NCBI GenBank assembly: GCA_013289855.1
Contig: JABCZD010000008.1
Location: 1-64,000 of the forward strand
DNA: 64,000 bases
Origin: Acidobacteriota bacterium
Lineage (GTDB): Bacteria > Acidobacteriota > Terriglobia > Acidiferrales > UBA7541
Direction of reading: 5' to 3'
Part shown: in pieces, positions 1 to 64,000 of the stretch
How the letters are laid out: each line of letters opens with the position of its first letter
Position numbering within the stretch: position 1 is the stretch's first letter
The notes under the pieces: model-generated
What the model was told of the DNA's origin: nothing
What the model saw: only the letters and a program-made list of their open reading frames with translations
The model's database searches: none
Made by a program: the position numbers and the translations under genes

Positions 1-18
1 AAAAAATACTGCATACTC

Positions 19-109
19 GGTTCAAGGCGGAAGCTCCTGTCCTTAAAGTTGGTTCTTGTCACGGAACCCAACTCAAGGTAACAGGTCTTTCCGCCCTCGT
101 TTCAGAACC
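19..109. repeat. Long imperfect palindrome (possible structured RNA or mobile hairpin)
   Basis: Nested arms pair as follows: 19-23 with 105-109, 26-32 (GGCGGAA) with 89-95 (TTCCGCC), 36-40 with 81-85, 41-44 with 75-78, 47-52 (AGTTGG) with 68-73, and 53-55 with 64-66, around a loop at 56-63. That is about 30 base pairs with small internal loops and bulges. No T-run follows closely on either strand, so it is not an ordinary terminator. Its nature is unknown; a structured RNA or a REP/MITE-like element are both possible. Confidence 0.55.
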
Positions 110-275
110 TAATTTGGACAAGCCTGGGTGTTTAGCTGCTCCTCGATTAGGCGGGCGACGTCTGGGTTGGTGATGGTCATAAGAGCTACCTAACCCTAGT
201 TTAACAGATTCGCGATGGTGGCGGAGTTCCAGGTTGTAAGCGAAGGGCTCAGGCTGCGGCCCAAACGTTCGACGG

Positions 276-1802
276 CTACTTCTGCGCGTTGCGGACGTGG
301 CTGTGCTTTACGCCGTAGGTGAAGTAGATGACCATGCCGATGACCAGCCATACGACTAGGCGAATCCAGGTCAGGGCTTTCAGACCGGACATTAAGCCGA
401 GTGAAACGAGCATGCCGAGAATCGGAATGACCGGGACCCATGGGGTGCGGAACGGCCGGACCAGGTCCGGGCGCCGCACGCGTAGAATCCATACGCCGCC
501 ACAAACGATCACGAAAGCCAGCAACGTGCCGATACTTACGAGTTGGCCAAGATCACCAATGGGCACGACGGCGGCGACGATGGCCACGCAGAGACCGACG
601 ATGGCGGTGGACTTGTAGGGCGTGCGGAAGCGCGGATGGATTTCACCGGCCCATTTCCAGAGCAACCCGTCATGGGCCATGGCATAGAAGACGCGAGACT
701 GACCCAAGAGCATGACCAGCATCACGGTGCTGAGACCGGCAAGCGCGCCAGCATTGACCACGTAGCTGCCCCACTTGACGCCGGTTTCGCGAATGGCCAG
801 CGAGACGGGCGCGCCGATATTCAAGCGCGAATAGTGCACCATGGCGGTCAACAATCCGCAGACGACGATGTAAAGGATGGTGCAAACGGTGAGCGAACCC
901 AAGATGCCGATGGGCATATCTTTTTGCGGGTTGCGAGCTTCTTGCGCGGCGGTCGAGACGGCGTCGAAGCCGATGTAGGCGAAAAAGACCACGCCGGCAC
1001 CACGTAAGACGCCCGACCATCCAAAGGAGCCGAATTGCCCGGTGTTGGGAGGAAGAAAGACGCGCCAATTTTCATGCGCAATTTGCGGATGCTTCAGGAG
1101 GAACGCGGACGCTACGGCGATGAAAGTGAACACCGCCGCAAGTTTTACGAACACGATGCCGGTGTTGAAGTTTGCCGATTCCTTGATGCCGATGATAAGG
1201 ATGACGGTGACAGCGAGGACGCCGAGAAATGCCAGCAAGTTAAACTTGGCGATGGCCATGGGGGCGGAGGCGAGCTGCGAAGGGGTGAGGTCCAGGGTTA
1301 TTAGCGGAGACCAGCGGCCATCGAAGAAGACCCACTTGGCGCCGGGTACGTCGCAGATTTGCGGGGGCAAGTTAATGCCGTAATCCTGCAAGAAGGCGAT
1401 CAGGGTGCTGCTCCAGCCACTGGCTACGGTCGCCGCACCGAAGGCATATTCCAAAATTAAGTCCCAGCCGATAATCCAGGCCACGATTTCGCCGAGCGTG
1501 GCGTAGCCGTAGGTGTACGCCGAACCGGCGATAGGAATCAGCGAGGCGAACTCCGCATAGCAGAGTCCGGCGAGCACACAGCCGAATCCCGCGAGCACGT
1601 ACGAAAGCATGATGGCAGGGCCGGCATAGAGCGAAGCGGCGGAGCCGGTCAATACAAAGATGCCCGCGCCGATGATGGCGCCGATGCCCAGGGTCATCAG
1701 GTTTACGGGGCCGAGAGCGCGTTTGAGAGCGTGCGTGCCGGTGTCCCCGGCCTCTTGCATCAGCGTGTTGATCGACTTCGTTGCGAACAAGGGGTTGCCC
1801 AC
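276..1802 (-). CDS. APC-family amino acid permease (cationic amino acid transporter-like)
   Basis: This 508-residue inner-membrane transporter probably takes up amino acids by proton symport. The N-terminal segment at about residues 28-55 reads LGPVNLMTLGIGAIIGAGIF, the glycine-rich first helix of APC transporters. About 12 or more hydrophobic segments follow, and the 'SLIPIAGSAYTYGY' stretch is typical of the YfnA/CAT branch. It starts at GTG, five bases after a strong GGAGGA site in the upstream leader. It lies just downstream of a second, distinct APC permease on the same strand, about 100 bases away. The substrate cannot be read from sequence; basic or branched-chain amino acids are the usual ones for this branch. 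Confidence 0.88.
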   Translation of the reverse strand: MGNPLFATKSINTLMQEAGDTGTHALKRALGPVNLMTLGIGAIIGAGIFVLTGSAASLYAGPAIMLSYVLAGFGCVLAGLCYAEFASLIPIAGSAYTYGYATLGEIVAWIIGWDLILEYAFGAATVASGWSSTLIAFLQDYGINLPPQICDVPGAKWVFFDGRWSPLITLDLTPSQLASAPMAIAKFNLLAFLGVLAVTVILIIGIKESANFNTGIVFVKLAAVFTFIAVASAFLLKHPQIAHENWRVFLPPNTGQFGSFGWSGVLRGAGVVFFAYIGFDAVSTAAQEARNPQKDMPIGILGSLTVCTILYIVVCGLLTAMVHYSRLNIGAPVSLAIRETGVKWGSYVVNAGALAGLSTVMLVMLLGQSRVFYAMAHDGLLWKWAGEIHPRFRTPYKSTAIVGLCVAIVAAVVPIGDLGQLVSIGTLLAFVIVCGGVWILRVRRPDLVRPFRTPWVPVIPILGMLVSLGLMSGLKALTWIRLVVWLVIGMVIYFTYGVKHSHVRNAQK

Positions 1803-1899
1803 GCAACTCCTCCTTTAGGGATTATTCCCCGCTTCTTGCCAGCCAATTTGGCGTGCCTATTGTAGAGTCGTAACCGCCCGCGCCACTAGAACTAAATCG

Positions 1900-3450
1900 C
1901 TACGGTGAAGCATGCTTCGCCGCTCCGCGCTTGGACCACACCAGGTACACCGGGACGCCCAAAAGTACAATTACTAAACCTGGCCAAGCCGTTTGCGTGC
2001 GATAAAAGAGCAACACGCAAAGAATGGCCGAGGCAATGACGATGTACAACAGGGGTAGAACTGGATACAGAAACGTGCGATAGGGGCGCTCGGCGTTTGG
2101 GCGCTTGGCGCGCAGAACGATTACTCCGGCAACGGTAAGGACGTAAAAAATCAGCACGGAGAAGACTACGTAGTCGAGCAGATTGCTGTAGAGATTTCCG
2201 TATGTGACGGCGCCGGCGGCATCGACGAGTCGCGTACGCAGCATGATCAGGATGGACACCCAAAGACCTTGGAACACCAGGGCGGTGGCGGGGACGCCTC
2301 TGGCGTTCAGCTTGGTCATACCCTTAAAGAACAACCCGTCGTGCGCCATGGCCCAGGGGACACGTGCGCCGGCGAGAATTAAGCCGTTGTTACAACCGAA
2401 GGTCGAAACGATGATGGCGCCGGCCATAATCACCGCGCCCGCTGGGCCGAAGATGGCTTGCAGGGCGGCGGTGGCGACGCGATCGTCGGGAGCGTTCTGG
2501 ATCTGTGCCAGCGGTAAGGCGCACAAGTAAGCGATGTTGGCCAGCACATAGAGCGCGGTGACGATGAGCGTGCCGAAGACCATGGAGAGCGCCACATCGC
2601 GCTTGGGATTTTTTAGTTCAGCGGCGGTGAAGCCAATATTGTTCCAGGCGTCGGAAGAAAAGAGCGAACCCACTTGCGCGACGCCGAAGGCCACGAACAA
2701 ACCGAAGGCGCCGCTGGCGGCGGTGATGGTGGGCAGGAATTGGCGGAAGAAATTTGTGCCGGGTTCGATGCTCACCGGGTTGCGAATGGCCCATAGGTGA
2801 GAAAAGTTATCGGAGATTGCGGCGTGATTGTGGGCGACGAAGACGCCGAGGAATATCAGGCCGAGGAGCGCGAGCGTCTTGGCGGTGGTGAAAATATTTT
2901 GGATTAGTTTGCCCAGGCGGACGCCCAGAGTGTTTACAAACGTCAGGAAGAGCACCATGACGATGCCAACGAGTTGCTGCACGGAAAGGCTGATGGCGTA
3001 TTTTGAGCCGAGGGCGATGGGCGCGACGATCCAGGTTTTTGGCGAGACGGCAGGAAGCAGAACACCGAGATAGCGCGCGAAGCCTACCGCGACGGCGGCG
3101 ATGGTGCCGCTTTGAATTACAAGGAACAGCGTCCAGCCGAAGAGAAAACCCCACAGCGGCGAATAGGCTTCGCGCAGATAAATATATTGGCCGCCGGCGT
3201 GGGGAAACATGCCAGCAAGCTCGCCGAATGATAAGGCCGCGGCAATGGTCAGCAAGCCAGTGAGGATCCACGTCAAGAGCAGGCCGCCAGCCGAACCGGT
3301 TTGCCGCGTAATATCGGCCGCCACGATAAAAATGCCCGAGCCGATCATGGAGCCCACGACGATCATGGTGCCGTCGAAAAGGCCGATGGCGCGAACAAAA
3401 CCTTTTTCACTAGTGGACGCGACGGACGTGGGAGGCGTGTTCTTGGGCAT
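1900..3450 (-). CDS. APC-family amino acid permease
   Basis: This 516-residue polytopic membrane protein is predicted to move amino acids across the inner membrane. Helix 1 at about residues 20-45 carries the APC signature (IGLFDGTMIVVGSMIGSGIF), followed by about 12 hydrophobic segments and a basic C-terminus. It resembles LAT/AdiC-like permeases more than the CAT-like neighbour downstream, so the two are not a recent tandem duplication. It has an ATG start and lies 12 bases from the end of thiE on the same strand, so it may be co-transcribed with thiE and accBC. The substrate is unknown. Confidence 0.88.
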   Translation of the reverse strand: MPKNTPPTSVASTSEKGFVRAIGLFDGTMIVVGSMIGSGIFIVAADITRQTGSAGGLLLTWILTGLLTIAAALSFGELAGMFPHAGGQYIYLREAYSPLWGFLFGWTLFLVIQSGTIAAVAVGFARYLGVLLPAVSPKTWIVAPIALGSKYAISLSVQQLVGIVMVLFLTFVNTLGVRLGKLIQNIFTTAKTLALLGLIFLGVFVAHNHAAISDNFSHLWAIRNPVSIEPGTNFFRQFLPTITAASGAFGLFVAFGVAQVGSLFSSDAWNNIGFTAAELKNPKRDVALSMVFGTLIVTALYVLANIAYLCALPLAQIQNAPDDRVATAALQAIFGPAGAVIMAGAIIVSTFGCNNGLILAGARVPWAMAHDGLFFKGMTKLNARGVPATALVFQGLWVSILIMLRTRLVDAAGAVTYGNLYSNLLDYVVFSVLIFYVLTVAGVIVLRAKRPNAERPYRTFLYPVLPLLYIVIASAILCVLLFYRTQTAWPGLVIVLLGVPVYLVWSKRGAAKHASP

Positions 3451-3462
3451 AGGGTTCGGCGA

Positions 3463-4152
3463 TCAGCTTAGCCAGACGTCCGAATCATTTGTGGATTTAC
3501 TTTGCGGCGCATGATTGCCTTGCGGCATCCGTTCAAGTAGCGCGATATATTTTGCCGCGCGCTCCGCGGGATCCGGCGCCAGCAAGATGTCGCTGATCAC
3601 CGCAACAGAATCCGCACCGGCAGCTATGATTTCAGCTGCTCGTTCCAAAGTCACGCCACCGATGGCCACGATGGGTTTATCGGTAAGGGCCCGCGCGCGG
3701 CGGACCAATTCCGCGCCAACGACCGGGTCGGGATTGGCCTTGGTGCGCGTCTCAAAGACTGGGCCGACGGCGATGTAGTCCGCGGAGGTGGACGCGGCGG
3801 CGGTAAACTGCTCCAAATTGTGCGTGGAAACTCCGACCAATTTTTCGGCGCCAATTACAGCGCGGGCTTGCTCGACGCTCAAATCGTGCTGTCCGACATG
3901 CACGCCGCTGGCGCCCACGAGATGGGCTACGTCCGGCCGGTCGTTCACAAGAAACAACGCACCGTGCGGACGGACAGCATCGGAAATCCCACGGGACTTT
4001 TCGAGCAGTTCTCTGGCGCTGGCTCGCTTATCGCGGTACTGTAAAAGTCGCACACCGGCCGCTAGTAATTTCTCCGCGCATTTTTTTTCTGATTGTTTTA
4101 GCAACGAAGCATCAAGTATCACATACAGGCGGGGTAGGACAAGCCGCGTCAC
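3463..4152 (-). CDS. thiE: Thiamine-phosphate synthase
   Basis: This enzyme joins HMP pyrophosphate with the thiazole phosphate to make thiamine monophosphate in the cytoplasm. The 229-residue protein shows the ThiE set in order: LLQYRDK near residue 37, LVNDRPDVA near 67, GVHVGQHD near 83, VGVSTH near 106, DYIAVGPVFETRTK near 124, and an IVAIGGV phosphate-binding turn near 156. These are the usual pyrophosphate and magnesium contacts. The GTG start sits three bases after the accC stop, so it is probably translated with accBC. The C-terminal 20 residues are a polar tail not typical of the family. No TPP riboswitch was recognised upstream. Confidence 0.93.
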   Translation of the reverse strand: MTRLVLPRLYVILDASLLKQSEKKCAEKLLAAGVRLLQYRDKRASARELLEKSRGISDAVRPHGALFLVNDRPDVAHLVGASGVHVGQHDLSVEQARAVIGAEKLVGVSTHNLEQFTAAASTSADYIAVGPVFETRTKANPDPVVGAELVRRARALTDKPIVAIGGVTLERAAEIIAAGADSVAVISDILLAPDPAERAAKYIALLERMPQGNHAPQSKSTNDSDVWLS

Positions 4153-4155
4153 CGT

Positions 4156-5505
4156 TTATTTTCCGTTCGTTCCCAGCAATTTTTCGATGAAGTGGGTGTC
4201 AAACGTGCCGGCGGCAAAATCGGGGTCGGCCAGGATGCGCCGTTGCAGGGGGATAGACGTCTTGATGCCTTCAATGACGAACATTTCGAGCGCGCGCTTC
4301 ATTCGTCCGATGGCTTCGCCGCGGTCGCGGCCCTTCACGATCAACTTCGCGATCATCGAATCATAGAACGGCGGAATCACCGCGTCGGCATAGGCTGCCG
4401 AATCCACGCGCACGCCAGTTCCGCCAGGCGCCTGAAATGTAGTGATGCGGCCCGCGGAGGGAACAAAGGTGACGGGATCCTCGGCGTTAATGCGGCACTC
4501 GATCGCGTGTCCGGAAAAATGAATTTCGCCGGCGGCGTCTTCCATTTTTTCGCCGGCCGCGATGCGAATCTGCGCCTTGATTAAATCCACGCCGGTCAGC
4601 AGCTCCGTCACCGGATGCTCCACTTGAATGCGGGTATTCATTTCGATGAAATACAGCGAGTCATCTTCGTCCATCAAAAATTCCACGGTCCCAGCGTTGG
4701 TGTAGCCAATCTTCTGCAGCGCCTTGACCACTTTGGCGCCAAATTCCTTGCGCCGCTTGGGGTCCATCGCGGGAGACGGCGATTCTTCCAGCAATTTCTG
4801 ATGCCGTCGCTGGATGGTGCATTCCCGTTCGCCGAGATGAATCACCTTGCCGTACTGGTCGCCGAGGACCTGAAACTCAATGTGCCTGGGATGCTCGATG
4901 AACTTTTCCGCGTAAACATCGGGATTGCCGAAAGCCTGTTGTGCTTCGCTGCGCGCCGTCTCGTAAGCATTCAGAAGTTCATCTTGCTTGCGCACCACGC
5001 GCATGCCACGCCCACCGCCGCCCGCGACGGCCTTCAAAATCAGCGGGTAACCGATGACGACGGCCGCCTTGGCCAGCTGCTCTTCGCCTTCCACGATACC
5101 CGCGCTGCCCGGAACGGTCACCAACCCCGCCGCGGTAATTTCCCGCCGCGCGCGATCTTTTTCTCCCATCATTTCGATCACTTCGGGAGTCGGGCCGATA
5201 AAGGTGATCTCCGAGGCTTCGCAAACTTTGGCAAAATTCGCGTTTTCGCTCAAGAAGCCGTAGCCCGGGTGGATGGCATCCACGTTGGTAATTTCGGCTG
5301 CGCTTATGACCTGGGGAATATTCAGATAGCTTTCGCTGCTGCGCGCCGGGCCAATGCACACCGCTTCGTCCGCAAAGCGCACGTGCAGCGAGTTGCGGTC
5401 GGCCTCCGAATACACCGCTACCGTGGAGATGCCCAGCTCTTTGCAAGCGCAGATAACCCGCAGGGCGATTTCCCCGCGATTCGCTACTAGTATTTTTTGG
5501 AACAT
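4156..5505 (-). CDS. accC: Acetyl-CoA carboxylase, biotin carboxylase subunit
   Basis: AccC carboxylates the biotin of the carrier protein using ATP and bicarbonate, the first half-reaction of malonyl-CoA synthesis for fatty acids. The 449-residue length is normal. Visible motifs are the N-terminal [12 protein letters not shown], the [10 protein letters not shown] turn near residue 85, the glycine-rich ATP lid GGGGRGMR near 162, the [15 protein letters not shown] segment near 200, and [14 protein letters not shown] near 285 with metal-binding glutamate and asparagine and the catalytic arginine. It directly follows accB on the same strand with a 30-base gap and precedes thiE, a compact operon. 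Confidence 0.96.
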
Positions 5506-5535
5506 GTTTTCCGCAACATAGAAGGGGAACGCCGC

Positions 5536-6108
5536 CTACCTCTTGCGGCCGGGACGGACTCCAAAAAGCGGCTGCCCATACTCCACGGGCTGCCCATTTT
5601 CCACGAAAATTCTCACCACTTCTCCACTGGCGTCAGACTCAATCTCATTCATCAGCTTCATGGCTTCTACTATGCACAGCGTCTGCCCCATCTCCACGTG
5701 GCTGCCTACCTTGACGAAGGCGTCCGTGCCCGGACTCGGCGATTCGTAGTAGGTTCCCACGATCGGGGACTTAACCAGGTGCAAGTCCTCACTTGAGCGC
5801 GTTTCCGCGGCACTACCAGCCGCATGTGCGGGCGCCGCATGGCCACCACCGCCAGACCCCGTTGCCGCCTGAGCCGCGCCGCCGTACGACTCGCCAGCCA
5901 CGATAATCTCCGGCACTCCGGGTCGCGGACCAGCAAGAAACACCCCGGTGGCCGGCTTGCGCAAACGAATTCGCAGGTCGCCACGCGAGTATTCAAACTC
6001 TTCCAGATTATGTTCGGTCATGAACCGAAGGAGTTGCTCGATCTGCTCGATTTCCGGACTGGCGAACGACGGACTGCCTTTAGCTTTAGAGGGCTTTTTA
6101 CGTTTCAT
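5536..6108 (-). CDS. accB: Biotin carboxyl carrier protein of acetyl-CoA carboxylase
   Basis: This 190-residue biotin carrier of acetyl-CoA carboxylase shuttles carboxyl groups from AccC to the carboxyltransferase. The N-terminal part (about residues 18-55) is the AccB helix region. The middle is a flexible Gly/Ala/Pro-rich linker (about 75-105). The C-terminal biotinyl domain carries the [12 protein letters not shown] motif, where the lysine of AMKLM is biotinylated. It is slightly longer than the E. coli protein because of a basic N-terminus and the linker. It sits eight bases downstream of an M24 peptidase gene, an arrangement common in bacteria, and 30 bases before accC. Confidence 0.96.
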
Positions 6109-6116
6109 GCCTGTCT

Positions 6117-7223
6117 TTAGATCTCGGTGAAATCCCGCGAAACGCGGGTCAAAACTTCCGTGCGATTCTCGTGCACCGCCACATCGTCTTCAATTCGAAT
6201 CCCGCCAACACCCGGAAAATAAACTCCAGGTTCGATGGTAATCACGTTCCCTGGCTCAAGAACTTTGCGCTGTCCCCGCGCTACCCGAGGATCCTCGTGC
6301 ACTTCGAGCCCCAGGCCGTGGCCCGTGCTGTGCACAAAATAGCGGTCTAAACCATACCCATCCAGACGATGACCCGCCAGAACATTGCGCGCAGCCGCGT
6401 CTACTTCTCCGCAACTCGCCCCGCTCTTAACCGCCGCGATGGCCGCCGTTTGCGCCTCCAGCACCGCCCGGTACCAGCCGCGTACACGTGACGACGCTCG
6501 GCCGACAAAGTATGTGCGCGTTATGTCGCTGCAATAGTGCGCGAGTATAGCACCCAGGTCCAGTACCACCAACGCATTTTTCCTCAGGCGTTTACCAGTA
6601 GCGAGGGCATGCGGCAAAGCTGACCTTTCGCCAAACGCCACGATGGTCTCGAACGCTGCTCCGGAAGCCCCACGTTGCTTCATTTGGTACTCGATCTCCG
6701 CAGCCACCTCAAATTCCCGGATGCCGGGCTTCAACATGCGAGCCGCCGCCTCCATTACCTCGCCGGCAAGGAGGGCCGCTCGGCGCATGGCCGCCAGTTC
6801 TACAGGCTCTTTGCGCATCCGCATCCCCGCAACGAGCCCGGATGCACGGTGCCACGCCACGCGCTTACCCGTAGCATGCAAAAGTTCGCTGTGCTGCGCC
6901 ACCGTGAGTTGTCCGGAGTCAAAACCGACCCGCCGGCCACGACCCGCGGCGAGGAACTTGCCCACCGCTGGATATAGCGCGCCACCTTGCTGGACGATTT
7001 TCACGCCGTTGGTCTCATTGCCCGCCTGCGCTACGAAACGCCCATCGGTCACCAACGCCGCTCCCTTGCCGGCCTCTCGCGAAATCACCAGGGCCCCAGA
7101 ATCGCCCGTAAACCCGGTCAAGTAATACCAATCCGCGGGATGCGTAATCAGCAAGCGGTCGAGCTTTTCTTCCGCCAGCCGCGCCTGCAGTTGGCGCCGT
7201 CTATGGGCGAACACGTTGTTCAT
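6117..7223 (-). CDS. M24-family Xaa-Pro aminopeptidase/dipeptidase
   Basis: This cytoplasmic metallopeptidase of 368 residues cleaves peptide bonds next to proline. The N-terminal creatinase-like domain (about 1-130) contains the [17 protein letters not shown] stretch seen in bacterial PepQ/YqhT proteins. The C-terminal pita-bread domain shows the dinuclear metal ligands: the aspartates of [19 protein letters not shown], the histidine of [12 protein letters not shown], and the glutamates of TIEPGVYFP and GIRIEDD. Gene order M24 peptidase-accB-accC is common; some genomes also have efp between. The gene begins just after the pil operon terminator, so it probably has its own promoter. Confidence 0.92.
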
Positions 7224-7240
7224 GCGTCCATCTACCCCTC

Positions 7241-7273
7241 AAAAAAGAACGAGGAGACCGTAGTCTCCTCGTT
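7241..7273 (-). terminator. Rho-independent terminator of the pil operon
   Basis: A perfect 11-bp stem (7248-7258 with 7263-7273, AACGAGGAGAC) closes a four-base loop and is followed on the minus strand by C and six T residues (7246-7241). It lies about 70 bases after the pilQ stop and just before the M24 peptidase start, so it separates the pilus operon from the pep-accBC-thiE group. Confidence 0.92.
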
Positions 7274-7345
7274 GTCGGCCCGGTTGGGATTATATTCTGA
7301 AATGCCGCCTAGTGTCTGGCTAACGCCGCAAAGCCATGCCCGGAG

Positions 7346-9412
7346 TTACCCAGGAATGATGCGCGGCGTCAGGAAGAACAGCAATTCTTGCGATTGCACG
7401 TTGACGGTGGTGCGCTTGAACAGATAGCCGATAATCGGCAAGCTGCCAGCGATGGGAACTTGCTGAATATTCACGGTTTGTTGCGACACAATAATGCCGC
7501 CAATGACCACCGTGCCGCCATCCGCGACGAGCACCTTGGTTTCCGCCGATTGCGTGTCCAGCGCCGGAATACCCTGCACACGAGGAATACCGGTGTCCAC
7601 CTGAGTATTTTCCACCAGCACGTCCATGAAGATGGTGCCTTCCGCGGTGATTTGCGGGGTCACTTCGAGCTTCAACACTGCGTCGATGTACTGCACCGAA
7701 ATGGTGTTGTTGATGGTGGTCTGAATGGGGATCTTGGTACCTTGCTTGACGGTCGCCTTTTCGTTGTTCTGCGTCACCACGCGTGGTTTCGAGAGCAACT
7801 TTCCGACGCCCTTGGCTTCCGAGGCGGTGATGAAGAAATCGAGGGCAAAGTTCGGCGAACGGAAGGAATATCCGAAGCCGCTCGTCGGCGTGCCAGCCGA
7901 CAGGTTGGTGCTTAGCGGAATGCCGGTGGTGATGCCGTTTCCAGAGGTACCGCCGTTACTGCTGACCATCACTGGCGATGGCGGAATGCCTGCTCCCGTG
8001 GTTACGCCGCTGCCGCCAACGGCAGGATCGCCGCTGAAGAGCGAACGGCCGCCGGTGGTGGTGCCCGCAAAGCCCAACTCCGTGCCGATGTCCTGAGCGA
8101 AGGAACGCGAGGCCGCGACAACGCGCGCTTCAATCTCGACCTGCTGCGATTTGCGGTCCAGCTGTCGAATCAGGTTGTCCACCGTCGGGATGACCTGGGG
8201 AATGTCGCGAATGATCAATTGATTCGAGCGGTCGTCCGCCAGAATGTCGCCGCGCGACGAGAGGAATTTCTTCAGAGTGTCCTTCAAGGCCGAAGCTTTG
8301 GCGTAGCTGAGCACCCTCGTAACCGTCACCGGATTGGTGGCATCGGCCTGAGCCTTTTCAAGGTCGCGCTGTGTCTCTGCTTCTTTCTTCAGCGTATCGC
8401 GGGTGGCGATGCGCAGAACGTTGCCGTTGAGTTGCTTGTCGAGTCCATTGTTCTGCAAAACGATATCCAGCGCCTGATCCCAAGGCACTTCATCGAGCAC
8501 GATGGTTAGCGTGCCCTTCACGGCCGGGTCTAGAACCACGTTCAAGCCGCTGATCTCGTGAATCAAGCGAAAGAAGTCGCGCAGGTCCACGTCCTTCAGG
8601 TTCACCGAGATGGGTTCGCCAGTGTACTTGCCTGCCGGCGCGGAGACGCCGCCAGCCGCCATGGTGGACGCCGCGGTATTCGCTTGTTGGATGGCTTGTT
8701 GCGCCGCCTGCTGCGCCGACGTATCCGCCGGGCGAGCTGGTTGGCCGTTCCCGCCGAACGAGGCCAGCAGGAAAGCGGGCTGCGTCAGTTCGTTGGGCAA
8801 CGTAAAGTGCGGAGCGGGAATTTGCAGGGCTTTGGGCGAGCGCGCCACCGCACTGCGCGGAGCGGCCGCCGCATAGTGAAATTGGGGGCGCGCCTGCGCA
8901 TCGCTCTTCGTTTCGATCTCGCTTACGTTTGTCGTCGTGCTCGTGGTCGTCTTGGCCGAAGCGTCCGCTGGAGCAGCGGGTTGCACCTCGAAGTAGATGA
9001 CCACTGCCGTGCCGTCATGCGCAATTTGATACGGCGCTTCGGACGTCAAGTCCACCACGATGCGCGCAATGTCCGGCCGGTACTGCCCCAGCCTTACGCC
9101 ACGCACGGGTGCGGACACGCCAGGAATCAAGGTCTTGTCCACGTGCAGGCGTGCACCCGCAAAATCGAGCACCAGTCTATCCGGGCTCTGCAACCGGGCG
9201 GCGTGTACCTCCAGCCGTCCTTCGCCTTCCACGCGCACTGCCGCGCGTTCCGGCGCCTGCGTGATCGCCACGCTGGAAATCACCGCAGCTGTGGCGCTAA
9301 CGCCAGGTGCACCGCCAGGATCGGCGGTCTGCGCCAGTACTGGGCTGGCCACCAGCGCCAAACTCGCAAGGATCAAGCAGCCATACCGTAGGGCCGGCCG
9401 GGTCGTCTTCAT
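7346..9412 (-). CDS. pilQ: Type IV pilus secretin PilQ
   Basis: PilQ forms the outer-membrane ring through which type IV pili pass. The 688-residue protein begins with a signal peptide (residues 1-28, ending in ...SPVLAQT). An AMIN domain that may bind peptidoglycan follows (about 45-150), then a low-complexity Ala/Thr/Gln linker. The secretin N-terminal domain lies near 270-335 (VDLRDFFRLIHEISGLNVVLD), a NolW-like repeat near 370-430, and the secretin core at about 430-688 ends in LPIIGYLFKR...ELLFFLTPRII. One AMIN domain is fewer than in Neisseria or Myxococcus PilQ. It is the last gene of pilMNOPQ, overlaps pilP by four bases, and is followed by a terminator. Confidence 0.95.
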   Translation of the reverse strand: MKTTRPALRYGCLILASLALVASPVLAQTADPGGAPGVSATAAVISSVAITQAPERAAVRVEGEGRLEVHAARLQSPDRLVLDFAGARLHVDKTLIPGVSAPVRGVRLGQYRPDIARIVVDLTSEAPYQIAHDGTAVVIYFEVQPAAPADASAKTTTSTTTNVSEIETKSDAQARPQFHYAAAAPRSAVARSPKALQIPAPHFTLPNELTQPAFLLASFGGNGQPARPADTSAQQAAQQAIQQANTAASTMAAGGVSAPAGKYTGEPISVNLKDVDLRDFFRLIHEISGLNVVLDPAVKGTLTIVLDEVPWDQALDIVLQNNGLDKQLNGNVLRIATRDTLKKEAETQRDLEKAQADATNPVTVTRVLSYAKASALKDTLKKFLSSRGDILADDRSNQLIIRDIPQVIPTVDNLIRQLDRKSQQVEIEARVVAASRSFAQDIGTELGFAGTTTGGRSLFSGDPAVGGSGVTTGAGIPPSPVMVSSNGGTSGNGITTGIPLSTNLSAGTPTSGFGYSFRSPNFALDFFITASEAKGVGKLLSKPRVVTQNNEKATVKQGTKIPIQTTINNTISVQYIDAVLKLEVTPQITAEGTIFMDVLVENTQVDTGIPRVQGIPALDTQSAETKVLVADGGTVVIGGIIVSQQTVNIQQVPIAGSLPIIGYLFKRTTVNVQSQELLFFLTPRIIPG

Positions 9413-9948
9413 TGCTGTTCTCCTGCACTCGAGTAAATTCGTTTATTTACTTGGCGTTCCACGGGCTTCCCAAAAGCGTCCTTGCCCAATTCGTGAAACG
9501 AAACGCCATCCATCGCGATCTTTTCCACTTTTCCGTCGAAGAGCTGGTCGCCCTCGCGCAAGAAGTACGTGCGCGATTGCGGGTTGGTAACCATAGCGAT
9601 CATCCCGTTCGAAGAGCGCACAACGCCATCAAGCCGCAGCGTGCTCACTTGCAGCCCCGCCTTGCCAGGCGGCAGATTCTTCGCAGCCGCAGCCTGCGCC
9701 TGTTGGCGCCCGACCAGCGATTCGAAGGGATCTCGGCGGCCGGCCTTGCCTTCGCCTTCGGCCCCTGCTGAGGGTTCCGCGGGCTGTTCCACCGGTTTCG
9801 CCGTCTTTTTCGTCGTGGATTTTTTCGCGGACGACTTGGCTGCCGATTTGGACGCCGGCGGCGCAGCGGGCTGCGTCGTTTGCGCCAGCAAACCGGGAGC
9901 GGTTGCCGCGAGTAAAATCCCTAGGATGAGAGTGTTTACAAAACGCAT
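9409..9948 (-). CDS. pilP: Type IV pilus assembly protein PilP
   Basis: PilP links the inner-membrane PilNO pair to the secretin in the periplasm. This 179-residue protein has an N-terminal signal-type segment (LILGILLAATAPGLLAQT) with no clear lipobox cysteine, unlike classical PilP lipoproteins. A Lys/Ala/Pro-rich periplasm-spanning linker follows (about 25-65). RRDPFESL, the usual PilQ-contact motif, precedes the C-terminal beta domain (about 95-170) with LDGVVRSSNGMIAMV and REGDQLFDGKV. It overlaps pilQ by four bases and lies 17 bases after pilO. Confidence 0.88.
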   Translation of the reverse strand: MRFVNTLILGILLAATAPGLLAQTTQPAAPPASKSAAKSSAKKSTTKKTAKPVEQPAEPSAGAEGEGKAGRRDPFESLVGRQQAQAAAAKNLPPGKAGLQVSTLRLDGVVRSSNGMIAMVTNPQSRTYFLREGDQLFDGKVEKIAMDGVSFHELGKDAFGKPVERQVNKRIYSSAGEQQ

Positions 9949-9965
9949 AGTTCGCTCATTCCCGC

Positions 9966-10613
9966 TTAGGGTTTTCCAGCCACTGCGCCAGCGGGCTTGG
10001 CCCCTTTCGGAGCTGCCCCCTGGTCAGCCGGCTTGGTGAAAAATGTAGTTGCCGTAAAAACTGCCGCTACCGTGGTTCCAGGTCGCAGCGGATACTTCGA
10101 GCTCTTCGCCGCGTCCGGATCCGCGAACGTCAGGTCTCCGACGTTGATGATTCGCGAAAGACGGCTCAGCCGCTCAAAAAAATCCAGCATGTTGAAATAC
10201 GGCCCGTCCGCTTGTACTTCGAACGGCATTTCGAAGTGATATTCCTTCGCCACGATGGCTTGCGAGGTCAGCCGGCGCAATTGCACGTTGGACGCGCTGG
10301 CGGCTCCTTGCAACAGGCGGATGAACTCGTCGGTGTCTTTTTCATCCGGTACGATGGTCTTCAGGGTGTCAAGCTGTTTGGAGAGTGCGTCCATCTGCTG
10401 TTTCAGCTCTCCGTAACGCTGCTGGTACACCTGCAATTGCGTCACTTCCTGGGTTAGCTGGGTTCGATCGAGCACCGCTTTATCCACGGCGTCCCGCTCT
10501 CGGGCTACCGGAGAAAATGGCAGGTACACACCCGCGAGTACCAGGATCACGGCTATCGCCACCGCCACCAACACCTGCATGACTACCGACATATCACGAA
10601 ACGGATTGGCCAT
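9966..10613 (-). CDS. pilO: Type IV pilus inner-membrane assembly protein PilO
   Basis: PilO pairs with PilN in the alignment complex of the type IV pilus machine. It is 215 residues with a short cytoplasmic N-terminus, one transmembrane helix at about residues 11-30 (VLVAVAIAVILVLAGVYLPF), a periplasmic coiled coil at about 40-90 rich in Gln, Leu and Lys, and a C-terminal ferredoxin-like PilO domain (about 100-190). It ends in an Ala/Pro/Gly-rich tail. It lies nine bases after pilN and 17 before pilP. Length and order match the family. Confidence 0.9.
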   Translation of the reverse strand: MANPFRDMSVVMQVLVAVAIAVILVLAGVYLPFSPVARERDAVDKAVLDRTQLTQEVTQLQVYQQRYGELKQQMDALSKQLDTLKTIVPDEKDTDEFIRLLQGAASASNVQLRRLTSQAIVAKEYHFEMPFEVQADGPYFNMLDFFERLSRLSRIINVGDLTFADPDAAKSSKYPLRPGTTVAAVFTATTFFTKPADQGAAPKGAKPAGAVAGKP

Positions 10614-10622
10614 GGCGCGTCC

Positions 10623-11258
10623 TTAACCTTTCTTCCCTGGTGCGGCCGCCGGCGTCGACGGCACACTCGCTGGCTTCGTCTGGACCGCGGCTACTGGCGG
10701 AGCAATCTCTGCGGAAATCTGGAACAGGAACGTCTGCACCGCCGTGTTCTTGTCGTCCTGCTTCGATTCCTTAATCTCTACCTTTTGAAAATATCCCGAG
10801 CGCTTCATCGCGGTGATAAAGTTGGCCACCGCATTGATGGACGCCGAGGAACCTTCCATCGACAAACTCGATCCTTTGCGCGTCAACGTCGTCAGCCAAA
10901 GGTTTTCTGTGCGCGACACCGTATCGGCGACCATGTTGAGCAATTCCTGGCTTCCGGTGCGATCCCGCTGCAATTGCTCGATGGTGGAAACTCGTTGTTG
11001 CAAAGTCGTGCGCTGCTTCTCGAACGCTTCTACCTGCTGCTTGGTTTGTTCGAGCTGCGTCTTCTGCGCGCGCAAACCTTCGATACGGTGGTTTTCCGCG
11101 CTCAGCTGGCTGGACCATTGGGAGTACATGTAGAACAGGAACACGCAACCGAGCAATACGCCCGCGCCCATAAACAGCGCCGGAAGTGCCGCGCCCGTAT
11201 CCACCGGCCGCCTCGCTGAGCGGGGTCGAATCTGTCCAAGAAGGTTTATGCGGATCAT
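10623..11258 (-). CDS. pilN: Type IV pilus inner-membrane assembly protein PilN
   Basis: PilN binds cytoplasmic PilM through its N-terminus and pairs with PilO in the periplasm. The 211-residue protein starts with MIRINLLGQ, the conserved short PilM-binding tail. A transmembrane helix follows at about 27-48 (ALFMGAGVLLGCVFLFYMY), then a coiled coil at about 50-100 and a Fimbrial-assembly domain at about 100-180. The C-terminal 30 residues are Pro/Ala-rich. It lies two bases after pilM and nine before pilO. Confidence 0.92.
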   Translation of the reverse strand: MIRINLLGQIRPRSARRPVDTGAALPALFMGAGVLLGCVFLFYMYSQWSSQLSAENHRIEGLRAQKTQLEQTKQQVEAFEKQRTTLQQRVSTIEQLQRDRTGSQELLNMVADTVSRTENLWLTTLTRKGSSLSMEGSSASINAVANFITAMKRSGYFQKVEIKESKQDDKNTAVQTFLFQISAEIAPPVAAVQTKPASVPSTPAAAPGKKG

Positions 11259-11260
11259 GG

Positions 11261-12310
11261 CTAGTCGAAGCTCCTCAGCGCCAGCCCCACGGCTATGGCC
11301 AATCGCGGCGCCATTTCCCGAATCTGGTCGTCACTGTGTTTGCTGGGATTGATCAAAACTTTGCGAAAGGGATTGAGCTCTTCGACCGGCATCGCGAACT
11401 CTTCCCGCAACAAATCCACCAGTCCGGGCACGCGCGCCGTTCCCCCGGCCACCACGATGCGTTGAATGTTTTCGCCGCTCGCCGTGGCGCGAAAGAAATC
11501 GAAAGTCTTTTGAATTTCCAGCGTCAGAATGTCCGAGACGCTGCGCAGAATCTGCTGCTTCTGGTCGTCCGTTACGCTGGGCAGCGTTTCGCCCTTCTTC
11601 AGCCGTTCGGCGTCTTCGAAGCTCAAATCCAGTTCCTTCTGCAATGCGTCCGTATATTGGTTGCCGCCGACGCTAACGTCACGCGTGAACAATGGCACGC
11701 CACCGCGCACAATATTGATATTCATGACGCTGGCGCCTACGTTCAGCAACGCCACCGTCTGTCCCGCATCCGGCTCGTAATTCACTTCAAAGCAGTTCTG
11801 TAGGCCGAAGGCGTCTATATCCACCACGCGTGGCGTTTTCCCCGCCTGCGCCAAGACGTTGGTGTGATTCAGAATTTTGTCTTTCTTCACCGCCACCAGT
11901 AGTACGTCCATCTGTGAGTCCATGGACTCCAGCAACTGGTAGCTTAGGTTTACGTCCGCGATGTCGAAGGGAATATGCTGGCTGGCCTCCGAAGGAATGC
12001 GGTCGTACAACTCTTCTTCGGTCATCAGCGGCAGTGGCACGCGCTTAACGATCACCGAATGTCCCGATACCGAAGTCGCTACATCCTTCGTCTTGATTCG
12101 TTGCGCGTCAAAAATTTTGCTGATGGCGTTGGCCACCTGCGGCGCATCCATGATCGCGCCATCCACCACGGTGTCCTGCGCCAGCGGCTCCATGCCGTAG
12201 CTCACCAGTTCGTAGCCGGCCTTTGTGGACTTCAGTTCCACCGTCTTGATCGAGCTGGAACCAATGTCCAATCCCACCAGTTGTTTACTCTTCCCGCCAA
12301 ATAAACCCAT
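11261..12310 (-). CDS. pilM: Type IV pilus assembly ATPase-fold protein PilM
   Basis: PilM is an actin/FtsA-fold cytoplasmic protein that docks onto PilN and helps couple the inner-membrane platform to the motor. The 349-residue protein shows the phosphate-1 motif LVGLDIGSSSIKTVELK at residues 12-28 and the adenosine-site region VVAGGTARVPGLVDLL near 285-300, with the rest of the PilM fold between. Length is typical. It begins the pilMNOPQ operon. A small HTH gene ends 33 bases upstream on the same strand and may be co-transcribed. Confidence 0.94.
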   Translation of the reverse strand: MGLFGGKSKQLVGLDIGSSSIKTVELKSTKAGYELVSYGMEPLAQDTVVDGAIMDAPQVANAISKIFDAQRIKTKDVATSVSGHSVIVKRVPLPLMTEEELYDRIPSEASQHIPFDIADVNLSYQLLESMDSQMDVLLVAVKKDKILNHTNVLAQAGKTPRVVDIDAFGLQNCFEVNYEPDAGQTVALLNVGASVMNINIVRGGVPLFTRDVSVGGNQYTDALQKELDLSFEDAERLKKGETLPSVTDDQKQQILRSVSDILTLEIQKTFDFFRATASGENIQRIVVAGGTARVPGLVDLLREEFAMPVEELNPFRKVLINPSKHSDDQIREMAPRLAIAVGLALRSFD

Positions 12311-12343
12311 ATTCAGGCCTTGTCCCCTCTCGCTCGCAAGTTG

Positions 12344-12538
12344 CTAACGGCGCCTCGCGTGCGCCTGGCTCATCTTTCGTTCCATCCATCTGTCCAGGAT
12401 TGTTTTACGCAGTTTCCAACGATTTCCCAGTTTGAATGCAGGTATTTCGCCTTCCGTGATGTAACGGTACAGGGTATCCGGTGAAATCCCCAGATATTGC
12501 GACGCCTGACGCACATTCATCACTTCGCGAGATTCCAT
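12344..12538 (-). CDS. Small helix-turn-helix (excisionase/MerR-like) DNA-binding protein
   Basis: The predicted product is 64 residues from an ATG at 12538. The frame extends to an ATG at 12595 (83 residues), but the extra residues look unrelated to the domain. The protein is almost entirely a winged HTH of the excisionase family: MNVRQASQYLGISPDTLYRYITEGEIPAFKLGNRWKL, with the Y/F-K-x-G-x-R-W wing, then a basic C-terminus. Such proteins bind DNA and are common outside phage in Acidobacteriota. It lies directly upstream of pilM, so a role in pilus regulation is possible but only inferred. The start is uncertain because neither ATG has a strong ribosome site. Confidence 0.8.
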   Translation of the reverse strand: MESREVMNVRQASQYLGISPDTLYRYITEGEIPAFKLGNRWKLRKTILDRWMERKMSQAHARRR

Positions 12539-13085
12539 CACGACCCACTTCACCCCAGTACTGAACTTCTTTCTGTCGCAACTTGCACCCGGCATGTCCG
12601 CGAATGACTGGACGCGTCCCGTGCTAGTGTTTATGGCATCCGCGCGCTCCGACCGTCAACACATTCTCTGCCGCAGTTGTCCTAAGCGTATTGGTAATTG
12701 CAGGCAGTTCTAGGTGTTTTGTCGGAGGGGCCTAGCAGATGTTGGGTAGTGTAGGTCTTGGTACCACAATTACTTGTGCTTTTTCGTTGTTTCTCCACCT
12801 GTCCTTACGGACGGTAATCCTTTGCCATCAATCGCTCGCGCCGCCGCGCGAATATTATTTGTGCTTTCTTTTTCCTCTTCAAATTTGACGCAATCGCGAA
12901 ATCGTAGCGTCGCTTGCGTTCTGTGCACGCTTACAAGCAGCGTTTTCCGCGTGTCCCGCGTTCTCGGACTTGTTTTATATTTTTGCCCACTTATACTTGT
13001 GGCCGCAGCAGTGCCAGCGACGATGACACCGTGTCGTGACCGTTTCTTTTCCTCGTTTTTCTTGACCGCCCGGAGGGTTTGCTCC
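12539..13085. other. Intergenic region between divergent HTH and beta-propeller genes
   Basis: About 550 bases separate the HTH gene (minus) from the beta-propeller gene (plus) and must hold promoters for both. Open frames run through it on both strands, but they show no recognisable domain. The only clear site is GGAGGG at 13072-13077, eight bases before the ATG at 13086, which sets the start of the plus-strand gene. Confidence 0.5.
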
Positions 13086-14099
13086 ATGTATCGCTCGCTC
13101 TTGATCCTGCTTCCGCTACTAACAATTCCTCTCGCAGACAATTCTCCTGCGGCCCCGAAGCTAATCGGTCCAGGGTTTCTTGTTATTGCCAATCAGCGTG
13201 AACACACAATAGTTCTTTTCGATATCGCCGAAAGAAAAACTGTCGCCACTGTCGAAGTTGGCGTCAACGGCCACGAAGTGGTGGTCTCACCGGACGGAAA
13301 ATTCGCTTACGTCCCCATCTACGGAAATTCCGGCGTGGGAAAACCCGGCACCGACGGGCAATTCGTCGACGTCATCGATCTCCACACTCACGCCATCGCC
13401 GGTCACATCGACCTTGGCAAACCAGTACGCCCGCACTGCGCAAAGTTCGGCCCCGACGGCTTGCTCTACGTTTCCGCGGAACTCGCCAACGCAATTTTTG
13501 TCGTGGATACGACGACCCGCAAAGTAATCGCCGAAATCCCCACCGGCACTGAACAGTCGCACATGTTCGTAATTTCGCCCGACGGCAAACGCGCCTATAC
13601 CTCGAACGTTTCCACCGGAACCGTCAGTGTCCTTGACTTGCAGAAGCGCTCGCTCATCACCGTCATCCCCGTCGCCAAATCCGTGCAGCGCATCTCGATC
13701 TCACCGGACGGCCGCCACGTGTACACTCACGATCAAGGCCAGCCACGCATCGCCGTCATCGACACCGCCACGAACACCGTTGCGAGTTACATCCTGCTCC
13801 CCGATACGGTCTACTCCTCAGCGCCTCTCGGAGACGGAGTAACTCTCGTTGCCGCTTCCCCATCTGGAAAGATTTTTGTGATTGATACGGAGAAGTCAAA
13901 GATCGTCGCGACGGTCGAGGTTCCTCCGTCAAGCGGTGAAATCATTGTCACCCCCGACGGCTACCGCGTCTTCTTAAGCTGTCCGCAGGACGGAACGATC
14001 CAGTTTCTCGGCCACCTCGCGGCAACAAAACCAGTGCTGGAAGCCCCAATTGTGTTGAGCAAAGGCGTGGACGGTTTAGCTTGGACAAACTCGCTATAG
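13086..14099 (+). CDS. Secreted YVTN/NHL-type beta-propeller protein
   Basis: The 337-residue protein starts at ATG 13086 after a GGAGGG site. It has a signal peptide (MYRSLLILLPLLTIPLADNSPA) and then about seven blades marked by repeated 'SPDGK.AY' turns: VSPDGKFAYVPI, ISPDGKRAYTSN, ISPDGRHVYTHD and VTPDGYRVFLSC, with IDTATNTV-type strands between. This is the YVTN beta-propeller family, thought to act in the periplasm or at the cell surface as a binding scaffold. No catalytic residues are recognisable. It is convergent with the UbiD gene, 29 bases away. Some related proteins are nitrite/cytochrome-like propellers, but no heme motif is seen. Confidence 0.85.
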   Translation: MYRSLLILLPLLTIPLADNSPAAPKLIGPGFLVIANQREHTIVLFDIAERKTVATVEVGVNGHEVVVSPDGKFAYVPIYGNSGVGKPGTDGQFVDVIDLHTHAIAGHIDLGKPVRPHCAKFGPDGLLYVSAELANAIFVVDTTTRKVIAEIPTGTEQSHMFVISPDGKRAYTSNVSTGTVSVLDLQKRSLITVIPVAKSVQRISISPDGRHVYTHDQGQPRIAVIDTATNTVASYILLPDTVYSSAPLGDGVTLVAASPSGKIFVIDTEKSKIVATVEVPPSSGEIIVTPDGYRVFLSCPQDGTIQFLGHLAATKPVLEAPIVLSKGVDGLAWTNSL

Positions 14100-14128
14100 C
14101 GGGTCGTTCTATTCCTCTACGTCGGCAG

Positions 14129-15601
14129 CTACAATCCCAGCGACTTCCACATCCCCGCCACCCGCGCCTTAGTCGCCTCATCCATCAGAATTTCATCCGG
14201 CCATGGACGCGCAAATCCTTCCGTCGCCCACTTCCGCGTGGCATCAATTCCCATCTTCGACCCGAAGTCCTGCATCGAAGTAGCGTGATCCAGTGAGTCC
14301 GACGGCCCGGTAACGAATTGCGTATCCCGCTGCGGATCAATTGCGCATAACGCCTTCCACACCACCTCACCGTAGTTGTGCACATCTACATCATGATCCA
14401 CTACCACAATCACCTTCGTAAACATCGCCTGCCCCAGCGACCAAATCGCGCTCATAATCTTCCGCGCATGCCCCGGGTACGATTTCTTAATCGCCACAAT
14501 CATCAAATTGTGAAAAATTCCCTCCGCCGGCATCGCCACATCCACAATCTCTGGATACTGCATCTTCATCACCGGCAAAAACACGCGCTCCACCGCATAG
14601 CCCATAAAATAATCTTCCTGCGGCGGCGGGCCCACGACGGTCGTCAAATAGATGGGCTCCTTGCGGTGCGTCACGCACTCCACATGAAACACCGGATACT
14701 TCCCTTCCAGTGAATAAAATCCCGTGTGATCCCCAAACGGTCCTTCCGTCCGCATCTCATTCAACTTCACATACCCTTCCAGAATAATTTCGGCGTTCGC
14801 CGGCACTTCAATATCATTCGTCTCGCTCATCACCATCTCCACCGGCTCTTTGCGCAAAAATCCCGCAAACATCATTTCGTCCAAATCCGGCGGTATCGGC
14901 AGCATCCCCGCCAGCGCCGTAGCCGGGTCCGCTCCAATCGCCACCGACACCGCAATCCGCCCCTCCGGATTCGCCGCCCGCGCCGCGCGAAAATGTGCCG
15001 CCCCATGTTTCTGCGTCTGCCAGTGCATCCCAGTGGTCCGCTCGTCATACACCTGCATGCGATACATCCCCACGTTGCGCTTCCCCGTCTCCGGATTCTT
15101 CGTAAACACCAGCGGAAACGTAATGAACCGCCCGCCATCCTGCGGCCAGCATTGCAAAATCGGAAAGTCAAACAGGTTTACGTCCGCGCCCTTGCGAATC
15201 ACATCCTTGCAATCGCCAGACTTCACGCTCTTCGGAAAAAACGACCCCAGCTCCGCCAACTTCGGCAGCATCTTTAATTTGTCAAACAATCCCTGCGGCG
15301 ACTTCATATCCATAAATCCGCTGATCCGCGCCGCCACTTCATCCAGCGCGTCCACCTCAAACGCCAGCGCCATCCGCTCCACGCTGCCAAAGGTATTCAC
15401 CAGCACTGGAATCTTCGAGCCCTTCGGCTTTTCAAACAAAAGCGCCGGTCCAACACTATCGGCCTTGCGTCCAGCGTCCCGCGCCACGCGCTGCGTAATC
15501 TCCGTAATTTCCAAAATGGGGTCGACTTCCGCCTTAACGCGTTTCAGCTCCCCGCTCTTCTCCAGCTTCCGCACAAATTCCCGCAAATCCCGATATGCCA
15601 C
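14129..15601 (-). CDS. UbiD-family (de)carboxylase
   Basis: UbiD enzymes use prenylated FMN to decarboxylate or carboxylate aromatic and unsaturated acids. Taking the GTG at 15601 (VAYRDLREFV, four bases after GGAGG) gives 490 residues; an ATG at 15649 would add 16 atypical residues. Family features include an N-terminal DLREFVRKLEKSGEL, a central IEVPANAEIILEGYV carrying the conserved glutamate, GPFGDHTGFYS, and a C-terminal WAT/EGF segment. Quinone, aromatic or menaquinone-futalosine roles are all possible. No ubiX prenyltransferase is present in the window, so the cofactor must come from elsewhere. It lies convergent to the beta-propeller gene. Confidence 0.9.
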   Translation of the reverse strand: MAYRDLREFVRKLEKSGELKRVKAEVDPILEITEITQRVARDAGRKADSVGPALLFEKPKGSKIPVLVNTFGSVERMALAFEVDALDEVAARISGFMDMKSPQGLFDKLKMLPKLAELGSFFPKSVKSGDCKDVIRKGADVNLFDFPILQCWPQDGGRFITFPLVFTKNPETGKRNVGMYRMQVYDERTTGMHWQTQKHGAAHFRAARAANPEGRIAVSVAIGADPATALAGMLPIPPDLDEMMFAGFLRKEPVEMVMSETNDIEVPANAEIILEGYVKLNEMRTEGPFGDHTGFYSLEGKYPVFHVECVTHRKEPIYLTTVVGPPPQEDYFMGYAVERVFLPVMKMQYPEIVDVAMPAEGIFHNLMIVAIKKSYPGHARKIMSAIWSLGQAMFTKVIVVVDHDVDVHNYGEVVWKALCAIDPQRDTQFVTGPSDSLDHATSMQDFGSKMGIDATRKWATEGFARPWPDEILMDEATKARVAGMWKSLGL

Positions 15602-15833
15602 ACCGCCTCCAGTAGCACAGACTCTCAGCCTGTGCCCCTTCCGACCCACCCACTCCGCTTGCCAGCAAAAACTCTAGCACGTTCCCGCAGTCACCCAGTG
15701 CTACCCTTCATTCCACAAGCTTCGCATCGTCCGATACTTTCGCCACCTCTACTTTGGCCACCTCCCGTTCCACAGAAAATATCATGTCACCAAATGCCCA
15801 CTTCCGGACTCAAACCATGCGAAAGGAACCTCC

Positions 15834-16919
15834 ATGCAATACAAAACTCTAGGTGACACTGGACTTCTCGTTTCCACTCTCTGCTTTGGCACCATGACCT
15901 TCGGCGGCAACCAGGATTCCGCCATGGCCGACGCCCGCATCTGGAAAATGATCGGCGCCACCGATCAGGCCGAGGCCGACTCGCTCGTGAAAGCCTCGAT
16001 CGACGCCGGCATCAATTTCTTCGACACTGCCGACGTTTACTCCGGCGGCCAAAGCGAAAGGATCCTCGGCCAATCCCTTAAGAACCTCAACATCCCCCGC
16101 AAAGATGTTGTCATCGCCACAAAAGTCTACGGTCGCGTGGGCCAAGGCCGCAACGATGTCGGCGCCTCCCGCGGGCACATCATGGACGCCGTCGACGCCA
16201 GCCTGCAGCGCCTGCAAATGGATCATATCGACCTCTACCAGATTCACGGCAACGACGCCGTCACCCCGATTGAAGAAACACTTCGCGCCTTGGACACCCT
16301 CGTGACGCAAGGTAAAGTCCGTTATATCGGCTGTTCCAACTGGCAGTCCTGGAAAATCGCTAAAGCTCTGGGCATTTCCGAATTCAAAAATCTCGCGCGC
16401 TTCGACACGCTGCAAGCCTACTACTCCATCGCCGGCCGCGACCTCGAACGCGACCTCGTCCCGCTCCTCGAAGCCGAAAAAACCGGTCTGCTCGTCTGGA
16501 GTCCGCTTGCCGGCGGCTTACTTTCAGGAAAGTTCAGCCGCGCCAACCAAAAGCCCGAAAACTCTCGCCGCTCGGAATTCGATTTTCCCATCGTCGACAA
16601 AGAACGTACCTGGAAAATTCTCGACGTCATGGCTCCCATCGCCAAAGCCCACAACTGCAGCCCCGCCCGCATCTCTCTGGCGTGGCTGCTCGCCAAACCC
16701 GTCGTAACCAGCGTCATCATCGGCGCCAAACGCATCGAGCAACTCCAGGACAACGTCGCCGCCGTGGACGTCAAGCTCACCGCGGAGCAAATCAAGCAAC
16801 TCGACGAAGTCAGTGCTCTGCCTCCAGAATATCCCGGCTGGATGCTGCCATTCCAAGGCTCCAACCGCCTGGCGCCAACCGTCCGGCAAATACCGCAGAC
16901 CGCCGCGGCCGCAAAATAA
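15834..16919 (+). CDS. Aldo/keto reductase
   Basis: This 361-residue NADPH-dependent oxidoreductase has the TIM-barrel AKR fold. The catalytic tetrad is visible: Asp in FFDTAD, Tyr in ADVYSGGQSE, Lys in VVIATKVYG and His in LYQIHGND. The cofactor region near the C-terminus reads SVIIGAKRIEQLQDN, as in YajO/Tas-like reductases. The N-terminus MQYKTLGDTGLLVSTLCFGTM is typical. It starts at the ATG 15834, overlaps nothing, and is followed by a terminator. The substrate is unknown. Its neighbours (UbiD, epimerase) give no clear pathway link. Confidence 0.93.
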   Translation: MQYKTLGDTGLLVSTLCFGTMTFGGNQDSAMADARIWKMIGATDQAEADSLVKASIDAGINFFDTADVYSGGQSERILGQSLKNLNIPRKDVVIATKVYGRVGQGRNDVGASRGHIMDAVDASLQRLQMDHIDLYQIHGNDAVTPIEETLRALDTLVTQGKVRYIGCSNWQSWKIAKALGISEFKNLARFDTLQAYYSIAGRDLERDLVPLLEAEKTGLLVWSPLAGGLLSGKFSRANQKPENSRRSEFDFPIVDKERTWKILDVMAPIAKAHNCSPARISLAWLLAKPVVTSVIIGAKRIEQLQDNVAAVDVKLTAEQIKQLDEVSALPPEYPGWMLPFQGSNRLAPTVRQIPQTAAAAK

Positions 16920-16950
16920 ATAAACGTGCGCAGCCGCAGGCCTCCTGTAG

Positions 16951-16976
16951 CGCAGGGCGGAGCCCTGCGGCTTTTT
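16951..16976 (+). terminator. Rho-independent terminator after the aldo/keto reductase gene
   Basis: An 8-bp perfect stem (CGCAGGGC 16951-16958 with GCCCTGCG 16962-16969) around a GGA loop is followed by GC and five T residues. A second arm at 16932-16940 (AGCCGCAGG) can pair instead with 16964-16972, so two exclusive hairpins are possible. Confidence 0.8.
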
Positions 16977-17022
16977 CGCACCGCCAGCTGAAATGTAAAT
17001 TTTGGGTGAGAGACGACTCTGA

Positions 17023-18063
17023 CTAAGCTTTCCCTGCTACAAACGATTCGCGAACCACTCCCGGTAAACCTTTTTCGCGCGCCAGGTACTGATCGTAAAT
17101 CCACGCATAGGTTTTTTCTAAACCGACGCGCAGCGAAGTATCCGGCTCCCAGTTCAAATATTTCTTGATCAACGTGTTGTCGCTGTTCCGCCCGTTTACG
17201 CCCTTCGGCGCCGCCAAATTATAACTCCGCTTTAGCTTAACCCCAGCGATGTCCTCCACGATGTCCACCAACTGGTTGATGCTCACCGCCTCCGTCGATC
17301 CCAAATTGATTGGCTCCAGAATCTCCGAATCCATGATCAGCTGTACACCCTTAATGCAATCGTCTGCCCACATGAAACTCCGCGTCTGCACTCCCGAGCC
17401 CCAAATCTCAATCTCGTACGTCCCACCGAGCTTCGCCTCAATCACCTTCCGGCAGATCGCCGCCGGCGCCTTCTCCCGCCCCCCAAACCACGTCCCCCAC
17501 GGCCCATATACGTTGTGAAACCGCGCCACCCGGGTGTATAAGCCAAAATCTTCCCGGAAATGCCGGCACATCCGCTCCGAAAATAGCTTCTCCCATCCGT
17601 ATCCATCCTCTGCCTGCGCCGGATACGCATCCTCTTCCTTCAACGATGGCGCTTCAAACGTCGTCTGCTTGTCCGCGTTATACACGCAGGCCGACGACGA
17701 ATAGAAAAACTTCTTGCACCCATGCGCCAGCGCCGCCTGCAGCATGTGCGTATTGATCAGCACCGATAGCATGCACAGCGCTTTGTTGTGCTCAATAAAA
17801 CCCATCCCGCCCATGTTGGCGGCCAAACTGTAAATCTCATCCGCACCCGTCGCCGCCGTCTCGCAGTTCTCCCGTAAATTCAAGTCCAGCGATAGATTCT
17901 CCACATCTTCAAATCGCTGGTACCACTCTTCCACCGGCTTCACGTCCACCGCGCGGATCCGCTGATACCCCAGCCGCCGAAACTCCGCCACCAGGTGCCC
18001 ACCTATAAATCCGCCCGCTCCGGTCACCAGCACGCTATTCTCACTTCGCACTCGTTCACCCAC
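17023..18063 (-). CDS. NAD-dependent sugar epimerase (GDP-mannose 3,5-epimerase-like)
   Basis: This extended short-chain dehydrogenase of 346 residues acts on nucleotide sugars. It has the NAD motif VTGAGGFIGGHL at about residues 14-25, the SSSACVY serine segment near 130, and the catalytic YGWEK pair near 162. The stretches MGGMGFIEHNKA and ARFHNVYGPWGTWFGGREKAPAA match GDP-mannose 3,5-epimerase (GME) and related 3,5-epimerases better than UDP-glucose 4-epimerases. It starts at GTG 18063; a second GTG four codons later is an alternative. It neighbours the exopolysaccharide genes and could supply a GDP-galactose- or gulose-type precursor. The exact product is inferred. Confidence 0.82.
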   Translation of the reverse strand: MGERVRSENSVLVTGAGGFIGGHLVAEFRRLGYQRIRAVDVKPVEEWYQRFEDVENLSLDLNLRENCETAATGADEIYSLAANMGGMGFIEHNKALCMLSVLINTHMLQAALAHGCKKFFYSSSACVYNADKQTTFEAPSLKEEDAYPAQAEDGYGWEKLFSERMCRHFREDFGLYTRVARFHNVYGPWGTWFGGREKAPAAICRKVIEAKLGGTYEIEIWGSGVQTRSFMWADDCIKGVQLIMDSEILEPINLGSTEAVSINQLVDIVEDIAGVKLKRSYNLAAPKGVNGRNSDNTLIKKYLNWEPDTSLRVGLEKTYAWIYDQYLAREKGLPGVVRESFVAGKA

Positions 18064-18401
18064 GCTTTCTGGCCAGGCCCCGCTTCTCCCGAATCATAGT
18101 CGAAAGCTGTTGATTCACATAAGGGCTAAATTTTTCGGATGGCCATCCAATAAATAATAGCGACAGAAGAAATTTTTCCGCTTTCGCGCACCCATTCCAC
18201 TCGCCACGATCCATCGAACTCACCCTTGCGCTCTTTCTCCGGGTGACGTGCCGCTTCGAGCGCGACCTTAGCGATTGAGCACCCTCCTGGAACAGGGCTG
18301 TTTTCTGACCTTTCGGCCAGTTGTGCCGCCCTGATCCGCCCAGTATTCTCAATCTCGATTTAGTTTCTCGGGCGGGCAATCCCGCCTCCCATTTCGGAAC
18401 A
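18064..18401. other. Divergent intergenic region with a short hairpin
   Basis: This region lies between the epimerase (minus) and the GH30 gene (plus). It contains a perfect GC hairpin, GGCGGG (18371-18376), loop CAAT, CCCGCC (18381-18386), just upstream of the GH30 start. No gene was found; open frames here are unsupported. Confidence 0.5.
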
Positions 18402-19730
18402 ATGCGAATGAGTCTATCGAAGACACTTTTTGCGGCGCTGTTCTTGTTCTCGCTCTTGCTCTGCGCTCCGCGCAACCCAGCGCAAACGGCCACCGTTTAT
18501 TGGAACAATACCGAACAAGTGATCGACGGCTTCGGTGCCTCCGATGCCACTCAATATCGGCCGCTTACCAACGCCCAAGCCACGCTCGTGTTTTCTACCA
18601 CTACGGGCGTCGGACTTTCCTTGCTCCGCACCGAGGTTCCCGACGACGGGAGCTGCTCGACGGTCAACACCACGTGCGCAGGTCAAGTCACCGATATGCA
18701 ACTCGCCATCGCCAACGGCGCTAGAGTCTGGAGCACCCCTTGGTCGCCGCCGGTGGCTATGAAGTCCAACAACAATCTGGTCAATGGCGGCGCTCTGCTC
18801 GCAGTTTCCTACCAGCCCTACGCCAACTACCTCGCCAACTACGTTAAGAGCTTGCGCACCCTGTATGGCATCAATCTCTATGCCTTGTCGCTGCAAAACG
18901 AGCCTACCGCTGCTGCGACCTGGGCTTCCGCCATTTGGAGCCCTACGAACCTTGATACCTTTATCGGCGCCAATCTCGGTCCCACATTTGCCGCCGACGG
19001 CCTCTCCCCGCTGATCATGCTGCCAGAAACTTCCACTTGGCAGCAGTTAGCGCCGTATTCGACCGCCGTCATGGGCGATCCCACCGCTCTGCCCTACGTC
19101 GGCATCATCGCTACCCACGACTACAACCACGCCGGCCTGCCCTCGTACACCTTGGGTCAGTTTGGCGGCAAGCACCTTTGGGAAACCGAGGTCGACGATC
19201 ACAATTCTTTCGATCCCAGCATCACCAGCGCCCTCACTTACGCCCAGGACATTCACGACTGGATGACGACTGCCAATGCCAACGCCTGGCACTATTGGTG
19301 GATCATCGGGCTCAACGGAGACAACGAAGGGCTGATCGACTCCGCCTCTGGGATCGTTTCCAAGCGCCTGTACATCATGGGCAACTACAGCAAGTTTGCG
19401 CGCCCGGGATTTTACCGCATTGACGCAACGGTCACGCCGCAGAGCGGCGTTTTCGTTTCCGCCTATAAAAGCGTCACCAGCGGCGCCTTCGTCATCGTGG
19501 TCATCAATCGGAACAACTCGGACGTCTCACAATCCTTTACCTTGAATGGCGCCTCGGCCTCGACGGTAAGCCCCTGGGTCACCTCTGCCACGCTGAATCT
19601 AATTCAGCAGTCAAATATTTCTGTCAACAACGGTTCCTTCGCCTACAGTCTGCCGGCTGCCAGCGTCACGAGTTTCGTGGGTACCACCGCCACGGTCCCT
19701 CCCACCGGATTGACCGCCACCATCCGCTAA
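18402..19730 (+). CDS. Secreted glycoside hydrolase family 30-like glycanase
   Basis: This is a 442-residue secreted enzyme starting at ATG 18402 (a second ATG lies two codons on). A signal peptide (about residues 1-25) is followed by the mature TVYWNN...VIDGFGASDA. The two catalytic glutamates of the GH30/clan-A barrel are visible as acid/base SLQNEPT near residue 168 and nucleophile LWETEVDD near 257. A C-terminal beta-sandwich follows (about 340-430). This pattern fits GH30 glucuronoxylanase or related exo/endo-glycanases. The protein ends in VPPTGLTATIR, which looks like the first strand of a fibronectin III domain cut short. It neighbours O-acetylation genes, so it may trim the exopolysaccharide. 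Confidence 0.87.
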   Translation: MRMSLSKTLFAALFLFSLLLCAPRNPAQTATVYWNNTEQVIDGFGASDATQYRPLTNAQATLVFSTTTGVGLSLLRTEVPDDGSCSTVNTTCAGQVTDMQLAIANGARVWSTPWSPPVAMKSNNNLVNGGALLAVSYQPYANYLANYVKSLRTLYGINLYALSLQNEPTAAATWASAIWSPTNLDTFIGANLGPTFAADGLSPLIMLPETSTWQQLAPYSTAVMGDPTALPYVGIIATHDYNHAGLPSYTLGQFGGKHLWETEVDDHNSFDPSITSALTYAQDIHDWMTTANANAWHYWWIIGLNGDNEGLIDSASGIVSKRLYIMGNYSKFARPGFYRIDATVTPQSGVFVSAYKSVTSGAFVIVVINRNNSDVSQSFTLNGASASTVSPWVTSATLNLIQQSNISVNNGSFAYSLPAASVTSFVGTTATVPPTGLTATIR

Positions 19731-19789
19731 GTCTTCAACCCGCAGGGTTCGTCACTAACTCAGCGGCATCATCAATTTCGTTTCCCGTC

Positions 19790-21232
19790 TCAAAACTGAA
19801 AATAAATAAAGTCCGCGTGCCCAAACACTCCAAAGAAGATTACCGCGTACACGCACGCGTAATAGCACGCGTAACGAAACACATTGATGGACCACGCGCG
19901 CGGTATCCGTTCAGGATGCGCCATATACCACTCCACACCGAACATCATTACTGTGAATATCCCCACGAAAACCGCGTTGACGCGATCCAGGCTGGCAATC
20001 GGAAATTGCAGAGAATTGAAATGTCCCAGCGGGAAAAGGTGCGTCAAAATATACCAGCCCGAATCGAATGTCCCGGCGCGGAAGAAAATCCACGCGAGCA
20101 TCACCAGGGACATGGTAAAGAACACCTGCCACACGGCCACCACCGTAGGAAATTTCTCTAGACCCAGCGCACTGCGCAGTTTGCGTCGCAGCATCCGTGT
20201 CGCGTCGCCAATCACGATGTACGTTCCGTGCAGTACTCCCGTCAGCGCGAACATCCAACTTGCCCCGTGCCATAGCCCGCACAGCCCTAAGGTAACAATC
20301 ACACTCATATAATGTCTCGGTATACTGACTCGTTCTCCCATCAGGGGAAGATACACATAGTCGCGCAACCACGTGGTCAGCGAGATGTGCCAGCGACTCC
20401 AGAATTCCGCAATGGACCGGCTAAAGTACGGCTGCCGAAAGTTCATCCGCAGCTCGTACCCCATCACCCGGGCGATTCCCAACGCAATGTCGCTGTAGCC
20501 AGAGAAATCGCAGTAAATCTGCAGCGCAAAAAGTACCGTGGCGATCAGCAGCGAAGCGCCGCCGTATCCCCTCGGATTTTGATACACCATGCTCACGAAC
20601 TCCGCCACCGAGTCCGCGATCACCATCTTCTTGAACAGCCCCCACAGCGTTTGCGCGAAACCGGAACGCACCAGGTCCAGCCGAATTTTCGGATCGCTAT
20701 GAAACTGCGGCAGCAACTCATTGGGCCGCTCGATCGGTCCCGCCACCAATTGCGGGAAGAACGCCACGTACAGCGCGTAGTTCAGCAGATTGTGCTCCGC
20801 GGGAGCCCTCCGCCGGTATACATCAATCGTGTAACTCATGGCCTGAAACGTGTGGAACGACAGCCCAAGGGGCAGAATAATATGCATCAGCGGAATGTCC
20901 TGCTGCAGTCCGGCGAAGCGCATCAACGGCGTAATCGATGCGCCAAAGAAATTTACGTATTTGAATGCCACTAGCAGGCCGATGTTGCAGGCCAGGCTCA
21001 GGCCCAGGTACATCCGCCTCCGCCCGGTCTCCGACTTCTCAATCTGCAGCCCCGCCACGTAATCGATCAGCGTTATGCCCCAGATCAGCACAATGTACTT
21101 CACGCTCCAGCACATGTAGAAGAAATAGCTGGCCACCAACAACAAGATTTTTCTCGGCGTTCCTCGCAGACACAGGAATAGCGTCCAGCACGCGATGAAG
21201 AAAAACGCGAATTGAAAACTGTTGAAGCGCAC
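19790..21232 (-). CDS. MBOAT-family O-acyltransferase (AlgI/PatA-like)
   Basis: This is a 480-residue polytopic membrane protein of the MBOAT family that probably passes acetyl groups across the membrane to modify exopolysaccharide. It has about ten or more hydrophobic helices. The family core PQLVAGPIERPNELLPQF lies near residue 163, SGYSDIALGIARVMGYEL near 240, and the catalytic histidine in LCGLWHGASWMFALTGVLHG near 320. It starts at GTG 21232, one base after the stop of the upstream SGNH-like gene, so the two are co-translated. This pairing is the bacterial polymer O-acetylation module (compare AlgI with AlgJ/AlgX). Confidence 0.93.
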   Translation of the reverse strand: MRFNSFQFAFFFIACWTLFLCLRGTPRKILLLVASYFFYMCWSVKYIVLIWGITLIDYVAGLQIEKSETGRRRMYLGLSLACNIGLLVAFKYVNFFGASITPLMRFAGLQQDIPLMHIILPLGLSFHTFQAMSYTIDVYRRRAPAEHNLLNYALYVAFFPQLVAGPIERPNELLPQFHSDPKIRLDLVRSGFAQTLWGLFKKMVIADSVAEFVSMVYQNPRGYGGASLLIATVLFALQIYCDFSGYSDIALGIARVMGYELRMNFRQPYFSRSIAEFWSRWHISLTTWLRDYVYLPLMGERVSIPRHYMSVIVTLGLCGLWHGASWMFALTGVLHGTYIVIGDATRMLRRKLRSALGLEKFPTVVAVWQVFFTMSLVMLAWIFFRAGTFDSGWYILTHLFPLGHFNSLQFPIASLDRVNAVFVGIFTVMMFGVEWYMAHPERIPRAWSINVFRYACYYACVYAVIFFGVFGHADFIYFQF

Positions 21233-21233
21233 G

Positions 21234-22379
21234 TCAGTGTTTTCCTGCCTGCTCTTCGGCCACCAGTTGATAGATGGCCTGCGTGTAGATTTTCGCCCCG
21301 TCGCGATTTAGATGAAACACGTCGGAAAACATCCCCGGCGGGTAGCTGAAATAGCGCGGTCCAAGCACCTTGCAGGGCAGCCGACCCTCGATCACCCGCG
21401 CAAACTCTTCGTCCTTCGCGGGTGGCTGCGCGTACGCTTTTCGCCGCTCGTAATACGGCACGTAGTAGCAGGCAATGTGGTATCGCGTGATTGTGTCCCG
21501 TAGTTGTCCCAGTTCCGTGCTCTCCAGCGGCGGCCGCGCGCGCGATGACTCAATCACTCCCGGTCGATCCGCGTCCAGCAAAAAATCCTCCGGCAGACGG
21601 TCGTTCGCGAACCGGCTGTGCTCCGCTATGAAGTAATATCCGCGATTCTCCAGCATCTCGTTTGCGGTTCGGTGCGATGCCGCATAAAACTGCACCGGCC
21701 CCCCTCGCTCGCGGGAGGCCAGCAGAAACCGGATCACATCACGGATCAGGAAGCGGAACGGAAATATTTTCGTGGCAAACTCGTGATCGTCGCCCACGAT
21801 ATTAAATGGATTGATGCCCTTCTTTGCGTCGTTCCACGGAAGCGTCAGCAACAAAATATCCGGCGCCTGCCCGCGCTCTGCCATCACTTTCAGTTGATGC
21901 ACGAAATCGTTGTGACCCGGAAATCCGGAGTTAAACGAATACACCGCACTGCTATCGCTCGCCGACAGCCGGTCAAATTCATCGGGAATAAATCCTGTGA
22001 GCACCCGGCTATCGCCAAAAATAACCAGCCGCTGTGCGTGCACGTTCAGCGGAAACACTTCGCCGCGCTGCTCGATGTTCAGCTTCGCGCGATACACGAT
22101 CTGCGAGCCCGGCGCCAAGTACGGAAACGCCGCCGACAATGTATAGAAAAATAGCCACAGCGCCGCAAACCCTCCGATGGCACACACCACTAGGCGAACG
22201 AGTTGCACTCGCTCTGATAGCCGCTCGCTTTGCGGCAAGAAGCCTACCCGAGCCGCGTAATCCGCTACGCGCGCTCGATGCAACAATGCCCTACGCCAGG
22301 TTCCCATCAAGCTTGAGTCGGGTGTTCCTTCGGATTCATTCAATTTGACGCCCGCTTTCCCTGAGAGGTTTTGGGACAA
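21234..22379 (-). CDS. Membrane-anchored SGNH-hydrolase-fold protein (AlgJ/DltD-like)
   Basis: This 381-residue protein has one N-terminal transmembrane segment (about residues 63-87, VRLVVCAIGGFAALWLFFY) and a periplasmic SGNH/GDSL-like domain. The motifs are block I LVIFGDSRVLTGF near 120, block III GHNDF near 163, and block V DVFHLNRDGAKIY near 355, giving Ser, Asn, Asp and His. It therefore looks catalytically intact and could be the partner that transfers acetyl from the MBOAT protein downstream. It starts at TTG 22379 as read; an ATG at 22307 is the alternative, and neither has a strong ribosome site. Confidence 0.85.
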   Translation of the reverse strand: MSQNLSGKAGVKLNESEGTPDSSLMGTWRRALLHRARVADYAARVGFLPQSERLSERVQLVRLVVCAIGGFAALWLFFYTLSAAFPYLAPGSQIVYRAKLNIEQRGEVFPLNVHAQRLVIFGDSRVLTGFIPDEFDRLSASDSSAVYSFNSGFPGHNDFVHQLKVMAERGQAPDILLLTLPWNDAKKGINPFNIVGDDHEFATKIFPFRFLIRDVIRFLLASRERGGPVQFYAASHRTANEMLENRGYYFIAEHSRFANDRLPEDFLLDADRPGVIESSRARPPLESTELGQLRDTITRYHIACYYVPYYERRKAYAQPPAKDEEFARVIEGRLPCKVLGPRYFSYPPGMFSDVFHLNRDGAKIYTQAIYQLVAEEQAGKH

Positions 22380-22456
22380 GTCTGAACATTACCATTCTGC
22401 TTACTAATTGGTTCGTCGCAGAGCTAAATTCGCCCCAGGCACACCTCACCGCGCGA

Positions 22457-23203
22457 TCAGCTCGGCGGGGCACCGACCCTTCGAGCCTTTCGCCGTTCCG
22501 ATATTCTCCCGACAATAGCGCGCAGCAGCAATCCAAAAAATGGCAGGTCATCTAGCAAATACCTTCTCGACAATCGCCGCGGCTCTTTTCCTAGTCGCCA
22601 CAGCCATTCCAGTCCGTTGCGCTGCATCCACAGGGGCGCTCGCGGAATCAGGCCGCCGACGAAGCTAAATGACACGCCTACCCCGATCGCGAGCCTTACG
22701 CCGGAGCCTTCCGCGTAGTCGCACATCCATTGTTCCTGCTGTGGGGCGCCTAACCCGACGAACAAAATGTCCGCGCAGCTCTCTCGAATTTTTCTCTGGA
22801 CATCCTCGTTTTGCGCCGCGAACTTGTAAAATCTGTATGGTGGACAATCCCAGCCTGCAACGTTCAGATGGGGATGTCGTTGCATGAGTTTTTCGCAGGC
22901 ACTGGCCGCCGCCCCCGGGCTGCCGCCCAGCAAGAATACCGAATATCCCAGCTGCTCAGAAAGCTGGCAGGTACGTTCAAAAAGGTCGGTTCCATTGATC
23001 CTTTCTTTCAAAGGTGTACCTAAGATCCTCGCAGCCCATAGAAGCGGTACCCCGTCCGCCACCACCAGTTCCGCCTTCGCATAGAGTTTCCGGAATTCCG
23101 CGCTCTCGTTAAACTTCACGATATGATCAACGTTCGGGGTCACGGCATAGGAGAACCGCTTGCGCTCCACGATTTCCCGGATAGCCGCCAGCGTTTCGGC
23201 CAT
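22457..23203 (-). CDS. WecG/TagA/CpsF-family glycosyltransferase
   Basis: This 248-residue cytoplasmic glycosyltransferase (GT26) adds an early sugar to a lipid-linked oligosaccharide. Family motifs are VTPNVDHIVK near residue 21, LVVADGVPLLWAARILG near 47, RINGTDLFE near 68, and DILFVGLGAPQQEQWM near 146. The ATG at 23203 is the first normal start. Upstream in frame, the bases encode RVRLLGLEIHNFT, which is typical of the family N-terminus, so translation may begin earlier at a non-standard codon. The gene shares a 346-bp divergent region with the GT4 gene. It lies near the SGNH and MBOAT genes. Confidence 0.88.
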   Translation of the reverse strand: MAETLAAIREIVERKRFSYAVTPNVDHIVKFNESAEFRKLYAKAELVVADGVPLLWAARILGTPLKERINGTDLFERTCQLSEQLGYSVFLLGGSPGAAASACEKLMQRHPHLNVAGWDCPPYRFYKFAAQNEDVQRKIRESCADILFVGLGAPQQEQWMCDYAEGSGVRLAIGVGVSFSFVGGLIPRAPLWMQRNGLEWLWRLGKEPRRLSRRYLLDDLPFFGLLLRAIVGRISERRKARRVGAPPS

Positions 23204-23549
23204 CGTAAAGTTGTGAATCTCAAGTCCCAGTAAACGAACTCGTTCCGCCGAGTCGAGTATTTTGGAATTCGCATCTGCTGTCTTCTCGCCAAACGTATTA
23301 TTTGTGATGGAAATTCACCTTTAAGAATTTCTAGCTGAAAAGCACTCGTTCAGCTCATTGCATTTGCCCGGCGTCGAGTCCCGATGCACAATGGGTCCTC
23401 GCTGAAGTATGCCGTGCTCTCGTTTTCCCGTGCTGCGCAAACTCCGCCGACTCCTTCCTGCAGCGCGCGGTCGTTTGCCGGGTGGTCACCAAGGAGTTAG
23501 AATCTTTGTCAGCATCCGCGCAACTGGATTTCATCGCGACGGATGAGAC
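23204..23549. other. Divergent region between WecG-like and GT4 genes
   Basis: About 346 bases lie between the start of the minus-strand WecG-like gene and the plus-strand GT4 gene. The proximal 110 bases (to 23314) are an in-frame extension of the WecG-like gene whose residues resemble the family. An AAAGGTGA-like ribosome site precedes an ATT (23314) and an ATC (23308). The rest shows no gene and no clear promoter. Confidence 0.45.
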
Positions 23550-24704
23550 ATGAGAAGTGAGCGATTCCCCCTAATTTATGACAGGATTGCTGCCACCCAA
23601 CAATTGCGTCGAAAATACATCTTTGTAGTGACACCCGGTGGAATCGAAGTTCAAGGCGGCATGGCCACCATGGCGCGCTACCTCCTCGCCGAATGGAAAC
23701 GGACCGACCGCCAGCCTCCGGTCAAGCTCATCAACACGTACGGCCCCAGCCTGCAAAATATCTGGACTATGCCTTTCTACTTCGTCGCGGCCGTTGCGAC
23801 CGTCTTCGTCTACGGCCTTTTACGCCGCATCGCTGTGCTCCACTTGCACATGGCCGAGTACGGCAGCGTGCTCCGCAAAGGCATTCTCGTTTATCTCAGC
23901 AAAGCTCTCGGCATTCCCGTGGTAATCCATATGCACGGCGCCAAATTCACCACCATGTGGGAATCCGCCTCGCCCCGCAAGAAATCCTTCATGCTGGCTA
24001 TTTTTCGCCACAGCGATGCCATCATCGTTCTTGGCGAATTCTGGCGAAAATATCTGCAAGACCACCTGCATCAACCCGACGCAAAAATTCGTGTCGTCCC
24101 CAACGGTGTGCCAGACCTCGGCCTTGGCTCCGCGCCGCCGCCCGCCCCCGGCGAACCTCTCAATATTCTCTTCGCCGGCCAGGTCGGCCAGCGAAAAGGC
24201 GTCGGCGACTTGCTCGAAGCGCTCGCCCGTCCCGATCTCCGAGGATTCGCTTGGCATCTCCATGTCGCCGGCAGCGGAGAAATCGAAACTCATCGCGAAA
24301 AAACCGTGCAATTGGGCATCGCCGAACGCACCACCTTTCTTGGATGGGTCGATCTCGACCGCGTCAGCCGACTCATGCGCGCCGCGCACATCTTCGTGCT
24401 CCCTTCCTACCAAGAAGGATTGCCAATGGCCATCATCGAGGCCATGGCCAGCGCTTTGCCTGTGGTCGCGACCCCTGTCGGCTCCATTCCAGATATAATC
24501 CGCGACGGCGACACCGGCTTGCTCGTCCCTCCCGGCGATCCTGCCGCACTCTGCGCCGCGTTCCTTCGCCTTCTGCAATCTCCGGAACTCCGCGCCAAAC
24601 TCGGCGCCTCCGCCCGGCAGCTTTACCTTCGCGATTTCACCGTCTCCGTCATGTGCGAAAAAATCGCCGTCGTGTTCCAAAGTATTATTCGTTCTAAACC
24701 CTAG
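23550..24704 (+). CDS. Glycosyltransferase family 4 protein
   Basis: This 384-residue retaining GT-B glycosyltransferase transfers a sugar to the growing exopolysaccharide or lipid-linked repeat. The N-terminal domain has GGIEVQGGMATMARYL at about residues 31-46. The C-terminal domain has ILFAGQVGQRKGVGDLLEAL near 205 and the E-x7-E signature SYQEGLPMAIIEAMASALPVV near 287, which binds the nucleotide sugar. A hydrophobic segment at about 73-93 suggests loose membrane attachment. It starts at the ATG 23550. It precedes the alginate-lyase-like gene by 81 bases on the same strand. Confidence 0.93.
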   Translation: MRSERFPLIYDRIAATQQLRRKYIFVVTPGGIEVQGGMATMARYLLAEWKRTDRQPPVKLINTYGPSLQNIWTMPFYFVAAVATVFVYGLLRRIAVLHLHMAEYGSVLRKGILVYLSKALGIPVVIHMHGAKFTTMWESASPRKKSFMLAIFRHSDAIIVLGEFWRKYLQDHLHQPDAKIRVVPNGVPDLGLGSAPPPAPGEPLNILFAGQVGQRKGVGDLLEALARPDLRGFAWHLHVAGSGEIETHREKTVQLGIAERTTFLGWVDLDRVSRLMRAAHIFVLPSYQEGLPMAIIEAMASALPVVATPVGSIPDIIRDGDTGLLVPPGDPAALCAAFLRLLQSPELRAKLGASARQLYLRDFTVSVMCEKIAVVFQSIIRSKP

Positions 24705-24785
24705 ACACCCCAATCAGGCCGTGACAATATCGAACTCACCCAAGCCCAATCACACTGAAGTCTTTGCGGTTCCACCGAGGGGTAT

Positions 24786-25925
24786 ATGTCCAATATGCGA
24801 AGCACACTGTTACTACAGTTGTCTCTGGCTTTCACCCTAGTCCTCTTGCCGGCAAAAGCTAACGGCCAGAACTTTGCCTTGATCTCTGACCAGGCAGCTC
24901 GCGCGATTCATAGCAAAGCGAATTCTCCAGCGGGACAGGCTACTGTTGCTTCCGCAATGACCTATTTGAATCGCTCTCCAAACGCACTGCCTGTGCTCCA
25001 TATCGCTGGTAAGCTGCCGGGCGATCCGGACTATGTCAAAAGCCAACAAGCCGCGGTTGACCTTCCCGCAATGACCGATCTGGCTCTGGCTTTTCGCCTC
25101 ACTGGCGACAGGAAGTATCTTGATGCCGCGACGCGATTCATCAAGGCCTGGGCCAGCAATTACCAGACTGCTTTGAATCCCATTGACGACCAGGACTTTT
25201 ATTATTTTTTCGTCGCCAATGACTTGGTCAACTCAGATTTGCCGCCGGATGTACAGGCCCTGACAAAGAATTTTTGCCAACAGTTCGCCCAAGCCTACTT
25301 AAGTGAGGTGGAAAAGGCTCCCCCTCCAGGCAGCCCTGAAGCAGATCCGAAGAATCCCATCTACAAAGGCCCCAATAAGCCGGATCCGACTCGCATTAAC
25401 AACTTCCAGAGTCACCGCCTAAAGCTGGGCGCTCTCGCCGCCTTTGCCGCGGGAGACGACGGACTTGTCCAAAGAGCGCACGCCGCCTACGAGCGCCAAA
25501 TCGCCATCAACATACGTCCCGACGGCACGGTAATTGATTTTGAGGATCGCGACGCCCTTCATTACGTAGTTTATGATCTTGAGCCTCTTCTACTCACAAC
25601 CGTTGCCGCCCACTCGCATGGTCAAGACTGGTACTACTACAAAAGTCCCACCGGCTCTTTTCTTGACGACGCGGTGAACTGGCTCATTCCCTACGCCGAA
25701 GGCGAAAAAACTCATCAGGAATTTGTGAATAGCCATGTTCCCTTCGATCAAACCCGCGCCAAGGCCGGCGTAAAAGGTTTCTCCGGTCCATGGAATCCCA
25801 AAGAGTCTGCCACCGTGTTCGCCTACGCTTCGGTTGTGAACTCCAGGTATCGCAAGACACTAGCGGACATCGAAGCGCATACCGGCGCCAAACCGCCAAA
25901 CTTCATGGCACTCGCGTTCGAGTAG
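24786..25925 (+). CDS. Secreted alginate-lyase-family protein
   Basis: The 379-residue protein carries a signal peptide (about 1-27, ending ANGQ) and an alpha/alpha-barrel alginate lyase domain (PL5/AlgL-like). Related signals are VDLPAMTDLALAFRLTGDRKYL near 91, NNFQSHRLKLGALAAF near 205, and RDALHYVVYDLEPLLL near 258, where Arg and Tyr fit AlgL catalytic positions. AlgL's Asn-Asn-His motif reads Asn-Asn-Phe here. ATG 24786 follows a GAGGGG site. It lies after a GT4 gene and is convergent with the methyltransferase. It probably degrades stray or surplus uronate polymer in the periplasm; alginate itself is not proven as substrate. Confidence 0.85.
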   Translation: MSNMRSTLLLQLSLAFTLVLLPAKANGQNFALISDQAARAIHSKANSPAGQATVASAMTYLNRSPNALPVLHIAGKLPGDPDYVKSQQAAVDLPAMTDLALAFRLTGDRKYLDAATRFIKAWASNYQTALNPIDDQDFYYFFVANDLVNSDLPPDVQALTKNFCQQFAQAYLSEVEKAPPPGSPEADPKNPIYKGPNKPDPTRINNFQSHRLKLGALAAFAAGDDGLVQRAHAAYERQIAINIRPDGTVIDFEDRDALHYVVYDLEPLLLTTVAAHSHGQDWYYYKSPTGSFLDDAVNWLIPYAEGEKTHQEFVNSHVPFDQTRAKAGVKGFSGPWNPKESATVFAYASVVNSRYRKTLADIEAHTGAKPPNFMALAFE

Positions 25926-25975
25926 CATAAGCCGGCGTTTTGAAAGGTGAAGAGAAGATCGACATGCCCGCCGGC

Positions 25976-26728
25976 TCAATTTGGTCGGCGGGCGATGAAG
26001 ATCTTTTCTCCCCTCAACAGCGCGTAGTTCGATACGTCAGGCTCCTCGGCAGTGAACTCGTCGAGTTCAAAGCCCGCACCGCGAATTCGCTCGCGCACGT
26101 CCGCTCCGTAGTACCGCACGTGATCCGGCTGGCCAAAATGATATTGCCGGCCCCGGGGCGTGGTGATGGACGGATTTTCGTAGGTTCGCGACCATCCCTC
26201 GATGACCGGAGTCATAATTATCGCCACGCCTCCTGGGCGCAGTACTCGGTACATTTCCGCCAGGGCTCGCCGATCATCAACGTGCTCAAGAATATGTGAG
26301 CACACGATGCATGAATACGTTCCGTCGGCCATCTCCATCGCTTCGATATTCAAGACCAGGTCAGCTCGATCCTTTTCGATGTCAGCGGACTTGTATACCC
26401 GGGCAAGACCGCGGAATAACGCGGCCATCGCTTCTTCCGGCGCAAAATGTAGTACATCTCTGCCGGTGATTTCGTTCGCATTGCTGTCAAGCCAGAGTTT
26501 TAACAAACGGTGCCGTTCAAGCGCTCCGCACTCCGGACAGCGCGCATCCGGTCGCGGTGGAAACCCGAAAGAGCGGAAGAATCCTTCATATCCGCAAATC
26601 GTGCAGTGCCGTTTCAGCGCCTTGCTCCTTCGGAACTGACTCGTCAGATAGGCATAGTCATGCGCCAATTCTTTCGCGCGAGACAGTCGTCGCTGCACGG
26701 CGTTTTTCATGTCTTCCATCCTGGTCAC
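25976..26728 (-). CDS. SAM-dependent methyltransferase with N-terminal Cys pairs
   Basis: The 250-residue protein has an N-terminal putative zinc ribbon with Cys pairs (CTICGYEGF at about residue 41 and CPECGALERHRLL at about 63). A class I methyltransferase domain follows: motif I is weak (VLHFAPEEAM), an acidic residue lies in KSADIEKDRADL, and CSHILEHVDDRRALAEMYRVLRPGG fits motifs IV to VI of the Methyltransf_11 family. It is probably cytoplasmic and may methylate a sugar or lipid-linked intermediate of the polymer. The start is GTG 26728, with ATGs at 26719 and 26710 as alternatives. It ends the exopolysaccharide stretch, convergent with the lyase gene. Confidence 0.85.
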   Translation of the reverse strand: MTRMEDMKNAVQRRLSRAKELAHDYAYLTSQFRRSKALKRHCTICGYEGFFRSFGFPPRPDARCPECGALERHRLLKLWLDSNANEITGRDVLHFAPEEAMAALFRGLARVYKSADIEKDRADLVLNIEAMEMADGTYSCIVCSHILEHVDDRRALAEMYRVLRPGGVAIIMTPVIEGWSRTYENPSITTPRGRQYHFGQPDHVRYYGADVRERIRGAGFELDEFTAEEPDVSNYALLRGEKIFIARRPN

Positions 26729-26811
26729 TGGATTTCCCGACGGGAACGAACGCAGAAATAGTTAATCCGGCATTCCATTTAAGCTTTCCCGCTGCGCACC
26801 ATACCAAACCG

Positions 26812-26849
26812 TTCTGATTGGCGGGCCTTGACCCCGCTGGCCCAATCAG
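26812..26849. repeat. GC-rich inverted repeat between acyltransferase and methyltransferase genes
   Basis: CTGATTGG and CCAATCAG form the outer 8-bp arms, and inner GCGGG and CCCGC pair with a small bulge. There is no T-run after it, so terminator function is uncertain. It resembles other GC-rich intergenic hairpins in this window. Confidence 0.45.
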
Positions 26850-26884
26850 TTCGCGCTCGTGAGCTGGTTACCGCTCCATGAGCT

Positions 26885-28009
26885 CTAGGGCTCCTCGCCC
26901 CCCGCGTGGGCGCTCACCAACACTGCGGAACCCCTGCGCGACGACTTGGCAAGACCGCGCTTTAACTTGGCCAGTGGTTGTTCCACAAATTTTGCCATCG
27001 CCCAGCCGTACCCGCACACCAGCGGCGCAGAAACCACCCCGGCTAGCGCCAGGCTCATTCCCAGTCGCTGATTAAAAGCGTGAATCACGCAAACGTGAAT
27101 CAGGTACATCGCATAGGACCGCCGTCCAATCCATCGGATGAAGGAATGCTCTAGTCCCGACACCACCCAGCTCTTGGGAAAGCTGAGCACAAAAATAAAA
27201 ATTGGCCCCAGCGCCAGCCCCTGAATCGAGTAGCGCAGCGTGTCCGCAAAAATCGGGCCGCGAATCACCTCCGAAATCATGATGCCAGTCAGCCCCAGCA
27301 CCGCCAGTTGGGCGCCGTTCTTCCGCACCCACGCCGGCACCCCATCCACGAAGGGATTCACGCTGACTGCCAACAAGCAGCCGAATAGGATTGAATCGAA
27401 CCGCGTATCCGTCCGATAGTAGTTCGTCGTGGAATGCAGCCACAAGATCGCCACGCAGCGCCACGCCAACGCCAGCGCGCACAGCCCGGCCAGAATTGCA
27501 GCCATCTTGCCCCGCGACCACCGCTTCCGCAGGAACAGCAAAAATAGCCACGGAAACAGCAGGTAAAAATGTTCTTCCACCGACAGAGACCATAAAATCC
27601 CCAGCCCGCCCGGGATGCCATGTGGCGTCAAAAAGTTCACATAGTTCGCTAGATACAGCGAAGCCACCACAATCGACTGCCAATACACCGTCCCCACGAA
27701 GATCCCGGCTGTCGCCAGCGCCATCCACACCGCCACCGTAACGTACATCGGAGGAAAAATACGGAAGGTTCTCCGCAGGTAAAACTGTGGGATGGATATC
27801 GTGCCGCTGCCATCCGCTTCGATGCGCAGCAGCGTGGTGATCAGATACCCGCTCAGAAAAAAGAAGATCGTTACCCCGATGCCCCCGCGGCCGATATACC
27901 GCTCCAGCCCCGAATGCCCCAGGTACACCAGCGCAAACGCAATCGCACGAATCCCGTCGAGACCTGGAATGTACGTCGTAGCTTTTTCGGACCCGGGTGC
28001 CGTTGCCAT
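26885..28009 (-). CDS. Acyltransferase family 3 (OafA/YrhL-like) membrane protein
   Basis: This 374-residue membrane protein has about ten transmembrane helices and the N-terminal family signature IPGLDGIRAIAFALVYLGH at about residues 14-32, with the conserved histidine of YLGHS and the following FFFLSGYLIT. It transfers acetyl or other acyl groups to sugars or lipids on the membrane face. It has ATG start 28009 with an AAAGG site upstream. It lies 24 bases after the PhyH gene and 156 before the methyltransferase. With MBOAT, this is the second possible O-acylation route in the locus. Confidence 0.93.
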   Translation of the reverse strand: MATAPGSEKATTYIPGLDGIRAIAFALVYLGHSGLERYIGRGGIGVTIFFFLSGYLITTLLRIEADGSGTISIPQFYLRRTFRIFPPMYVTVAVWMALATAGIFVGTVYWQSIVVASLYLANYVNFLTPHGIPGGLGILWSLSVEEHFYLLFPWLFLLFLRKRWSRGKMAAILAGLCALALAWRCVAILWLHSTTNYYRTDTRFDSILFGCLLAVSVNPFVDGVPAWVRKNGAQLAVLGLTGIMISEVIRGPIFADTLRYSIQGLALGPIFIFVLSFPKSWVVSGLEHSFIRWIGRRSYAMYLIHVCVIHAFNQRLGMSLALAGVVSAPLVCGYGWAMAKFVEQPLAKLKRGLAKSSRRGSAVLVSAHAGGEEP

Positions 28010-28033
28010 GCTGCCTTTCTTTCACGGCTTCGC

Positions 28034-28987
28034 TCAGGAGTGTGAGCGTAAATTGCGGATCGACCGGCCAACGCTTTCCCTCACGCCGTTCCATGTCGTA
28101 AATCCCCCACGCCGCAACTTTCGCCACGCGGCGACGAACACCCCGCCGCGCATCAGCCACTGTCTGCGCCGCGCTTGCGCCGCCGTATCTCTTTGCGCCA
28201 GCCAAGGAAACTCCCGCGCTTGTTTCGCCGGTGTCGGTGGCACTCCAAAAACCATCACGTACGCCAGCCGCGAACCTGCCGAAACATTCGGCCCTGCGCT
28301 GTGCAGCATCCGCGAATGATGAACCGCGCACCCGCCAGCCGGCAGTTCGCACGTCACCGCGGTTCCTTCGTCAAACGCCCCGACACACTGCAGCGCTTGC
28401 GACGTTGGATCGTTATTCGGTGGTCCGTGTCGCAACACCTCGTTGCGGTGTGATCCCGGCAAATACCGCAGGCACCCGTTTCCCACGTTCGCGTCCTGCA
28501 GCGCCACCCACACATTCATTTCGTGATATTCCAGCTTCGGATCGCGAAAGGCTTCATCCTGGTGCCACGGCGTTCCCGTGCCCACGTACGCCTGCTTCAC
28601 GATCGCCAGGTCGCAAATGCACCGCGCGTTCTCTCCCAAAATCTGTCTTGCAATCGCTTGGGCATTCTTAAAGCACTGCGTGCGGTGCAGTTCCGGCAGA
28701 TAATTCACCGGATTCATGATCTGTGGCGCGGTTTTCTTGACCCCATTCTTTTCCCCTGCCAGAAAATCTTCCTGCGCGCCCTCTTTTTCGCCCACCCGTC
28801 GTTCGAACAGGTCTTCGATTTTCGCCCGCAGCTCGCGGACCTCTTCTGGCGTGGCAATCTGTTGAATCGGCAGGTACCCGTTCGTTTGAAAGAACTCCTC
28901 TTGTTCGGCGCTTAGGCGCAGTCTTCCAACATCGCCTTCGCTGCTCGCGCGCTCGCCCTGGGGCTCGCGTTTCCGCTGCGCATACAT
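28034..28987 (-). CDS. Phytanoyl-CoA dioxygenase (PhyH) family protein
   Basis: This 317-residue iron/2-oxoglutarate dioxygenase has a double-stranded beta-helix core. The iron triad is visible: His and Asp in GTGTPWHQDEAF near residue 165 and the distal His in HHSRMLHSAGPNVS near 240, with the 2-oxoglutarate-binding Arg in GSRLAYVMV. PhyH proteins hydroxylate small molecules; in polysaccharide loci they often modify sugars or lipids, but the substrate is unknown. It starts at ATG 28987 and lies 64 bases after the GT2 gene and 24 before the acyltransferase. Confidence 0.92.
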   Translation of the reverse strand: MYAQRKREPQGERASSEGDVGRLRLSAEQEEFFQTNGYLPIQQIATPEEVRELRAKIEDLFERRVGEKEGAQEDFLAGEKNGVKKTAPQIMNPVNYLPELHRTQCFKNAQAIARQILGENARCICDLAIVKQAYVGTGTPWHQDEAFRDPKLEYHEMNVWVALQDANVGNGCLRYLPGSHRNEVLRHGPPNNDPTSQALQCVGAFDEGTAVTCELPAGGCAVHHSRMLHSAGPNVSAGSRLAYVMVFGVPPTPAKQAREFPWLAQRDTAAQARRRQWLMRGGVFVAAWRKLRRGGFTTWNGVRESVGRSIRNLRSHS

Positions 28988-29051
28988 AAAGTTTGTCGTC
29001 CCCTCAGCACACCCAAGCCCGCCCTAACTTCGCAACCCGCGTTGCGAAATC

Positions 29052-30011
29052 TTACAAGCCTACCGAACTGGCCACGGATCCCTCTTCCACCCGGGCTTTG
29101 GGATGGAACAGTGCCCGCACCTTCCGTCGGAACGACGACCGCAATACCCACATGGCCGTAAATATCGAAACTTCCATCACCCCCGGCCTGCCATGCCGGA
29201 ACATCTCTTTAAACAACTCCGGCACCGCTCCCCACGCACCCTCCATCGACGCCTCCGGCGCCAGTTGCGTCGAAATAAACCCCGCGTACGCTCGTGGCGT
29301 CATTCGCTCGCGGTTCCCTTGCAGCCACTCCAGCGACGAACGCCAGTTTTGCCCATTCGTGATCGATTCCCGCGGCTGCTCGATGTACCACAGCACCAGC
29401 GGCTCCCGCACAAAATGAAACGCCACTCCCGGGATCCGATCCACCCGCAAATACCATTCCGTATCCTGATGCCGCCGCAGCCCACTGGTAAATGGTGCCA
29501 GCTCCAGCAACGTCTTTCGCGTCATCAGCACCGAGGTCTGCAGCTGCCCCTCGCCGCGGAACAAACTCCTCCGATTAAACAGGTACTCACAGATCGGCTC
29601 CCCGTCCGCGGGAAATCTTCGCGGCCAGGGAAATCTTCCTGTCGGGCTGATCCCCACCATCCCCGTCGAAATAATCGGGTAAGGCTCCGTGGCCTGTATC
29701 GCCACCGCCGCTTGCTTCTCCAGCTTTGTGGGCAGCCATTCGTCGTCGTCGTCCAGAAACGCGATCCACTCCCCTGCCGCGTGCCGCACTCCCGCGTTCC
29801 GCGCGTCCGAACCGCCCACCGAAGCCGGCAGCACAATCGGTCTCAGCCGCGCGTCCGAAACTTTCGCCAGCGCAGCGCTGCTCTTCGCGCACGGTCCGTC
29901 AATCACCACCAGTACTTCTAGCTCCCGGTGCGTCTGCGCCAAAGCGCTCTTCACCGCCCGCAACAGCAGGTCCGGACGATTGCGTGTCGGAATCACCACC
30001 GAAATCAGCAC
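29052..30011 (-). CDS. Glycosyltransferase family 2 protein
   Basis: This inverting GT-A glycosyltransferase starts in the first beta strand: VLISVVIPTRNRPDLLLRAVKSALAQTH. The GTG at 30011 is the more natural start (319 residues); TTG at 30032 would add seven. Nucleotide-binding LVVIDGP and the metal-binding FLDDDDEWLPTKLEKQ (D-x-D-like) are visible, and a conserved acidic WYLRVD acceptor-site segment lies near residue 190. The extended C-terminal 80 residues may be a membrane-associated tail (IFTAMWVL). It probably adds a sugar to the exopolysaccharide repeat. A terminator-like site separates it from the O-antigen ligase gene upstream. Confidence 0.92.
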   Translation of the reverse strand: MLISVVIPTRNRPDLLLRAVKSALAQTHRELEVLVVIDGPCAKSSAALAKVSDARLRPIVLPASVGGSDARNAGVRHAAGEWIAFLDDDDEWLPTKLEKQAAVAIQATEPYPIISTGMVGISPTGRFPWPRRFPADGEPICEYLFNRRSLFRGEGQLQTSVLMTRKTLLELAPFTSGLRRHQDTEWYLRVDRIPGVAFHFVREPLVLWYIEQPRESITNGQNWRSSLEWLQGNRERMTPRAYAGFISTQLAPEASMEGAWGAVPELFKEMFRHGRPGVMEVSIFTAMWVLRSSFRRKVRALFHPKARVEEGSVASSVGL

Positions 30012-30032
30012 AAATGCCCCCGTAAACGTCAA

Positions 30033-30356
30033 GAATTCAATGTCTTACTAGCACTGGCGACAAACCCGACCGTGGTATCCGCTTTACCCTGATTATCGTC
30101 GCCCGTCTAAAAGCTCAAAATTCTTTCTTGACAACAAAATTTACATATGCGACACTTACCATTGTATATAACTGCGCCTCACCGCCCGCGAGATCCCCCT
30201 AAACAACCATAAGGGTTTCAAGTCGGGACGTTCCCACGTCCGCTCTCACTGGAGGTCCGAGTAACCACTTGTGTAATCTGCGTCCGGCGTAAGCCGCCCG
30301 GAATGAGCACTTAAAAAAACCCCTAGGGGGTACCCTTTTGTGCGTTCCGGTTCCCC
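30033..30356. other. Intergenic region between GT2 and O-antigen ligase genes
   Basis: This 324-base gap between two minus-strand genes holds the terminator-like site at its ligase end. It also contains an AT-rich stretch near 30120-30175, including TTGACA (30128-30133) on the plus strand, where no plus-strand gene follows. It probably contains the promoter of the GT2-PhyH-acyltransferase-methyltransferase set. No gene seen. Confidence 0.45.
30313..30331 (-). terminator. Terminator-like hairpin after the O-antigen ligase gene
   Basis: On the minus strand ACCCC, loop CTA and GGGGT are followed by a run of six T residues. The stem is only 5 bp, so it is weak. It sits about 25 bases after the ligase stop and may close the core exopolysaccharide operon. 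Confidence 0.5.
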
Positions 30357-31667
30357 TCACGTCTGGTAACCCGGAAGAATCCCGTTCACTCCGGAAACCT
30401 CCCCATCCCCACCGTCGTCGGACGCCGCGGTCTCGGTAGCCAATTGCCTTCCCTCAACCTGCGCCAGCGCCAGCGATACATAAATCGTCACGTAAGGAAT
30501 CCAGAAAAACGACATCAACCGCAGAATGTAACTTTCACCCAGGTTCAGCACCGCCAAAAATAACAGCACGAACAGTGCGAACTTCGCCGAGCTACTCTCA
30601 TTCGCGCGGAACAAACTACCGGCTCGCCACAAACTGGTGATAAACCCGCCAAAAAATATAAGTAAACCGACAATTCCGACACTGAGCAAAATGTCGAGAT
30701 ATCCATTATGGGCGTGGGGAGGACGCCAGCCGCTCAGCACGTACAGTACCTTCTGCAAATCCCGGGACCATTCGACCCAGAAAACATCGTATCCGTAGCC
30801 CCACCAGGGATGTCTGCCGATGGCATTCAGAACTTCTTTCCACATAGGTATGCGACTGGTCAAAGTGGAACTGCGGCCCGCCGCTTCCGCAATGATGTCG
30901 AAATTGCGGATCGCGAGCAAAGCGCCCATCGCCAAGATCGGCACGAGCGGAACCCACAGCGGCAACGTTTTGCGGCTCGAAATCCGCATAAGATGAACGA
31001 CCGGGTACATCGCGATGCAGAACAGCAGCGCAACCAGCGCGGTCGCGGAATTAGAGAGAATGAGCAAGATGCAAGCCCCGCTGAGGGTGGTAATTCGGAG
31101 CCAGGCTGGTATGGCCTTTGGTTTTCCGAACACGAAAACCAGCATGACAAACACCACCATCGCGCTCATGGTGTTCTTTTGCGGGTAGAGCCCTTTCACA
31201 CTTCCCATGTGCAAGTCGGTGGAGAGCCCATAGGAAGGTATGAAGATGGCGGCACAGGCGCTTCCAAAAACGATTAGAATGGACAGCCATCCGAACAAAT
31301 TCATCTGTTCGTCCCAGTCGAAGCAAGTGGCGATGAAAATGGCGAACAAAGTCACAGCCCAGAGAAAAATGGCGTGACGCAGCGTGAAACGCGGATCGTA
31401 CGACCACGCCGTGGAAGCAAGCGCCAGGCCGCACAGCGCGACAATCCAGCCTGCATGGCGCAGACCATCGAGTACTTTTCTCCAGTGAATCACCAGGAAT
31501 GGTACTAGGGTCGCACAGAAAAGTAACCTCGCGACACTCTCCCACGGCTGCGGCTGTGCGCGGCCCGTCAAACCGCCTGCCCCAATGTTTCCAGCTACCC
31601 CGACCCCCGTGAGGAACAGCAGGGTCGCGACAACATAAGCTTTTTCGAGATTTTGCAATATCTTCAT
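30357..31667 (-). CDS. O-antigen ligase/polymerase (Wzy/WaaL-like)
   Basis: This 436-residue polytopic protein probably polymerises or ligates the lipid-linked repeat in the periplasm. About 11 to 12 hydrophobic helices surround the Wzy_C region: LTSRIPMWKEVLNAIGRHPWWGYGYD near 273 and PPHAHNGYLDILLSVGIVGL near 315. The periplasmic loop with the H-x-H/N-G-Y pattern is the usual active region. It has ATG start 31667 and a four-base overlap with the flippase gene, so the two are translated together. The C-terminus is an acidic soluble tail. Wzy and WaaL cannot be told apart from sequence alone. Confidence 0.9.
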   Translation of the reverse strand: MKILQNLEKAYVVATLLFLTGVGVAGNIGAGGLTGRAQPQPWESVARLLFCATLVPFLVIHWRKVLDGLRHAGWIVALCGLALASTAWSYDPRFTLRHAIFLWAVTLFAIFIATCFDWDEQMNLFGWLSILIVFGSACAAIFIPSYGLSTDLHMGSVKGLYPQKNTMSAMVVFVMLVFVFGKPKAIPAWLRITTLSGACILLILSNSATALVALLFCIAMYPVVHLMRISSRKTLPLWVPLVPILAMGALLAIRNFDIIAEAAGRSSTLTSRIPMWKEVLNAIGRHPWWGYGYDVFWVEWSRDLQKVLYVLSGWRPPHAHNGYLDILLSVGIVGLLIFFGGFITSLWRAGSLFRANESSSAKFALFVLLFLAVLNLGESYILRLMSFFWIPYVTIYVSLALAQVEGRQLATETAASDDGGDGEVSGVNGILPGYQT

Positions 31668-32965
31668 GCTCGTTCCGCGGAAAGCTGAGGACTCATGCGC
31701 GCCTCCCTGGCCATCACAAACATCAGAATGCCGTACATCACAACCGCCAATGTGCCGTCACAGGCCAGACTCGACCACGCGGCTCCGCGCCACGAATACA
31801 ACGGAATCAACCAGAAATTCAGTCCTACGTTGAGCAGGGCAACGAACACTTGCGCCGCCGTGCGCAAACCCTGATACCCGGCTCCCGTTACCGAGTCCGA
31901 AAGGAAATAATGGATCGTCTTCAGCAACGGCAAAAGCGCCAGCCATCGTAACGCTTCTACGGTGCGCGCGAAATCCTTGCCGATGACCAGGGGAAATACG
32001 GGCGCCAGCAAATACAGCCCGGCAAACGCCACAACCGAATACCCGATCATCCGCGGCAAGATTCGCTTGGCGTAGGCAAAACTTGCCGCAATGCCGTGCT
32101 GCCCTTTGCGAAAAAAATTAGAGTACGCTGCATGCAAAACCGACCTGACCGGCACGAACGCCACGTCAATTACGCGATACGCCGCGCCATAAATACCGGT
32201 GCCGTCCAGAGTCGAAAGACTCGCCATCATCGTCTTGTCGATATCGTTGTAAACCGTCTGAGCGCTTAGTCCCGCGCCAAAGTAAAATCCCTCGACCAGC
32301 TCCGCCCTAATCCGTGAAAGCTGTAGCCGCGGGGCGCCCAGCTTCCAGTTCGTGATCACGATTCCGACCACACAGGAAATTGCCGTGCTGCCAAGATAAA
32401 ACCACCCCAGCGTCATTGCCGAAGCGTGATGCCAAACGCTGATGATAATTGCCGCGGAAATCAAACGCAGGGTAAACGGAAGCAAACCGACGCTCGCCGT
32501 ATAGTTCATCTGATCCATGGCCTGAAAGGCATTCGCTGCGAAATCGTTGATGCGCGCCCCGATCATGTCGGACAAACAAATCACCACAATCAGTAGCATT
32601 GGAATCGTCGGCGGCAGAATCCAGTGCGCCACAATTATGATGACGCCCATTAACGCGAGCCCGGAGACGCACAGCAAGAAGAGCGCGTTGCCCCAGTACA
32701 CGGCAAAGAGAGACTTGTCTCGTGACACATTCTTGATTAGCAGATTTCCGGCGCCGGCGCCGGCAAACGGCGCGGCAATGGCGATCAGCGCGGTGGTGCC
32801 CACGAACGCACCATACTCGCGCGGACCGAGCGCCCGCGCGATCAAAATAAAATAACCCGCTTGGACAATGATGCGAAGGCCATAGCCCAGGAACATCCAC
32901 ACGGAGTTCCGCCCCAACGTGCTCTGTTTGACGCGGACAATCCAGGATTTGGCGTAATCGATCAT
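31664..32965 (-). CDS. Polysaccharide flippase (Wzx/MATE-like)
   Basis: This 433-residue membrane protein of the MOP superfamily flips lipid-linked sugar repeats across the inner membrane. The N-terminal helices (GRNSVWMFLGYGLRIIVQAGYFILIARALGPREYGAF at about 18-55) carry the polysaccharide-biosynthesis signature RALGPREYG. About 12 to 14 transmembrane helices run to the C-terminus. It has ATG start 32965. It overlaps the ligase/polymerase gene by four bases, indicating a Wzx/Wzy-dependent pathway. Confidence 0.92.
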   Translation of the reverse strand: MIDYAKSWIVRVKQSTLGRNSVWMFLGYGLRIIVQAGYFILIARALGPREYGAFVGTTALIAIAAPFAGAGAGNLLIKNVSRDKSLFAVYWGNALFLLCVSGLALMGVIIIVAHWILPPTIPMLLIVVICLSDMIGARINDFAANAFQAMDQMNYTASVGLLPFTLRLISAAIIISVWHHASAMTLGWFYLGSTAISCVVGIVITNWKLGAPRLQLSRIRAELVEGFYFGAGLSAQTVYNDIDKTMMASLSTLDGTGIYGAAYRVIDVAFVPVRSVLHAAYSNFFRKGQHGIAASFAYAKRILPRMIGYSVVAFAGLYLLAPVFPLVIGKDFARTVEALRWLALLPLLKTIHYFLSDSVTGAGYQGLRTAAQVFVALLNVGLNFWLIPLYSWRGAAWSSLACDGTLAVVMYGILMFVMAREARMSPQLSAERA

Positions 32966-33076
32966 TCTTCGAATTAGGTATTTTTCTCGGAACTAAAGAT
33001 TCGGCCTACGCGAAATAAATTCATCTCCGCAGGGCGCTCCATGATCCCGCTATTTCTGAAACGATGAAATGCGCTT

Positions 33077-34519
33077 TCAGTCCGCGGAGTTGCTGGCCCT
33101 CAGCGCCGGGACAGGCTCTGCGGAATACTCAACACCCGGCAACGATTCCGCCGCCGGATGCGCCGACGCACGGCCTATGCTGTGATAAATGAATCCTGCC
33201 TTTGCCATGGCCGCGGGTTGGTAGAGATTCCGCCCGTCAATCACGATCGGATATTTTAACAGCGCGCGCATCCGTTTGAAATCCAGCACAGCAAATTCCG
33301 CCCATTCCGTCAAAATCAAAAGTGCGTCCGAACCGCGCGCCGTTTCGTACTCATCGTCCACATAGGTGACGCTCGCCGCGGACAACACCTTCCTGGCGTT
33401 CGGCATGCCGGCCGGATCATAAACTTTTAACTGCGCTCCTTCCTTCACCAGCGCCTCAATAATCGAAAGGGCGGGCGATTCGCGCACATCATCCGTGTCC
33501 GCTTTAAAAGCCAGGCCCAGCACACCGAGCTGCTTGCCACGCAGCGTCCACAGCGCACTACGGATCTTTTTCAAAAACCGCACGCGCTGATCACTGTTGA
33601 TACGCATCACTTCGGTCAGCAAACCAAAGTCATAGTTGCACTGTTCAGCCACGGAGCGGAAGGCCTGCACATCCTTCGGGAAGCATGAGCCCCCATAGCC
33701 AATTCCGGCGTTCAAAAATTTCGACCCAATTCGCGAATCCGAACCAATCCCCGCGCACACCTGCTGAATATCCGCTCCCACTTCCTCGGAAATATTCGCC
33801 ACCGCGTTAATAAACGAAATTTTCATCGCCAAAAACGCATTCGAGGCGTGCTTAATCAACTCCGCGCTCTTCGCGTTGGTCACAACCATCGGCGCCTTCG
33901 CATACCGGTAGCTCTCTAACGGAAACCGCGCCGGCTCCCCATAATAGCTGCCGCTCGTCAACGGTTTATAGACCGCCTGCATGACCGATGCGCTCGCTGA
34001 GTCGTCCGCCCCGATTACAATCCTGTCTGGGTAAAGAAAATCCGTAACCGCCGAGCCTTCTCGTAAAAATTCGGGATTCGAGACCACGGAAAACGTGCCG
34101 GACGCAGCGCCATTCAAAGTCAGTGACTTGTGCAACCATTCGCAGGTCCGCACTGGAACCGTGCTCTTCTCCACGATAACTTTGGAACCCGCAAGAGCCG
34201 TCGCGATTTCATACGCGACCGCTTCCACATAGGATAAATCCGCCTCGCCTGTCTGCGATTGCGGCGTACCTACGGTGATGAACACCACATCCGATTGCCG
34301 CACCGCATCCGGCACGGAGGTCGAAAAAAGCAATCGCTCACCCTTGTGTCGCGCCAGCAACTCCGGAAGATACTGCTCGTGGATGGGCGTTTCGCCGCGC
34401 TCGAGCGCGGCGATCTTTAAGCCATCGTTATCCACACTAATGACGTTATGGCCGATCTCCGCAAAACAAACTGCCGAAACCAGCCCCACATACCCAGACC
34501 CTATCACCGCAATGCGCAT
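33077..34519 (-). CDS. ugd: UDP-glucose 6-dehydrogenase
   Basis: This enzyme oxidises UDP-glucose twice with NAD to UDP-glucuronate in the cytoplasm. The 480-residue protein starts with the NAD motif IAVIGSGYVGLVSAVCFAE at about 3-21. The conserved EKSTVPVRT lies near 118 and NPEFLREGSAV near 150. The catalytic cysteine is in GYGGSCFPKDVQAF near 272. The C-terminal UDP-binding domain follows. It has an additional 40-residue tail. It sits between the flippase and sugar transferase genes and supplies uronic acid for the exopolysaccharide, consistent with the lyase-like gene nearby. Confidence 0.95.
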   Translation of the reverse strand: MRIAVIGSGYVGLVSAVCFAEIGHNVISVDNDGLKIAALERGETPIHEQYLPELLARHKGERLLFSTSVPDAVRQSDVVFITVGTPQSQTGEADLSYVEAVAYEIATALAGSKVIVEKSTVPVRTCEWLHKSLTLNGAASGTFSVVSNPEFLREGSAVTDFLYPDRIVIGADDSASASVMQAVYKPLTSGSYYGEPARFPLESYRYAKAPMVVTNAKSAELIKHASNAFLAMKISFINAVANISEEVGADIQQVCAGIGSDSRIGSKFLNAGIGYGGSCFPKDVQAFRSVAEQCNYDFGLLTEVMRINSDQRVRFLKKIRSALWTLRGKQLGVLGLAFKADTDDVRESPALSIIEALVKEGAQLKVYDPAGMPNARKVLSAASVTYVDDEYETARGSDALLILTEWAEFAVLDFKRMRALLKYPIVIDGRNLYQPAAMAKAGFIYHSIGRASAHPAAESLPGVEYSAEPVPALRASNSAD

Positions 34520-34600
34520 AATTAGTGCGATCCCCCGGATTTTTTGATTTCGTCATGCCGCGAATCCTCCGCACTAGGCCGGTTAGCGGCGGCAAAAGCA

Positions 34601-36043
34601 CTACGCTGCTCCCGATCCCTTAATTACCGCCGGGATTGTCCGCGCCAAAATTTGCAGGTCCAACCAAATGGACCACTTGTCGATATATTCCATGTCCAAT
34701 TCCATCCACTGCTCAAATGGCAGCTCACTTCGCCCCTTGATTTGCCACAGGCAGGTAATACCCGGCGGAACACTGAAACGCCGTCGCTGCCAGTCCTCAT
34801 CGAACAATTGATAATCCCGCGTAGGAATAGCCCTCGGGCCCACCAGGCTCATATCCCCTTTGAGCACGTTCAGCAGTTGCGGCAGTTCGTCGATGCTGGT
34901 TTTCCGAAGAATTTTGCCAATCGGCGTTATTCGCGGGTCATTGGTAATCTTAAAAACCGGACCGGTCATCTCATTCAAATGCAACAACTCTTCCTGAATT
35001 CTCTCGGCGTTAGGGACCATGGTGCGAAACTTGTACATCGTGAATTTTCGCTTATTGAGGCCCACGCGCTGTTGCCCAAAAAAGACAGAGCCGGGCGAGG
35101 TAAGTTTGATCAGCGCTGCGGTCAACAGGAGTATCGGCGCCAGAACCACCAACGCAAACAACGAAATCGTCAGGTCGATCCCACGTTTGAACACAAAGGG
35201 CCAGCCTTCGCTTACCACGCCCGGCGTGGCAATCTGCGGATCGCCATCGACGGCCACTATGCGCGGCTTGGCCAGCTTCAAATTGAAAATGTCGGTATCG
35301 AAACGCAGCATGATGCCATGCTGCTCGCATACCGCGGCCATGCGCGCGGCATGCTCGTAATAGGAGCGCAGCGGCAAATAAATCGCCACTTCATCCACCA
35401 CATTGTGCCGCAAAAACTCCGCCACGCCGGAAAAGTCGCACGCCAACGGCAATCCGGTGGCTTGAAACTCGTGCATCAACGCCCAATCGTGATCGACAAA
35501 ACCCACGAGGCGATAGCCGTATTCCGGCACTGCGGCCATTTTCCGCGCAAAGGCGATGGCCCGCGCATTGGTTCCCATGATCAGGATGTGGCGCAGATTA
35601 TGTCCATCGCGCCGCACACCCGCCAGCCAGTAGCGCAGCAGCCAGCGTGAGGCACACACCGCCATGGATACGATGGCCCAGAAGAGCAGCAAAAATTTCG
35701 GGGTGTTCACCATGCGCAAGGAGAACAGCATCGCCAGAACCGCGAGGCACGCGGTCGAAAGCGCGGTGGCTTTTAGCGCGTCCAGCAGTTCCGCCCGCTT
35801 GGTCGACAATCTCTTCGACTCATACAAGCCGCACAAGGAAAGCATTATGTGGCACAAAAATAGCGCCAGCGCAAAAATCGCGCAGTTGGACAGCTTTACG
35901 CGGTACGAAAGAAATTGTTCGAGTGGCGTGGCGTGTTGTGCGGTAGCCACAAGAAACGTCGCGAGCCCGAACGAACAGAACACCAAGCCCACATCGAACA
36001 ATTTCAGCGCATTCAAAAGAAACCGACGGTTTACGTCACTCAC
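34601..36043 (-). CDS. Polyprenyl-phosphate sugar-1-phosphate transferase (WbaP-like)
   Basis: This 480-residue initiating transferase loads the first sugar onto undecaprenyl phosphate. The N-terminal half has about four transmembrane helices and a nucleotide-binding CoA-like domain (residues about 140-260). The C-terminal bacterial sugar transferase domain has YKFRTM near 335, [24 protein letters not shown] near 370, and [16 protein letters not shown] near 398, ending in [18 protein letters not shown]. This is the conserved catalytic set of the Wbap/EpsL group. The GTG start at 36043 has no better neighbour. It lies 239 bases after gumC and 81 before ugd. Confidence 0.94.
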
Positions 36044-36282
36044 TGGTTCTCTCTCTGTGCGAGGATTTGTTCTCTTGCATCCACTTCTTTTGTTGCCACC
36101 CCAGGGCTGTGGGCGTTGAGCGAATCAAAAAATCGGCCGGAGGAATCGCACCTAGCGACGCCAACACAACATCCCAAATTGTTTCGCCGGGCACGACCGC
36201 GGTCGGCAAGTTCTTCAGCGGGCGCGGCGCGGGAGGAAAGCAACTAAGACTTCCCTTCCCCGCCGTCGGTATTCTTTCAGCG

Positions 36283-37785
36283 CTATGCAGCCCTCTTCGG
36301 CATGGTCGCCAGCACCGGCATGCTCAGCGTGTCGCTCACTTCTTGCGGCGTGCGGAAGGATGGATCGAGATATTCCATAACGTACGCGGCAGCAATGCCC
36401 ACAAACACCGCCGCCACCAGACCGAGAAACATCACCATGAATGGGCTGTACTTCGGCAGAATAGGCGTTACCGCGGGTACGGCGATGGCCACGTTGGCGA
36501 TCCGGCGCTGGTCCAAGGCGTCCGAGGTGCGCTCCTGTTCGCGCTTGCCTAAATAAAGAAGATAATTGCCCTCATCGGCCTTGGTCTCGCGCAGCAGCGC
36601 CGCTTGCGTCACCGCCTGCTGATCGAGCTTAACTAGTTCGGTCTGAATCCCGCGAATGCTGCCAACCAGTGCCGCCGCCGTAGCGTGCTGCGCCGCCAAA
36701 TCCGCTTCCGTCTTGGCTTGGTCCTGCCGCAAATACTCGTAGGTCGGGTCGCGATCCGTGGTGCGGTTCACGAAGTTGGAGGCGTTGGCTTTGGCAATGG
36801 CGTCCTCAGTCTCCGCGATCTCTTCTTCCGCTTCCCTTACCAGCGGATAGTTGGCATCGTACTTCAGCAGCAGTTGCGTGCGCTTGACCTTGGCGGCCAG
36901 CAGGCTGGCCTGCAGGTTCTGCATCAGAATGTTCGACGCGTTGGATACTTCCGTGGTGGAAGAGCGCGCCGGCGTCGCCGCCATTTGCGCCTTCACGTTG
37001 TCGATGCGCTTCTGGTCCGCGGCAATCGATTGTTGCGCTTGATACAGATTGGACTCCGAGAGCGCCAGTTGCTGCGCCATGTCGGTGCGCACCAGGTCGG
37101 GCGCTGCTACTCTTTGGTCGGCGCTAAACGCCACTAGCTTTTTTTCCGATTCCGCCAGGGCTTGCCGGTACTTTTCGGTTTCCTGCGTGAAAAAGTCGCT
37201 CGAACCCGCTGGCCGTTGTAGCTGTAGGTGCTTCTCAAGGTACAGTTTGCCCAGCGTCTGCAGCACGCAAGCAGGCGCCTCTGGCTCGCCCATTCGCCCA
37301 TATTTCACGTCGATGACGTCGGAAGTCGTCTCCGCTTCCACCTTGATTTTTTTCTCCAGGTTGCGCGTGGCCTTTTCCTTCTTAGCGGCCATGCGCCGCT
37401 GTGGGTCAAACGGCAGAAAAATATCCATGGGCGACCAGCCGTCGGCCAAATGGCAACTGGTCACCACGGAGCGCAGCATGTCTTCGCCCTGCAGCAGCGT
37501 TACCTCCGAGGTCACCTGATCCAGCGTGACCTGTTTGGTGTTGTTCACGTTGGCCACTTGCGCGGAGGTAATCGCGGGATCGGACCGATCCTGCTCGACC
37601 ACCACTTGCATGTTGGCCTGGTAATAGCGCGCGGCCCACACCCAAGCCACCCCGATGGCCAGAGCAAAGACTGCACAGAACGTGACGATCGCGGCCTTAC
37701 GGTGGCGGAAGAGCGGTGTGAAGGCGTCGCGCAGCGTCACCTCCGACGTGGCGCCCTCGTGCCGATTTTCGCGATTGTTTTTCAT
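36283..37785 (-). CDS. GumC/Wzz-family chain-length determinant (polysaccharide co-polymerase)
   Basis: This is a 500-residue inner-membrane protein with one helix near residues 33-52 (AAIVTFCAVFALAIGVAWVWAA) and a second near 447-470 (FMVMFLGLVAAVFVGIAAAYVMEYL). The large periplasmic coiled-coil domain between them carries the Wzz signature (ARYYQANMQVVVEQ, with proline-rich VPAVTPILPKYSP before helix 2). It controls polymer length and contacts the outer-membrane export protein. It lacks the fused cytoplasmic tyrosine kinase of Wzc, and ends with VLATMPKRAA. The separate kinase-like gene lies two genes upstream. ATG 37785 follows GAGAGGA. Confidence 0.92.
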   Translation of the reverse strand: MKNNRENRHEGATSEVTLRDAFTPLFRHRKAAIVTFCAVFALAIGVAWVWAARYYQANMQVVVEQDRSDPAITSAQVANVNNTKQVTLDQVTSEVTLLQGEDMLRSVVTSCHLADGWSPMDIFLPFDPQRRMAAKKEKATRNLEKKIKVEAETTSDVIDVKYGRMGEPEAPACVLQTLGKLYLEKHLQLQRPAGSSDFFTQETEKYRQALAESEKKLVAFSADQRVAAPDLVRTDMAQQLALSESNLYQAQQSIAADQKRIDNVKAQMAATPARSSTTEVSNASNILMQNLQASLLAAKVKRTQLLLKYDANYPLVREAEEEIAETEDAIAKANASNFVNRTTDRDPTYEYLRQDQAKTEADLAAQHATAAALVGSIRGIQTELVKLDQQAVTQAALLRETKADEGNYLLYLGKREQERTSDALDQRRIANVAIAVPAVTPILPKYSPFMVMFLGLVAAVFVGIAAAYVMEYLDPSFRTPQEVSDTLSMPVLATMPKRAA

Positions 37786-37865
37786 TGTTTCCTCTCCACT
37801 CTCGGAATTTCAAACCTTGCTGACTGCTTATCGGTACTCAATTCCACGGTTGCAGCCTTTGCCAC

Positions 37866-38501
37866 TCACTGCACAGCCAAAACTCGTCTTCCGTTTTCCG
37901 TCTGGCAAGTGCGCTGCGGTCCTGCCGAGACCGGTACAACTCTGAAACCGCTGATCCGGATGGCCACCGACCGTTCGATCAAATCAATGGAAACGACCAG
38001 GTTCTTTTTTCCTTCCATACCCGTCAGCAGCCCTTCCAACCCGTCCAGACTGCCCCCGCAGATGCGCACCTTCTCGCCGACTTGCACGAAGGGATGCGGC
38101 TCGACAGGAATCTTTTCCCGCAACACCGTCTGTATCGTCGCGATCTCCTCGTCGGGAATCGGGACGCCAACCCCGCGAACTCCCAGGAAGCCCAGCACGC
38201 CATCCGTCTGCAACACCGGTACGCGGGCGGGAGCCTCATGCGCAATCTTCACGAACACATAGCCGGGGAACAGCGGCAGCTCGACAACCTTGCGGCGGTC
38301 GCTCCATTGATGATCCGCGCTGCTCAGCGGCAAGTACACTTCCACCGCCTTCTCTCGCAAACCCGCAGTGACCCGTTTTTCGTGCCGCGAACGCGTTTGA
38401 ATGGCAAACCACCGCAAGTCGCCAGCAAGCGTCGCGCATTGCTCGGCGGCCGCCGGTTCGCTGGCGTCGTTTCCGTCCCGCACTGTAGCTAAAGTCGACA
38501 A
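37866..38501 (-). CDS. UpxY/RfaH-type transcription antiterminator (NusG family)
   Basis: This 211-residue NusG paralogue probably lets RNA polymerase read through the long exopolysaccharide operon. The NGN domain at about residues 28-125 starts WFAIQTRSRHEKRVTAGLREKAVEVYLP and includes ELPLFPGYVFVKI. A C-terminal KOW domain follows at about 150-200 (VQVGEKVRICGGSLDGLEGLL). Such loci-specific NusG factors (UpxY, RfaH, LoaP) are often encoded inside the operon they control. TTG 38501 is the annotated start; a GTG at 38483 is an alternative. It lies between the CpsD-like and gumC genes. Confidence 0.9.
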   Translation of the reverse strand: MSTLATVRDGNDASEPAAAEQCATLAGDLRWFAIQTRSRHEKRVTAGLREKAVEVYLPLSSADHQWSDRRKVVELPLFPGYVFVKIAHEAPARVPVLQTDGVLGFLGVRGVGVPIPDEEIATIQTVLREKIPVEPHPFVQVGEKVRICGGSLDGLEGLLTGMEGKKNLVVSIDLIERSVAIRISGFRVVPVSAGPQRTCQTENGRRVLAVQ

Positions 38502-38636
38502 GGCTCCGCCATTCTCAGTCCCATCGCCGAGTCTGAACTCTGTTCGCGGGTTGGAGTCGAACAGGCGCTTTCAGCTGGTTTCCCCCGCACGTCTCGCGGC
38601 CAACGGCAACCGCGCTACGACGGCCCTTCCGAAGCA

Positions 38637-39395
38637 CTACATCCGGTGATACAACGAATCGGGGATTGGAAACGTGCGCTTGTTCAGCACCGCTCCCAAG
38701 ACTCGAACCTGTTTCGCGCGCAGGCCTTCCGCCACGCGCAACGCTGCCTCGCGCCGGGTGTTGTTGGCTTCCAGCACCATCACCACGCCGTCCGAAAGCT
38801 GTCCTAGGACGATGCCATCGGAATAAGTGTTGAGCGGCGGCGAGTCGATTAGCACGTAGTCAAACTCTTTTCGCAGTTCCGCGATGCGCGATTTCATCAA
38901 CTCGGAGTTGACCAGCAGAGTGGAATCCGCCGCCAGCGAGCCGCTGGACAGCAGAAACAGGTTGGGCGCGCGCAGGGTCTTGGCAAACTCCCGGATGCCT
39001 CCGCTATTGCGCAACGAATCCGCCAGTCCGTGGTGGTTGGTTACGCCAAAATATTCGGGCAGCGCAGGGGTGCGCAAATTGGCATCCACCAGACACACCG
39101 ATCCCGTGACGTTGCTGGCCAGAACTTCCGCGGCGTGCGCGCAGACGTGGCTGCAACCGTTGCCAGAATCGATGGCCGCAAACATCACCACGCGCGGCGG
39201 AGTCGGCCCGGCCGACAGAAAAATGCTCTGCACCAGCCGCAGCGTTTCCTCTTCCGTCACGCGGTCCAGATTCAGCCGTGCGGAATGGCCGTTGCCATTC
39301 CCAGGTTGAAACGGGAGTGAGACACCGGAGTGCGACGCAGATGCGGTTCCACCGTTTAGCTCCACTTGCTGCAACAATTCAAAATTCTTGCTCAT
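38637..39395 (-). CDS. CpsD/CapB-like P-loop protein with degenerate Walker A
   Basis: This is a 252-residue BY-kinase/MinD-fold protein. In place of the Walker A signature (G-x-G-K-S/T) residues 76-84 read DSGNGCSHV, so the ATP-binding lysine is a cysteine. Walker A-prime reads CLVDANLRTP at 101-110, with Asn for the usual acid. Walker B DYVLIDSPP at 179-187 is intact. No C-terminal tyrosine cluster is visible (one Tyr, near 249). It is therefore probably not an active tyrosine kinase but could be a regulatory or scaffold partner of the GumC-like protein. It overlaps the ExeA-like gene by four bases. Confidence 0.9.
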   Translation of the reverse strand: MSKNFELLQQVELNGGTASASHSGVSLPFQPGNGNGHSARLNLDRVTEEETLRLVQSIFLSAGPTPPRVVMFAAIDSGNGCSHVCAHAAEVLASNVTGSVCLVDANLRTPALPEYFGVTNHHGLADSLRNSGGIREFAKTLRAPNLFLLSSGSLAADSTLLVNSELMKSRIAELRKEFDYVLIDSPPLNTYSDGIVLGQLSDGVVMVLEANNTRREAALRVAEGLRAKQVRVLGAVLNKRTFPIPDSLYHRM

Positions 39396-40846
39396 GGTTT
39401 CTTCGCCTCCGCGGCCGAAGTATTTCCCAACGGTTCTACAGAAAGATTGGTGCGTGCCATTAAACTGCCCGGGGTCGGAATACGAATTTCCTGGCCAACG
39501 TGTAAGTGGCGCGGGCTGTCGAAACCAGGATTGAGTTCGCGAATCATCGCCAGCACTTGCTGGTCATAGCGACCAAGATTGTTCATGCAGATTTGATAAA
39601 GGGTGTCTTGCTTTTCGATGCGAACTACTTCGGAATCCGCGCGCGAAGCCGTTGGGTCAGCGACCACGGTCGGCGTTGTCGGTGCATCCGCTTGGTGATT
39701 TACGGGGTTTCCATCGGCGACCGCGGGTTGCGCTACATCCGGGGACGCGGTAATTGGCGCGGAGTTTGTAGCAGCGGTAGCAGCAGCATTCGTCGATAGC
39801 GTCGGCGACGCGGACGCCGCGGCAATCGATACCGCAGCGGCGGGAGTGGCCGCAACGTGTTGATTCTTGCCCAGCACCGTTAATCCGAATCCCGCGAGCA
39901 CCGCAACCACCGCGGCAATGCCTACGCGCACCTTCCATTGCTTGGGAAGAAACGCGGTCACGCGCGTCAAGAGATTCCCCTGCAGCGGCGCGATCTGGGC
40001 GGGCAGGTTAAGCGCGGCTGGCGCGGACTTGGACAATGGCGCGAGGTCCAGATCCCGCAGCACTTCCTCAACGATCGCTGCGTTAATGGTCTTGCGCTGC
40101 ATCGCGCAGCCCAGGGAAAGCGCATTGAAACAAATATTATTGATGTTCCGCGGAATTCCGGCGGAATACTCGGCGATCAACGCGTACGCGCGATCGGTGA
40201 ACAGCGGCTGTTCGTCGCGATAGCCGGCCACGCGCAACCGGTGGTCAATATACGCGCGGGTCTCGTCGATGTTAAACGGCGCGAGCCGCGCGATGATGGA
40301 AATGCGCTGGCGTAGCTGCAGCATTTGCTGCGACGCCAGGCGGGTGGCCAATTGCGGCTGCCCCGCGAGAATGATGTGCATCAATTTCTCGCGCGGCGTC
40401 TCAAAATTGGAGAGCATGCGCACCACTTCCAGCACCGGCGCGTCCAGATTCTGCGATTCGTCCACCACCACCACGAAATGCTTGCCCTGACTGGTCTCCC
40501 GCACCAGGCATTCATTCAGCTTGACCTGCATGCGATAGAGATCTTCTCCATCATCTTCGACGCCCAGATCTAAAAGCAGGTTGCGCAGAAAATTTCGCGG
40601 AGTGTCGTGCGACTGGAAAAGGAACGCCGTCTTGGCGGTCTCGCCCAACTGCTGCAGCAGGTTGAACAGCACCGTCGTCTTCCCCATGCCGGGTTCGGCG
40701 ATCAGCGCCGTAAATCCGCGCCCCGCCTTCACGCCGTACAGCACCGAAGCCATGGCTTCGCGATGCGTGGCGCTCAGGTACAAAAAGCGCGGGTCGGGGG
40801 TAACCCCGAACGGTTGCTCAGCAAGTTGGTAGTAGTTCAAAACCAT
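39392..40846 (-). CDS. ExeA-like AAA ATPase with C-terminal LysM domain
   Basis: This 484-residue fusion protein has an N-terminal AAA domain (1-270) of the ExeA/GspA type, with Walker A AEPGMGKTTVL at 50-60, Walker B FVVVVDESQNLDAP near 133, and GIPRNINNICFNAL near 230. A transmembrane helix lies near 310-330, followed by an Ala/Thr-rich linker. A LysM-like domain near 410-460 (DTLYQICMNNLGRYDQQVLAMIRELNPGF...LHVGQEIRIP) probably binds peptidoglycan in the periplasm. Similar ATPases accompany polymer export in exosortase-type EPS loci. It sits 23 bases after the wza-like gene and overlaps the cpsD-like gene by four bases. Confidence 0.92.
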   Translation of the reverse strand: MVLNYYQLAEQPFGVTPDPRFLYLSATHREAMASVLYGVKAGRGFTALIAEPGMGKTTVLFNLLQQLGETAKTAFLFQSHDTPRNFLRNLLLDLGVEDDGEDLYRMQVKLNECLVRETSQGKHFVVVVDESQNLDAPVLEVVRMLSNFETPREKLMHIILAGQPQLATRLASQQMLQLRQRISIIARLAPFNIDETRAYIDHRLRVAGYRDEQPLFTDRAYALIAEYSAGIPRNINNICFNALSLGCAMQRKTINAAIVEEVLRDLDLAPLSKSAPAALNLPAQIAPLQGNLLTRVTAFLPKQWKVRVGIAAVVAVLAGFGLTVLGKNQHVAATPAAAVSIAAASASPTLSTNAAATAATNSAPITASPDVAQPAVADGNPVNHQADAPTTPTVVADPTASRADSEVVRIEKQDTLYQICMNNLGRYDQQVLAMIRELNPGFDSPRHLHVGQEIRIPTPGSLMARTNLSVEPLGNTSAAEAKKP

Positions 40847-40869
40847 CGTTCTCTTTTCCGCCTTAGGTG

Positions 40870-41628
40870 CTAAAAGTTGGTGGCTGGATAGTAGCCCGTC
40901 CCGAGACTGTACGGCACGTACTTACGAAACTTGGTGATGGCTTTTTCCGGGACGAAAATCATGTCGCCGGGAGAGAGATGCACTTCTTCATTCACGTTTT
41001 TGCCGTTGAGCACATCTTTGATATTCAATCTTTTTACTTCCATCGTGGTGGGCGAAATCGGGTGATAGTACAGCAACTGCGTCTTCGCGGTGGGGGAGAA
41101 GCCGCCAGCCACGGCTACGGCCTGGGTAACGGTCATGTCGTAGCGCAAATCATACTGGCCGGGCTTTCCGACCTGGCCGAGCACCACGAAATAAGGCTTT
41201 TGAAAATCGGTAAGGTCGACGTCGATAATCGGATCGTGCAGCACACCGGCATACGCTTTCTTGATGGCCTCTACCGCTTCGGGCACCGTCAGTCCGAGGA
41301 TGTACACGCTTCCCGCGCCCTGCAGGTTCACGTAACCGTCCGGCATGACCATAATTTTTTGATTGAATTCCGGCGCGATGGGAAAGGTGAGCGTCAGCGC
41401 GTCGTCGCGGCAAATTTTGTAGCGCGGATTGCGCTGCCCCGGCACCGGATGTTGCACGTCCTGCGACGCGTTCGATTGCGCAGGCGTGTTTGCGGCGGGC
41501 GTATTCGCCGCGGGAGTATTGGTCTTTGGAGTATTGGCCGCCAGCGTCGCGACACCTCCGCACCAGCCGGCAAATATCACCAACGAGAAGGTAGTAAAGA
41601 AAGCTTTAACGCAGGCAGTGGTTTTCAC
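40870..41628 (-). CDS. Polysaccharide export protein (Wza-like)
   Basis: This 252-residue exported protein has a hydrophobic signal (about 8-30), a short Asn-Thr-Pro-Ala-rich tandem segment (about 35-52), and a polysaccharide export (Poly_export) domain at about 70-165 (DGYVNLQGAGSVYILGLTVPEA, PYFVVLGQVGKPGQYDL). A SLBB-type region follows at about 165-245. It forms the outer-membrane or periplasmic export channel for the polymer. No clear lipobox: the only Cys near the signal is in FAGWCGG, a weak match. The GTG start is preceded by GGAG eight bases away. It is the first gene of the core minus-strand EPS operon, after a 490-base leader. Confidence 0.9.
   Translation of the reverse strand: MKTTACVKAFFTTFSLVIFAGWCGGVATLAANTPKTNTPAANTPAANTPAQSNASQDVQHPVPGQRNPRYKICRDDALTLTFPIAPEFNQKIMVMPDGYVNLQGAGSVYILGLTVPEAVEAIKKAYAGVLHDPIIDVDLTDFQKPYFVVLGQVGKPGQYDLRYDMTVTQAVAVAGGFSPTAKTQLLYYHPISPTTMEVKRLNIKDVLNGKNVNEEVHLSPGDMIFVPEKAITKFRKYVPYSLGTGYYPATNF
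41450..41525 (-). repeat. In-frame short tandem repeat in the export-protein gene
   Basis: Within the export-protein gene the codons for a five-residue unit of the type NTPAA are repeated about three to five times with changes, giving a Pro/Ala/Asn-rich linker after the signal. It is likely to vary in copy number between strains. Confidence 0.55.
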
Positions 41629-42119
41629 TATCCGATCTCCTCATCCTTCTTGAGACAGCTAACGCAGCGTTTCGTACTTCGGAAATTTTTTTAAAAAATC
41701 ACACATGCTACAACAGATGGTCTTCCGGGCTAGGTCGTCGCGGGGAGACTACATTACACCCGAATGTTTCTTTCACATCCTGCGTTACAACCGAACCCGC
41801 GTGAGGTCAAAGAGTTTCGAGCACGCGCATCATAACGCAAATAAAAGAAATTTCGTACGCAAACTTTGCAGTTTTTCGATGAAATAATTCAATAAATCGA
41901 TTTGTGCAAAGGTTTTATACGTACTGGAACAAAAGTACTAAACCATACATCGCAGCCAAGTCGCGGCGGCAAGCTCCTTAAAAACCGAAGATGTAAGAAA
42001 TATCAGGCCATTTCCGTCCGGTCGATACAGCAAATGCTGTACTAGAAAATTAAATTTGCGTTACAACGGGAGGCGCCCTGAAGAGTGGATTTTTTTGTGT
42101 TGCGGATGAAAAGTGCGAA
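41629..42119. other. Leader/promoter region of the exopolysaccharide operon
   Basis: About 490 bases separate the wza-like gene from the AzgA-like permease gene, both on the minus strand. It is AT-richer than the surroundings and holds the perfect palindrome TACAGCA AA TGCTGTA at 42026-42041. No gene is seen. The EPS promoter must be here. I could not identify a -10/-35 pair or a sigma-54 site with confidence. Confidence 0.5.
42026..42041. promoter_or_regulatory. 16-bp palindrome, possible operator
   Basis: TACAGCA (42026-42032) and TGCTGTA (42035-42041) are perfect inverted arms with two bases between. It lies about 400 bases before the wza-like gene and just after the AzgA-like gene end. 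It could be a regulator-binding site for the EPS operon or part of the permease gene's 3' region. Confidence 0.3.
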
Positions 42120-43415
42120 CTACTCGGTGCCGAGGAACGCGTAGCGCAGCAGAAAAAGTGCACTAAGAACCCATATTAAAGGGCTTATTTCGCGATATCG
42201 GCCGGTTCCCAACTTCACGAAAGTGTAAGAAAGCAAGCCCAGGCTCAACCCCGTGGCGATGCTGAACGTTAGCGGCGTGGCCACCAGCGTAAGAAACGCC
42301 GGCAAAGCTTCGCTAAAATCGTCCCACTTTACGTGCGCCACCGCGCCGCACATCAGCGCGCCGACAAACACCAACGCAGGAGCCGTTGCATAGACTGGTA
42401 TAGCTGCGACAAGTGGCGCGCAAAACATCGCCGCCAGAAATAATGCCGCGATTACGATGTTGCCGAGCCCGGTGCGCGCGCCCGCGGCCACGCCGGAGGC
42501 GCTTTCGATGTAGCTTGTCACGGTCGATGTTCCGGTGACCGCTCCGAACAACGTGCCAATAGCGTCCGCGAGCAGCGCGCGACTGGCGCGCGGCAACTTT
42601 CCATCGCGCAAGAATCCGCCCTGCTCGCACACTCCCACGAGCGTTCCTACGTTGTCAAAAAGATCCACGAAGAAAAATACGAAGATCAGTTCGCCAAGGC
42701 CGATCTTTGCCGCGCTGCGCAAATCCAATTTAAAAAGTGTTCCGGAAGGATGCGGGAGAGAGAAAAAATGATCCGGCCAGTGGCTTAGTCCGAGAGGAAT
42801 TCCAGCTAGCGTGATGGCCACGATGCCCAGAAGAATCGCGCCGCCCACTTTGCGCGCCATCAAAATCGCAATCAGCACGATTCCCGCCGCGGCCAGAATT
42901 ACCTGCGGATCCGAAACTTTCCCAAGTCCCACGAACGTGGCCGGATTCGCGACAATCAACTTCGCGTTGCGCAAACCGACAAACGCGATAAACAGTCCGA
43001 TGCCCGCCGCCGTGCCGTGCTTCAGAGAATCCGGAATGCCATTGACGATGTGCTCGCGCACATTGGTGAGCGTCAAAATCAGGAATAAGAGGCCGGAAAG
43101 AAACACCACGCCCAGCGCGGTCTGCCACGGTACGCCACGCCCGATCACGATGGTGTACGTGAAATAAGCGTTCAGCGACATCCCCGGCGCAAGCGCAATG
43201 GGATAGTTGGCCCACAACCCCATGATCAGGGTGGCCACCGCCGCGGAAATGCAAGTGGCGAAGAGTACGCCTTCGACCGGCATGCCTGCCTCTGACAAGA
43301 TTCGCGGATTCACCACCACCACATACGCCATGGTAGTGAACGTAGTCAGCCCGGCCAGCAATTCACGTCGAACGGTGGTTTGGTTTTCCTCGAGATGAAA
43401 CATGCTTTCCAGCAA
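42120..43415 (-). CDS. NCS2-family purine permease (AzgA/PbuG-like)
   Basis: This membrane transporter of about 431 residues takes up adenine, guanine or hypoxanthine. It has the AzgA signature: N-terminal LLAGLTTFTTMAYVVVVNPRIL near 20 and GAVTGTSTVTSYIESASGVAAGARTGL near 290. About 12 to 14 helices are present. I place the start at TTG 43415, seven bases after AAGGAG; an in-frame ATG lies at 43403. It lies 30 bases downstream of the NUP-family gene on the same strand and close to a secreted adenosine deaminase, consistent with purine salvage. Confidence 0.92.
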   Translation of the reverse strand: MLESMFHLEENQTTVRRELLAGLTTFTTMAYVVVVNPRILSEAGMPVEGVLFATCISAAVATLIMGLWANYPIALAPGMSLNAYFTYTIVIGRGVPWQTALGVVFLSGLLFLILTLTNVREHIVNGIPDSLKHGTAAGIGLFIAFVGLRNAKLIVANPATFVGLGKVSDPQVILAAAGIVLIAILMARKVGGAILLGIVAITLAGIPLGLSHWPDHFFSLPHPSGTLFKLDLRSAAKIGLGELIFVFFFVDLFDNVGTLVGVCEQGGFLRDGKLPRASRALLADAIGTLFGAVTGTSTVTSYIESASGVAAGARTGLGNIVIAALFLAAMFCAPLVAAIPVYATAPALVFVGALMCGAVAHVKWDDFSEALPAFLTLVATPLTFSIATGLSLGLLSYTFVKLGTGRYREISPLIWVLSALFLLRYAFLGTE

Positions 43416-43444
43416 TCGCAATCTCCTTATCAGTTGCGCGCTTT

Positions 43445-44545
43445 TTATTGCGCGCCGGGAATCACTACTTCCCTTTGCTGCCAGCGCTCGACGATATCGC
43501 GCACCACGCGATCACCGACGGCGTACGCGGCGTTTAACGATTCCAGGTACGCCGAGTAATTTCCCGCCACCATGCTCTGCAAGCTCTCCGCTGCGTCGCC
43601 GCCGGGCGGCTCACGATCGAAATTGCTAATGGTGCGTAAGACCAGCACGCGCTGTAAATCGACGCGGCCCGCATTGGCAAGAAACGTCAGCGATTGCAGG
43701 GTGCCCGAATCTTCCATGGCGGTGACCATATAATTCCCTTTTCCGGCGGTAAAGTAGCTCGTCCAGGAGTTGGCCCAATCTTCCATCTTTGAGCCGTGCC
43801 AGAACGTGCTGGACGATAAGTCGTCGCCGAGCGTCACAAAAGGCGGCTTCACGGCGTTTGGAAAACCGGCGAACCTGGCGCGGGCTTTTTGAATTTTTTC
43901 GGAGTCGCCGAGGGGCACATCCTTCGTTAAGGAATACGCCCACTGCGCCAAACCCTGGTTCAACGTGTAGCGCTCACCGTGACTGTCATCGGCAGGCAGC
44001 TCATACGGCGTGCCGCGCCGCAGCGGGACGTACCCCGTGCTCCACGCTTGCGGAATTTGCCGCGCATCAATTTCATAGGCCAAGTCGCCATCGATCACAT
44101 GTTCGGCCCACACCGCGGAGCCAAGCGAAACATCATTCGGATCGCCGCCACCAATACCGGCAACAATCCAATACGCTTTGGAAAAATCAAATCGCGGATC
44201 GAGTCCTACAGCCATCACGGAAGCTGCGGCCCTCGCGGTGCCCACCCCGGTCAACATCGCGAGCACGCCATCCCTATTCATGCGCACATGGTGGTATCCA
44301 GCAGGCATGGGAATGATGTTGTCGAGCTTCTCGCGTTCCACCCAAAACTGGTATTCGCCGGGAGCGTCGCCGGTATCCTCGCCGCGCTCAAACATCGCGA
44401 CCACCACCACCTTCACACGAATCGGCGCGGCAGCCGGTAGTGTCGCCGGCGCTGGCGATATTGTGGCTGGCGAACTTTGTGCGTGCGCGGAACCCGCAAC
44501 CAATGTGCCGAGTAAAATGCCGGCGCATAGACACTTCACACCCAT
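43445..44545 (-). CDS. Exported NUP-family purine nucleoside protein
   Basis: This 366-residue protein starts at ATG 44545 (six bases after AGAAGGA; an ATG lies two codons earlier). A signal peptide (about 1-24, GILLGTLVAGSAHAQ) is followed by the NUP domain: VKVVVVAMFERGEDTGDAPGE, MLTGVGTARAAASVMAV, WIVAGIGGGDPNDVSLGSAVWAEHVIDGDL. The family was named as nucleoside permease in Candida, but its fold relates to nucleoside phosphorylases and there are no transmembrane segments here, so a periplasmic binding or phosphorolysis role is more likely. It is divergent from the adenosine deaminase and just upstream of the AzgA-like permease. Confidence 0.88.
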   Translation of the reverse strand: MGVKCLCAGILLGTLVAGSAHAQSSPATISPAPATLPAAAPIRVKVVVVAMFERGEDTGDAPGEYQFWVEREKLDNIIPMPAGYHHVRMNRDGVLAMLTGVGTARAAASVMAVGLDPRFDFSKAYWIVAGIGGGDPNDVSLGSAVWAEHVIDGDLAYEIDARQIPQAWSTGYVPLRRGTPYELPADDSHGERYTLNQGLAQWAYSLTKDVPLGDSEKIQKARARFAGFPNAVKPPFVTLGDDLSSSTFWHGSKMEDWANSWTSYFTAGKGNYMVTAMEDSGTLQSLTFLANAGRVDLQRVLVLRTISNFDREPPGGDAAESLQSMVAGNYSAYLESLNAAYAVGDRVVRDIVERWQQREVVIPGAQ

Positions 44546-44778
44546 CGCCATTCCTTCTCCCTTTTCGTTAGTCGCCGCGGTTGCCTTCGTAGGGGCGCGA
44601 CGTGCAGCGCCCAGACTTGCCTGCATACAAAAACTTGCCACCTTCTTTTCCGCGTCGCGTCCGGCACCCTAACTGGTATGCTGGCCCAAGGAAGCAGCAT
44701 CTATATCACAGCCAGCAAGCACAAATGATTTCGCAGCCGGATTCTTCGCCGCAAATAATCTATCGACAGGATTTGAAA

Positions 44779-46401
44779 ATGAAACTCTTGCATTCCGTTT
44801 GCCGCCACGCCCTACCATTGCTTCTCGCTACACTGATTTGCACGGCGTCCACACAGGCGCAAAGCAAGCCCACCGCAAAACCCGCTGCAGCGCCCAAGGA
44901 AACCGCCGCCGAGCAACGCGCCGATGCCGGCCTCGATGTAGCGAGGTCCAGCCCGCTGGCCCTCTACGCGTGGCTCGTAAAGATGCCCAAGGGCGCCGAT
45001 TTGCACATCCACCTTTCTGGCGCGATCTACGCCGAGACTTTTATCCAAGATGCCATCGAAGATCATCTTTGCGTAAACGTCAGCACCCTGGCTTTCGCAA
45101 AACCGGAATCCGCTTCCACGGTCACCGGCGAGCCCACTTGCAAAGAAAATGACGTGCCCGCCGCGCAAGCCGACAAGGATCAATTTCTCTACGACGCGCT
45201 CGTGGATGCCTTTTCCATGCGTGGTTTTGTGCCCACCACCGGCACCACTGCCCACGATCATTTCTTCGACACTTTTGACAAATTTCACGGCACCGACAAG
45301 CGACACCTCGGCGAGTGGCTGGACGAAGTCGCCACGCGCGCGGCGGCGCAAAACGAGCAATACCTGGAATTGATGCACACGCCAGCCTTCACGTACGCTA
45401 GGGCTGCAGCCGCCGCCGTACCTTGGCAAGCAGACGGGCAGAAAAACGGGCAAGAAGATTTCGCACAACTCCGCGATCAACTTTTGGCCCACGGCCTGCG
45501 CGACGATATCGCCACCACCCGCGCCGAACTTGACGCCGCGGAAGCACTACGCAACCAGCGCGAACACTGCAACCAGTCCGACGCCACCCCAGCCTGTCGT
45601 GTGCAGCTGCGCTACCTCTATCAGGTGCTGCGCGGGCTACCCAAAGAAATCGTCTTCGCGCAAGCGGTGCTGGCCTTTGAAACTGCCAGCGTCGATCCCC
45701 GCTTCGTGGGACTAAATTTCGTGATGCCGGAAGACAGCTACACCGCCATGACGGACTACAACCTGCACATGCACATGCTCGACGTGCTGCACACGCTGTA
45801 TCCCAAAATAAATATTTCACTGCACGCCGGCGAACTCGCGCCCGGCCTGGTCCCCTACGAAGGTCTCTGCTGCCACGTGCGCCTGGCCGTGGAACAAGGT
45901 CACGCGCAACGCATCGGCCACGGCGCGGATATCATGTACGAAACGCGTCCGCACGAAATCTTGAAAGAAATGGCGGCCAAACACGTAATGGTGGAAATTA
46001 ATCTCACCAGCAATGACATAATCCTGGGAATCGCCGGCGACGATCATCCATTGCCCATCTACCACGAATTTCATGTCCCCGTAGCGCTCTCCACGGACGA
46101 CGAAGGCGTCAGCCGCATCGATCTGACTCACGAATTTGTCCGCGCGGTGGACACCTACAACCTCCACTATTCGGACCTTAAGGAATTGGTGCGCACCAGC
46201 CTGGAACACGATTTCTTACCGGGCGAAAGTCTCTGGCGCGAACCCGATGATTTTGCCGCCACGGTCACACCGTGCGCCCACGATGCGCTGGGTACCGACG
46301 CCCCAACAAAACTCTGCGCCACTTTTCTGCAAGCCAGCGAAAAAGCCACGCAACAATGGGAATTAGAGCGCCGCTTCCATGACTTCGAATCGCAATTCTG
46401 A
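44779..46401 (+). CDS. Secreted adenosine deaminase family protein
   Basis: This 540-residue protein starts at ATG 44779 with a signal peptide (about 1-28, TLICTASTQAQ). Zinc-dependent ADA motifs are intact: DLHIHLSGAI near 74 (two His ligands), HAGEL near 354 (catalytic Glu), GHGADI near 380, and STDDEGVS near 440 (Asp zinc ligand). The length exceeds typical bacterial ADA (about 340) and fits the ADGF/extracellular type with extra N- and C-terminal helices. It deaminates adenosine to inosine outside the inner membrane. Divergent from the NUP-family gene and near the AzgA-like permease, it forms a purine-scavenging module. Confidence 0.92.
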   Translation: MKLLHSVCRHALPLLLATLICTASTQAQSKPTAKPAAAPKETAAEQRADAGLDVARSSPLALYAWLVKMPKGADLHIHLSGAIYAETFIQDAIEDHLCVNVSTLAFAKPESASTVTGEPTCKENDVPAAQADKDQFLYDALVDAFSMRGFVPTTGTTAHDHFFDTFDKFHGTDKRHLGEWLDEVATRAAAQNEQYLELMHTPAFTYARAAAAAVPWQADGQKNGQEDFAQLRDQLLAHGLRDDIATTRAELDAAEALRNQREHCNQSDATPACRVQLRYLYQVLRGLPKEIVFAQAVLAFETASVDPRFVGLNFVMPEDSYTAMTDYNLHMHMLDVLHTLYPKINISLHAGELAPGLVPYEGLCCHVRLAVEQGHAQRIGHGADIMYETRPHEILKEMAAKHVMVEINLTSNDIILGIAGDDHPLPIYHEFHVPVALSTDDEGVSRIDLTHEFVRAVDTYNLHYSDLKELVRTSLEHDFLPGESLWREPDDFAATVTPCAHDALGTDAPTKLCATFLQASEKATQQWELERRFHDFESQF

Positions 46402-46420
46402 TTACGCGGTCGGCAGATGC

Positions 46421-46723
46421 TTACCGTGACCTTGTCCGTCGCGAACCCACAATTGCAAATTTCACGCCAAGCGCCCGCAACACCGAATTGATTGTTTCAA
46501 AGCGCGGATGTGCGCCCGCGCTCAGAGCTTTGTAGAGGCTCTCCCGGCCGAGTCCAGCCTCTTTGGCGATCTGCGCCATGCCTCGAGCTTTCGCCACATC
46601 GCCGAGTGCGGCAACGAATACATCAGGGTTCGGATCTTCGGCCGCCGCCGAAAGATACTCCGCGATGACCGCGTCGTTATCCAAATACGCCGCTGCATCG
46701 AAGGCTTTGTATGTTGTCTTCAT
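46421..46723 (-). CDS. HigA-type antitoxin (addiction-module antidote)
   Basis: This is a 100-residue helix-turn-helix antidote of the HI1420 family. It starts at ATG 46723 (a longer frame continues upstream but is not protein-like). Features are TTYKAFDAAAYLDNDAVIAEYL at the N-terminus, the DNA-binding GMAQIAKEAGLGRESLYKALS near 53, and HPRFETINSVLRALGVKF near 76. It neutralises a cognate RelE/HigB-type toxin. The toxin frame upstream ends with a TGA overlapping this ATG (ATGA), but contains an internal stop. The antidote thus persists while its toxin seems broken. Confidence 0.92.
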   Translation of the reverse strand: MKTTYKAFDAAAYLDNDAVIAEYLSAAAEDPNPDVFVAALGDVAKARGMAQIAKEAGLGRESLYKALSAGAHPRFETINSVLRALGVKFAIVGSRRTRSR

Positions 46724-47061
46724 TGTGCTGCTCCCTTGAATTCCCGCGCCATCCTTTTCGCTCTGGCAATGTCTTTCGTTTGCGACGCTTTCACGCCGCC
46801 CGCCAGCAAAACTTAAACGGTCGTTCCCGCTCGCATGTAGTAGACGCGATACCCTGCTCCGACATGAATTCGCATTTCGGAAAGACCTTCGCCAACGGGT
46901 TCGCAATCGCCAAAGTTTCCCAATGTCGCACTGCGCAACCGCGCCAGGATTCTGGCTTTCGCTTTTTGGTCGGCCAGTTTGGACAGCCAACCGTCAAAAT
47001 CGGATGACCGAAGAAGCGTATTCAACCCTGCGATTGTATCTGATTGGATACAGTTCCGCAC
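46720..47061 (-). pseudogene. HigB/RelE-type toxin gene interrupted by an in-frame stop
   Basis: This is the HI1419-family toxin upstream of the antidote. From the likely start region (GTG 47061; TTG 47025 also possible) the frame reads WLSKLADQKAKARILARL, GNFGDCEPVGEGLSEMRI and GAGYRVYYMRAGTTV, then TAA at 46813-46815. The same frame then continues with VLLAGGVKASQTKDIARAK and ends in TGA overlapping the antitoxin ATG. The lost end corresponds to the conserved LLxGGDKxxQxxDIxxA tail. It is a nonsense mutation, a sequence error or a readthrough case; as read, the toxin is probably inactive. Confidence 0.8.
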
Positions 47062-47138
47062 GTCGAATTGAAGCTCCTCGCTGCGAGCGATAGAATGCGA
47101 AGTTCGTATCGGTGGTATAAGGGACCAGAGGGATTGCA

Positions 47139-48668
47139 ATGGCAGAAAGCACGGTTCTAACCGAGAGCGCGCCCCGGTTTGCTGGTGCTGCGCCCGTCAT
47201 CGAACATTTCGACGTATTGATCGTGGGTGCGGGACTCTCCGGAATCGGCGCGGCCTATCACCTGCAGCAGGAATGTCCGTCAAAGAGCTACGCGATACTT
47301 GAAGGCCGCAGCACTAGCGGAGGAACCTGGGACCTGTTTCGCTACCCGGGCATACGCTCAGATTCCGACATGTTTACGCTCGGCTACCGCTTTCGTCCTT
47401 GGCGAGAGGCCAAGGCCATCGCCGACGGCCCTTCCATCCTGAACTACATTCGCGATACCGCCAGCGAAAGCGGCATCGATCTCAAGATTCGCTACGACCA
47501 TAAGGTCACGCTAGCATCGTGGTCCACCGCAGACGCGAGATGGACCGTTGACGTCGAGCTTCCAGAAGGAAAAACCGTACAATACACCGCCAACTTTCTC
47601 TTCATGTGCACCGGCTATTACGACTTCGAAGAAGGCTACATGCCGGGCTGGCCGGGCATGGACCTCTTTCAGGGCCGCATCGTGCACCCGCAACATTGGC
47701 CCGAGGATCTGGACTATCAAGGTAAGCGCGTCGTGGTGATTGGCAGCGGCGCGACCGCGGTAACTTTGGTTCCCGCGCTGGCCGAAACGGCCGCTCACGT
47801 CACCATGCTGCAACGCTCGCCCAGCTACGTCGTGGCTCGCCCGTCCCGCGACTTCATTGCCGACTTTCTGCGCAAACACCTCCCCGCGCGGCTCGCTTAC
47901 AGTCTGGTGCGGTGGAAGAACGTGCTTATCGGCATGTACTTCTACAACCTGGCGCGGCGCAAGCCTGACGCAACAAAACAGGGCATCATGCAACTCGCGC
48001 AGAAAGAGCTTGGTCCGGATTACCCTGTCGCCAAGCATTTTTCGCCCAATTACAATCCGTGGGACCAGCGCCTCTGCCTCGTGCCCGACGCGGACCTCTT
48101 CGCCTCCATCCGCTCCGGTAAATCCTCGGTGGTTACCGACCAGATCGAAACTTTTACTCCCACAGGTTTACGCTTGAAGTCCGGCGAAGAATTGCCGGCG
48201 GACATGATCATCACTGCCACCGGCCTAAAGGTGGTCCTTTTTGGCGGCATGCAGGTAGTAGTCGACGGCGCTCCCGCCAGCGCCACGCGAACGCTCACCT
48301 ACAAAGGCATGATGTACAGCGATATTCCGAATCTGGCCTCGTCGTTCGGATATACCAACGCGTCCTGGACTCTAAAATCCGATCTAACCGCCGAGTATGT
48401 CTGCCGCCTGCTGAATCATATGGACGCCGGCGGTTACGCCTACTGCACGCCGCGCAGACGAGATCCTTCCATCACCGAGGAGCCTGCGATCAAGTTCAGC
48501 TCCGGCTATATCCAGCGCGCCAGCAACGTCCTCCCGAAACAAGGCTCCAAGAAACCGTGGAGGCTCAACCAGAATTACGCCTTGGACATGCTGGCGCTCC
48601 GCTTCGCCACCGTGGACGACGGCACCATGGAGTTCGCGCGCCTCAAAAACGGGGCACATAAATCTTGA
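47139..48668 (+). CDS. Flavin-containing (Baeyer-Villiger-type) monooxygenase
   Basis: This 509-residue FAD/NADPH monooxygenase has the first Rossmann motif VLIVGAGLSGIGAAYHL near 26. The BVMO signature FQGRIVHPQHWPEDL lies near 180 (F-x-G-x-x-x-H-x-x-x-W-P), and the second dinucleotide motif VVVIGSGATAVTLVPAL near 198. It inserts oxygen into ketones or oxidises N/S atoms; the substrate is unknown. It starts at ATG 47139 after GAGGG. It precedes an SDR gene by 16 bases, and SDR and hydrolase genes overlap, so a three-gene operon is likely. Similar gene sets occur in Mycobacterium mymA-type operons. Confidence 0.94.
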   Translation: MAESTVLTESAPRFAGAAPVIEHFDVLIVGAGLSGIGAAYHLQQECPSKSYAILEGRSTSGGTWDLFRYPGIRSDSDMFTLGYRFRPWREAKAIADGPSILNYIRDTASESGIDLKIRYDHKVTLASWSTADARWTVDVELPEGKTVQYTANFLFMCTGYYDFEEGYMPGWPGMDLFQGRIVHPQHWPEDLDYQGKRVVVIGSGATAVTLVPALAETAAHVTMLQRSPSYVVARPSRDFIADFLRKHLPARLAYSLVRWKNVLIGMYFYNLARRKPDATKQGIMQLAQKELGPDYPVAKHFSPNYNPWDQRLCLVPDADLFASIRSGKSSVVTDQIETFTPTGLRLKSGEELPADMIITATGLKVVLFGGMQVVVDGAPASATRTLTYKGMMYSDIPNLASSFGYTNASWTLKSDLTAEYVCRLLNHMDAGGYAYCTPRRRDPSITEEPAIKFSSGYIQRASNVLPKQGSKKPWRLNQNYALDMLALRFATVDDGTMEFARLKNGAHKS

Positions 48669-48684
48669 GCCGCTGCGAGGCGCT

Positions 48685-49509
48685 ATGCCCGGCACGATGA
48701 ATCTTCGTAATCGCACCGCTGTGATCACCGGGGCTGCCGGCGGCATCGGCAGGGGCGTCGCCATTTCGCTTTCGCGCCGCGGCTGCCATCTGGCCCTTGC
48801 GGACGTCAACGAAGCCGAACTCGCGCGCACCGCGGAAATGGTCGCAGCTCCGGGCTTGCGCGTTAGTCTGCATCGCCTCGATGTGGCCGATCGTGCCGCC
48901 GTGGCCATCTTGCCGGCCCAAGTGCTGGCGCAACATCCTGGTGTCGACGTCCTCGTCAATAATGCCGGTGTGGCCATTGGCGGCACGTTCGATCAAGTCA
49001 GCGAAGTGGACTTCGAGTGGCTCTTCGAGATTAATTTTTGGGGCGTGGTGCGCATGACGCGCGCTTTCATGCCCGCGTTGAAAGCCAGCGACGACGCCCG
49101 CCTCGTAAATTTATCCAGCGTTTACGGCATCATCTCGCCCCCTGGACAGACCGCCTATTCCGCCAGCAAGTTCGCCGTCCGTGGTTTTTCTAATGCTCTT
49201 CGTCACGAACTGGCCAGCTCCAAAGTCGGCGTGACCGTCGTGCATCCCGGCGGCATCGCCACCTCGATTGCCAAAAACGCTCGCGTCCCGAAAGGTGTTT
49301 CCGCGGAAGAGATGGAGCGCCACCTGAAGACTGCCGCAAAGCTGATGACCCTGCCTCCGGATACTGCGGGAGAAATTATTGTTGTGGGCATCGAGCACAG
49401 AAAAGCGCGCGTTCTCGTCGGCTCTGACGCCAAGATGATCGCGCTCATCGAGCGCTTCTTCCCGATCTCGTACATGAAGCACATCGAAAAATTGAAGCCG
49501 CGCGAATGA
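48685..49509 (+). CDS. Short-chain dehydrogenase/reductase
   Basis: This is a 274-residue classical SDR. The NAD(P) motif TGAAGGIGRGVAIS lies near 13, NNAGVAIGG near 92, and the catalytic Ser is in LSSVYGIISP with Tyr/Lys in YSASKFAVRGF near 158. The substrate could be a steroid, terpenoid or lipid alcohol. It starts at ATG 48685, with GAGG upstream. Its stop overlaps the hydrolase start (ATGA). Its place behind a Baeyer-Villiger-type monooxygenase suggests it makes the ketone substrate of that enzyme, which is an inference. Confidence 0.93.
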   Translation: MPGTMNLRNRTAVITGAAGGIGRGVAISLSRRGCHLALADVNEAELARTAEMVAAPGLRVSLHRLDVADRAAVAILPAQVLAQHPGVDVLVNNAGVAIGGTFDQVSEVDFEWLFEINFWGVVRMTRAFMPALKASDDARLVNLSSVYGIISPPGQTAYSASKFAVRGFSNALRHELASSKVGVTVVHPGGIATSIAKNARVPKGVSAEEMERHLKTAAKLMTLPPDTAGEIIVVGIEHRKARVLVGSDAKMIALIERFFPISYMKHIEKLKPRE

Positions 49510-50459
49510 TGACCTTCCTGCTTGCAGCAGCCATTGTCATAATTTTAATTGTCGCCGGCCTGATGATTTTCGCCGCCGTCACCGCGCGTCGCGTCGAACT
49601 CGCGCTGCCGCCCCGCGGCCGCTTCCTTGATGTTCCCGGCGCGCGCATCCACTATTTAGATCAGGGCTCCGGCCCCGCGATCGTTCTCGTGCACGGCCTC
49701 GGCGGCCAGATGGGCAACTTCACGCACTCTCTAGTGGAACGCCTCACCGGCAATTTCCGCGTGATTGTCATTGATAGGCCTGGCTCCGGCTATTCCACCC
49801 GCGCGCGCGACGAATTTGCGCGGATCAGCTTCCAGGCCGAGATGGTGGCTCAGTTCATTCGCGGTTTGGGGCTCGATCGTCCCTTATTGGTTGGACACTC
49901 GCTGGGCGGCGCGATTTCCCTGGCTGTGGCTCTTAATCACCCGGAGTGCATCAGCGGACTCGCGCTGATTGCACCGTTAACACACATGCCGGACGCGGTG
50001 GCCGAGCCCTTCAGGGGACTGGAGATCAACTCGAGTGTGCTCCGCCGCGCCGTAGCCTGGACCCTGGCAACTCCCATCTCGATTCGCCGGGGCAAGTCCG
50101 TGCTGGACGCCATCTTCAGTCCCGAAATCGCACCGCTCGATTTTCCCACCAAAGCGGGCGGACTCCTGGGCCTGCGCCCTCGCAGCTTTTATAACACCTC
50201 AACGGATATGGTGTCCGTCGTCACGGATCTGCCCGCGATGGCAGGGCGTTATGCCTCGCTAAAAGTTCCCGTGAGTGTTTTGTACGGGACCAGCGACGCG
50301 GTTCTCGACCACCAATTTCACGGCGTAGCGATGAAAGCTAAAGTGCCCGGTTTGTATCTAGAGCTCGTCGCGGGCGGCCACATGCTCCCGGTCACAGCGC
50401 CGGACGTGACCGCGAACTTCATAAAGAACGCGGCGCAACACCAGACCAATCTCGCCTAG
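49506..50459 (+). CDS. Alpha/beta hydrolase
   Basis: This 317-residue hydrolase has an N-terminal membrane-anchor-like segment (about 3-25, FLLAAAIVIILIVAGLMIFA). The alpha/beta fold shows LVHGLGGQMGNF (oxyanion HG) near 60, nucleophile elbow GHSLGGAISLAV near 130, the acid in GTSDAVLD near 265 and the histidine in AGGHMLPVTAPD near 293. The triad is intact. It overlaps the SDR gene by four bases. In a monooxygenase-SDR-hydrolase set it could hydrolyse the ester or lactone produced by a Baeyer-Villiger oxidation; the real substrate is not known. Confidence 0.93.
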   Translation: MMTFLLAAAIVIILIVAGLMIFAAVTARRVELALPPRGRFLDVPGARIHYLDQGSGPAIVLVHGLGGQMGNFTHSLVERLTGNFRVIVIDRPGSGYSTRARDEFARISFQAEMVAQFIRGLGLDRPLLVGHSLGGAISLAVALNHPECISGLALIAPLTHMPDAVAEPFRGLEINSSVLRRAVAWTLATPISIRRGKSVLDAIFSPEIAPLDFPTKAGGLLGLRPRSFYNTSTDMVSVVTDLPAMAGRYASLKVPVSVLYGTSDAVLDHQFHGVAMKAKVPGLYLELVAGGHMLPVTAPDVTANFIKNAAQHQTNLA

Positions 50460-50506
50460 TCTTCTCTAAGAAAGATCTCGTGGAAGAGGGCGCAAACCGC
50501 TCGTCG

Positions 50507-52978
50507 CTATTCTAGGCGCAGCGCCACCAGCGGGCTGACGCGCGTCGCGCGGTACGCCGGCACCCAGCAAGCAAACAACGCCACGATCACCAGCAGCAGC
50601 GCCACGCCAGCATACGTCAGCGGATCACTGGGACTAACACCATAAAATTGACCGGCCAGCACCCGCGTTCCCGCAAACGCCGCTGCCAATCCCACCACAA
50701 TCCCGATGGCCACCTTCCAGAATCCCTGGCGCAACACCATCGTCAGAATGTGGCGCGGCGTCGCCCCGACGGCCATGCGAATGCCAATCTCCTGCGTGCG
50801 TTGCGCCGCAGTATAAGACGCCACGCTGTAAACTCCCACCACCGCCAGGATCAGCCCCAGAATTCCCATCACACCCGTCAACTGCGCGCCGAGACGGAAC
50901 AGCAAAAAGCCATTCACGCCCTGCAACGCCTCGTTCATGCTTTCTAGTTGCGAAATTGGAAGCGTCGGCGCCAGCGCGCGCACTTGCTCTTGCACCTGCA
51001 TCTTGAGCTGCTCCGGAGGCACGGAAGCGCGCACGTGAAATGTTCGCATCGACTGGTATGACTGGTTGAGCGGCCGGTAGAAATAAGGTTGTGGATCCTC
51101 AATCACGCCCTGGTATCTTCCGTCCTGCACAACACCAACTACCTCGAGAAATGGCCCCGCCGCACCATTGCTGCTAAATCGTCTGCCGAGGGGATCCTGC
51201 TCGGACCAAAACTTTTTCGCCATGGTCTGATTAATAATCGCCACCTGCGGTGCTTTGTCGTCATCCGCGTCCGTAAACACGCGTCCGCGTTGCAATGGAA
51301 TGCGCAACGCCTCGAAATATGCCGGACTCACAATGTTGAATCCCACCGCGGGAGGCAGTTGCCCAACCTCGAGATGCTGACCTTCGATCGTCACGGCACC
51401 AGACGCGCTCACCACGCCCATGGGAACGCTGAAGGCCTGGCCCACCGAGACCACTCCCGGCAAATTGCGCACCCGCGACTCCAGTTCGCGATAAAACGTA
51501 CGCCCTTGCGTCTCTCCGTAAGCGGCTTGATGGACGTCCAATGAAAAATCCAGCACACCGTCGGGATTGAACCCCAAGTAAACGTTTTCCGTTTTCTGCA
51601 AGCTGCGAATAAACAGGCCCGCCACAATCAGCAATACCAGCGAACCCGCCACCTGCGCGATCACCAGCGTGCCGCGCACGAACTGCCGCCGCCGGCCGTC
51701 TGACGAACCGCGTCCTCCTTCGTGCAACACCGCGCTAACATCTCGCCGTGCCACGCGCAGTGCGGGAAACACGCCCACGATCACGCCAGTAAGCGCCGCC
51801 ATCGCCAGCGCGAATAGATACACGTGGGCATCCGGCAAGAGATCGATTTGAATCGGCAAATCTGTGCCGAACGAAACGGAGCTGAGGAATTGCGTGGCCC
51901 ACACCGTGAGCAGTAGGCCTAATCCCGCACCCAGTCCAGCAAGCAGCAGACTCTCCGTAAGAAATTGTCGTACCAGCCGCGCTGTTCCCGCGCCCAGCGC
52001 GGAGCGGATGGCCATTTCGCGTTGTCTCGAGGTGGCGCGCGCCAGCAAAACGTTGGTCACGTTGAAGCACGCCACCAGCAGCACCAATCCGGCGAGGGTC
52101 ATGAACGCTACGGATAGTGCCGTCAATGTGTTGTCCGGGTCGGGATCGGGCCGCACGCGATTCTCAGGAAAAACCCGCACGGAAATGGCTTTGTCCGTAT
52201 CAGGGTGTTGCGCGGCAATGCGTTGCGCCACCACGTTTAGCGCAGCCTCGGCCTGCGTCAAACCGCTTACCGGCAGGAGCCGCCCCATCAGCGTCAACCT
52301 GCGGTCGTCTCGATGCGTATAGTTATCGTGCACCGCTATATCGCCCACTTCGGTGATATCGGCGCTAAACGGTACGTACACATCGGAATTGACGATGTAG
52401 TACGTGCCGTGAAACTCTTTCGGCGTCACTCCGACGATGGTCATCGGATGTCCGCTCAGCTCCACGTGCTTCCCCAGTACGTTTTTGTCGCCGGCAAAGC
52501 GCTTCTGCCAGTACGCGTAGCCCAGGACAATCACCGGATCGCTGCCCGGAGTTTGTCCCTCCGTCGGTAAGATCAGCCGGCCGAGCGCCGGTTGAACTCC
52601 CAGCATGGAAAAGTAGTTGCCCGTCACGCGCGTCACCAGCGCGTGATCTCCCACCTTGTCACTGATTAACCCGGAGAGGGTGATTTGATAGCCCGCGATA
52701 TCCTTGAGCGACGCGCTGGTCTGCTCGCGAAAATCCACAAAATCCAGATACGAAAATCTTTGCAACGCGGCGTCGCCACCCTGCTTCAAGCTCAGCACCA
52801 CCAGTTGCTCCGGATGGCCCACCGGCAGCGGCCGCAGCAAAAACCCATTGATCACGCTGAAAATAGTAGTGTTCACGGCGATGCCCAACGCCAGCGTCAC
52901 AATCGCCAGCACCGCGAACCACGGCGACTTAAGAAACGCTCGTAAAGCGTAGCGGAGATCCTGCAACAAGCTTCTCAT
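50507..52978 (-). CDS. Acidobacterial duplicated orphan permease (ADOP, FtsX/MacB-like)
   Basis: This is an 823-residue membrane protein with two MacB-type periplasmic domains and two FtsX-like permease modules. The first helix is near 20-45 (LRYALRAFLKSPWFAVLAIVTLALGIAVNTTIFSVING). The first FtsX module lies near 290-410, with RQREMAIRSALGAGTARLVRQ inside. The second lies near 690-815 and carries RTQEIGIRMAVGATPRHILTMVL and ARVSPLVALR-like endings. No ATPase domain is present. The ATG start is at 52978, with AGGTGG upstream. The family is strongly expanded in Acidobacteriota and its cargo is unknown. It is convergent with the hydrolase gene. Confidence 0.93.
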   Translation of the reverse strand: MRSLLQDLRYALRAFLKSPWFAVLAIVTLALGIAVNTTIFSVINGFLLRPLPVGHPEQLVVLSLKQGGDAALQRFSYLDFVDFREQTSASLKDIAGYQITLSGLISDKVGDHALVTRVTGNYFSMLGVQPALGRLILPTEGQTPGSDPVIVLGYAYWQKRFAGDKNVLGKHVELSGHPMTIVGVTPKEFHGTYYIVNSDVYVPFSADITEVGDIAVHDNYTHRDDRRLTLMGRLLPVSGLTQAEAALNVVAQRIAAQHPDTDKAISVRVFPENRVRPDPDPDNTLTALSVAFMTLAGLVLLVACFNVTNVLLARATSRQREMAIRSALGAGTARLVRQFLTESLLLAGLGAGLGLLLTVWATQFLSSVSFGTDLPIQIDLLPDAHVYLFALAMAALTGVIVGVFPALRVARRDVSAVLHEGGRGSSDGRRRQFVRGTLVIAQVAGSLVLLIVAGLFIRSLQKTENVYLGFNPDGVLDFSLDVHQAAYGETQGRTFYRELESRVRNLPGVVSVGQAFSVPMGVVSASGAVTIEGQHLEVGQLPPAVGFNIVSPAYFEALRIPLQRGRVFTDADDDKAPQVAIINQTMAKKFWSEQDPLGRRFSSNGAAGPFLEVVGVVQDGRYQGVIEDPQPYFYRPLNQSYQSMRTFHVRASVPPEQLKMQVQEQVRALAPTLPISQLESMNEALQGVNGFLLFRLGAQLTGVMGILGLILAVVGVYSVASYTAAQRTQEIGIRMAVGATPRHILTMVLRQGFWKVAIGIVVGLAAAFAGTRVLAGQFYGVSPSDPLTYAGVALLLVIVALFACWVPAYRATRVSPLVALRLE

Positions 52979-53682
52979 CAGCCACCTCGCAAGGATTTGT
53001 TCGGCTGTGATATTGCACAACCAAGGCCGCGCAGGCGTCAGCTATCCTATTGAAACGTAAGCCCTGTAGCTCTTGTTCTAGTAAGTCCATCGAAAAAAAC
53101 GTGCGGAAATGGGACGCCGCCGTAGCAAAACCGGACGCCTCCTCTCCGCCCAGGCCTAACTCCCGTGCCAGTGCTCATTTTCGCATCCCACGGATATACC
53201 TCCTGAACGACCGCCGCTGAAACTTCCGAGATCGTTTGCGATTCACGCCGAACCCTCCGGCGGGGTACGGCAAGATCAAACCGTGCAATAGCGACAATTT
53301 CAAAAATAATTTCCCGCGCGTCATCCACGCGAGAGTGCTCAGTCGTCGAGTCCAAAAAATCAAGTTCGCGCCTCACCCGCGCGCATCTGGGGATCTTCCC
53401 GCATTCCCGACCGCGCGGCCTGCCGCAGTTCACCATGCCCAGCCCGCACTCTAGGGCTGTCACTTTTGACAGTTTCAAACCTGGACTAAGCAAGCCACTA
53501 TCGCCCGTTCCAGATTCCTGAATGAATCGCGGGGCGCAATTGAAATGCAACGGTTGTTTATGATTCACTTCACGAGTTACGCGCAAGCGGGGGATCTGGG
53601 AGTTCCTGCGGATCAACCACAAAGTGGTGGCTGCACTCTCGAACAAATCGTTCGCCAATTTTTTGCAGCGTGAGGACAAGAA
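52979..53682. other. Intergenic region between ADOP and membrane-protein genes
   Basis: This divergent 700-base region has no supported gene. A 210-codon minus-strand frame shows no domain. The only site of note is an inverted repeat CTGTCA (53457-53462), loop CTTT, TGACAG (53467-53472). Confidence 0.5.
53457..53472. promoter_or_regulatory. Inverted repeat, possible operator
   Basis: Six-base perfect arms CTGTCA and TGACAG flank CTTT. The right arm contains TTGACA-like bases, but no good -10 is at the right distance. It could bind a dimeric regulator of either neighbour. Confidence 0.25.
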
Positions 53683-54390
53683 ATGTCAAAGCCTAGACCA
53701 ACTACCGGAATCGACGGGCGCCCCCTCCCGATCCTGCCGCCGGAGCGCGACGCCCGCGTATGGGCACGCCTCGTACGCGTAATGTTCTACACCCCGGGCT
53801 TTATGGGCCTGCTGCTCATTAAGACCGGCGAGCCCGCCAGCTTCGGCATCACCGTCGAGCTGCTGATGCTCTCCAGCGCCTCAGCCATCGTTGGCGGCCT
53901 GTTTATCGCCTCGCAATCGACCGATAAAGGTGCCGACCACTCCTCCAAGGTCGGCGTCTGGAGCGGCGCGCTGGTTCTGGAGTTACTCTGCGTCGTGCCC
54001 TTCTTGTGTGCGGTACCCGCGCTGTTCCATGAATTGGCGCACAGCACCCTATTGCACGCCAGGGCGCCCAACGTTGTTGACGTCGCGCTGGGTGCCTCCG
54101 AAATGCTCCCGGCGGTCGCGATCCTGCCGTTCATGATTTACCAACTCGCTGGCTTTGGCACCGTGCACTTCGTAGTTCCAAAGCCGGTAAATTGGGTCAT
54201 CAACATTCTCATCCTAGGCTTGATCACCGCCGCCTATGTCGAAAACCGCGTATCCGAATACGCTATGGAACGTCACTTCGCCGGCGCTCTGGTCGTCATC
54301 ATGGCCATCACCGTCCTCTACGGTATTTTAAAACTGAAGCAAATGCAGAAGATCTACGACGCAAACTGCCCGCCCAAGGATCCGAAATAG
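53683..54390 (+). CDS. Unknown multipass membrane protein
   Basis: This 235-residue protein has a polar N-terminus and about six hydrophobic segments (near 33-48, 57-76, 98-118, 138-158, 170-190 and 202-220). It shows no recognised domain. A FHELAHSTLL stretch near 118 has an H-E-x-x-H pattern, which by itself does not prove protease activity, as this lies at a helix end. It starts at ATG 53683 with AGGACAAG upstream. It precedes the HNH-like gene in opposite orientation. Confidence 0.75.
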   Translation: MSKPRPTTGIDGRPLPILPPERDARVWARLVRVMFYTPGFMGLLLIKTGEPASFGITVELLMLSSASAIVGGLFIASQSTDKGADHSSKVGVWSGALVLELLCVVPFLCAVPALFHELAHSTLLHARAPNVVDVALGASEMLPAVAILPFMIYQLAGFGTVHFVVPKPVNWVINILILGLITAAYVENRVSEYAMERHFAGALVVIMAITVLYGILKLKQMQKIYDANCPPKDPK

Positions 54391-54488
54391 CACTTGGATT
54401 TCAATCCGGCGGCCACACATCAAGCTCAAGACCCACCCTTCAGCGCCGTGGGCCAGGTTACGCTGGGACATCGTCTATTCGAACCTCG

Positions 54489-54845
54489 TTAAGCCGACGC
54501 CGCCTTCGCCGACGCCCGCGCGTGCTGCCCTTCCCACGTCCGGCGCAACGTTTCACGCTGCGCCATCACAAACTTCTTGGCATCCTCAACGCTCTTGTAC
54601 ACCCGCGTCCCCTTGATCGTGTTGCACGGGCGGCAGCACGCCACCAGATTCGCAGGATCCTTCTTGCCCTTGTGCGCCCGTGGTACCACGAAATCGACAG
54701 ACATCACCAGCGCATTTTCAAAGCTGGCTTTGCCATCTAATCCGCAGTACCTGCAGCAGTATTGATCGCGTTCCAGAATTTTCTGGCCCTCTGCCTGGCT
54801 TACCGGCATATCCACTCGTGACAACGTCATGATGTTGAATGGCAT
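54489..54845 (-). CDS. HNH-endonuclease-like protein with altered HNH motif
   Basis: This 118-residue protein resembles lone HNH nucleases. A Cys pair (YCCRYCGLDG near 30) and a second CCRPCNTIKG near 70 form the zinc ribbon, with ANLVACCRPCN carrying the middle Asn. The first His of the motif, normally in VDHVVPR, is Phe here (VDFVVPR, bases 54690-54710), so the general base may be missing. ATG 54845 follows GGAGGT. No mobile-element context is visible; its role is unknown, possibly DNA repair, restriction or a dead domesticated enzyme. Confidence 0.85.
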   Translation of the reverse strand: MPFNIMTLSRVDMPVSQAEGQKILERDQYCCRYCGLDGKASFENALVMSVDFVVPRAHKGKKDPANLVACCRPCNTIKGTRVYKSVEDAKKFVMAQRETLRRTWEGQHARASAKAASA

Positions 54846-54996
54846 GGAGCACCTCCAAATCCGGCATCTTATTCCTCGGAAACGTTTTTGAGAAGAGGGA
54901 CAACTCCAGCGAACCGTTTCGTTTCTTTTCTCGACTTCCCGGCAATGATATGGTCGTATTTCTCGATCATCCTCGCTTCAGCGCTGGAGGGCCGTG

Positions 54997-57462
54997 ATGG
55001 ACACTTTCTTAAAAAATATCCGCCACGGTTTGCGCTCTCTGGCCAAAAGCCCAGGGTTTTCCGCCATCGCGATCCTGACGCTCGCTCTCGGCATCGGAGC
55101 GAACACCGCGATTTTTTCTGTCATCAACACCGTCCTTTTGCAGCCGCTCTCCTATCCCAATTCAGATCGCCTGGTAGAGCTTGAACTAACTTCACAGGAC
55201 GGAAATAGCGACATCACCTCCATCCCAAAGTTCAATGTCTGGCGCGAGCAAACGCAGGTCTTCGATTCCGTCACGGCCTACGATCCCTCCGGCCCAGGCA
55301 TCAACGTTACCGGCGGTGAACGCCCAGAGCAGCTAAAAGGCGTTCGTGTGTCGGCGGATTATTTCCGCGTATTTGGCGCTCCTCTGTCCCTCGGAAGAAC
55401 CTTCGCGCCGGAAGAAGACCGCCCGGGCGGCCCCGCTCTCGCACTGATCAGCAGTGGATTGTGGCGCAGCCGTTTCGGCAGCGATCCGGAAATCATCAAC
55501 CGCGCTATCGATCTCGGCGGAGAACCGTACACCATTATCGGCGTATTGGGTCCAACGTTCGCCAGCGACCCCAAAAGCGATATCTGGCTGCCGCTGAAGC
55601 CCGACCCCAACAGTATCGACCAAGGCCATTACCTTCGCTCCACCGCGCGTCTCAAGCCAGGCGTCACAATTATTCAAGCGCAAGCGGCCATGAAACTCGC
55701 CGCCGATCAATTCCGCCAAAAATTTCCCAACTCTCCGGTGCTCGGTCCGCGCGATGGATTCACCGCCATACCTCTCCGCGATAGCGTAATCGGTGACGTG
55801 CGCCTCGGCTTGTTGATGCTTTTCGGCGCCGTCGGTTTCGTCTTGCTGATGGCCTGCGCCAACGTCGCCAATCTTCTGCTCGCGCGCGGCACCATTCGCC
55901 GTCGCGAAATCGCCATCCGCTCGGCGTTGGGTGCGGGACGCGCCCAGTTGATCTGGCAACTCCTCACAGAAAGTTTGCTGCTGGCCCTCGCCGGCGCCAT
56001 CCTCGGCCTGGGGCTCGGCTGCCTCGGCGTACGCGGCTTGCTCGCCATAAATCCCGGCGACATTCCCCGCGTCGGCGAAAATGGCGCAGGCGTTTCGCTG
56101 GACTGGCGAGTGCTGCTCTTCACGCTCGTCGCCGCGGTGCTCACCGGCATCTTGTTCGGTCTCGCTCCCGCATTCGTCGCTTCCCGCTCCGACGTCAGCA
56201 ACGTCTTGCGCGAGAGCGGTTCACGCACCGGCACCAGCATCGTGCACAACCGCGCTCGCTCGATTCTGGTCATCACCGAAATGGCACTCGCATTGGTTTT
56301 GCTCGTCGGCGCCGTTCTGCTAATACGCACCTTTGGCGCGCTCCGCGGCGTCGATCCTGGTTTTGACGCCCACAACGTTTTGACCATGAACATGTCGCTG
56401 GCCGGCCAGCAATTTGAGAAAGCCGCGGCGGTCGAACAACTCGAGCGCGACGTTCGTCAACGCCTGGAAACTCTGCCGGGTGTCACTGCTTCCGCCATGA
56501 CCTGCTGCCTCCCGCTCGAAGGTGGCTACGACCTTCCTTTCAACATCGAAGGTCAACCACCCAAGGAAGGCCCGTACACCGGCGGCGCGGGTTGGATCGA
56601 CGTCTCGCCCCGCTACTTCGACGTTTTCCGTGTCCCGGTCATTAAAGGTCGCGCGTTCAACGACCGCGATAACGGTGCCGCTCCTCGCGTTGTCATCGTC
56701 AACGAAACCTTCGCGCGAAAATTTTTCCCAAAAAACGACGCCCTCGACGCTCGCATCATTATTGGCAAGGGCGTCGGTCCCGAATTCGAGGAACCGCCCC
56801 GCGAGATCGTCGGAGTCGTTGGTGACATGCGCCAAGGTTCTCTGGATCAACCCCCAGACCCGTTAATGTACGTCCCGTTTGCACAACTAAATGATGGAGT
56901 CATCGCCCTGAACAACCGCATTGGCGCTGCGCAATGGCTGGTCCGCACCAAGCTTCCGCCGTTTTCTCTGAGCATTGACATTCAGCGTGAGCTCCGCGAA
57001 GCCAGCGGCGGCCTGCCCGTCGCGCATGTCCGCGGCATGCAGCAAGTCGTTGCCGAATCCACTGCCAGAAACGATTTCTACACCACGCTGCTCACGATTT
57101 TCGCCAGTGTCGCCCTGCTTCTCGCCGCTGTCGGCGTCTACGGTCTGATGGCCTACTCGGTTCAGCAGCGCACGCAGGAAATCGGTGTCCGCATGGCTCT
57201 CGGAGCCACCGCGCAACAGGTTCGCAGCATGGTCGTGCTTCAAAGCATGAGACTCGCGCTCATTGGAGTCGTTATCGGCGTCGCATCGTCGCTTGCGCTC
57301 GCCCGCCTCCTGAAAAGCATGCTCTACGGCGTCAAACCGTGGGATCCCATCTCTATCATTGTTGTGGCGATTTTGTTGACCGCCGTGACGCTGCTCGCCG
57401 CCTACATCCCCGCCCGGCGTGCCAGTCGGGTCGACCCCATGGTCGCGCTGCGTTACGAGTAG
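54997..57462 (+). CDS. Acidobacterial duplicated orphan permease (ADOP, FtsX/MacB-like), second copy
   Basis: This 821-residue ADOP starts at ATG 54997, six bases after GGAGG; a GTG lies one codon earlier. It has a first helix NIRHGLRSLAKSPGFSAIAILTLALGIG near 5-35 and a periplasmic MacB-type domain. The FtsX module near 280-400 includes RRREIAIRSALGAGRAQLIWQLL. A second repeat ends with RTQEIGVRMALGATAQQVRSMV and SRVDPMVALRYE. It is similar in plan to the ADOP at 50.5-53.0 kb but clearly divergent, so not a recent duplicate. No ATP-binding subunit is encoded nearby. It is followed by a secreted unknown protein. Confidence 0.93.
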   Translation: MDTFLKNIRHGLRSLAKSPGFSAIAILTLALGIGANTAIFSVINTVLLQPLSYPNSDRLVELELTSQDGNSDITSIPKFNVWREQTQVFDSVTAYDPSGPGINVTGGERPEQLKGVRVSADYFRVFGAPLSLGRTFAPEEDRPGGPALALISSGLWRSRFGSDPEIINRAIDLGGEPYTIIGVLGPTFASDPKSDIWLPLKPDPNSIDQGHYLRSTARLKPGVTIIQAQAAMKLAADQFRQKFPNSPVLGPRDGFTAIPLRDSVIGDVRLGLLMLFGAVGFVLLMACANVANLLLARGTIRRREIAIRSALGAGRAQLIWQLLTESLLLALAGAILGLGLGCLGVRGLLAINPGDIPRVGENGAGVSLDWRVLLFTLVAAVLTGILFGLAPAFVASRSDVSNVLRESGSRTGTSIVHNRARSILVITEMALALVLLVGAVLLIRTFGALRGVDPGFDAHNVLTMNMSLAGQQFEKAAAVEQLERDVRQRLETLPGVTASAMTCCLPLEGGYDLPFNIEGQPPKEGPYTGGAGWIDVSPRYFDVFRVPVIKGRAFNDRDNGAAPRVVIVNETFARKFFPKNDALDARIIIGKGVGPEFEEPPREIVGVVGDMRQGSLDQPPDPLMYVPFAQLNDGVIALNNRIGAAQWLVRTKLPPFSLSIDIQRELREASGGLPVAHVRGMQQVVAESTARNDFYTTLLTIFASVALLLAAVGVYGLMAYSVQQRTQEIGVRMALGATAQQVRSMVVLQSMRLALIGVVIGVASSLALARLLKSMLYGVKPWDPISIIVVAILLTAVTLLAAYIPARRASRVDPMVALRYE

Positions 57463-57631
57463 CCACCCGCGCGCTCGAATCCTTTCGCCGCACAGAAACG
57501 TCACCGCTGCGTTTGGCGGATGTCAGATGACGCGACTCCCCCGGCAGCTCTGCGCCGCTTTCCTGTTACAGAATGGAGTACGATGTCCGTTCCATGTCGC
57601 ATGCCGAGAAAAATTTCGGCGGGAGCCAAAC

Positions 57632-58228
57632 GTGAAGAATTCACTATTGTTTACAAAACTAAATCTCAGCGTCGGCCTGCTGGCACTCCTTGTGGTGCAA
57701 TCCGTCGCGCAGTCGCAATCGCAGAGCACCACCGCAAGCGCGCCGCGGGTTAAAGTTGGCGCAGCCGTAGCCGCCGCGGCAAATTCACCCAACCCCAGCG
57801 CCACGGCCAAGAATCAATCTCAGAAAACCAGCATCGGCAAAGGCCCCGCAGCCGTAAAGTCGTCCGGCCCAGCCGCGTATTGGACCGACCTCGTGGACAT
57901 CGACGATGACGGCCAAATCGAAGACAATCAGTTTTTGTTCGACGCCGCGCGCGGCATCCTCTACACCTACAGAGAAGACAATTACACTTGCATGAACGGC
58001 ACGCCGGAAAACGGCAGCGTCTTGATGGGCATTTACACCAAAGGAAACAAGGCCGGTCAGCCCGCAGGCTCCGGTTGGTACATGGTCGCCGTAAAGGCCG
58101 GTCAGTGCGGCATGAAGAACGCCGGAACCTTCGGCTGCAGATTCGATGCCTCGGGAAAACTCACACAGTGTGGCACCGCGAATGTTAACGAAAAGTCCGG
58201 CGAACTAGAGGTGGCTATCAAACAGTGA
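57632..58228 (+). CDS. Secreted protein of unknown function
   Basis: This 198-residue exported protein starts at GTG 57632, six bases after GGGAG, giving the signal peptide VKNSLLFTKLNLSVGLLALLVVQSVAQS. A Ser/Ala/Pro/Lys-rich linker (about 30-75) leads to a globular domain: SGPAAYWTDLVDIDDDGQIEDNQFLFDAARGILYTYREDN and PAGSGWYMVAVKAGQCG. The acidic D-I-D-D-D-G-Q-I-E-D loop looks like a calcium-binding or repeat motif, but I recognise no family. Several Cys could form disulfides. It lies behind the ADOP gene on the same strand and before the TPR kinase gene on the other strand. Confidence 0.75.
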   Translation: MKNSLLFTKLNLSVGLLALLVVQSVAQSQSQSTTASAPRVKVGAAVAAAANSPNPSATAKNQSQKTSIGKGPAAVKSSGPAAYWTDLVDIDDDGQIEDNQFLFDAARGILYTYREDNYTCMNGTPENGSVLMGIYTKGNKAGQPAGSGWYMVAVKAGQCGMKNAGTFGCRFDASGKLTQCGTANVNEKSGELEVAIKQ

Positions 58229-58314
58229 AGAATTGCGAGTGAACTGAGACCGGCTTGTGTTACGGAATCGCTATTTTACTTGTAGAGCGTTTCATTCTCA
58301 TTGCGTTTCTCACT

Positions 58315-61300
58315 TCACCCCAGCTTCCCATATTCCGCCTTCGCATCCTTCAACACTGGCACATCCTCATCCGCATCCTTCCACAATTTAAAAAACTGCT
58401 CATACTCCTTCTTCGCCCGCGCCGAATCCCCAACCATTGCATACGCCCGCGCCAGCCCCAGATGCGCCAGCGATCCAATCGACTCACTGATGACCACTCC
58501 CGGCTGGTCCACCATCTTCTGAAACTCCGCCGCTGCCAGCGTTCCCTGGCGCGCATCTAGATACGCCAGACCCCGCACATACACTGGATACATGCTCATC
58601 GAGAATATGCTGTTCCCCGGCGCGCCAAGCTCGTAAGCCACCGCCGGCTTCAAATCTTCAACCGCTTTCATCCCGTTGCCCGTGCCATTGCCAGCTCCGT
58701 TTCCTCCGTGGCTCAACGCAATCTGCGCCCGCAACGTCGGCAGATAGTTGAATTGCACAATCGTATCCTGCGGAAACCGCTTCGCCAGATCCTCCGACGA
58801 GATCTCCGCCTGCATCGTGTCCCCGGCCATCGCTACCGCCAGCGCCGCGATATATTGCACGTCCCGCCCGTTGGACAGCGCCAGCGTCGCCGCCGCCCCG
58901 CGCTTCGCTTCCGCGGCATTTCCAAACGTTGCCTCGCGCAACGCCGCAGCCGCTTCGCAACGCGCCGCAATCTCTTTCTGTTCCGTGCGCTTCGCCGACG
59001 CCACCGCGTCCCGCGAATATTCCCGGGCCTTGCCCAACTGCCCGCTATACGCCGTCGCTTCCGCCTCCAAATACGACAAGATATTTTCCTTCCCCGGCTT
59101 CCCCGCGGCCCACGCCACCTCCTTGGCCATCCCGTCCGCGTCTTTGCGCAAAAAACTCAAGTTGTACAAATAAAAATGCAGGTCCGGTGCATCGAGCTTC
59201 TTCGCCAGCGCCTCTTTCGCCACCGACCGCGCTTCGTCAAAGCGATTCAGATGCGAAAGCACGTCCACCAGATTCGCGTAACCCTCCGGCGCCGCCGGCG
59301 TCAGCTGTATCCCCTCGCGAGTTTTCGCCAGCGATTTTTCATACTGTCCCAGCGTTTGATAGATCACTCCCAGGTTTCTCGGCGGTATGCTATCCCGCGG
59401 ATACGTCTGCGACCACAACTCATACACCGTCCGAGCCTTCTCCAAATCCCCCGTCACATAGGAATGGTAGTGCGATTCAATGTAAAATTTTTCCCACTCG
59501 CTCACATGCCCGCGCAGCGTGTACGACTTCTCGGTGTTCTCCGCGGAAAGATTTTTCTCCCCCAGATTGCTGTAGCACGTTCCCAGCAGCCCGTACGCCA
59601 TCGCAAACTTGGGGTCCAGCGCCGTCGCGCGCTGCAGCAACGGCACCGCCGCGTCGTAGTCCGCCTGCCCCAACATCACCTTTCGACCTAGGCTATAGGC
59701 CTGCAGCGCCTCCAGTGACGGCGTCGTCGCCTGTTCAATCGGCGTATCCAGCTTTTGAATCGTCTTCAAGGATTCGCCCAGCGTTGCGCGCAACGCCGTC
59801 GTCGCCGTATCCAGCGCCTTCAATACCCCTTCTTTGTTGTCCGCCGTCACCTGCTGCCGCGCCAGCGAATCTCCCGTCCGGCAGTTCACCGCGTTAACTC
59901 CGATCACATACTGGCTCCCCAGCGTCGCGATCGATCCGCTCAAATATACTTTGCTCCCCGCTCGTTGGCACAAATCCCGCGCAATTTCCGGCGTCAACCG
60001 CGCGTCCGCCGGCTTACCCATCAGCAGCAACATCTGCTGAATCTTTTGCTCCGACAGTAAATTTAAAAATGGCGATTGCTGTAGCTGCGCCGCCAGTCCC
60101 TGCCGCAAGGTGTCGTCGAACACCGCATCGCCCGTTTTATTTATGAAATCCGCCACCACGATGGTGTCCGTTTCGCCCAGCGCGTGCGTCTTCCGCGTGT
60201 TATACAGCCATCCGCCTATCGCCGCAACGAACACCAACGCGCTGGCAAGCCCGATCGCTATCCACTTATAGTTCCAACTGCTCGAACCTGCGACCGTAAC
60301 CGTTGGCGTGGTCGGTACCGTTGCAGCGATCGCCGCGCCTGACGAATTCGGCGCGCTCGCCGCCACCGCCGGACTCGAGCCCGTCGGCGATGTCCCTGCC
60401 ACGCCTTCCGCGGTCCGCGGCTGCGCCACAATCCACGACGTCACCGTCTGTCCCGAATCCAGCGCTCGCTTCACCGCCTGCAAATCCGCGCACAATTCCG
60501 CCGCATTCTGGTACCGCTGCGCCGTATCCTTATTCAGCGCCTTATTAATGATCGCTTCCAGCGCCTCCGGCACCGCCGGATTCAGGCTCCGCACCCCCGC
60601 CGGCGCGCGCATCAAAATCATTTCGATCACCGCGCCACCGGTGTTCCCGCTGAACGCCTGCTTCCCTGTCGCCATTTCGTACAGCAGCAGCCCAAAACTA
60701 AATACATCCGTCCGCGCGTCCAGATCGTCCCCGCGAATCTGCTCCGGCGACATGTACGACGGCGTCCCGCTGATCACCCCAACAATCGACATCGCCTCCT
60801 GCGCGCTGCTCGACGTCGCATCGTATTCCTCGCCCACCACCCCGCTTTTCAGCGCCAGCTTCGCCAGTCCAAAATCTAGTACTTTCGCTTGCCCGCGTTT
60901 TGTAACGTAAATGTTGGCCGGCTTGATATCGCGATGAATAATTCCTTCCGCGTGCGCCACGCTCAACGCATCCGCAATCTGAATTCCCAGTGTCAGAATG
61001 CGCTCCACGCTCAGCGGCTCCCCGTGGATGTATTGCCCCAGCGTCTCGCCGGCAATAAATTCCATGGCGATGAACGGCCTGCCATTCTCTTCGTCCGCTT
61101 CATAGATCGTGCAAATCCCCGCGTGGTTCAGCTTCGACGCCGCATATACTTCGCGCCGGAAGCGCTGCAGTGCCAGCGCATCGTGCAGTAAATTGTCTGG
61201 AAGGAATTTCAGCGCCACCGCGCGGTCCAGCCGCGTGTCCTGCGCCTTATACACCACACCCATGCCGCCGGAGCCCAGCTTCTCCAGGATGCGATAGTGA

Positions 61301-61320
61301 GAGATCGTCTCGCCAATCAT
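58315..61320 (-). CDS. Serine/threonine protein kinase with transmembrane helix and TPR repeats
   Basis: This is a 1001-residue Hanks-type kinase. The kinase domain (about 8-285) is intact: glycine loop KLGSGGMGVVYKAQD near 15, lysine in AVALKF near 36, HRDIKPANIYV near 132, DFGLAK near 151, and SYMSPEQIRGDD near 188. A transmembrane helix lies near 352-374 (WIAIGLASALVFVAAIGGWLY), and the periplasmic or exported part contains a TolB-like/adenylate-cyclase-associated region and many TPR-type helices (about 555-980). It senses a signal outside and phosphorylates proteins within. A 30-nt tandem repeat lies in its leader. Confidence 0.94.
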   Translation of the reverse strand: MIGETISHYRILEKLGSGGMGVVYKAQDTRLDRAVALKFLPDNLLHDALALQRFRREVYAASKLNHAGICTIYEADEENGRPFIAMEFIAGETLGQYIHGEPLSVERILTLGIQIADALSVAHAEGIIHRDIKPANIYVTKRGQAKVLDFGLAKLALKSGVVGEEYDATSSSAQEAMSIVGVISGTPSYMSPEQIRGDDLDARTDVFSFGLLLYEMATGKQAFSGNTGGAVIEMILMRAPAGVRSLNPAVPEALEAIINKALNKDTAQRYQNAAELCADLQAVKRALDSGQTVTSWIVAQPRTAEGVAGTSPTGSSPAVAASAPNSSGAAIAATVPTTPTVTVAGSSSWNYKWIAIGLASALVFVAAIGGWLYNTRKTHALGETDTIVVADFINKTGDAVFDDTLRQGLAAQLQQSPFLNLLSEQKIQQMLLLMGKPADARLTPEIARDLCQRAGSKVYLSGSIATLGSQYVIGVNAVNCRTGDSLARQQVTADNKEGVLKALDTATTALRATLGESLKTIQKLDTPIEQATTPSLEALQAYSLGRKVMLGQADYDAAVPLLQRATALDPKFAMAYGLLGTCYSNLGEKNLSAENTEKSYTLRGHVSEWEKFYIESHYHSYVTGDLEKARTVYELWSQTYPRDSIPPRNLGVIYQTLGQYEKSLAKTREGIQLTPAAPEGYANLVDVLSHLNRFDEARSVAKEALAKKLDAPDLHFYLYNLSFLRKDADGMAKEVAWAAGKPGKENILSYLEAEATAYSGQLGKAREYSRDAVASAKRTEQKEIAARCEAAAALREATFGNAAEAKRGAAATLALSNGRDVQYIAALAVAMAGDTMQAEISSEDLAKRFPQDTIVQFNYLPTLRAQIALSHGGNGAGNGTGNGMKAVEDLKPAVAYELGAPGNSIFSMSMYPVYVRGLAYLDARQGTLAAAEFQKMVDQPGVVISESIGSLAHLGLARAYAMVGDSARAKKEYEQFFKLWKDADEDVPVLKDAKAEYGKLG

Positions 61321-61350
61321 GGTCCCGCCGCGGCCCTGCTATTTCGCGCG

Positions 61351-61440
61351 TCGCAACTCCTGCGCGCCCTGTCTTGTGAGTCGCAACCCCTGCGCCTCTT
61401 GCTTTGTGCGCCGCAAACCTCAGCGCCTGTTGCTTTGTGG
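61351..61440. repeat. Three 30-nt degenerate tandem repeats
   Basis: Units at 61351-61380, 61381-61410 and 61411-61440 share the shape TCGCAAC..CTGCGC..CTTTGTG with substitutions, and a fourth partial start leads into a hairpin (GTCGCGGCT and AGCCGCGAC, 61441-61460). It lies just upstream of the kinase start. The 30-nt length keeps frame, but no gene is supported across it. Confidence 0.8.
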
Positions 61441-61497
61441 GTCGCGGCTTCAGCCGCGACATCCTCTTCCCCACGCGATGAGGGGCCTTTAGCCCCG
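61441..61497. repeat. Two short GC hairpins after the tandem repeat
   Basis: GTCGCGGCT (61441-61449) pairs with AGCCGCGAC (61452-61460), and GGGGC (61482-61486) pairs with GCCCC (61492-61496). They resemble palindromic elements elsewhere in the window. A terminator role for the minus-strand small gene ending at 61511 is possible but there is no T-run. Confidence 0.5.
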
Positions 61498-61510
61498 CTC
61501 ACCCCACTTT

Positions 61511-61786
61511 TCACAGCGTCGGATCATTCGTCCCGGCGTCACGCGCCGCCTTTGTTCGGCCCTCCGTTGGCGGCCGCGGCGAACCAATCACCTGAATCAC
61601 TCCTGCACGCTCTCCATACTCTTTCACTTTCTCCGCGCTCTCCGGCTCCAGCGTTATACTCCGCCCGCAAATTCTGCATCCCAGCGTGCCGAACGCGCCG
61701 ATTTCTGTCCGCCCATACACGTTGTATTGCATTACCCTCTCGCAACACACCGGTACCCAAAGTGTCGGAGTTTTTTCCGCCGCCAT
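61511..61786 (-). CDS. Small cysteine-pair protein (possible zinc ribbon)
   Basis: This 91-residue protein starts at ATG 61786 with GAGGGTGG upstream. It has Cys14-Cys15 and a CRIC pair at 37-40, consistent with a small treble-clef/zinc-ribbon, and a polar C-terminus. No family is recognised, and the pattern is only suggestive. The gene lies between the kinase (same strand) and the divergent radical SAM gene. Confidence 0.6.
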   Translation of the reverse strand: MAAEKTPTLWVPVCCERVMQYNVYGRTEIGAFGTLGCRICGRSITLEPESAEKVKEYGERAGVIQVIGSPRPPTEGRTKAARDAGTNDPTL

Positions 61787-62004
61787 AAAGCCACCCTCGC
61801 AAAGGCCAAGCGCGCGAATTATACACTAGAAAACTATTCCCAACCGTTCCCACCGCCCTGCCTGCCAGGGCCTTCGCCTCCCGGCGAATCAGCAAACCCT
61901 CGGCCAACGGGATAGGTACCAAAAAAATATCCCCGCGGAACCGTTCCACGAGTACACTTACACTTTTTAGGAATCTCCCATCGCGGGAGCTGCATCCTAC
62001 GCTT

Positions 62005-63081
62005 ATGGCCCTAGCAAACCAAGCAAGCGACCTCGATCCCGCCCGGCTTTTAGCCGCCTGGGTGCGCATCCTCTCCGGCAAAGTCCCTCTGCTCAGCATC
62101 GAAATAACTCGCGAGTGCCCGCTCACTTGCCCCGGCTGCTACGCCTACGGTGACACCCACCTTGGCGGCGGCGTCACCCTCCGCGAGCTGAGCGACTTCC
62201 GCGGCGACGCCCTCGTCAACGGCGTCCTGGAGCTGGTCCGCAAACACAAGCCGCTCCACGTTTCCCTGGTCGGCGGCGAACCCTTAGTCCGTCATCGCGA
62301 ACTCTCCAAGATCCTCCCCGTCCTCAGCGAAATGGGCATCTTCGCACTCGTTGTCACCAGCGGCATCATCCCGATTCCGAAAGAGTGGATGTCCCTCCCA
62401 CGCGTCCGCGTCGCCGTCTCCATCGACGGCCTCCCCGAACACCACGACATTCGCCGCAAGCCCGCCACCTACGAAAAAATCCTTAGCCAGCTCGGCGGCC
62501 GCGAAGTCAACATTCACTGGACCATCACCCGCCAAATGTTCCAACGCCCCGGTTATCTCGAAGAATACGTAAAGTTTTGGAACCACCGCCCTGAAGTCAA
62601 TCGCGTCTGGGTCAGCGTCTACACTCCGCAAATCGGCGAACAAAGCGCCGAACTCCTCACTCCCGAAAATCGCCTAACCCTGGCCGCCGAGCTCCCCGCC
62701 CTGGCCGAGCGCTATCCTAAACTCCTCTATAACGAAGGCTTCGCTAAGGCCCTCATCCATCCGCCTGCCAACCCCGACGACTGCGTCTTCGCTAAACTCT
62801 CGGCTAACTATTCTGCCGACCTCAAAAGCCGCGTCGAACCCTGCGTCTTCGGTGGCAATCCCGACTGCTCACAATGCGGCTGCGCCATCAGCAGCGCTCT
62901 ACACTGGATCCGCACCATAAAAATGGCCGGCCCGCTAAAGGTCGACCATTTCATCGGCAGCTCCACCAAAATCGGCAACTTCTCTAACCGCCTTCGCAAA
63001 GCCGCCGACAAAACCCCGCGCTGGACCCAGCAACCTCCACCCCCACCCAACCTAATCCAAATCGCCTCCGACGAATCCTAG
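62005..63081 (+). CDS. Radical SAM protein
   Basis: This 358-residue radical SAM enzyme has the iron-sulfur motif C38-x3-C42-x2-C45 in ECPLTCPGCYAYG, the SAM-binding VGGEPLVRHREL near 92 and the VSIDGLPEHHDIRRKPATYEKIL strand near 140. The C-terminal stretch CVFGGNPDCSQCGCA near 275-290 has four clustered Cys that may hold an auxiliary cluster, as in SPASM/twitch-type enzymes. The substrate is unknown: no peptide precursor or cofactor partner is visible nearby. The ATG at 62005 lies in a region shared with the divergent small Cys protein. Confidence 0.9.
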   Translation: MALANQASDLDPARLLAAWVRILSGKVPLLSIEITRECPLTCPGCYAYGDTHLGGGVTLRELSDFRGDALVNGVLELVRKHKPLHVSLVGGEPLVRHRELSKILPVLSEMGIFALVVTSGIIPIPKEWMSLPRVRVAVSIDGLPEHHDIRRKPATYEKILSQLGGREVNIHWTITRQMFQRPGYLEEYVKFWNHRPEVNRVWVSVYTPQIGEQSAELLTPENRLTLAAELPALAERYPKLLYNEGFAKALIHPPANPDDCVFAKLSANYSADLKSRVEPCVFGGNPDCSQCGCAISSALHWIRTIKMAGPLKVDHFIGSSTKIGNFSNRLRKAADKTPRWTQQPPPPPNLIQIASDES

Positions 63082-63109
63082 CCTGTCTGCGGGAACGCCT
63101 TTCCTGGGA

Positions 63110-63136
63110 ACGCCAATCTCCCGATTGGCGTCTTGT
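63110..63136 (+). terminator. Terminator-like hairpin after the radical SAM gene
   Basis: ACGCCAATC (63110-63118), loop TCCC, and GATTGGCGT (63123-63131) form a perfect 9-bp stem followed by CTTGT, a weak T tail. It lies about 30 bases after the stop of the radical SAM gene. The same motif class appears as a dispersed palindrome in related genomes. Confidence 0.5.
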
Positions 63137-63260
63137 CCTCCGTAGCCGTCGAACTTCAGCCCCGCATCCTCCGACTTCTGCGCCGCTCGCAAGGTCGATT
63201 CGCTCTTCTCCTTGCCATCCCATCTTCAAACTCACTACGTCCGATCACTTCCACCCATCC

Positions 63261-63713
63261 TCAATACAACCTAAAATTCACCTCCAACATCACCCGCTGC
63301 GCCACCGGCACGCCCTCCCGGCTAGCCGGCTTAAACTTCCATTTCTTCACCGCCTTAACCGCCTCCTCATCCAACCCGTAACCCAATTTCTTGTCCAGCG
63401 TCACGTCCTGCACCTCCCCTTCGGCGCTGATCGAAACCCACATTGTCACCACCCCTTGCACCTTTGCCTTCCGCCCCGCCTTGCTGTAGTCCGGCGACGG
63501 AGCATACACCGTCTGCGGCGGGACCGTGCATCCCTTGTCCCCCTCCATGCAACGTCTCACTCGCGGCCGAGAAGGTGGGCTCGGCGCATCACTACCACCA
63601 GTCCCACTCGCGCCCGCCCCCGCAGGCTCCTGACCAATCCCCGCCGCCCGCGTCACCGCCAAACCGCCCGCTACCATCAACAAAATCCCCACCCCAGCCC
63701 ACCAAGCCCTCAT
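63261..63713 (-). CDS. TonB-family C-terminal domain protein
   Basis: This 150-residue exported protein has an N-terminal helix or signal (about 5-24, GVGILLMVAGGLAVTRA), a Gly/Ser/Pro-rich linker, and a TonB C-terminal domain near 75-150: YSKAGRKAKVQGVVTMWVSISAEGEVQDV, then LDEEAVKAVKKWKFKPASREGVPVAQRV. It may transmit proton-motive energy to outer-membrane receptors or act as a peptide-binding accessory, but no ExbBD gene is in view. ATG 63713 follows GGTGGGG. It is short for a full TonB, as are many Acidobacteriota proteins of this kind. Confidence 0.9.
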   Translation of the reverse strand: MRAWWAGVGILLMVAGGLAVTRAAGIGQEPAGAGASGTGGSDAPSPPSRPRVRRCMEGDKGCTVPPQTVYAPSPDYSKAGRKAKVQGVVTMWVSISAEGEVQDVTLDKKLGYGLDEEAVKAVKKWKFKPASREGVPVAQRVMLEVNFRLY

Positions 63714-63737
63714 AACCCCACCTCCATCCGCTCTACC

Positions 63738-64000
63738 TCAGGGTTTCGCCACCCCCGCAGTCGCAGTCGCCGACGCCGACCCCGCATTCTTCACATAGGT
63801 CGTCAGCCAACTATTCATCTCCCAAAACATATGCATCACCGACTCCCTAGCCGCATACCCATGCGCCTCCAGCGGCAGCAGCACAAACCGCACCGTCCCC
63901 CCTTGCCCCTTCAACGCGCTAAACAGCCGTTCGCTCTGAATCGGGAACGTTCCCGAATTGTTGTCCGCCTCCCCGTGTATCAGCAGCAGCGGCGTCTTGA
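63738..64000 (-). CDS. S9-family serine peptidase, C-terminal fragment (cut by window edge)
   Basis: The last about 86 codons of a minus-strand gene are visible, ending in TGA at 63738. The fragment reads TPLLLIHGEADNNSGTFPIQS, with the acid (in GEAD), and LEAHGYAARESVMHMFWEMNSW, with the catalytic His, typical of prolyl-oligopeptidase/glutamyl endopeptidase-like hydrolases. The start lies beyond the window. An Ala/Thr-rich tail follows. It ends 25 bases before the TonB-like gene start, so the two may be co-transcribed. Confidence 0.85.
   Translation of the reverse strand, partial: KTPLLLIHGEADNNSGTFPIQSERLFSALKGQGGTVRFVLLPLEAHGYAARESVMHMFWEMNSWLTTYVKNAGSASATATAGVAKP

Follow-up and report, generated by a model that had tools for sequence, protein, structure and literature searches.

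Within an exopolysaccharide (EPS) operon in the draft genome of a soil acidobacterium, the open reading frame (ORF) at 39392-40846 on the minus strand encodes an AAA+ ATPase of the XrtA/ExeA type that carries, beyond its ATPase domain, a single hydrophobic helix and, at the C-terminus, a LysM domain, and the CpsD-like protein encoded beside it is, to judge from its sequence, a conserved BY pseudokinase. The stretch that was analysed, here called the window, comprises bases 1-64000 of contig C8 of a 5.35 Mb draft genome; other genomes, contigs and loci are referred to by G, C and L numbers. What is new is that at most loci the pseudokinase gene immediately follows the ATPase gene, that the pseudokinase has lost its P-loop lysine, and that the LysM tail of the ATPase is not universal. 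Work on EcpK had raised the question of how the co-polymerase of a Wzx/Wzy exporter can be cycled without an active kinase, and the finding of a dead-looking kinase beside a motif-intact ATPase, locus after locus, offers a concrete candidate for the energy source. Through its LysM tail the ATPase could, in addition, anchor an export channel to the cell wall.

The exopolysaccharide operon of the window

Read along the minus strand, the operon runs from the export gene (OPX) through the LysM ATPase, the CpsD-like protein and the UpxY antiterminator to the GumC/Wzz-like polysaccharide co-polymerase (PCP), and then through transferase, dehydrogenase, Wzx, Wzy and glycosyltransferase genes (Table 1). 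The coordinates leave a gap of 23 bases between the export and ATPase genes and an overlap of 4 bases between the ATPase and CpsD-like genes. The set for a Wzx/Wzy-dependent pathway, namely transferase, Wzx, Wzy, PCP and OPX, is all found in this one cluster, with PCP matches that fall under both Pfam and NCBIfam cut-offs. The UpxY gene, which sits between the CpsD-like and GumC-like genes, was absent from the gene order given in an initial annotation of this DNA. Among the glycan genes past the operon, an Alginate_lyase-domain protein is encoded at 24786-25925 on the plus strand.

Table 1. Features of the exopolysaccharide operon and of its ATPase (window coordinates)
Feature	Position	Strand	Basis
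OPX-type polysaccharide export protein, N-terminal hydrophobic stretch	40870..41628	-	PF02563 (Poly_export) 48.6 bits, SLBB_2 34.4 bits
AAA+ ATPase with C-terminal LysM (reported ORF), 484 aa	39392..40846	-	Pfam/NCBIfam matches
AAA+ ATPase domain, residues 1-267, Walker A and B intact	40046..40846	-	TIGR03015, alignments, fold
Lone hydrophobic helix, presumed to span the membrane, residues 303-323	39878..39940	-	Hydropathy; modelled helix, moderate confidence
LysM domain, residues 405-457	39476..39634	-	PF01476, homologous tails, model
BY pseudokinase (putative), CpsD-like; P-loop Lys replaced by Cys, without Tyr-rich tail	38637..39395	-	Sequence; fold similar to VpsO/CapB/Wzc kinase domains
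UpxY-family (NusG-like) transcription antiterminator	37866..38501	-	NF033644 114 bits, cut-off 100
GumC/Wzz-like PCP without kinase domain, 500 aa	36283..37785	-	Wzz and GNVR just under Pfam cut-offs; TIGR03007 119 bits, under cut-off
Polyprenyl glycosylphosphotransferase (initiating sugar transferase)	34601..36043	-	TIGR03025 403 bits, above cut-off
Nucleotide-sugar (UDP-glucose type) dehydrogenase	33077..34519	-	TIGR03026 432 bits, above cut-off
Wzx-like flippase (Polysacc_synt)	31664..32965	-	PF01943 72.9 bits
Wzy-like polymerase (Wzy_C/O-antigen ligase family)	30357..31667	-	PF04932 78.1 bits
Family 2 glycosyltransferase, far end of run	29052..30032	-	PF00535 94.6 bits

Domain structure of the ATPase

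The kinship to ExeA-like ATPases of exosortase-linked EPS sets that the initial annotation had suggested is borne out by a match of TIGR03015 (pepcterm_ATPase) to the ATPase domain, at 242.1 bits and under the family cut-off of 324.5; AAA_22 matches the ORF with 73 bits. Of 79 unique ATPase ORFs, 77 show the Walker A and Walker B patterns, and the other two are fragments. In structure searches the predicted fold of the ATPase domain resembled Cdc6/ORC, MuB and TnsC, with Z scores up to 21.2, and some proteins of this kind make rings or filaments. The search that gave these scores, the second of its kind, was made with residues 1-279 only and is silent on the LysM domain. The sole match of a PDB sequence search (E 0.076, residues 310-399) lay outside the ATPase domain and was discarded.

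Scored on the single protein, the LysM match is thin: PF01476 aligns to residues 409-457 with 21.5 bits in the whole protein, where the gathering score is 20.9, and with 24.4 bits when the tail is taken alone. The identity of the domain holds despite this score, because homologous tails also match PF01476 (20 of 22 at E<=0.1), because alignment of the ATPase homologues shows the LysM motif to be kept and the linker not, and because the modelled fold agrees, residues 405-457 being predicted as strand-helix-helix-strand at block pLDDT 89-97. The hydrophobic helix is modelled less surely, at block pLDDT 64-78. ExeA/GspA carries a PG_binding_1-type domain, and no Pfam match of that type was found in the window ATPase ORF.

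A conserved pseudokinase in place of the kinase

Described initially as a plain CpsD-like protein, the neighbour of the ATPase has to be redescribed. At the site of the BY-kinase P-loop, GxGK[ST], it reads SGNGCSHV, and the P-loop lysine is replaced in all 58 pseudokinase homologues (38 Cys, 14 Ser, 6 Ala) while being kept in 16 of 16 comparison kinases. The homologues are unique proteins that best match the window's CpsD-like protein, with exact duplicates dropped; the comparison kinases consist of 4 that are nearer the exosortase-side kinase described below and 12 that are more distant and mostly Wzc-like (loci L121-L132), and the count leaves out L202 and L203, which are without the P-loop pattern, and L204 and L205, in which it is kept. 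The last 40 residues hold one tyrosine in the window's protein and 1-2 in the homologues, and an ending like RTFPIPxxxY takes the place of a Tyr-rich tail. Walker A' (CLVDANLR) and Walker B (YVLIDSPP) are largely kept in the window's protein and partly lost in its relatives, some of which are without Walker B. The best PDB matches to the predicted fold are the kinase domains of VpsO, CapA2B2 and Wzc, at E ~1e-16. The PCP ORFs of more than 400 aa (n=55) are 433-625 aa long, and the bare GxGK[ST] pattern occurs in two of them (L187, L194).

Pairing of ATPase and pseudokinase across loci

Gene order, to which the initial annotation had drawn attention, proves to be conserved around the ATPase, whose gene adjoins that of the OPX or of the PCP. 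In the cultured Silvibacterium bohemicum (L010) the genes run UpxY, OPX, PCP, LysM-tailed ATPase, pseudokinase and transferase. Among 54 loci holding both an ATPase of the LysM-ATPase family and a pseudokinase (the window excluded; L186 duplicates L014), the ATPase gene is followed directly, within 400 bases, by the pseudokinase gene at 50 and immediately preceded by a PCP gene at 46, although most of these loci were found via similarity to the LysM ATPase, so that the pairing is overstated, and all lie within Acidobacteriota, many in draft genomes. A reverse search of 61 genomes with the pseudokinase gave 24 matches at E<=7.1e-35, of which 20 have an ATPase in the same locus; L162 and L163 are without an ATPase in the DNA examined, and at L202 and L203 the sole ATPase is of the short type, at a distance of 2.6-4.4 kb. 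All four are EPS loci with a pseudokinase and no LysM-type ATPase adjoining. Conversely, members of the ATPase family occur near P-loop-intact kinases at L018, L178 and L100 (the ATPase of L100 is broken), and thus the ATPase is not simply a substitute for the kinase.

Partial correlations of distance matrices for 44 loci (ATPase-pseudokinase 0.47, ATPase-GumC 0.41, pseudokinase-GumC -0.12, GumC-EXPORT 0.65) put the ATPase in the middle, with the PCP on one side and the pseudokinase on the other, but they mirror gene adjacency, which alone could suffice to explain them; in the raw correlations ATPase-GumC (0.79) exceeds ATPase-pseudokinase (0.68). An apparent ATPase-pseudokinase fusion of 1014 aa at L197 was rejected, as it has only one predicted membrane helix and an out-of-frame-looking stretch before MSKNFELL, the start of the pseudokinase, and a frame shift joining two adjacent genes is likelier.

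Relatives of the ATPase on named contigs all come from Acidobacteriota. A phylum search with the single ATPase protein at E<=1e-64, with five candidates scored per genome, was too strict, finding, apart from the genome of the window, 2 of 296, and a class search with an ATPase profile at E<=1e-70 found 268 of 399 and includes the short exosortase-type ATPase; neither figure is a count of LysM ATPases.

Variety of tails in the ATPase family

The LysM domain seen on the window's ATPase is genuine and recurrent. The 54 unique ATPases of pseudokinase loci, here with the window included, divide into 33 with LysM, 11 with another tail and a likely membrane helix, and 10 without a helix, at a helix threshold of 1.4 (a stricter threshold shifts borderline cases). 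Because 21 of the 54 are without LysM, and 10 of these are helix-less, LysM cannot supply the central function of such operons. On a tree of 44 ATPase domains, the LysM label needs four changes, at least two of them forced by well-supported branches. LysM-tailed ATPases number 39 overall, and no pseudokinase was found near six: L013 and L017, which are near contig ends, and L169, L174, L177 and L178, which are not. In these last four loci (the ATPase of L178 lies at 9135-10811), no pseudokinase or recognised EPS core genes adjoin the LysM-tailed ATPase.

Other tails are of several kinds. Pfam identifies PEGA in L014, L187 and L201, and also in L197. An amidase-tail profile matches 11 ATPase ORFs, one of them a fragment and none in a pseudokinase locus; in these proteins an N-acetylmuramoyl-L-alanine amidase (Amidase_3) is joined to the ATPase across a hydrophobic helix. 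Pfam confirmed Amidase_3 in all four that were scanned (L086:3338-5734, L089:9379-11817, L091:10059-12425, L092:10007-12202) and an AMIN domain in L089 and L091, and our own profile assigned the amidase tail in L087, L088, L090, L093, L095 and L199. It is possible that such a chain is a one-chain, ATP-controlled wall cutter. No description of a LysM-tailed EPS ATPase or of an ATPase-amidase fusion was found among the open-access papers searched. Outside recognised EPS loci, a TonB C-terminal domain (PF03544) forms the tail of ATPases L196:7892-9787 and L198:8124-10157. At L082:5581-6972 the ATPase domain is followed by DUF2934 and HSP20, with no membrane helix found.

A possible role for the ATPase

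From sequence, gene context and predicted structure, we infer, tentatively, that the ATPase energises or organises a Wzx/Wzy exporter built of PCP, pseudokinase and OPX without tyrosine phosphorylation, and that in the window's lineage its LysM domain tethers it to peptidoglycan. The protein would be oriented with its N-terminus inside and would assemble at the inner membrane into a ring or filament that depends on ATP, where it might touch the PCP at its base and also the pseudokinase, which would serve as an adaptor. It may thereby drive or organise the cycles of PCP-OPX assembly that are otherwise timed by BY-kinase phosphorylation, and LysM, where present, would hold the complex to the sacculus as ExeA is held during secretin assembly. 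In this account LysM is best read as a lineage-variable anchor and not as the core activity. The intact motifs of the ATPase, beside a kinase that has lost its P-loop lysine, speak for such a role; against it stand the pseudokinases without a LysM-type ATPase nearby, the 6 of 39 LysM ATPases without a pseudokinase, and the 10 of 54 ATPases that are helix-less. The suggestion of the initial annotation that the ATPase may be an envelope-spanning organiser appears plausible.

Close to that suggestion is an account, which we think unlikely, in which the protein is an ExeA-like assembly factor docked on peptidoglycan, the binding of LysM being an essential step in building the OPX/PCP channel through the wall. 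Its domain layout is the same as that of ExeA in the available text of PMC4098917, LysM is kept in 33 of 54 ATPases across a linker that is not conserved, and other tails of cell-wall type occur in the family; yet an essential docking step sits poorly with the 21 ATPases of the same operon type that do without LysM, 10 of them without any membrane helix. Equally improbable in our estimate is a regulatory AAA+ protein, whose target might for example be the transferase, Wzy or gene expression, that is linked to the operon and has no part in PCP cycling. The fold is common to DNA-associated AAA+ proteins, helix-less members exist, and some members lie outside EPS loci, but at most loci the ATPase gene is flanked directly by those of the PCP and the pseudokinase, and one would hardly expect a cytoplasmic regulator to carry a membrane helix followed by a periplasmic-type LysM.

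Relation to exosortase/PEP-CTERM systems

The initial annotation had observed that no exosortase was in view, which is correct for the locus and not for the genome: PF09721 has a single match (160 bits) on contig C2, the ATPase locus being on C8, and PEP-CTERM matches number 13 at E<=10 and 8 above cut-off, with the motif at the end of the reading frame in seven of the eight and interior in L026. It had further held that an exosortase elsewhere with PEP-CTERM targets would place the locus in the known system. This does not follow, as the exosortase side is equipped with its own PCP, its own short ATPase and a kinase in which the P-loop is intact. The PCP and the kinase lie in the exosortase neighbourhood, and the short ATPase (316 aa) lies on the same contig ~39 kb from it, beside an export protein and a putative outer-membrane barrel, the latter judged by look. 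The short ATPase matches TIGR03015 with 290.8 bits, also under the cut-off of 324.5. The exosortase-side genes of this contig (G000; L022, L023) form two groups, export protein and short ATPase at 8651-11745 and PCP, kinase and exosortase at ~45600-52900, some 40 kb from each other, and the spacing of the groups is similar in G009.

A LysM-tailed ATPase was confirmed by the tail profile in 18 of 61 searched genomes, a lower bound, since not every match with a long open frame was included. Nine of the 18 have an exosortase match above cut-off (a fragment in G030) and nine have none, and completeness of the exosortase-free genomes is 94-98% in seven and 77% and 81% in the other two. An exosortase linked to the LysM ATPase was found in none of the 18; in the nine genomes with both, the two are always on different contigs, some of which are short, so that single cases are weak. 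By comparison, five of the 25 genomes that have an exosortase (G007, G030, G036, G053, G060) contain an ATPase frame of 312-366 aa no more than 7 kb from it. Five short ATPases form a separate clade on the tree of 44 domains, with 100/100 support. Because the ATPase of the exosortase side falls in a clade apart, and exosortase is absent or on another contig, the LysM-ATPase locus is a paralogous system. Service of the ATPase to the exosortase/PEP-CTERM system in trans is thus very improbable, the kinship to TIGR03015 and the co-occurrence of exosortase and PEP-CTERM proteins in one genome being outweighed by that separate clade and by the LysM-ATPase genomes, most of them nearly complete, that have no exosortase. 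The genome of Silvibacterium bohemicum (L010) gave a marginal PF09721 match of 28.6 bits (cut-off 25.7) in a 597-aa frame, and the three other genomes searched alongside it gave none.

Comparison with known systems

The TIGR03015 XrtA/PEP-CTERM-associated ATPases share with the window's ATPase homology over the whole ATPase model and a setting in EPS operons. The window's protein differs in scoring under the family cut-off, in belonging to another clade, in its added helix and LysM, in having no linked exosortase, and in a partner kinase without the P-loop lysine.

Its nearest studied analogue, by layout, is probably ExeA (ExeA/GspA) of type II secretion in Aeromonas hydrophila, a cytoplasmic ATPase with one transmembrane segment and a peptidoglycan-binding domain that, in the available text of PMC4098917, forms multimers with ExeB on peptidoglycan and is needed for secretin assembly. 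The two share an ATPase, a single transmembrane segment and a C-terminal domain of wall-binding type, as predicted for the window's protein and described for ExeA (PMC4098917), whereas the putative wall-binding domain of the window's protein is LysM and its neighbours are OPX, PCP and pseudokinase in place of ExeB and secretin.

The window locus resembles published pairs of BY pseudokinase and PCP-2, with an AAA+ ATPase added. As far as the available text of PMC12004946 describes them, EcpK/EpsV of Myxococcus xanthus and HfsB/HfsA of Caulobacter likewise combine a stand-alone kinase fold, without the P-loop lysine and the Tyr-rich tail, with a kinase-less PCP in a Wzx/Wzy pathway, and the window's pseudokinase and PCP fit the phosphorylation-independent PCP-2 group proposed for them. 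EcpK has lost Walker A' and Walker B (PMC12004946), which the window's pseudokinase for the most part retains. In the window, unlike in the EcpK and HfsB systems, the pseudokinase gene adjoins an ATPase gene and an extra AAA+ ATPase is present; the same available text contains no occurrence of ExeA, AAA, LysM or Acidobacteri.

The window's ATPase also leads to the amidase-tailed ATPases of the same family. A broad and rather doubtful generalisation would be that Acidobacteriota possess a transmembrane AAA+ family that couples ATP hydrolysis to swappable periplasmic modules (a LysM tether, an AMIN and amidase cutter, PEGA, TonB-C), one that in EPS operons might replace the BY kinase as the energy input for PCP cycling, giving a phosphorylation-free, wall-anchored exporter, and that elsewhere might drive wall cutting as a one-chain counterpart of FtsEX-EnvC-amidase. 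FtsEX is of the ABC type. In FtsEX-EnvC-amidase, as presented in the available text of PMC12505981, cytoplasmic ATP use is tied to a periplasmic amidase; the analogy applies to the amidase-tailed relatives only, which would achieve such a tie in one chain and with an AAA+ rather than an ABC ATPase.
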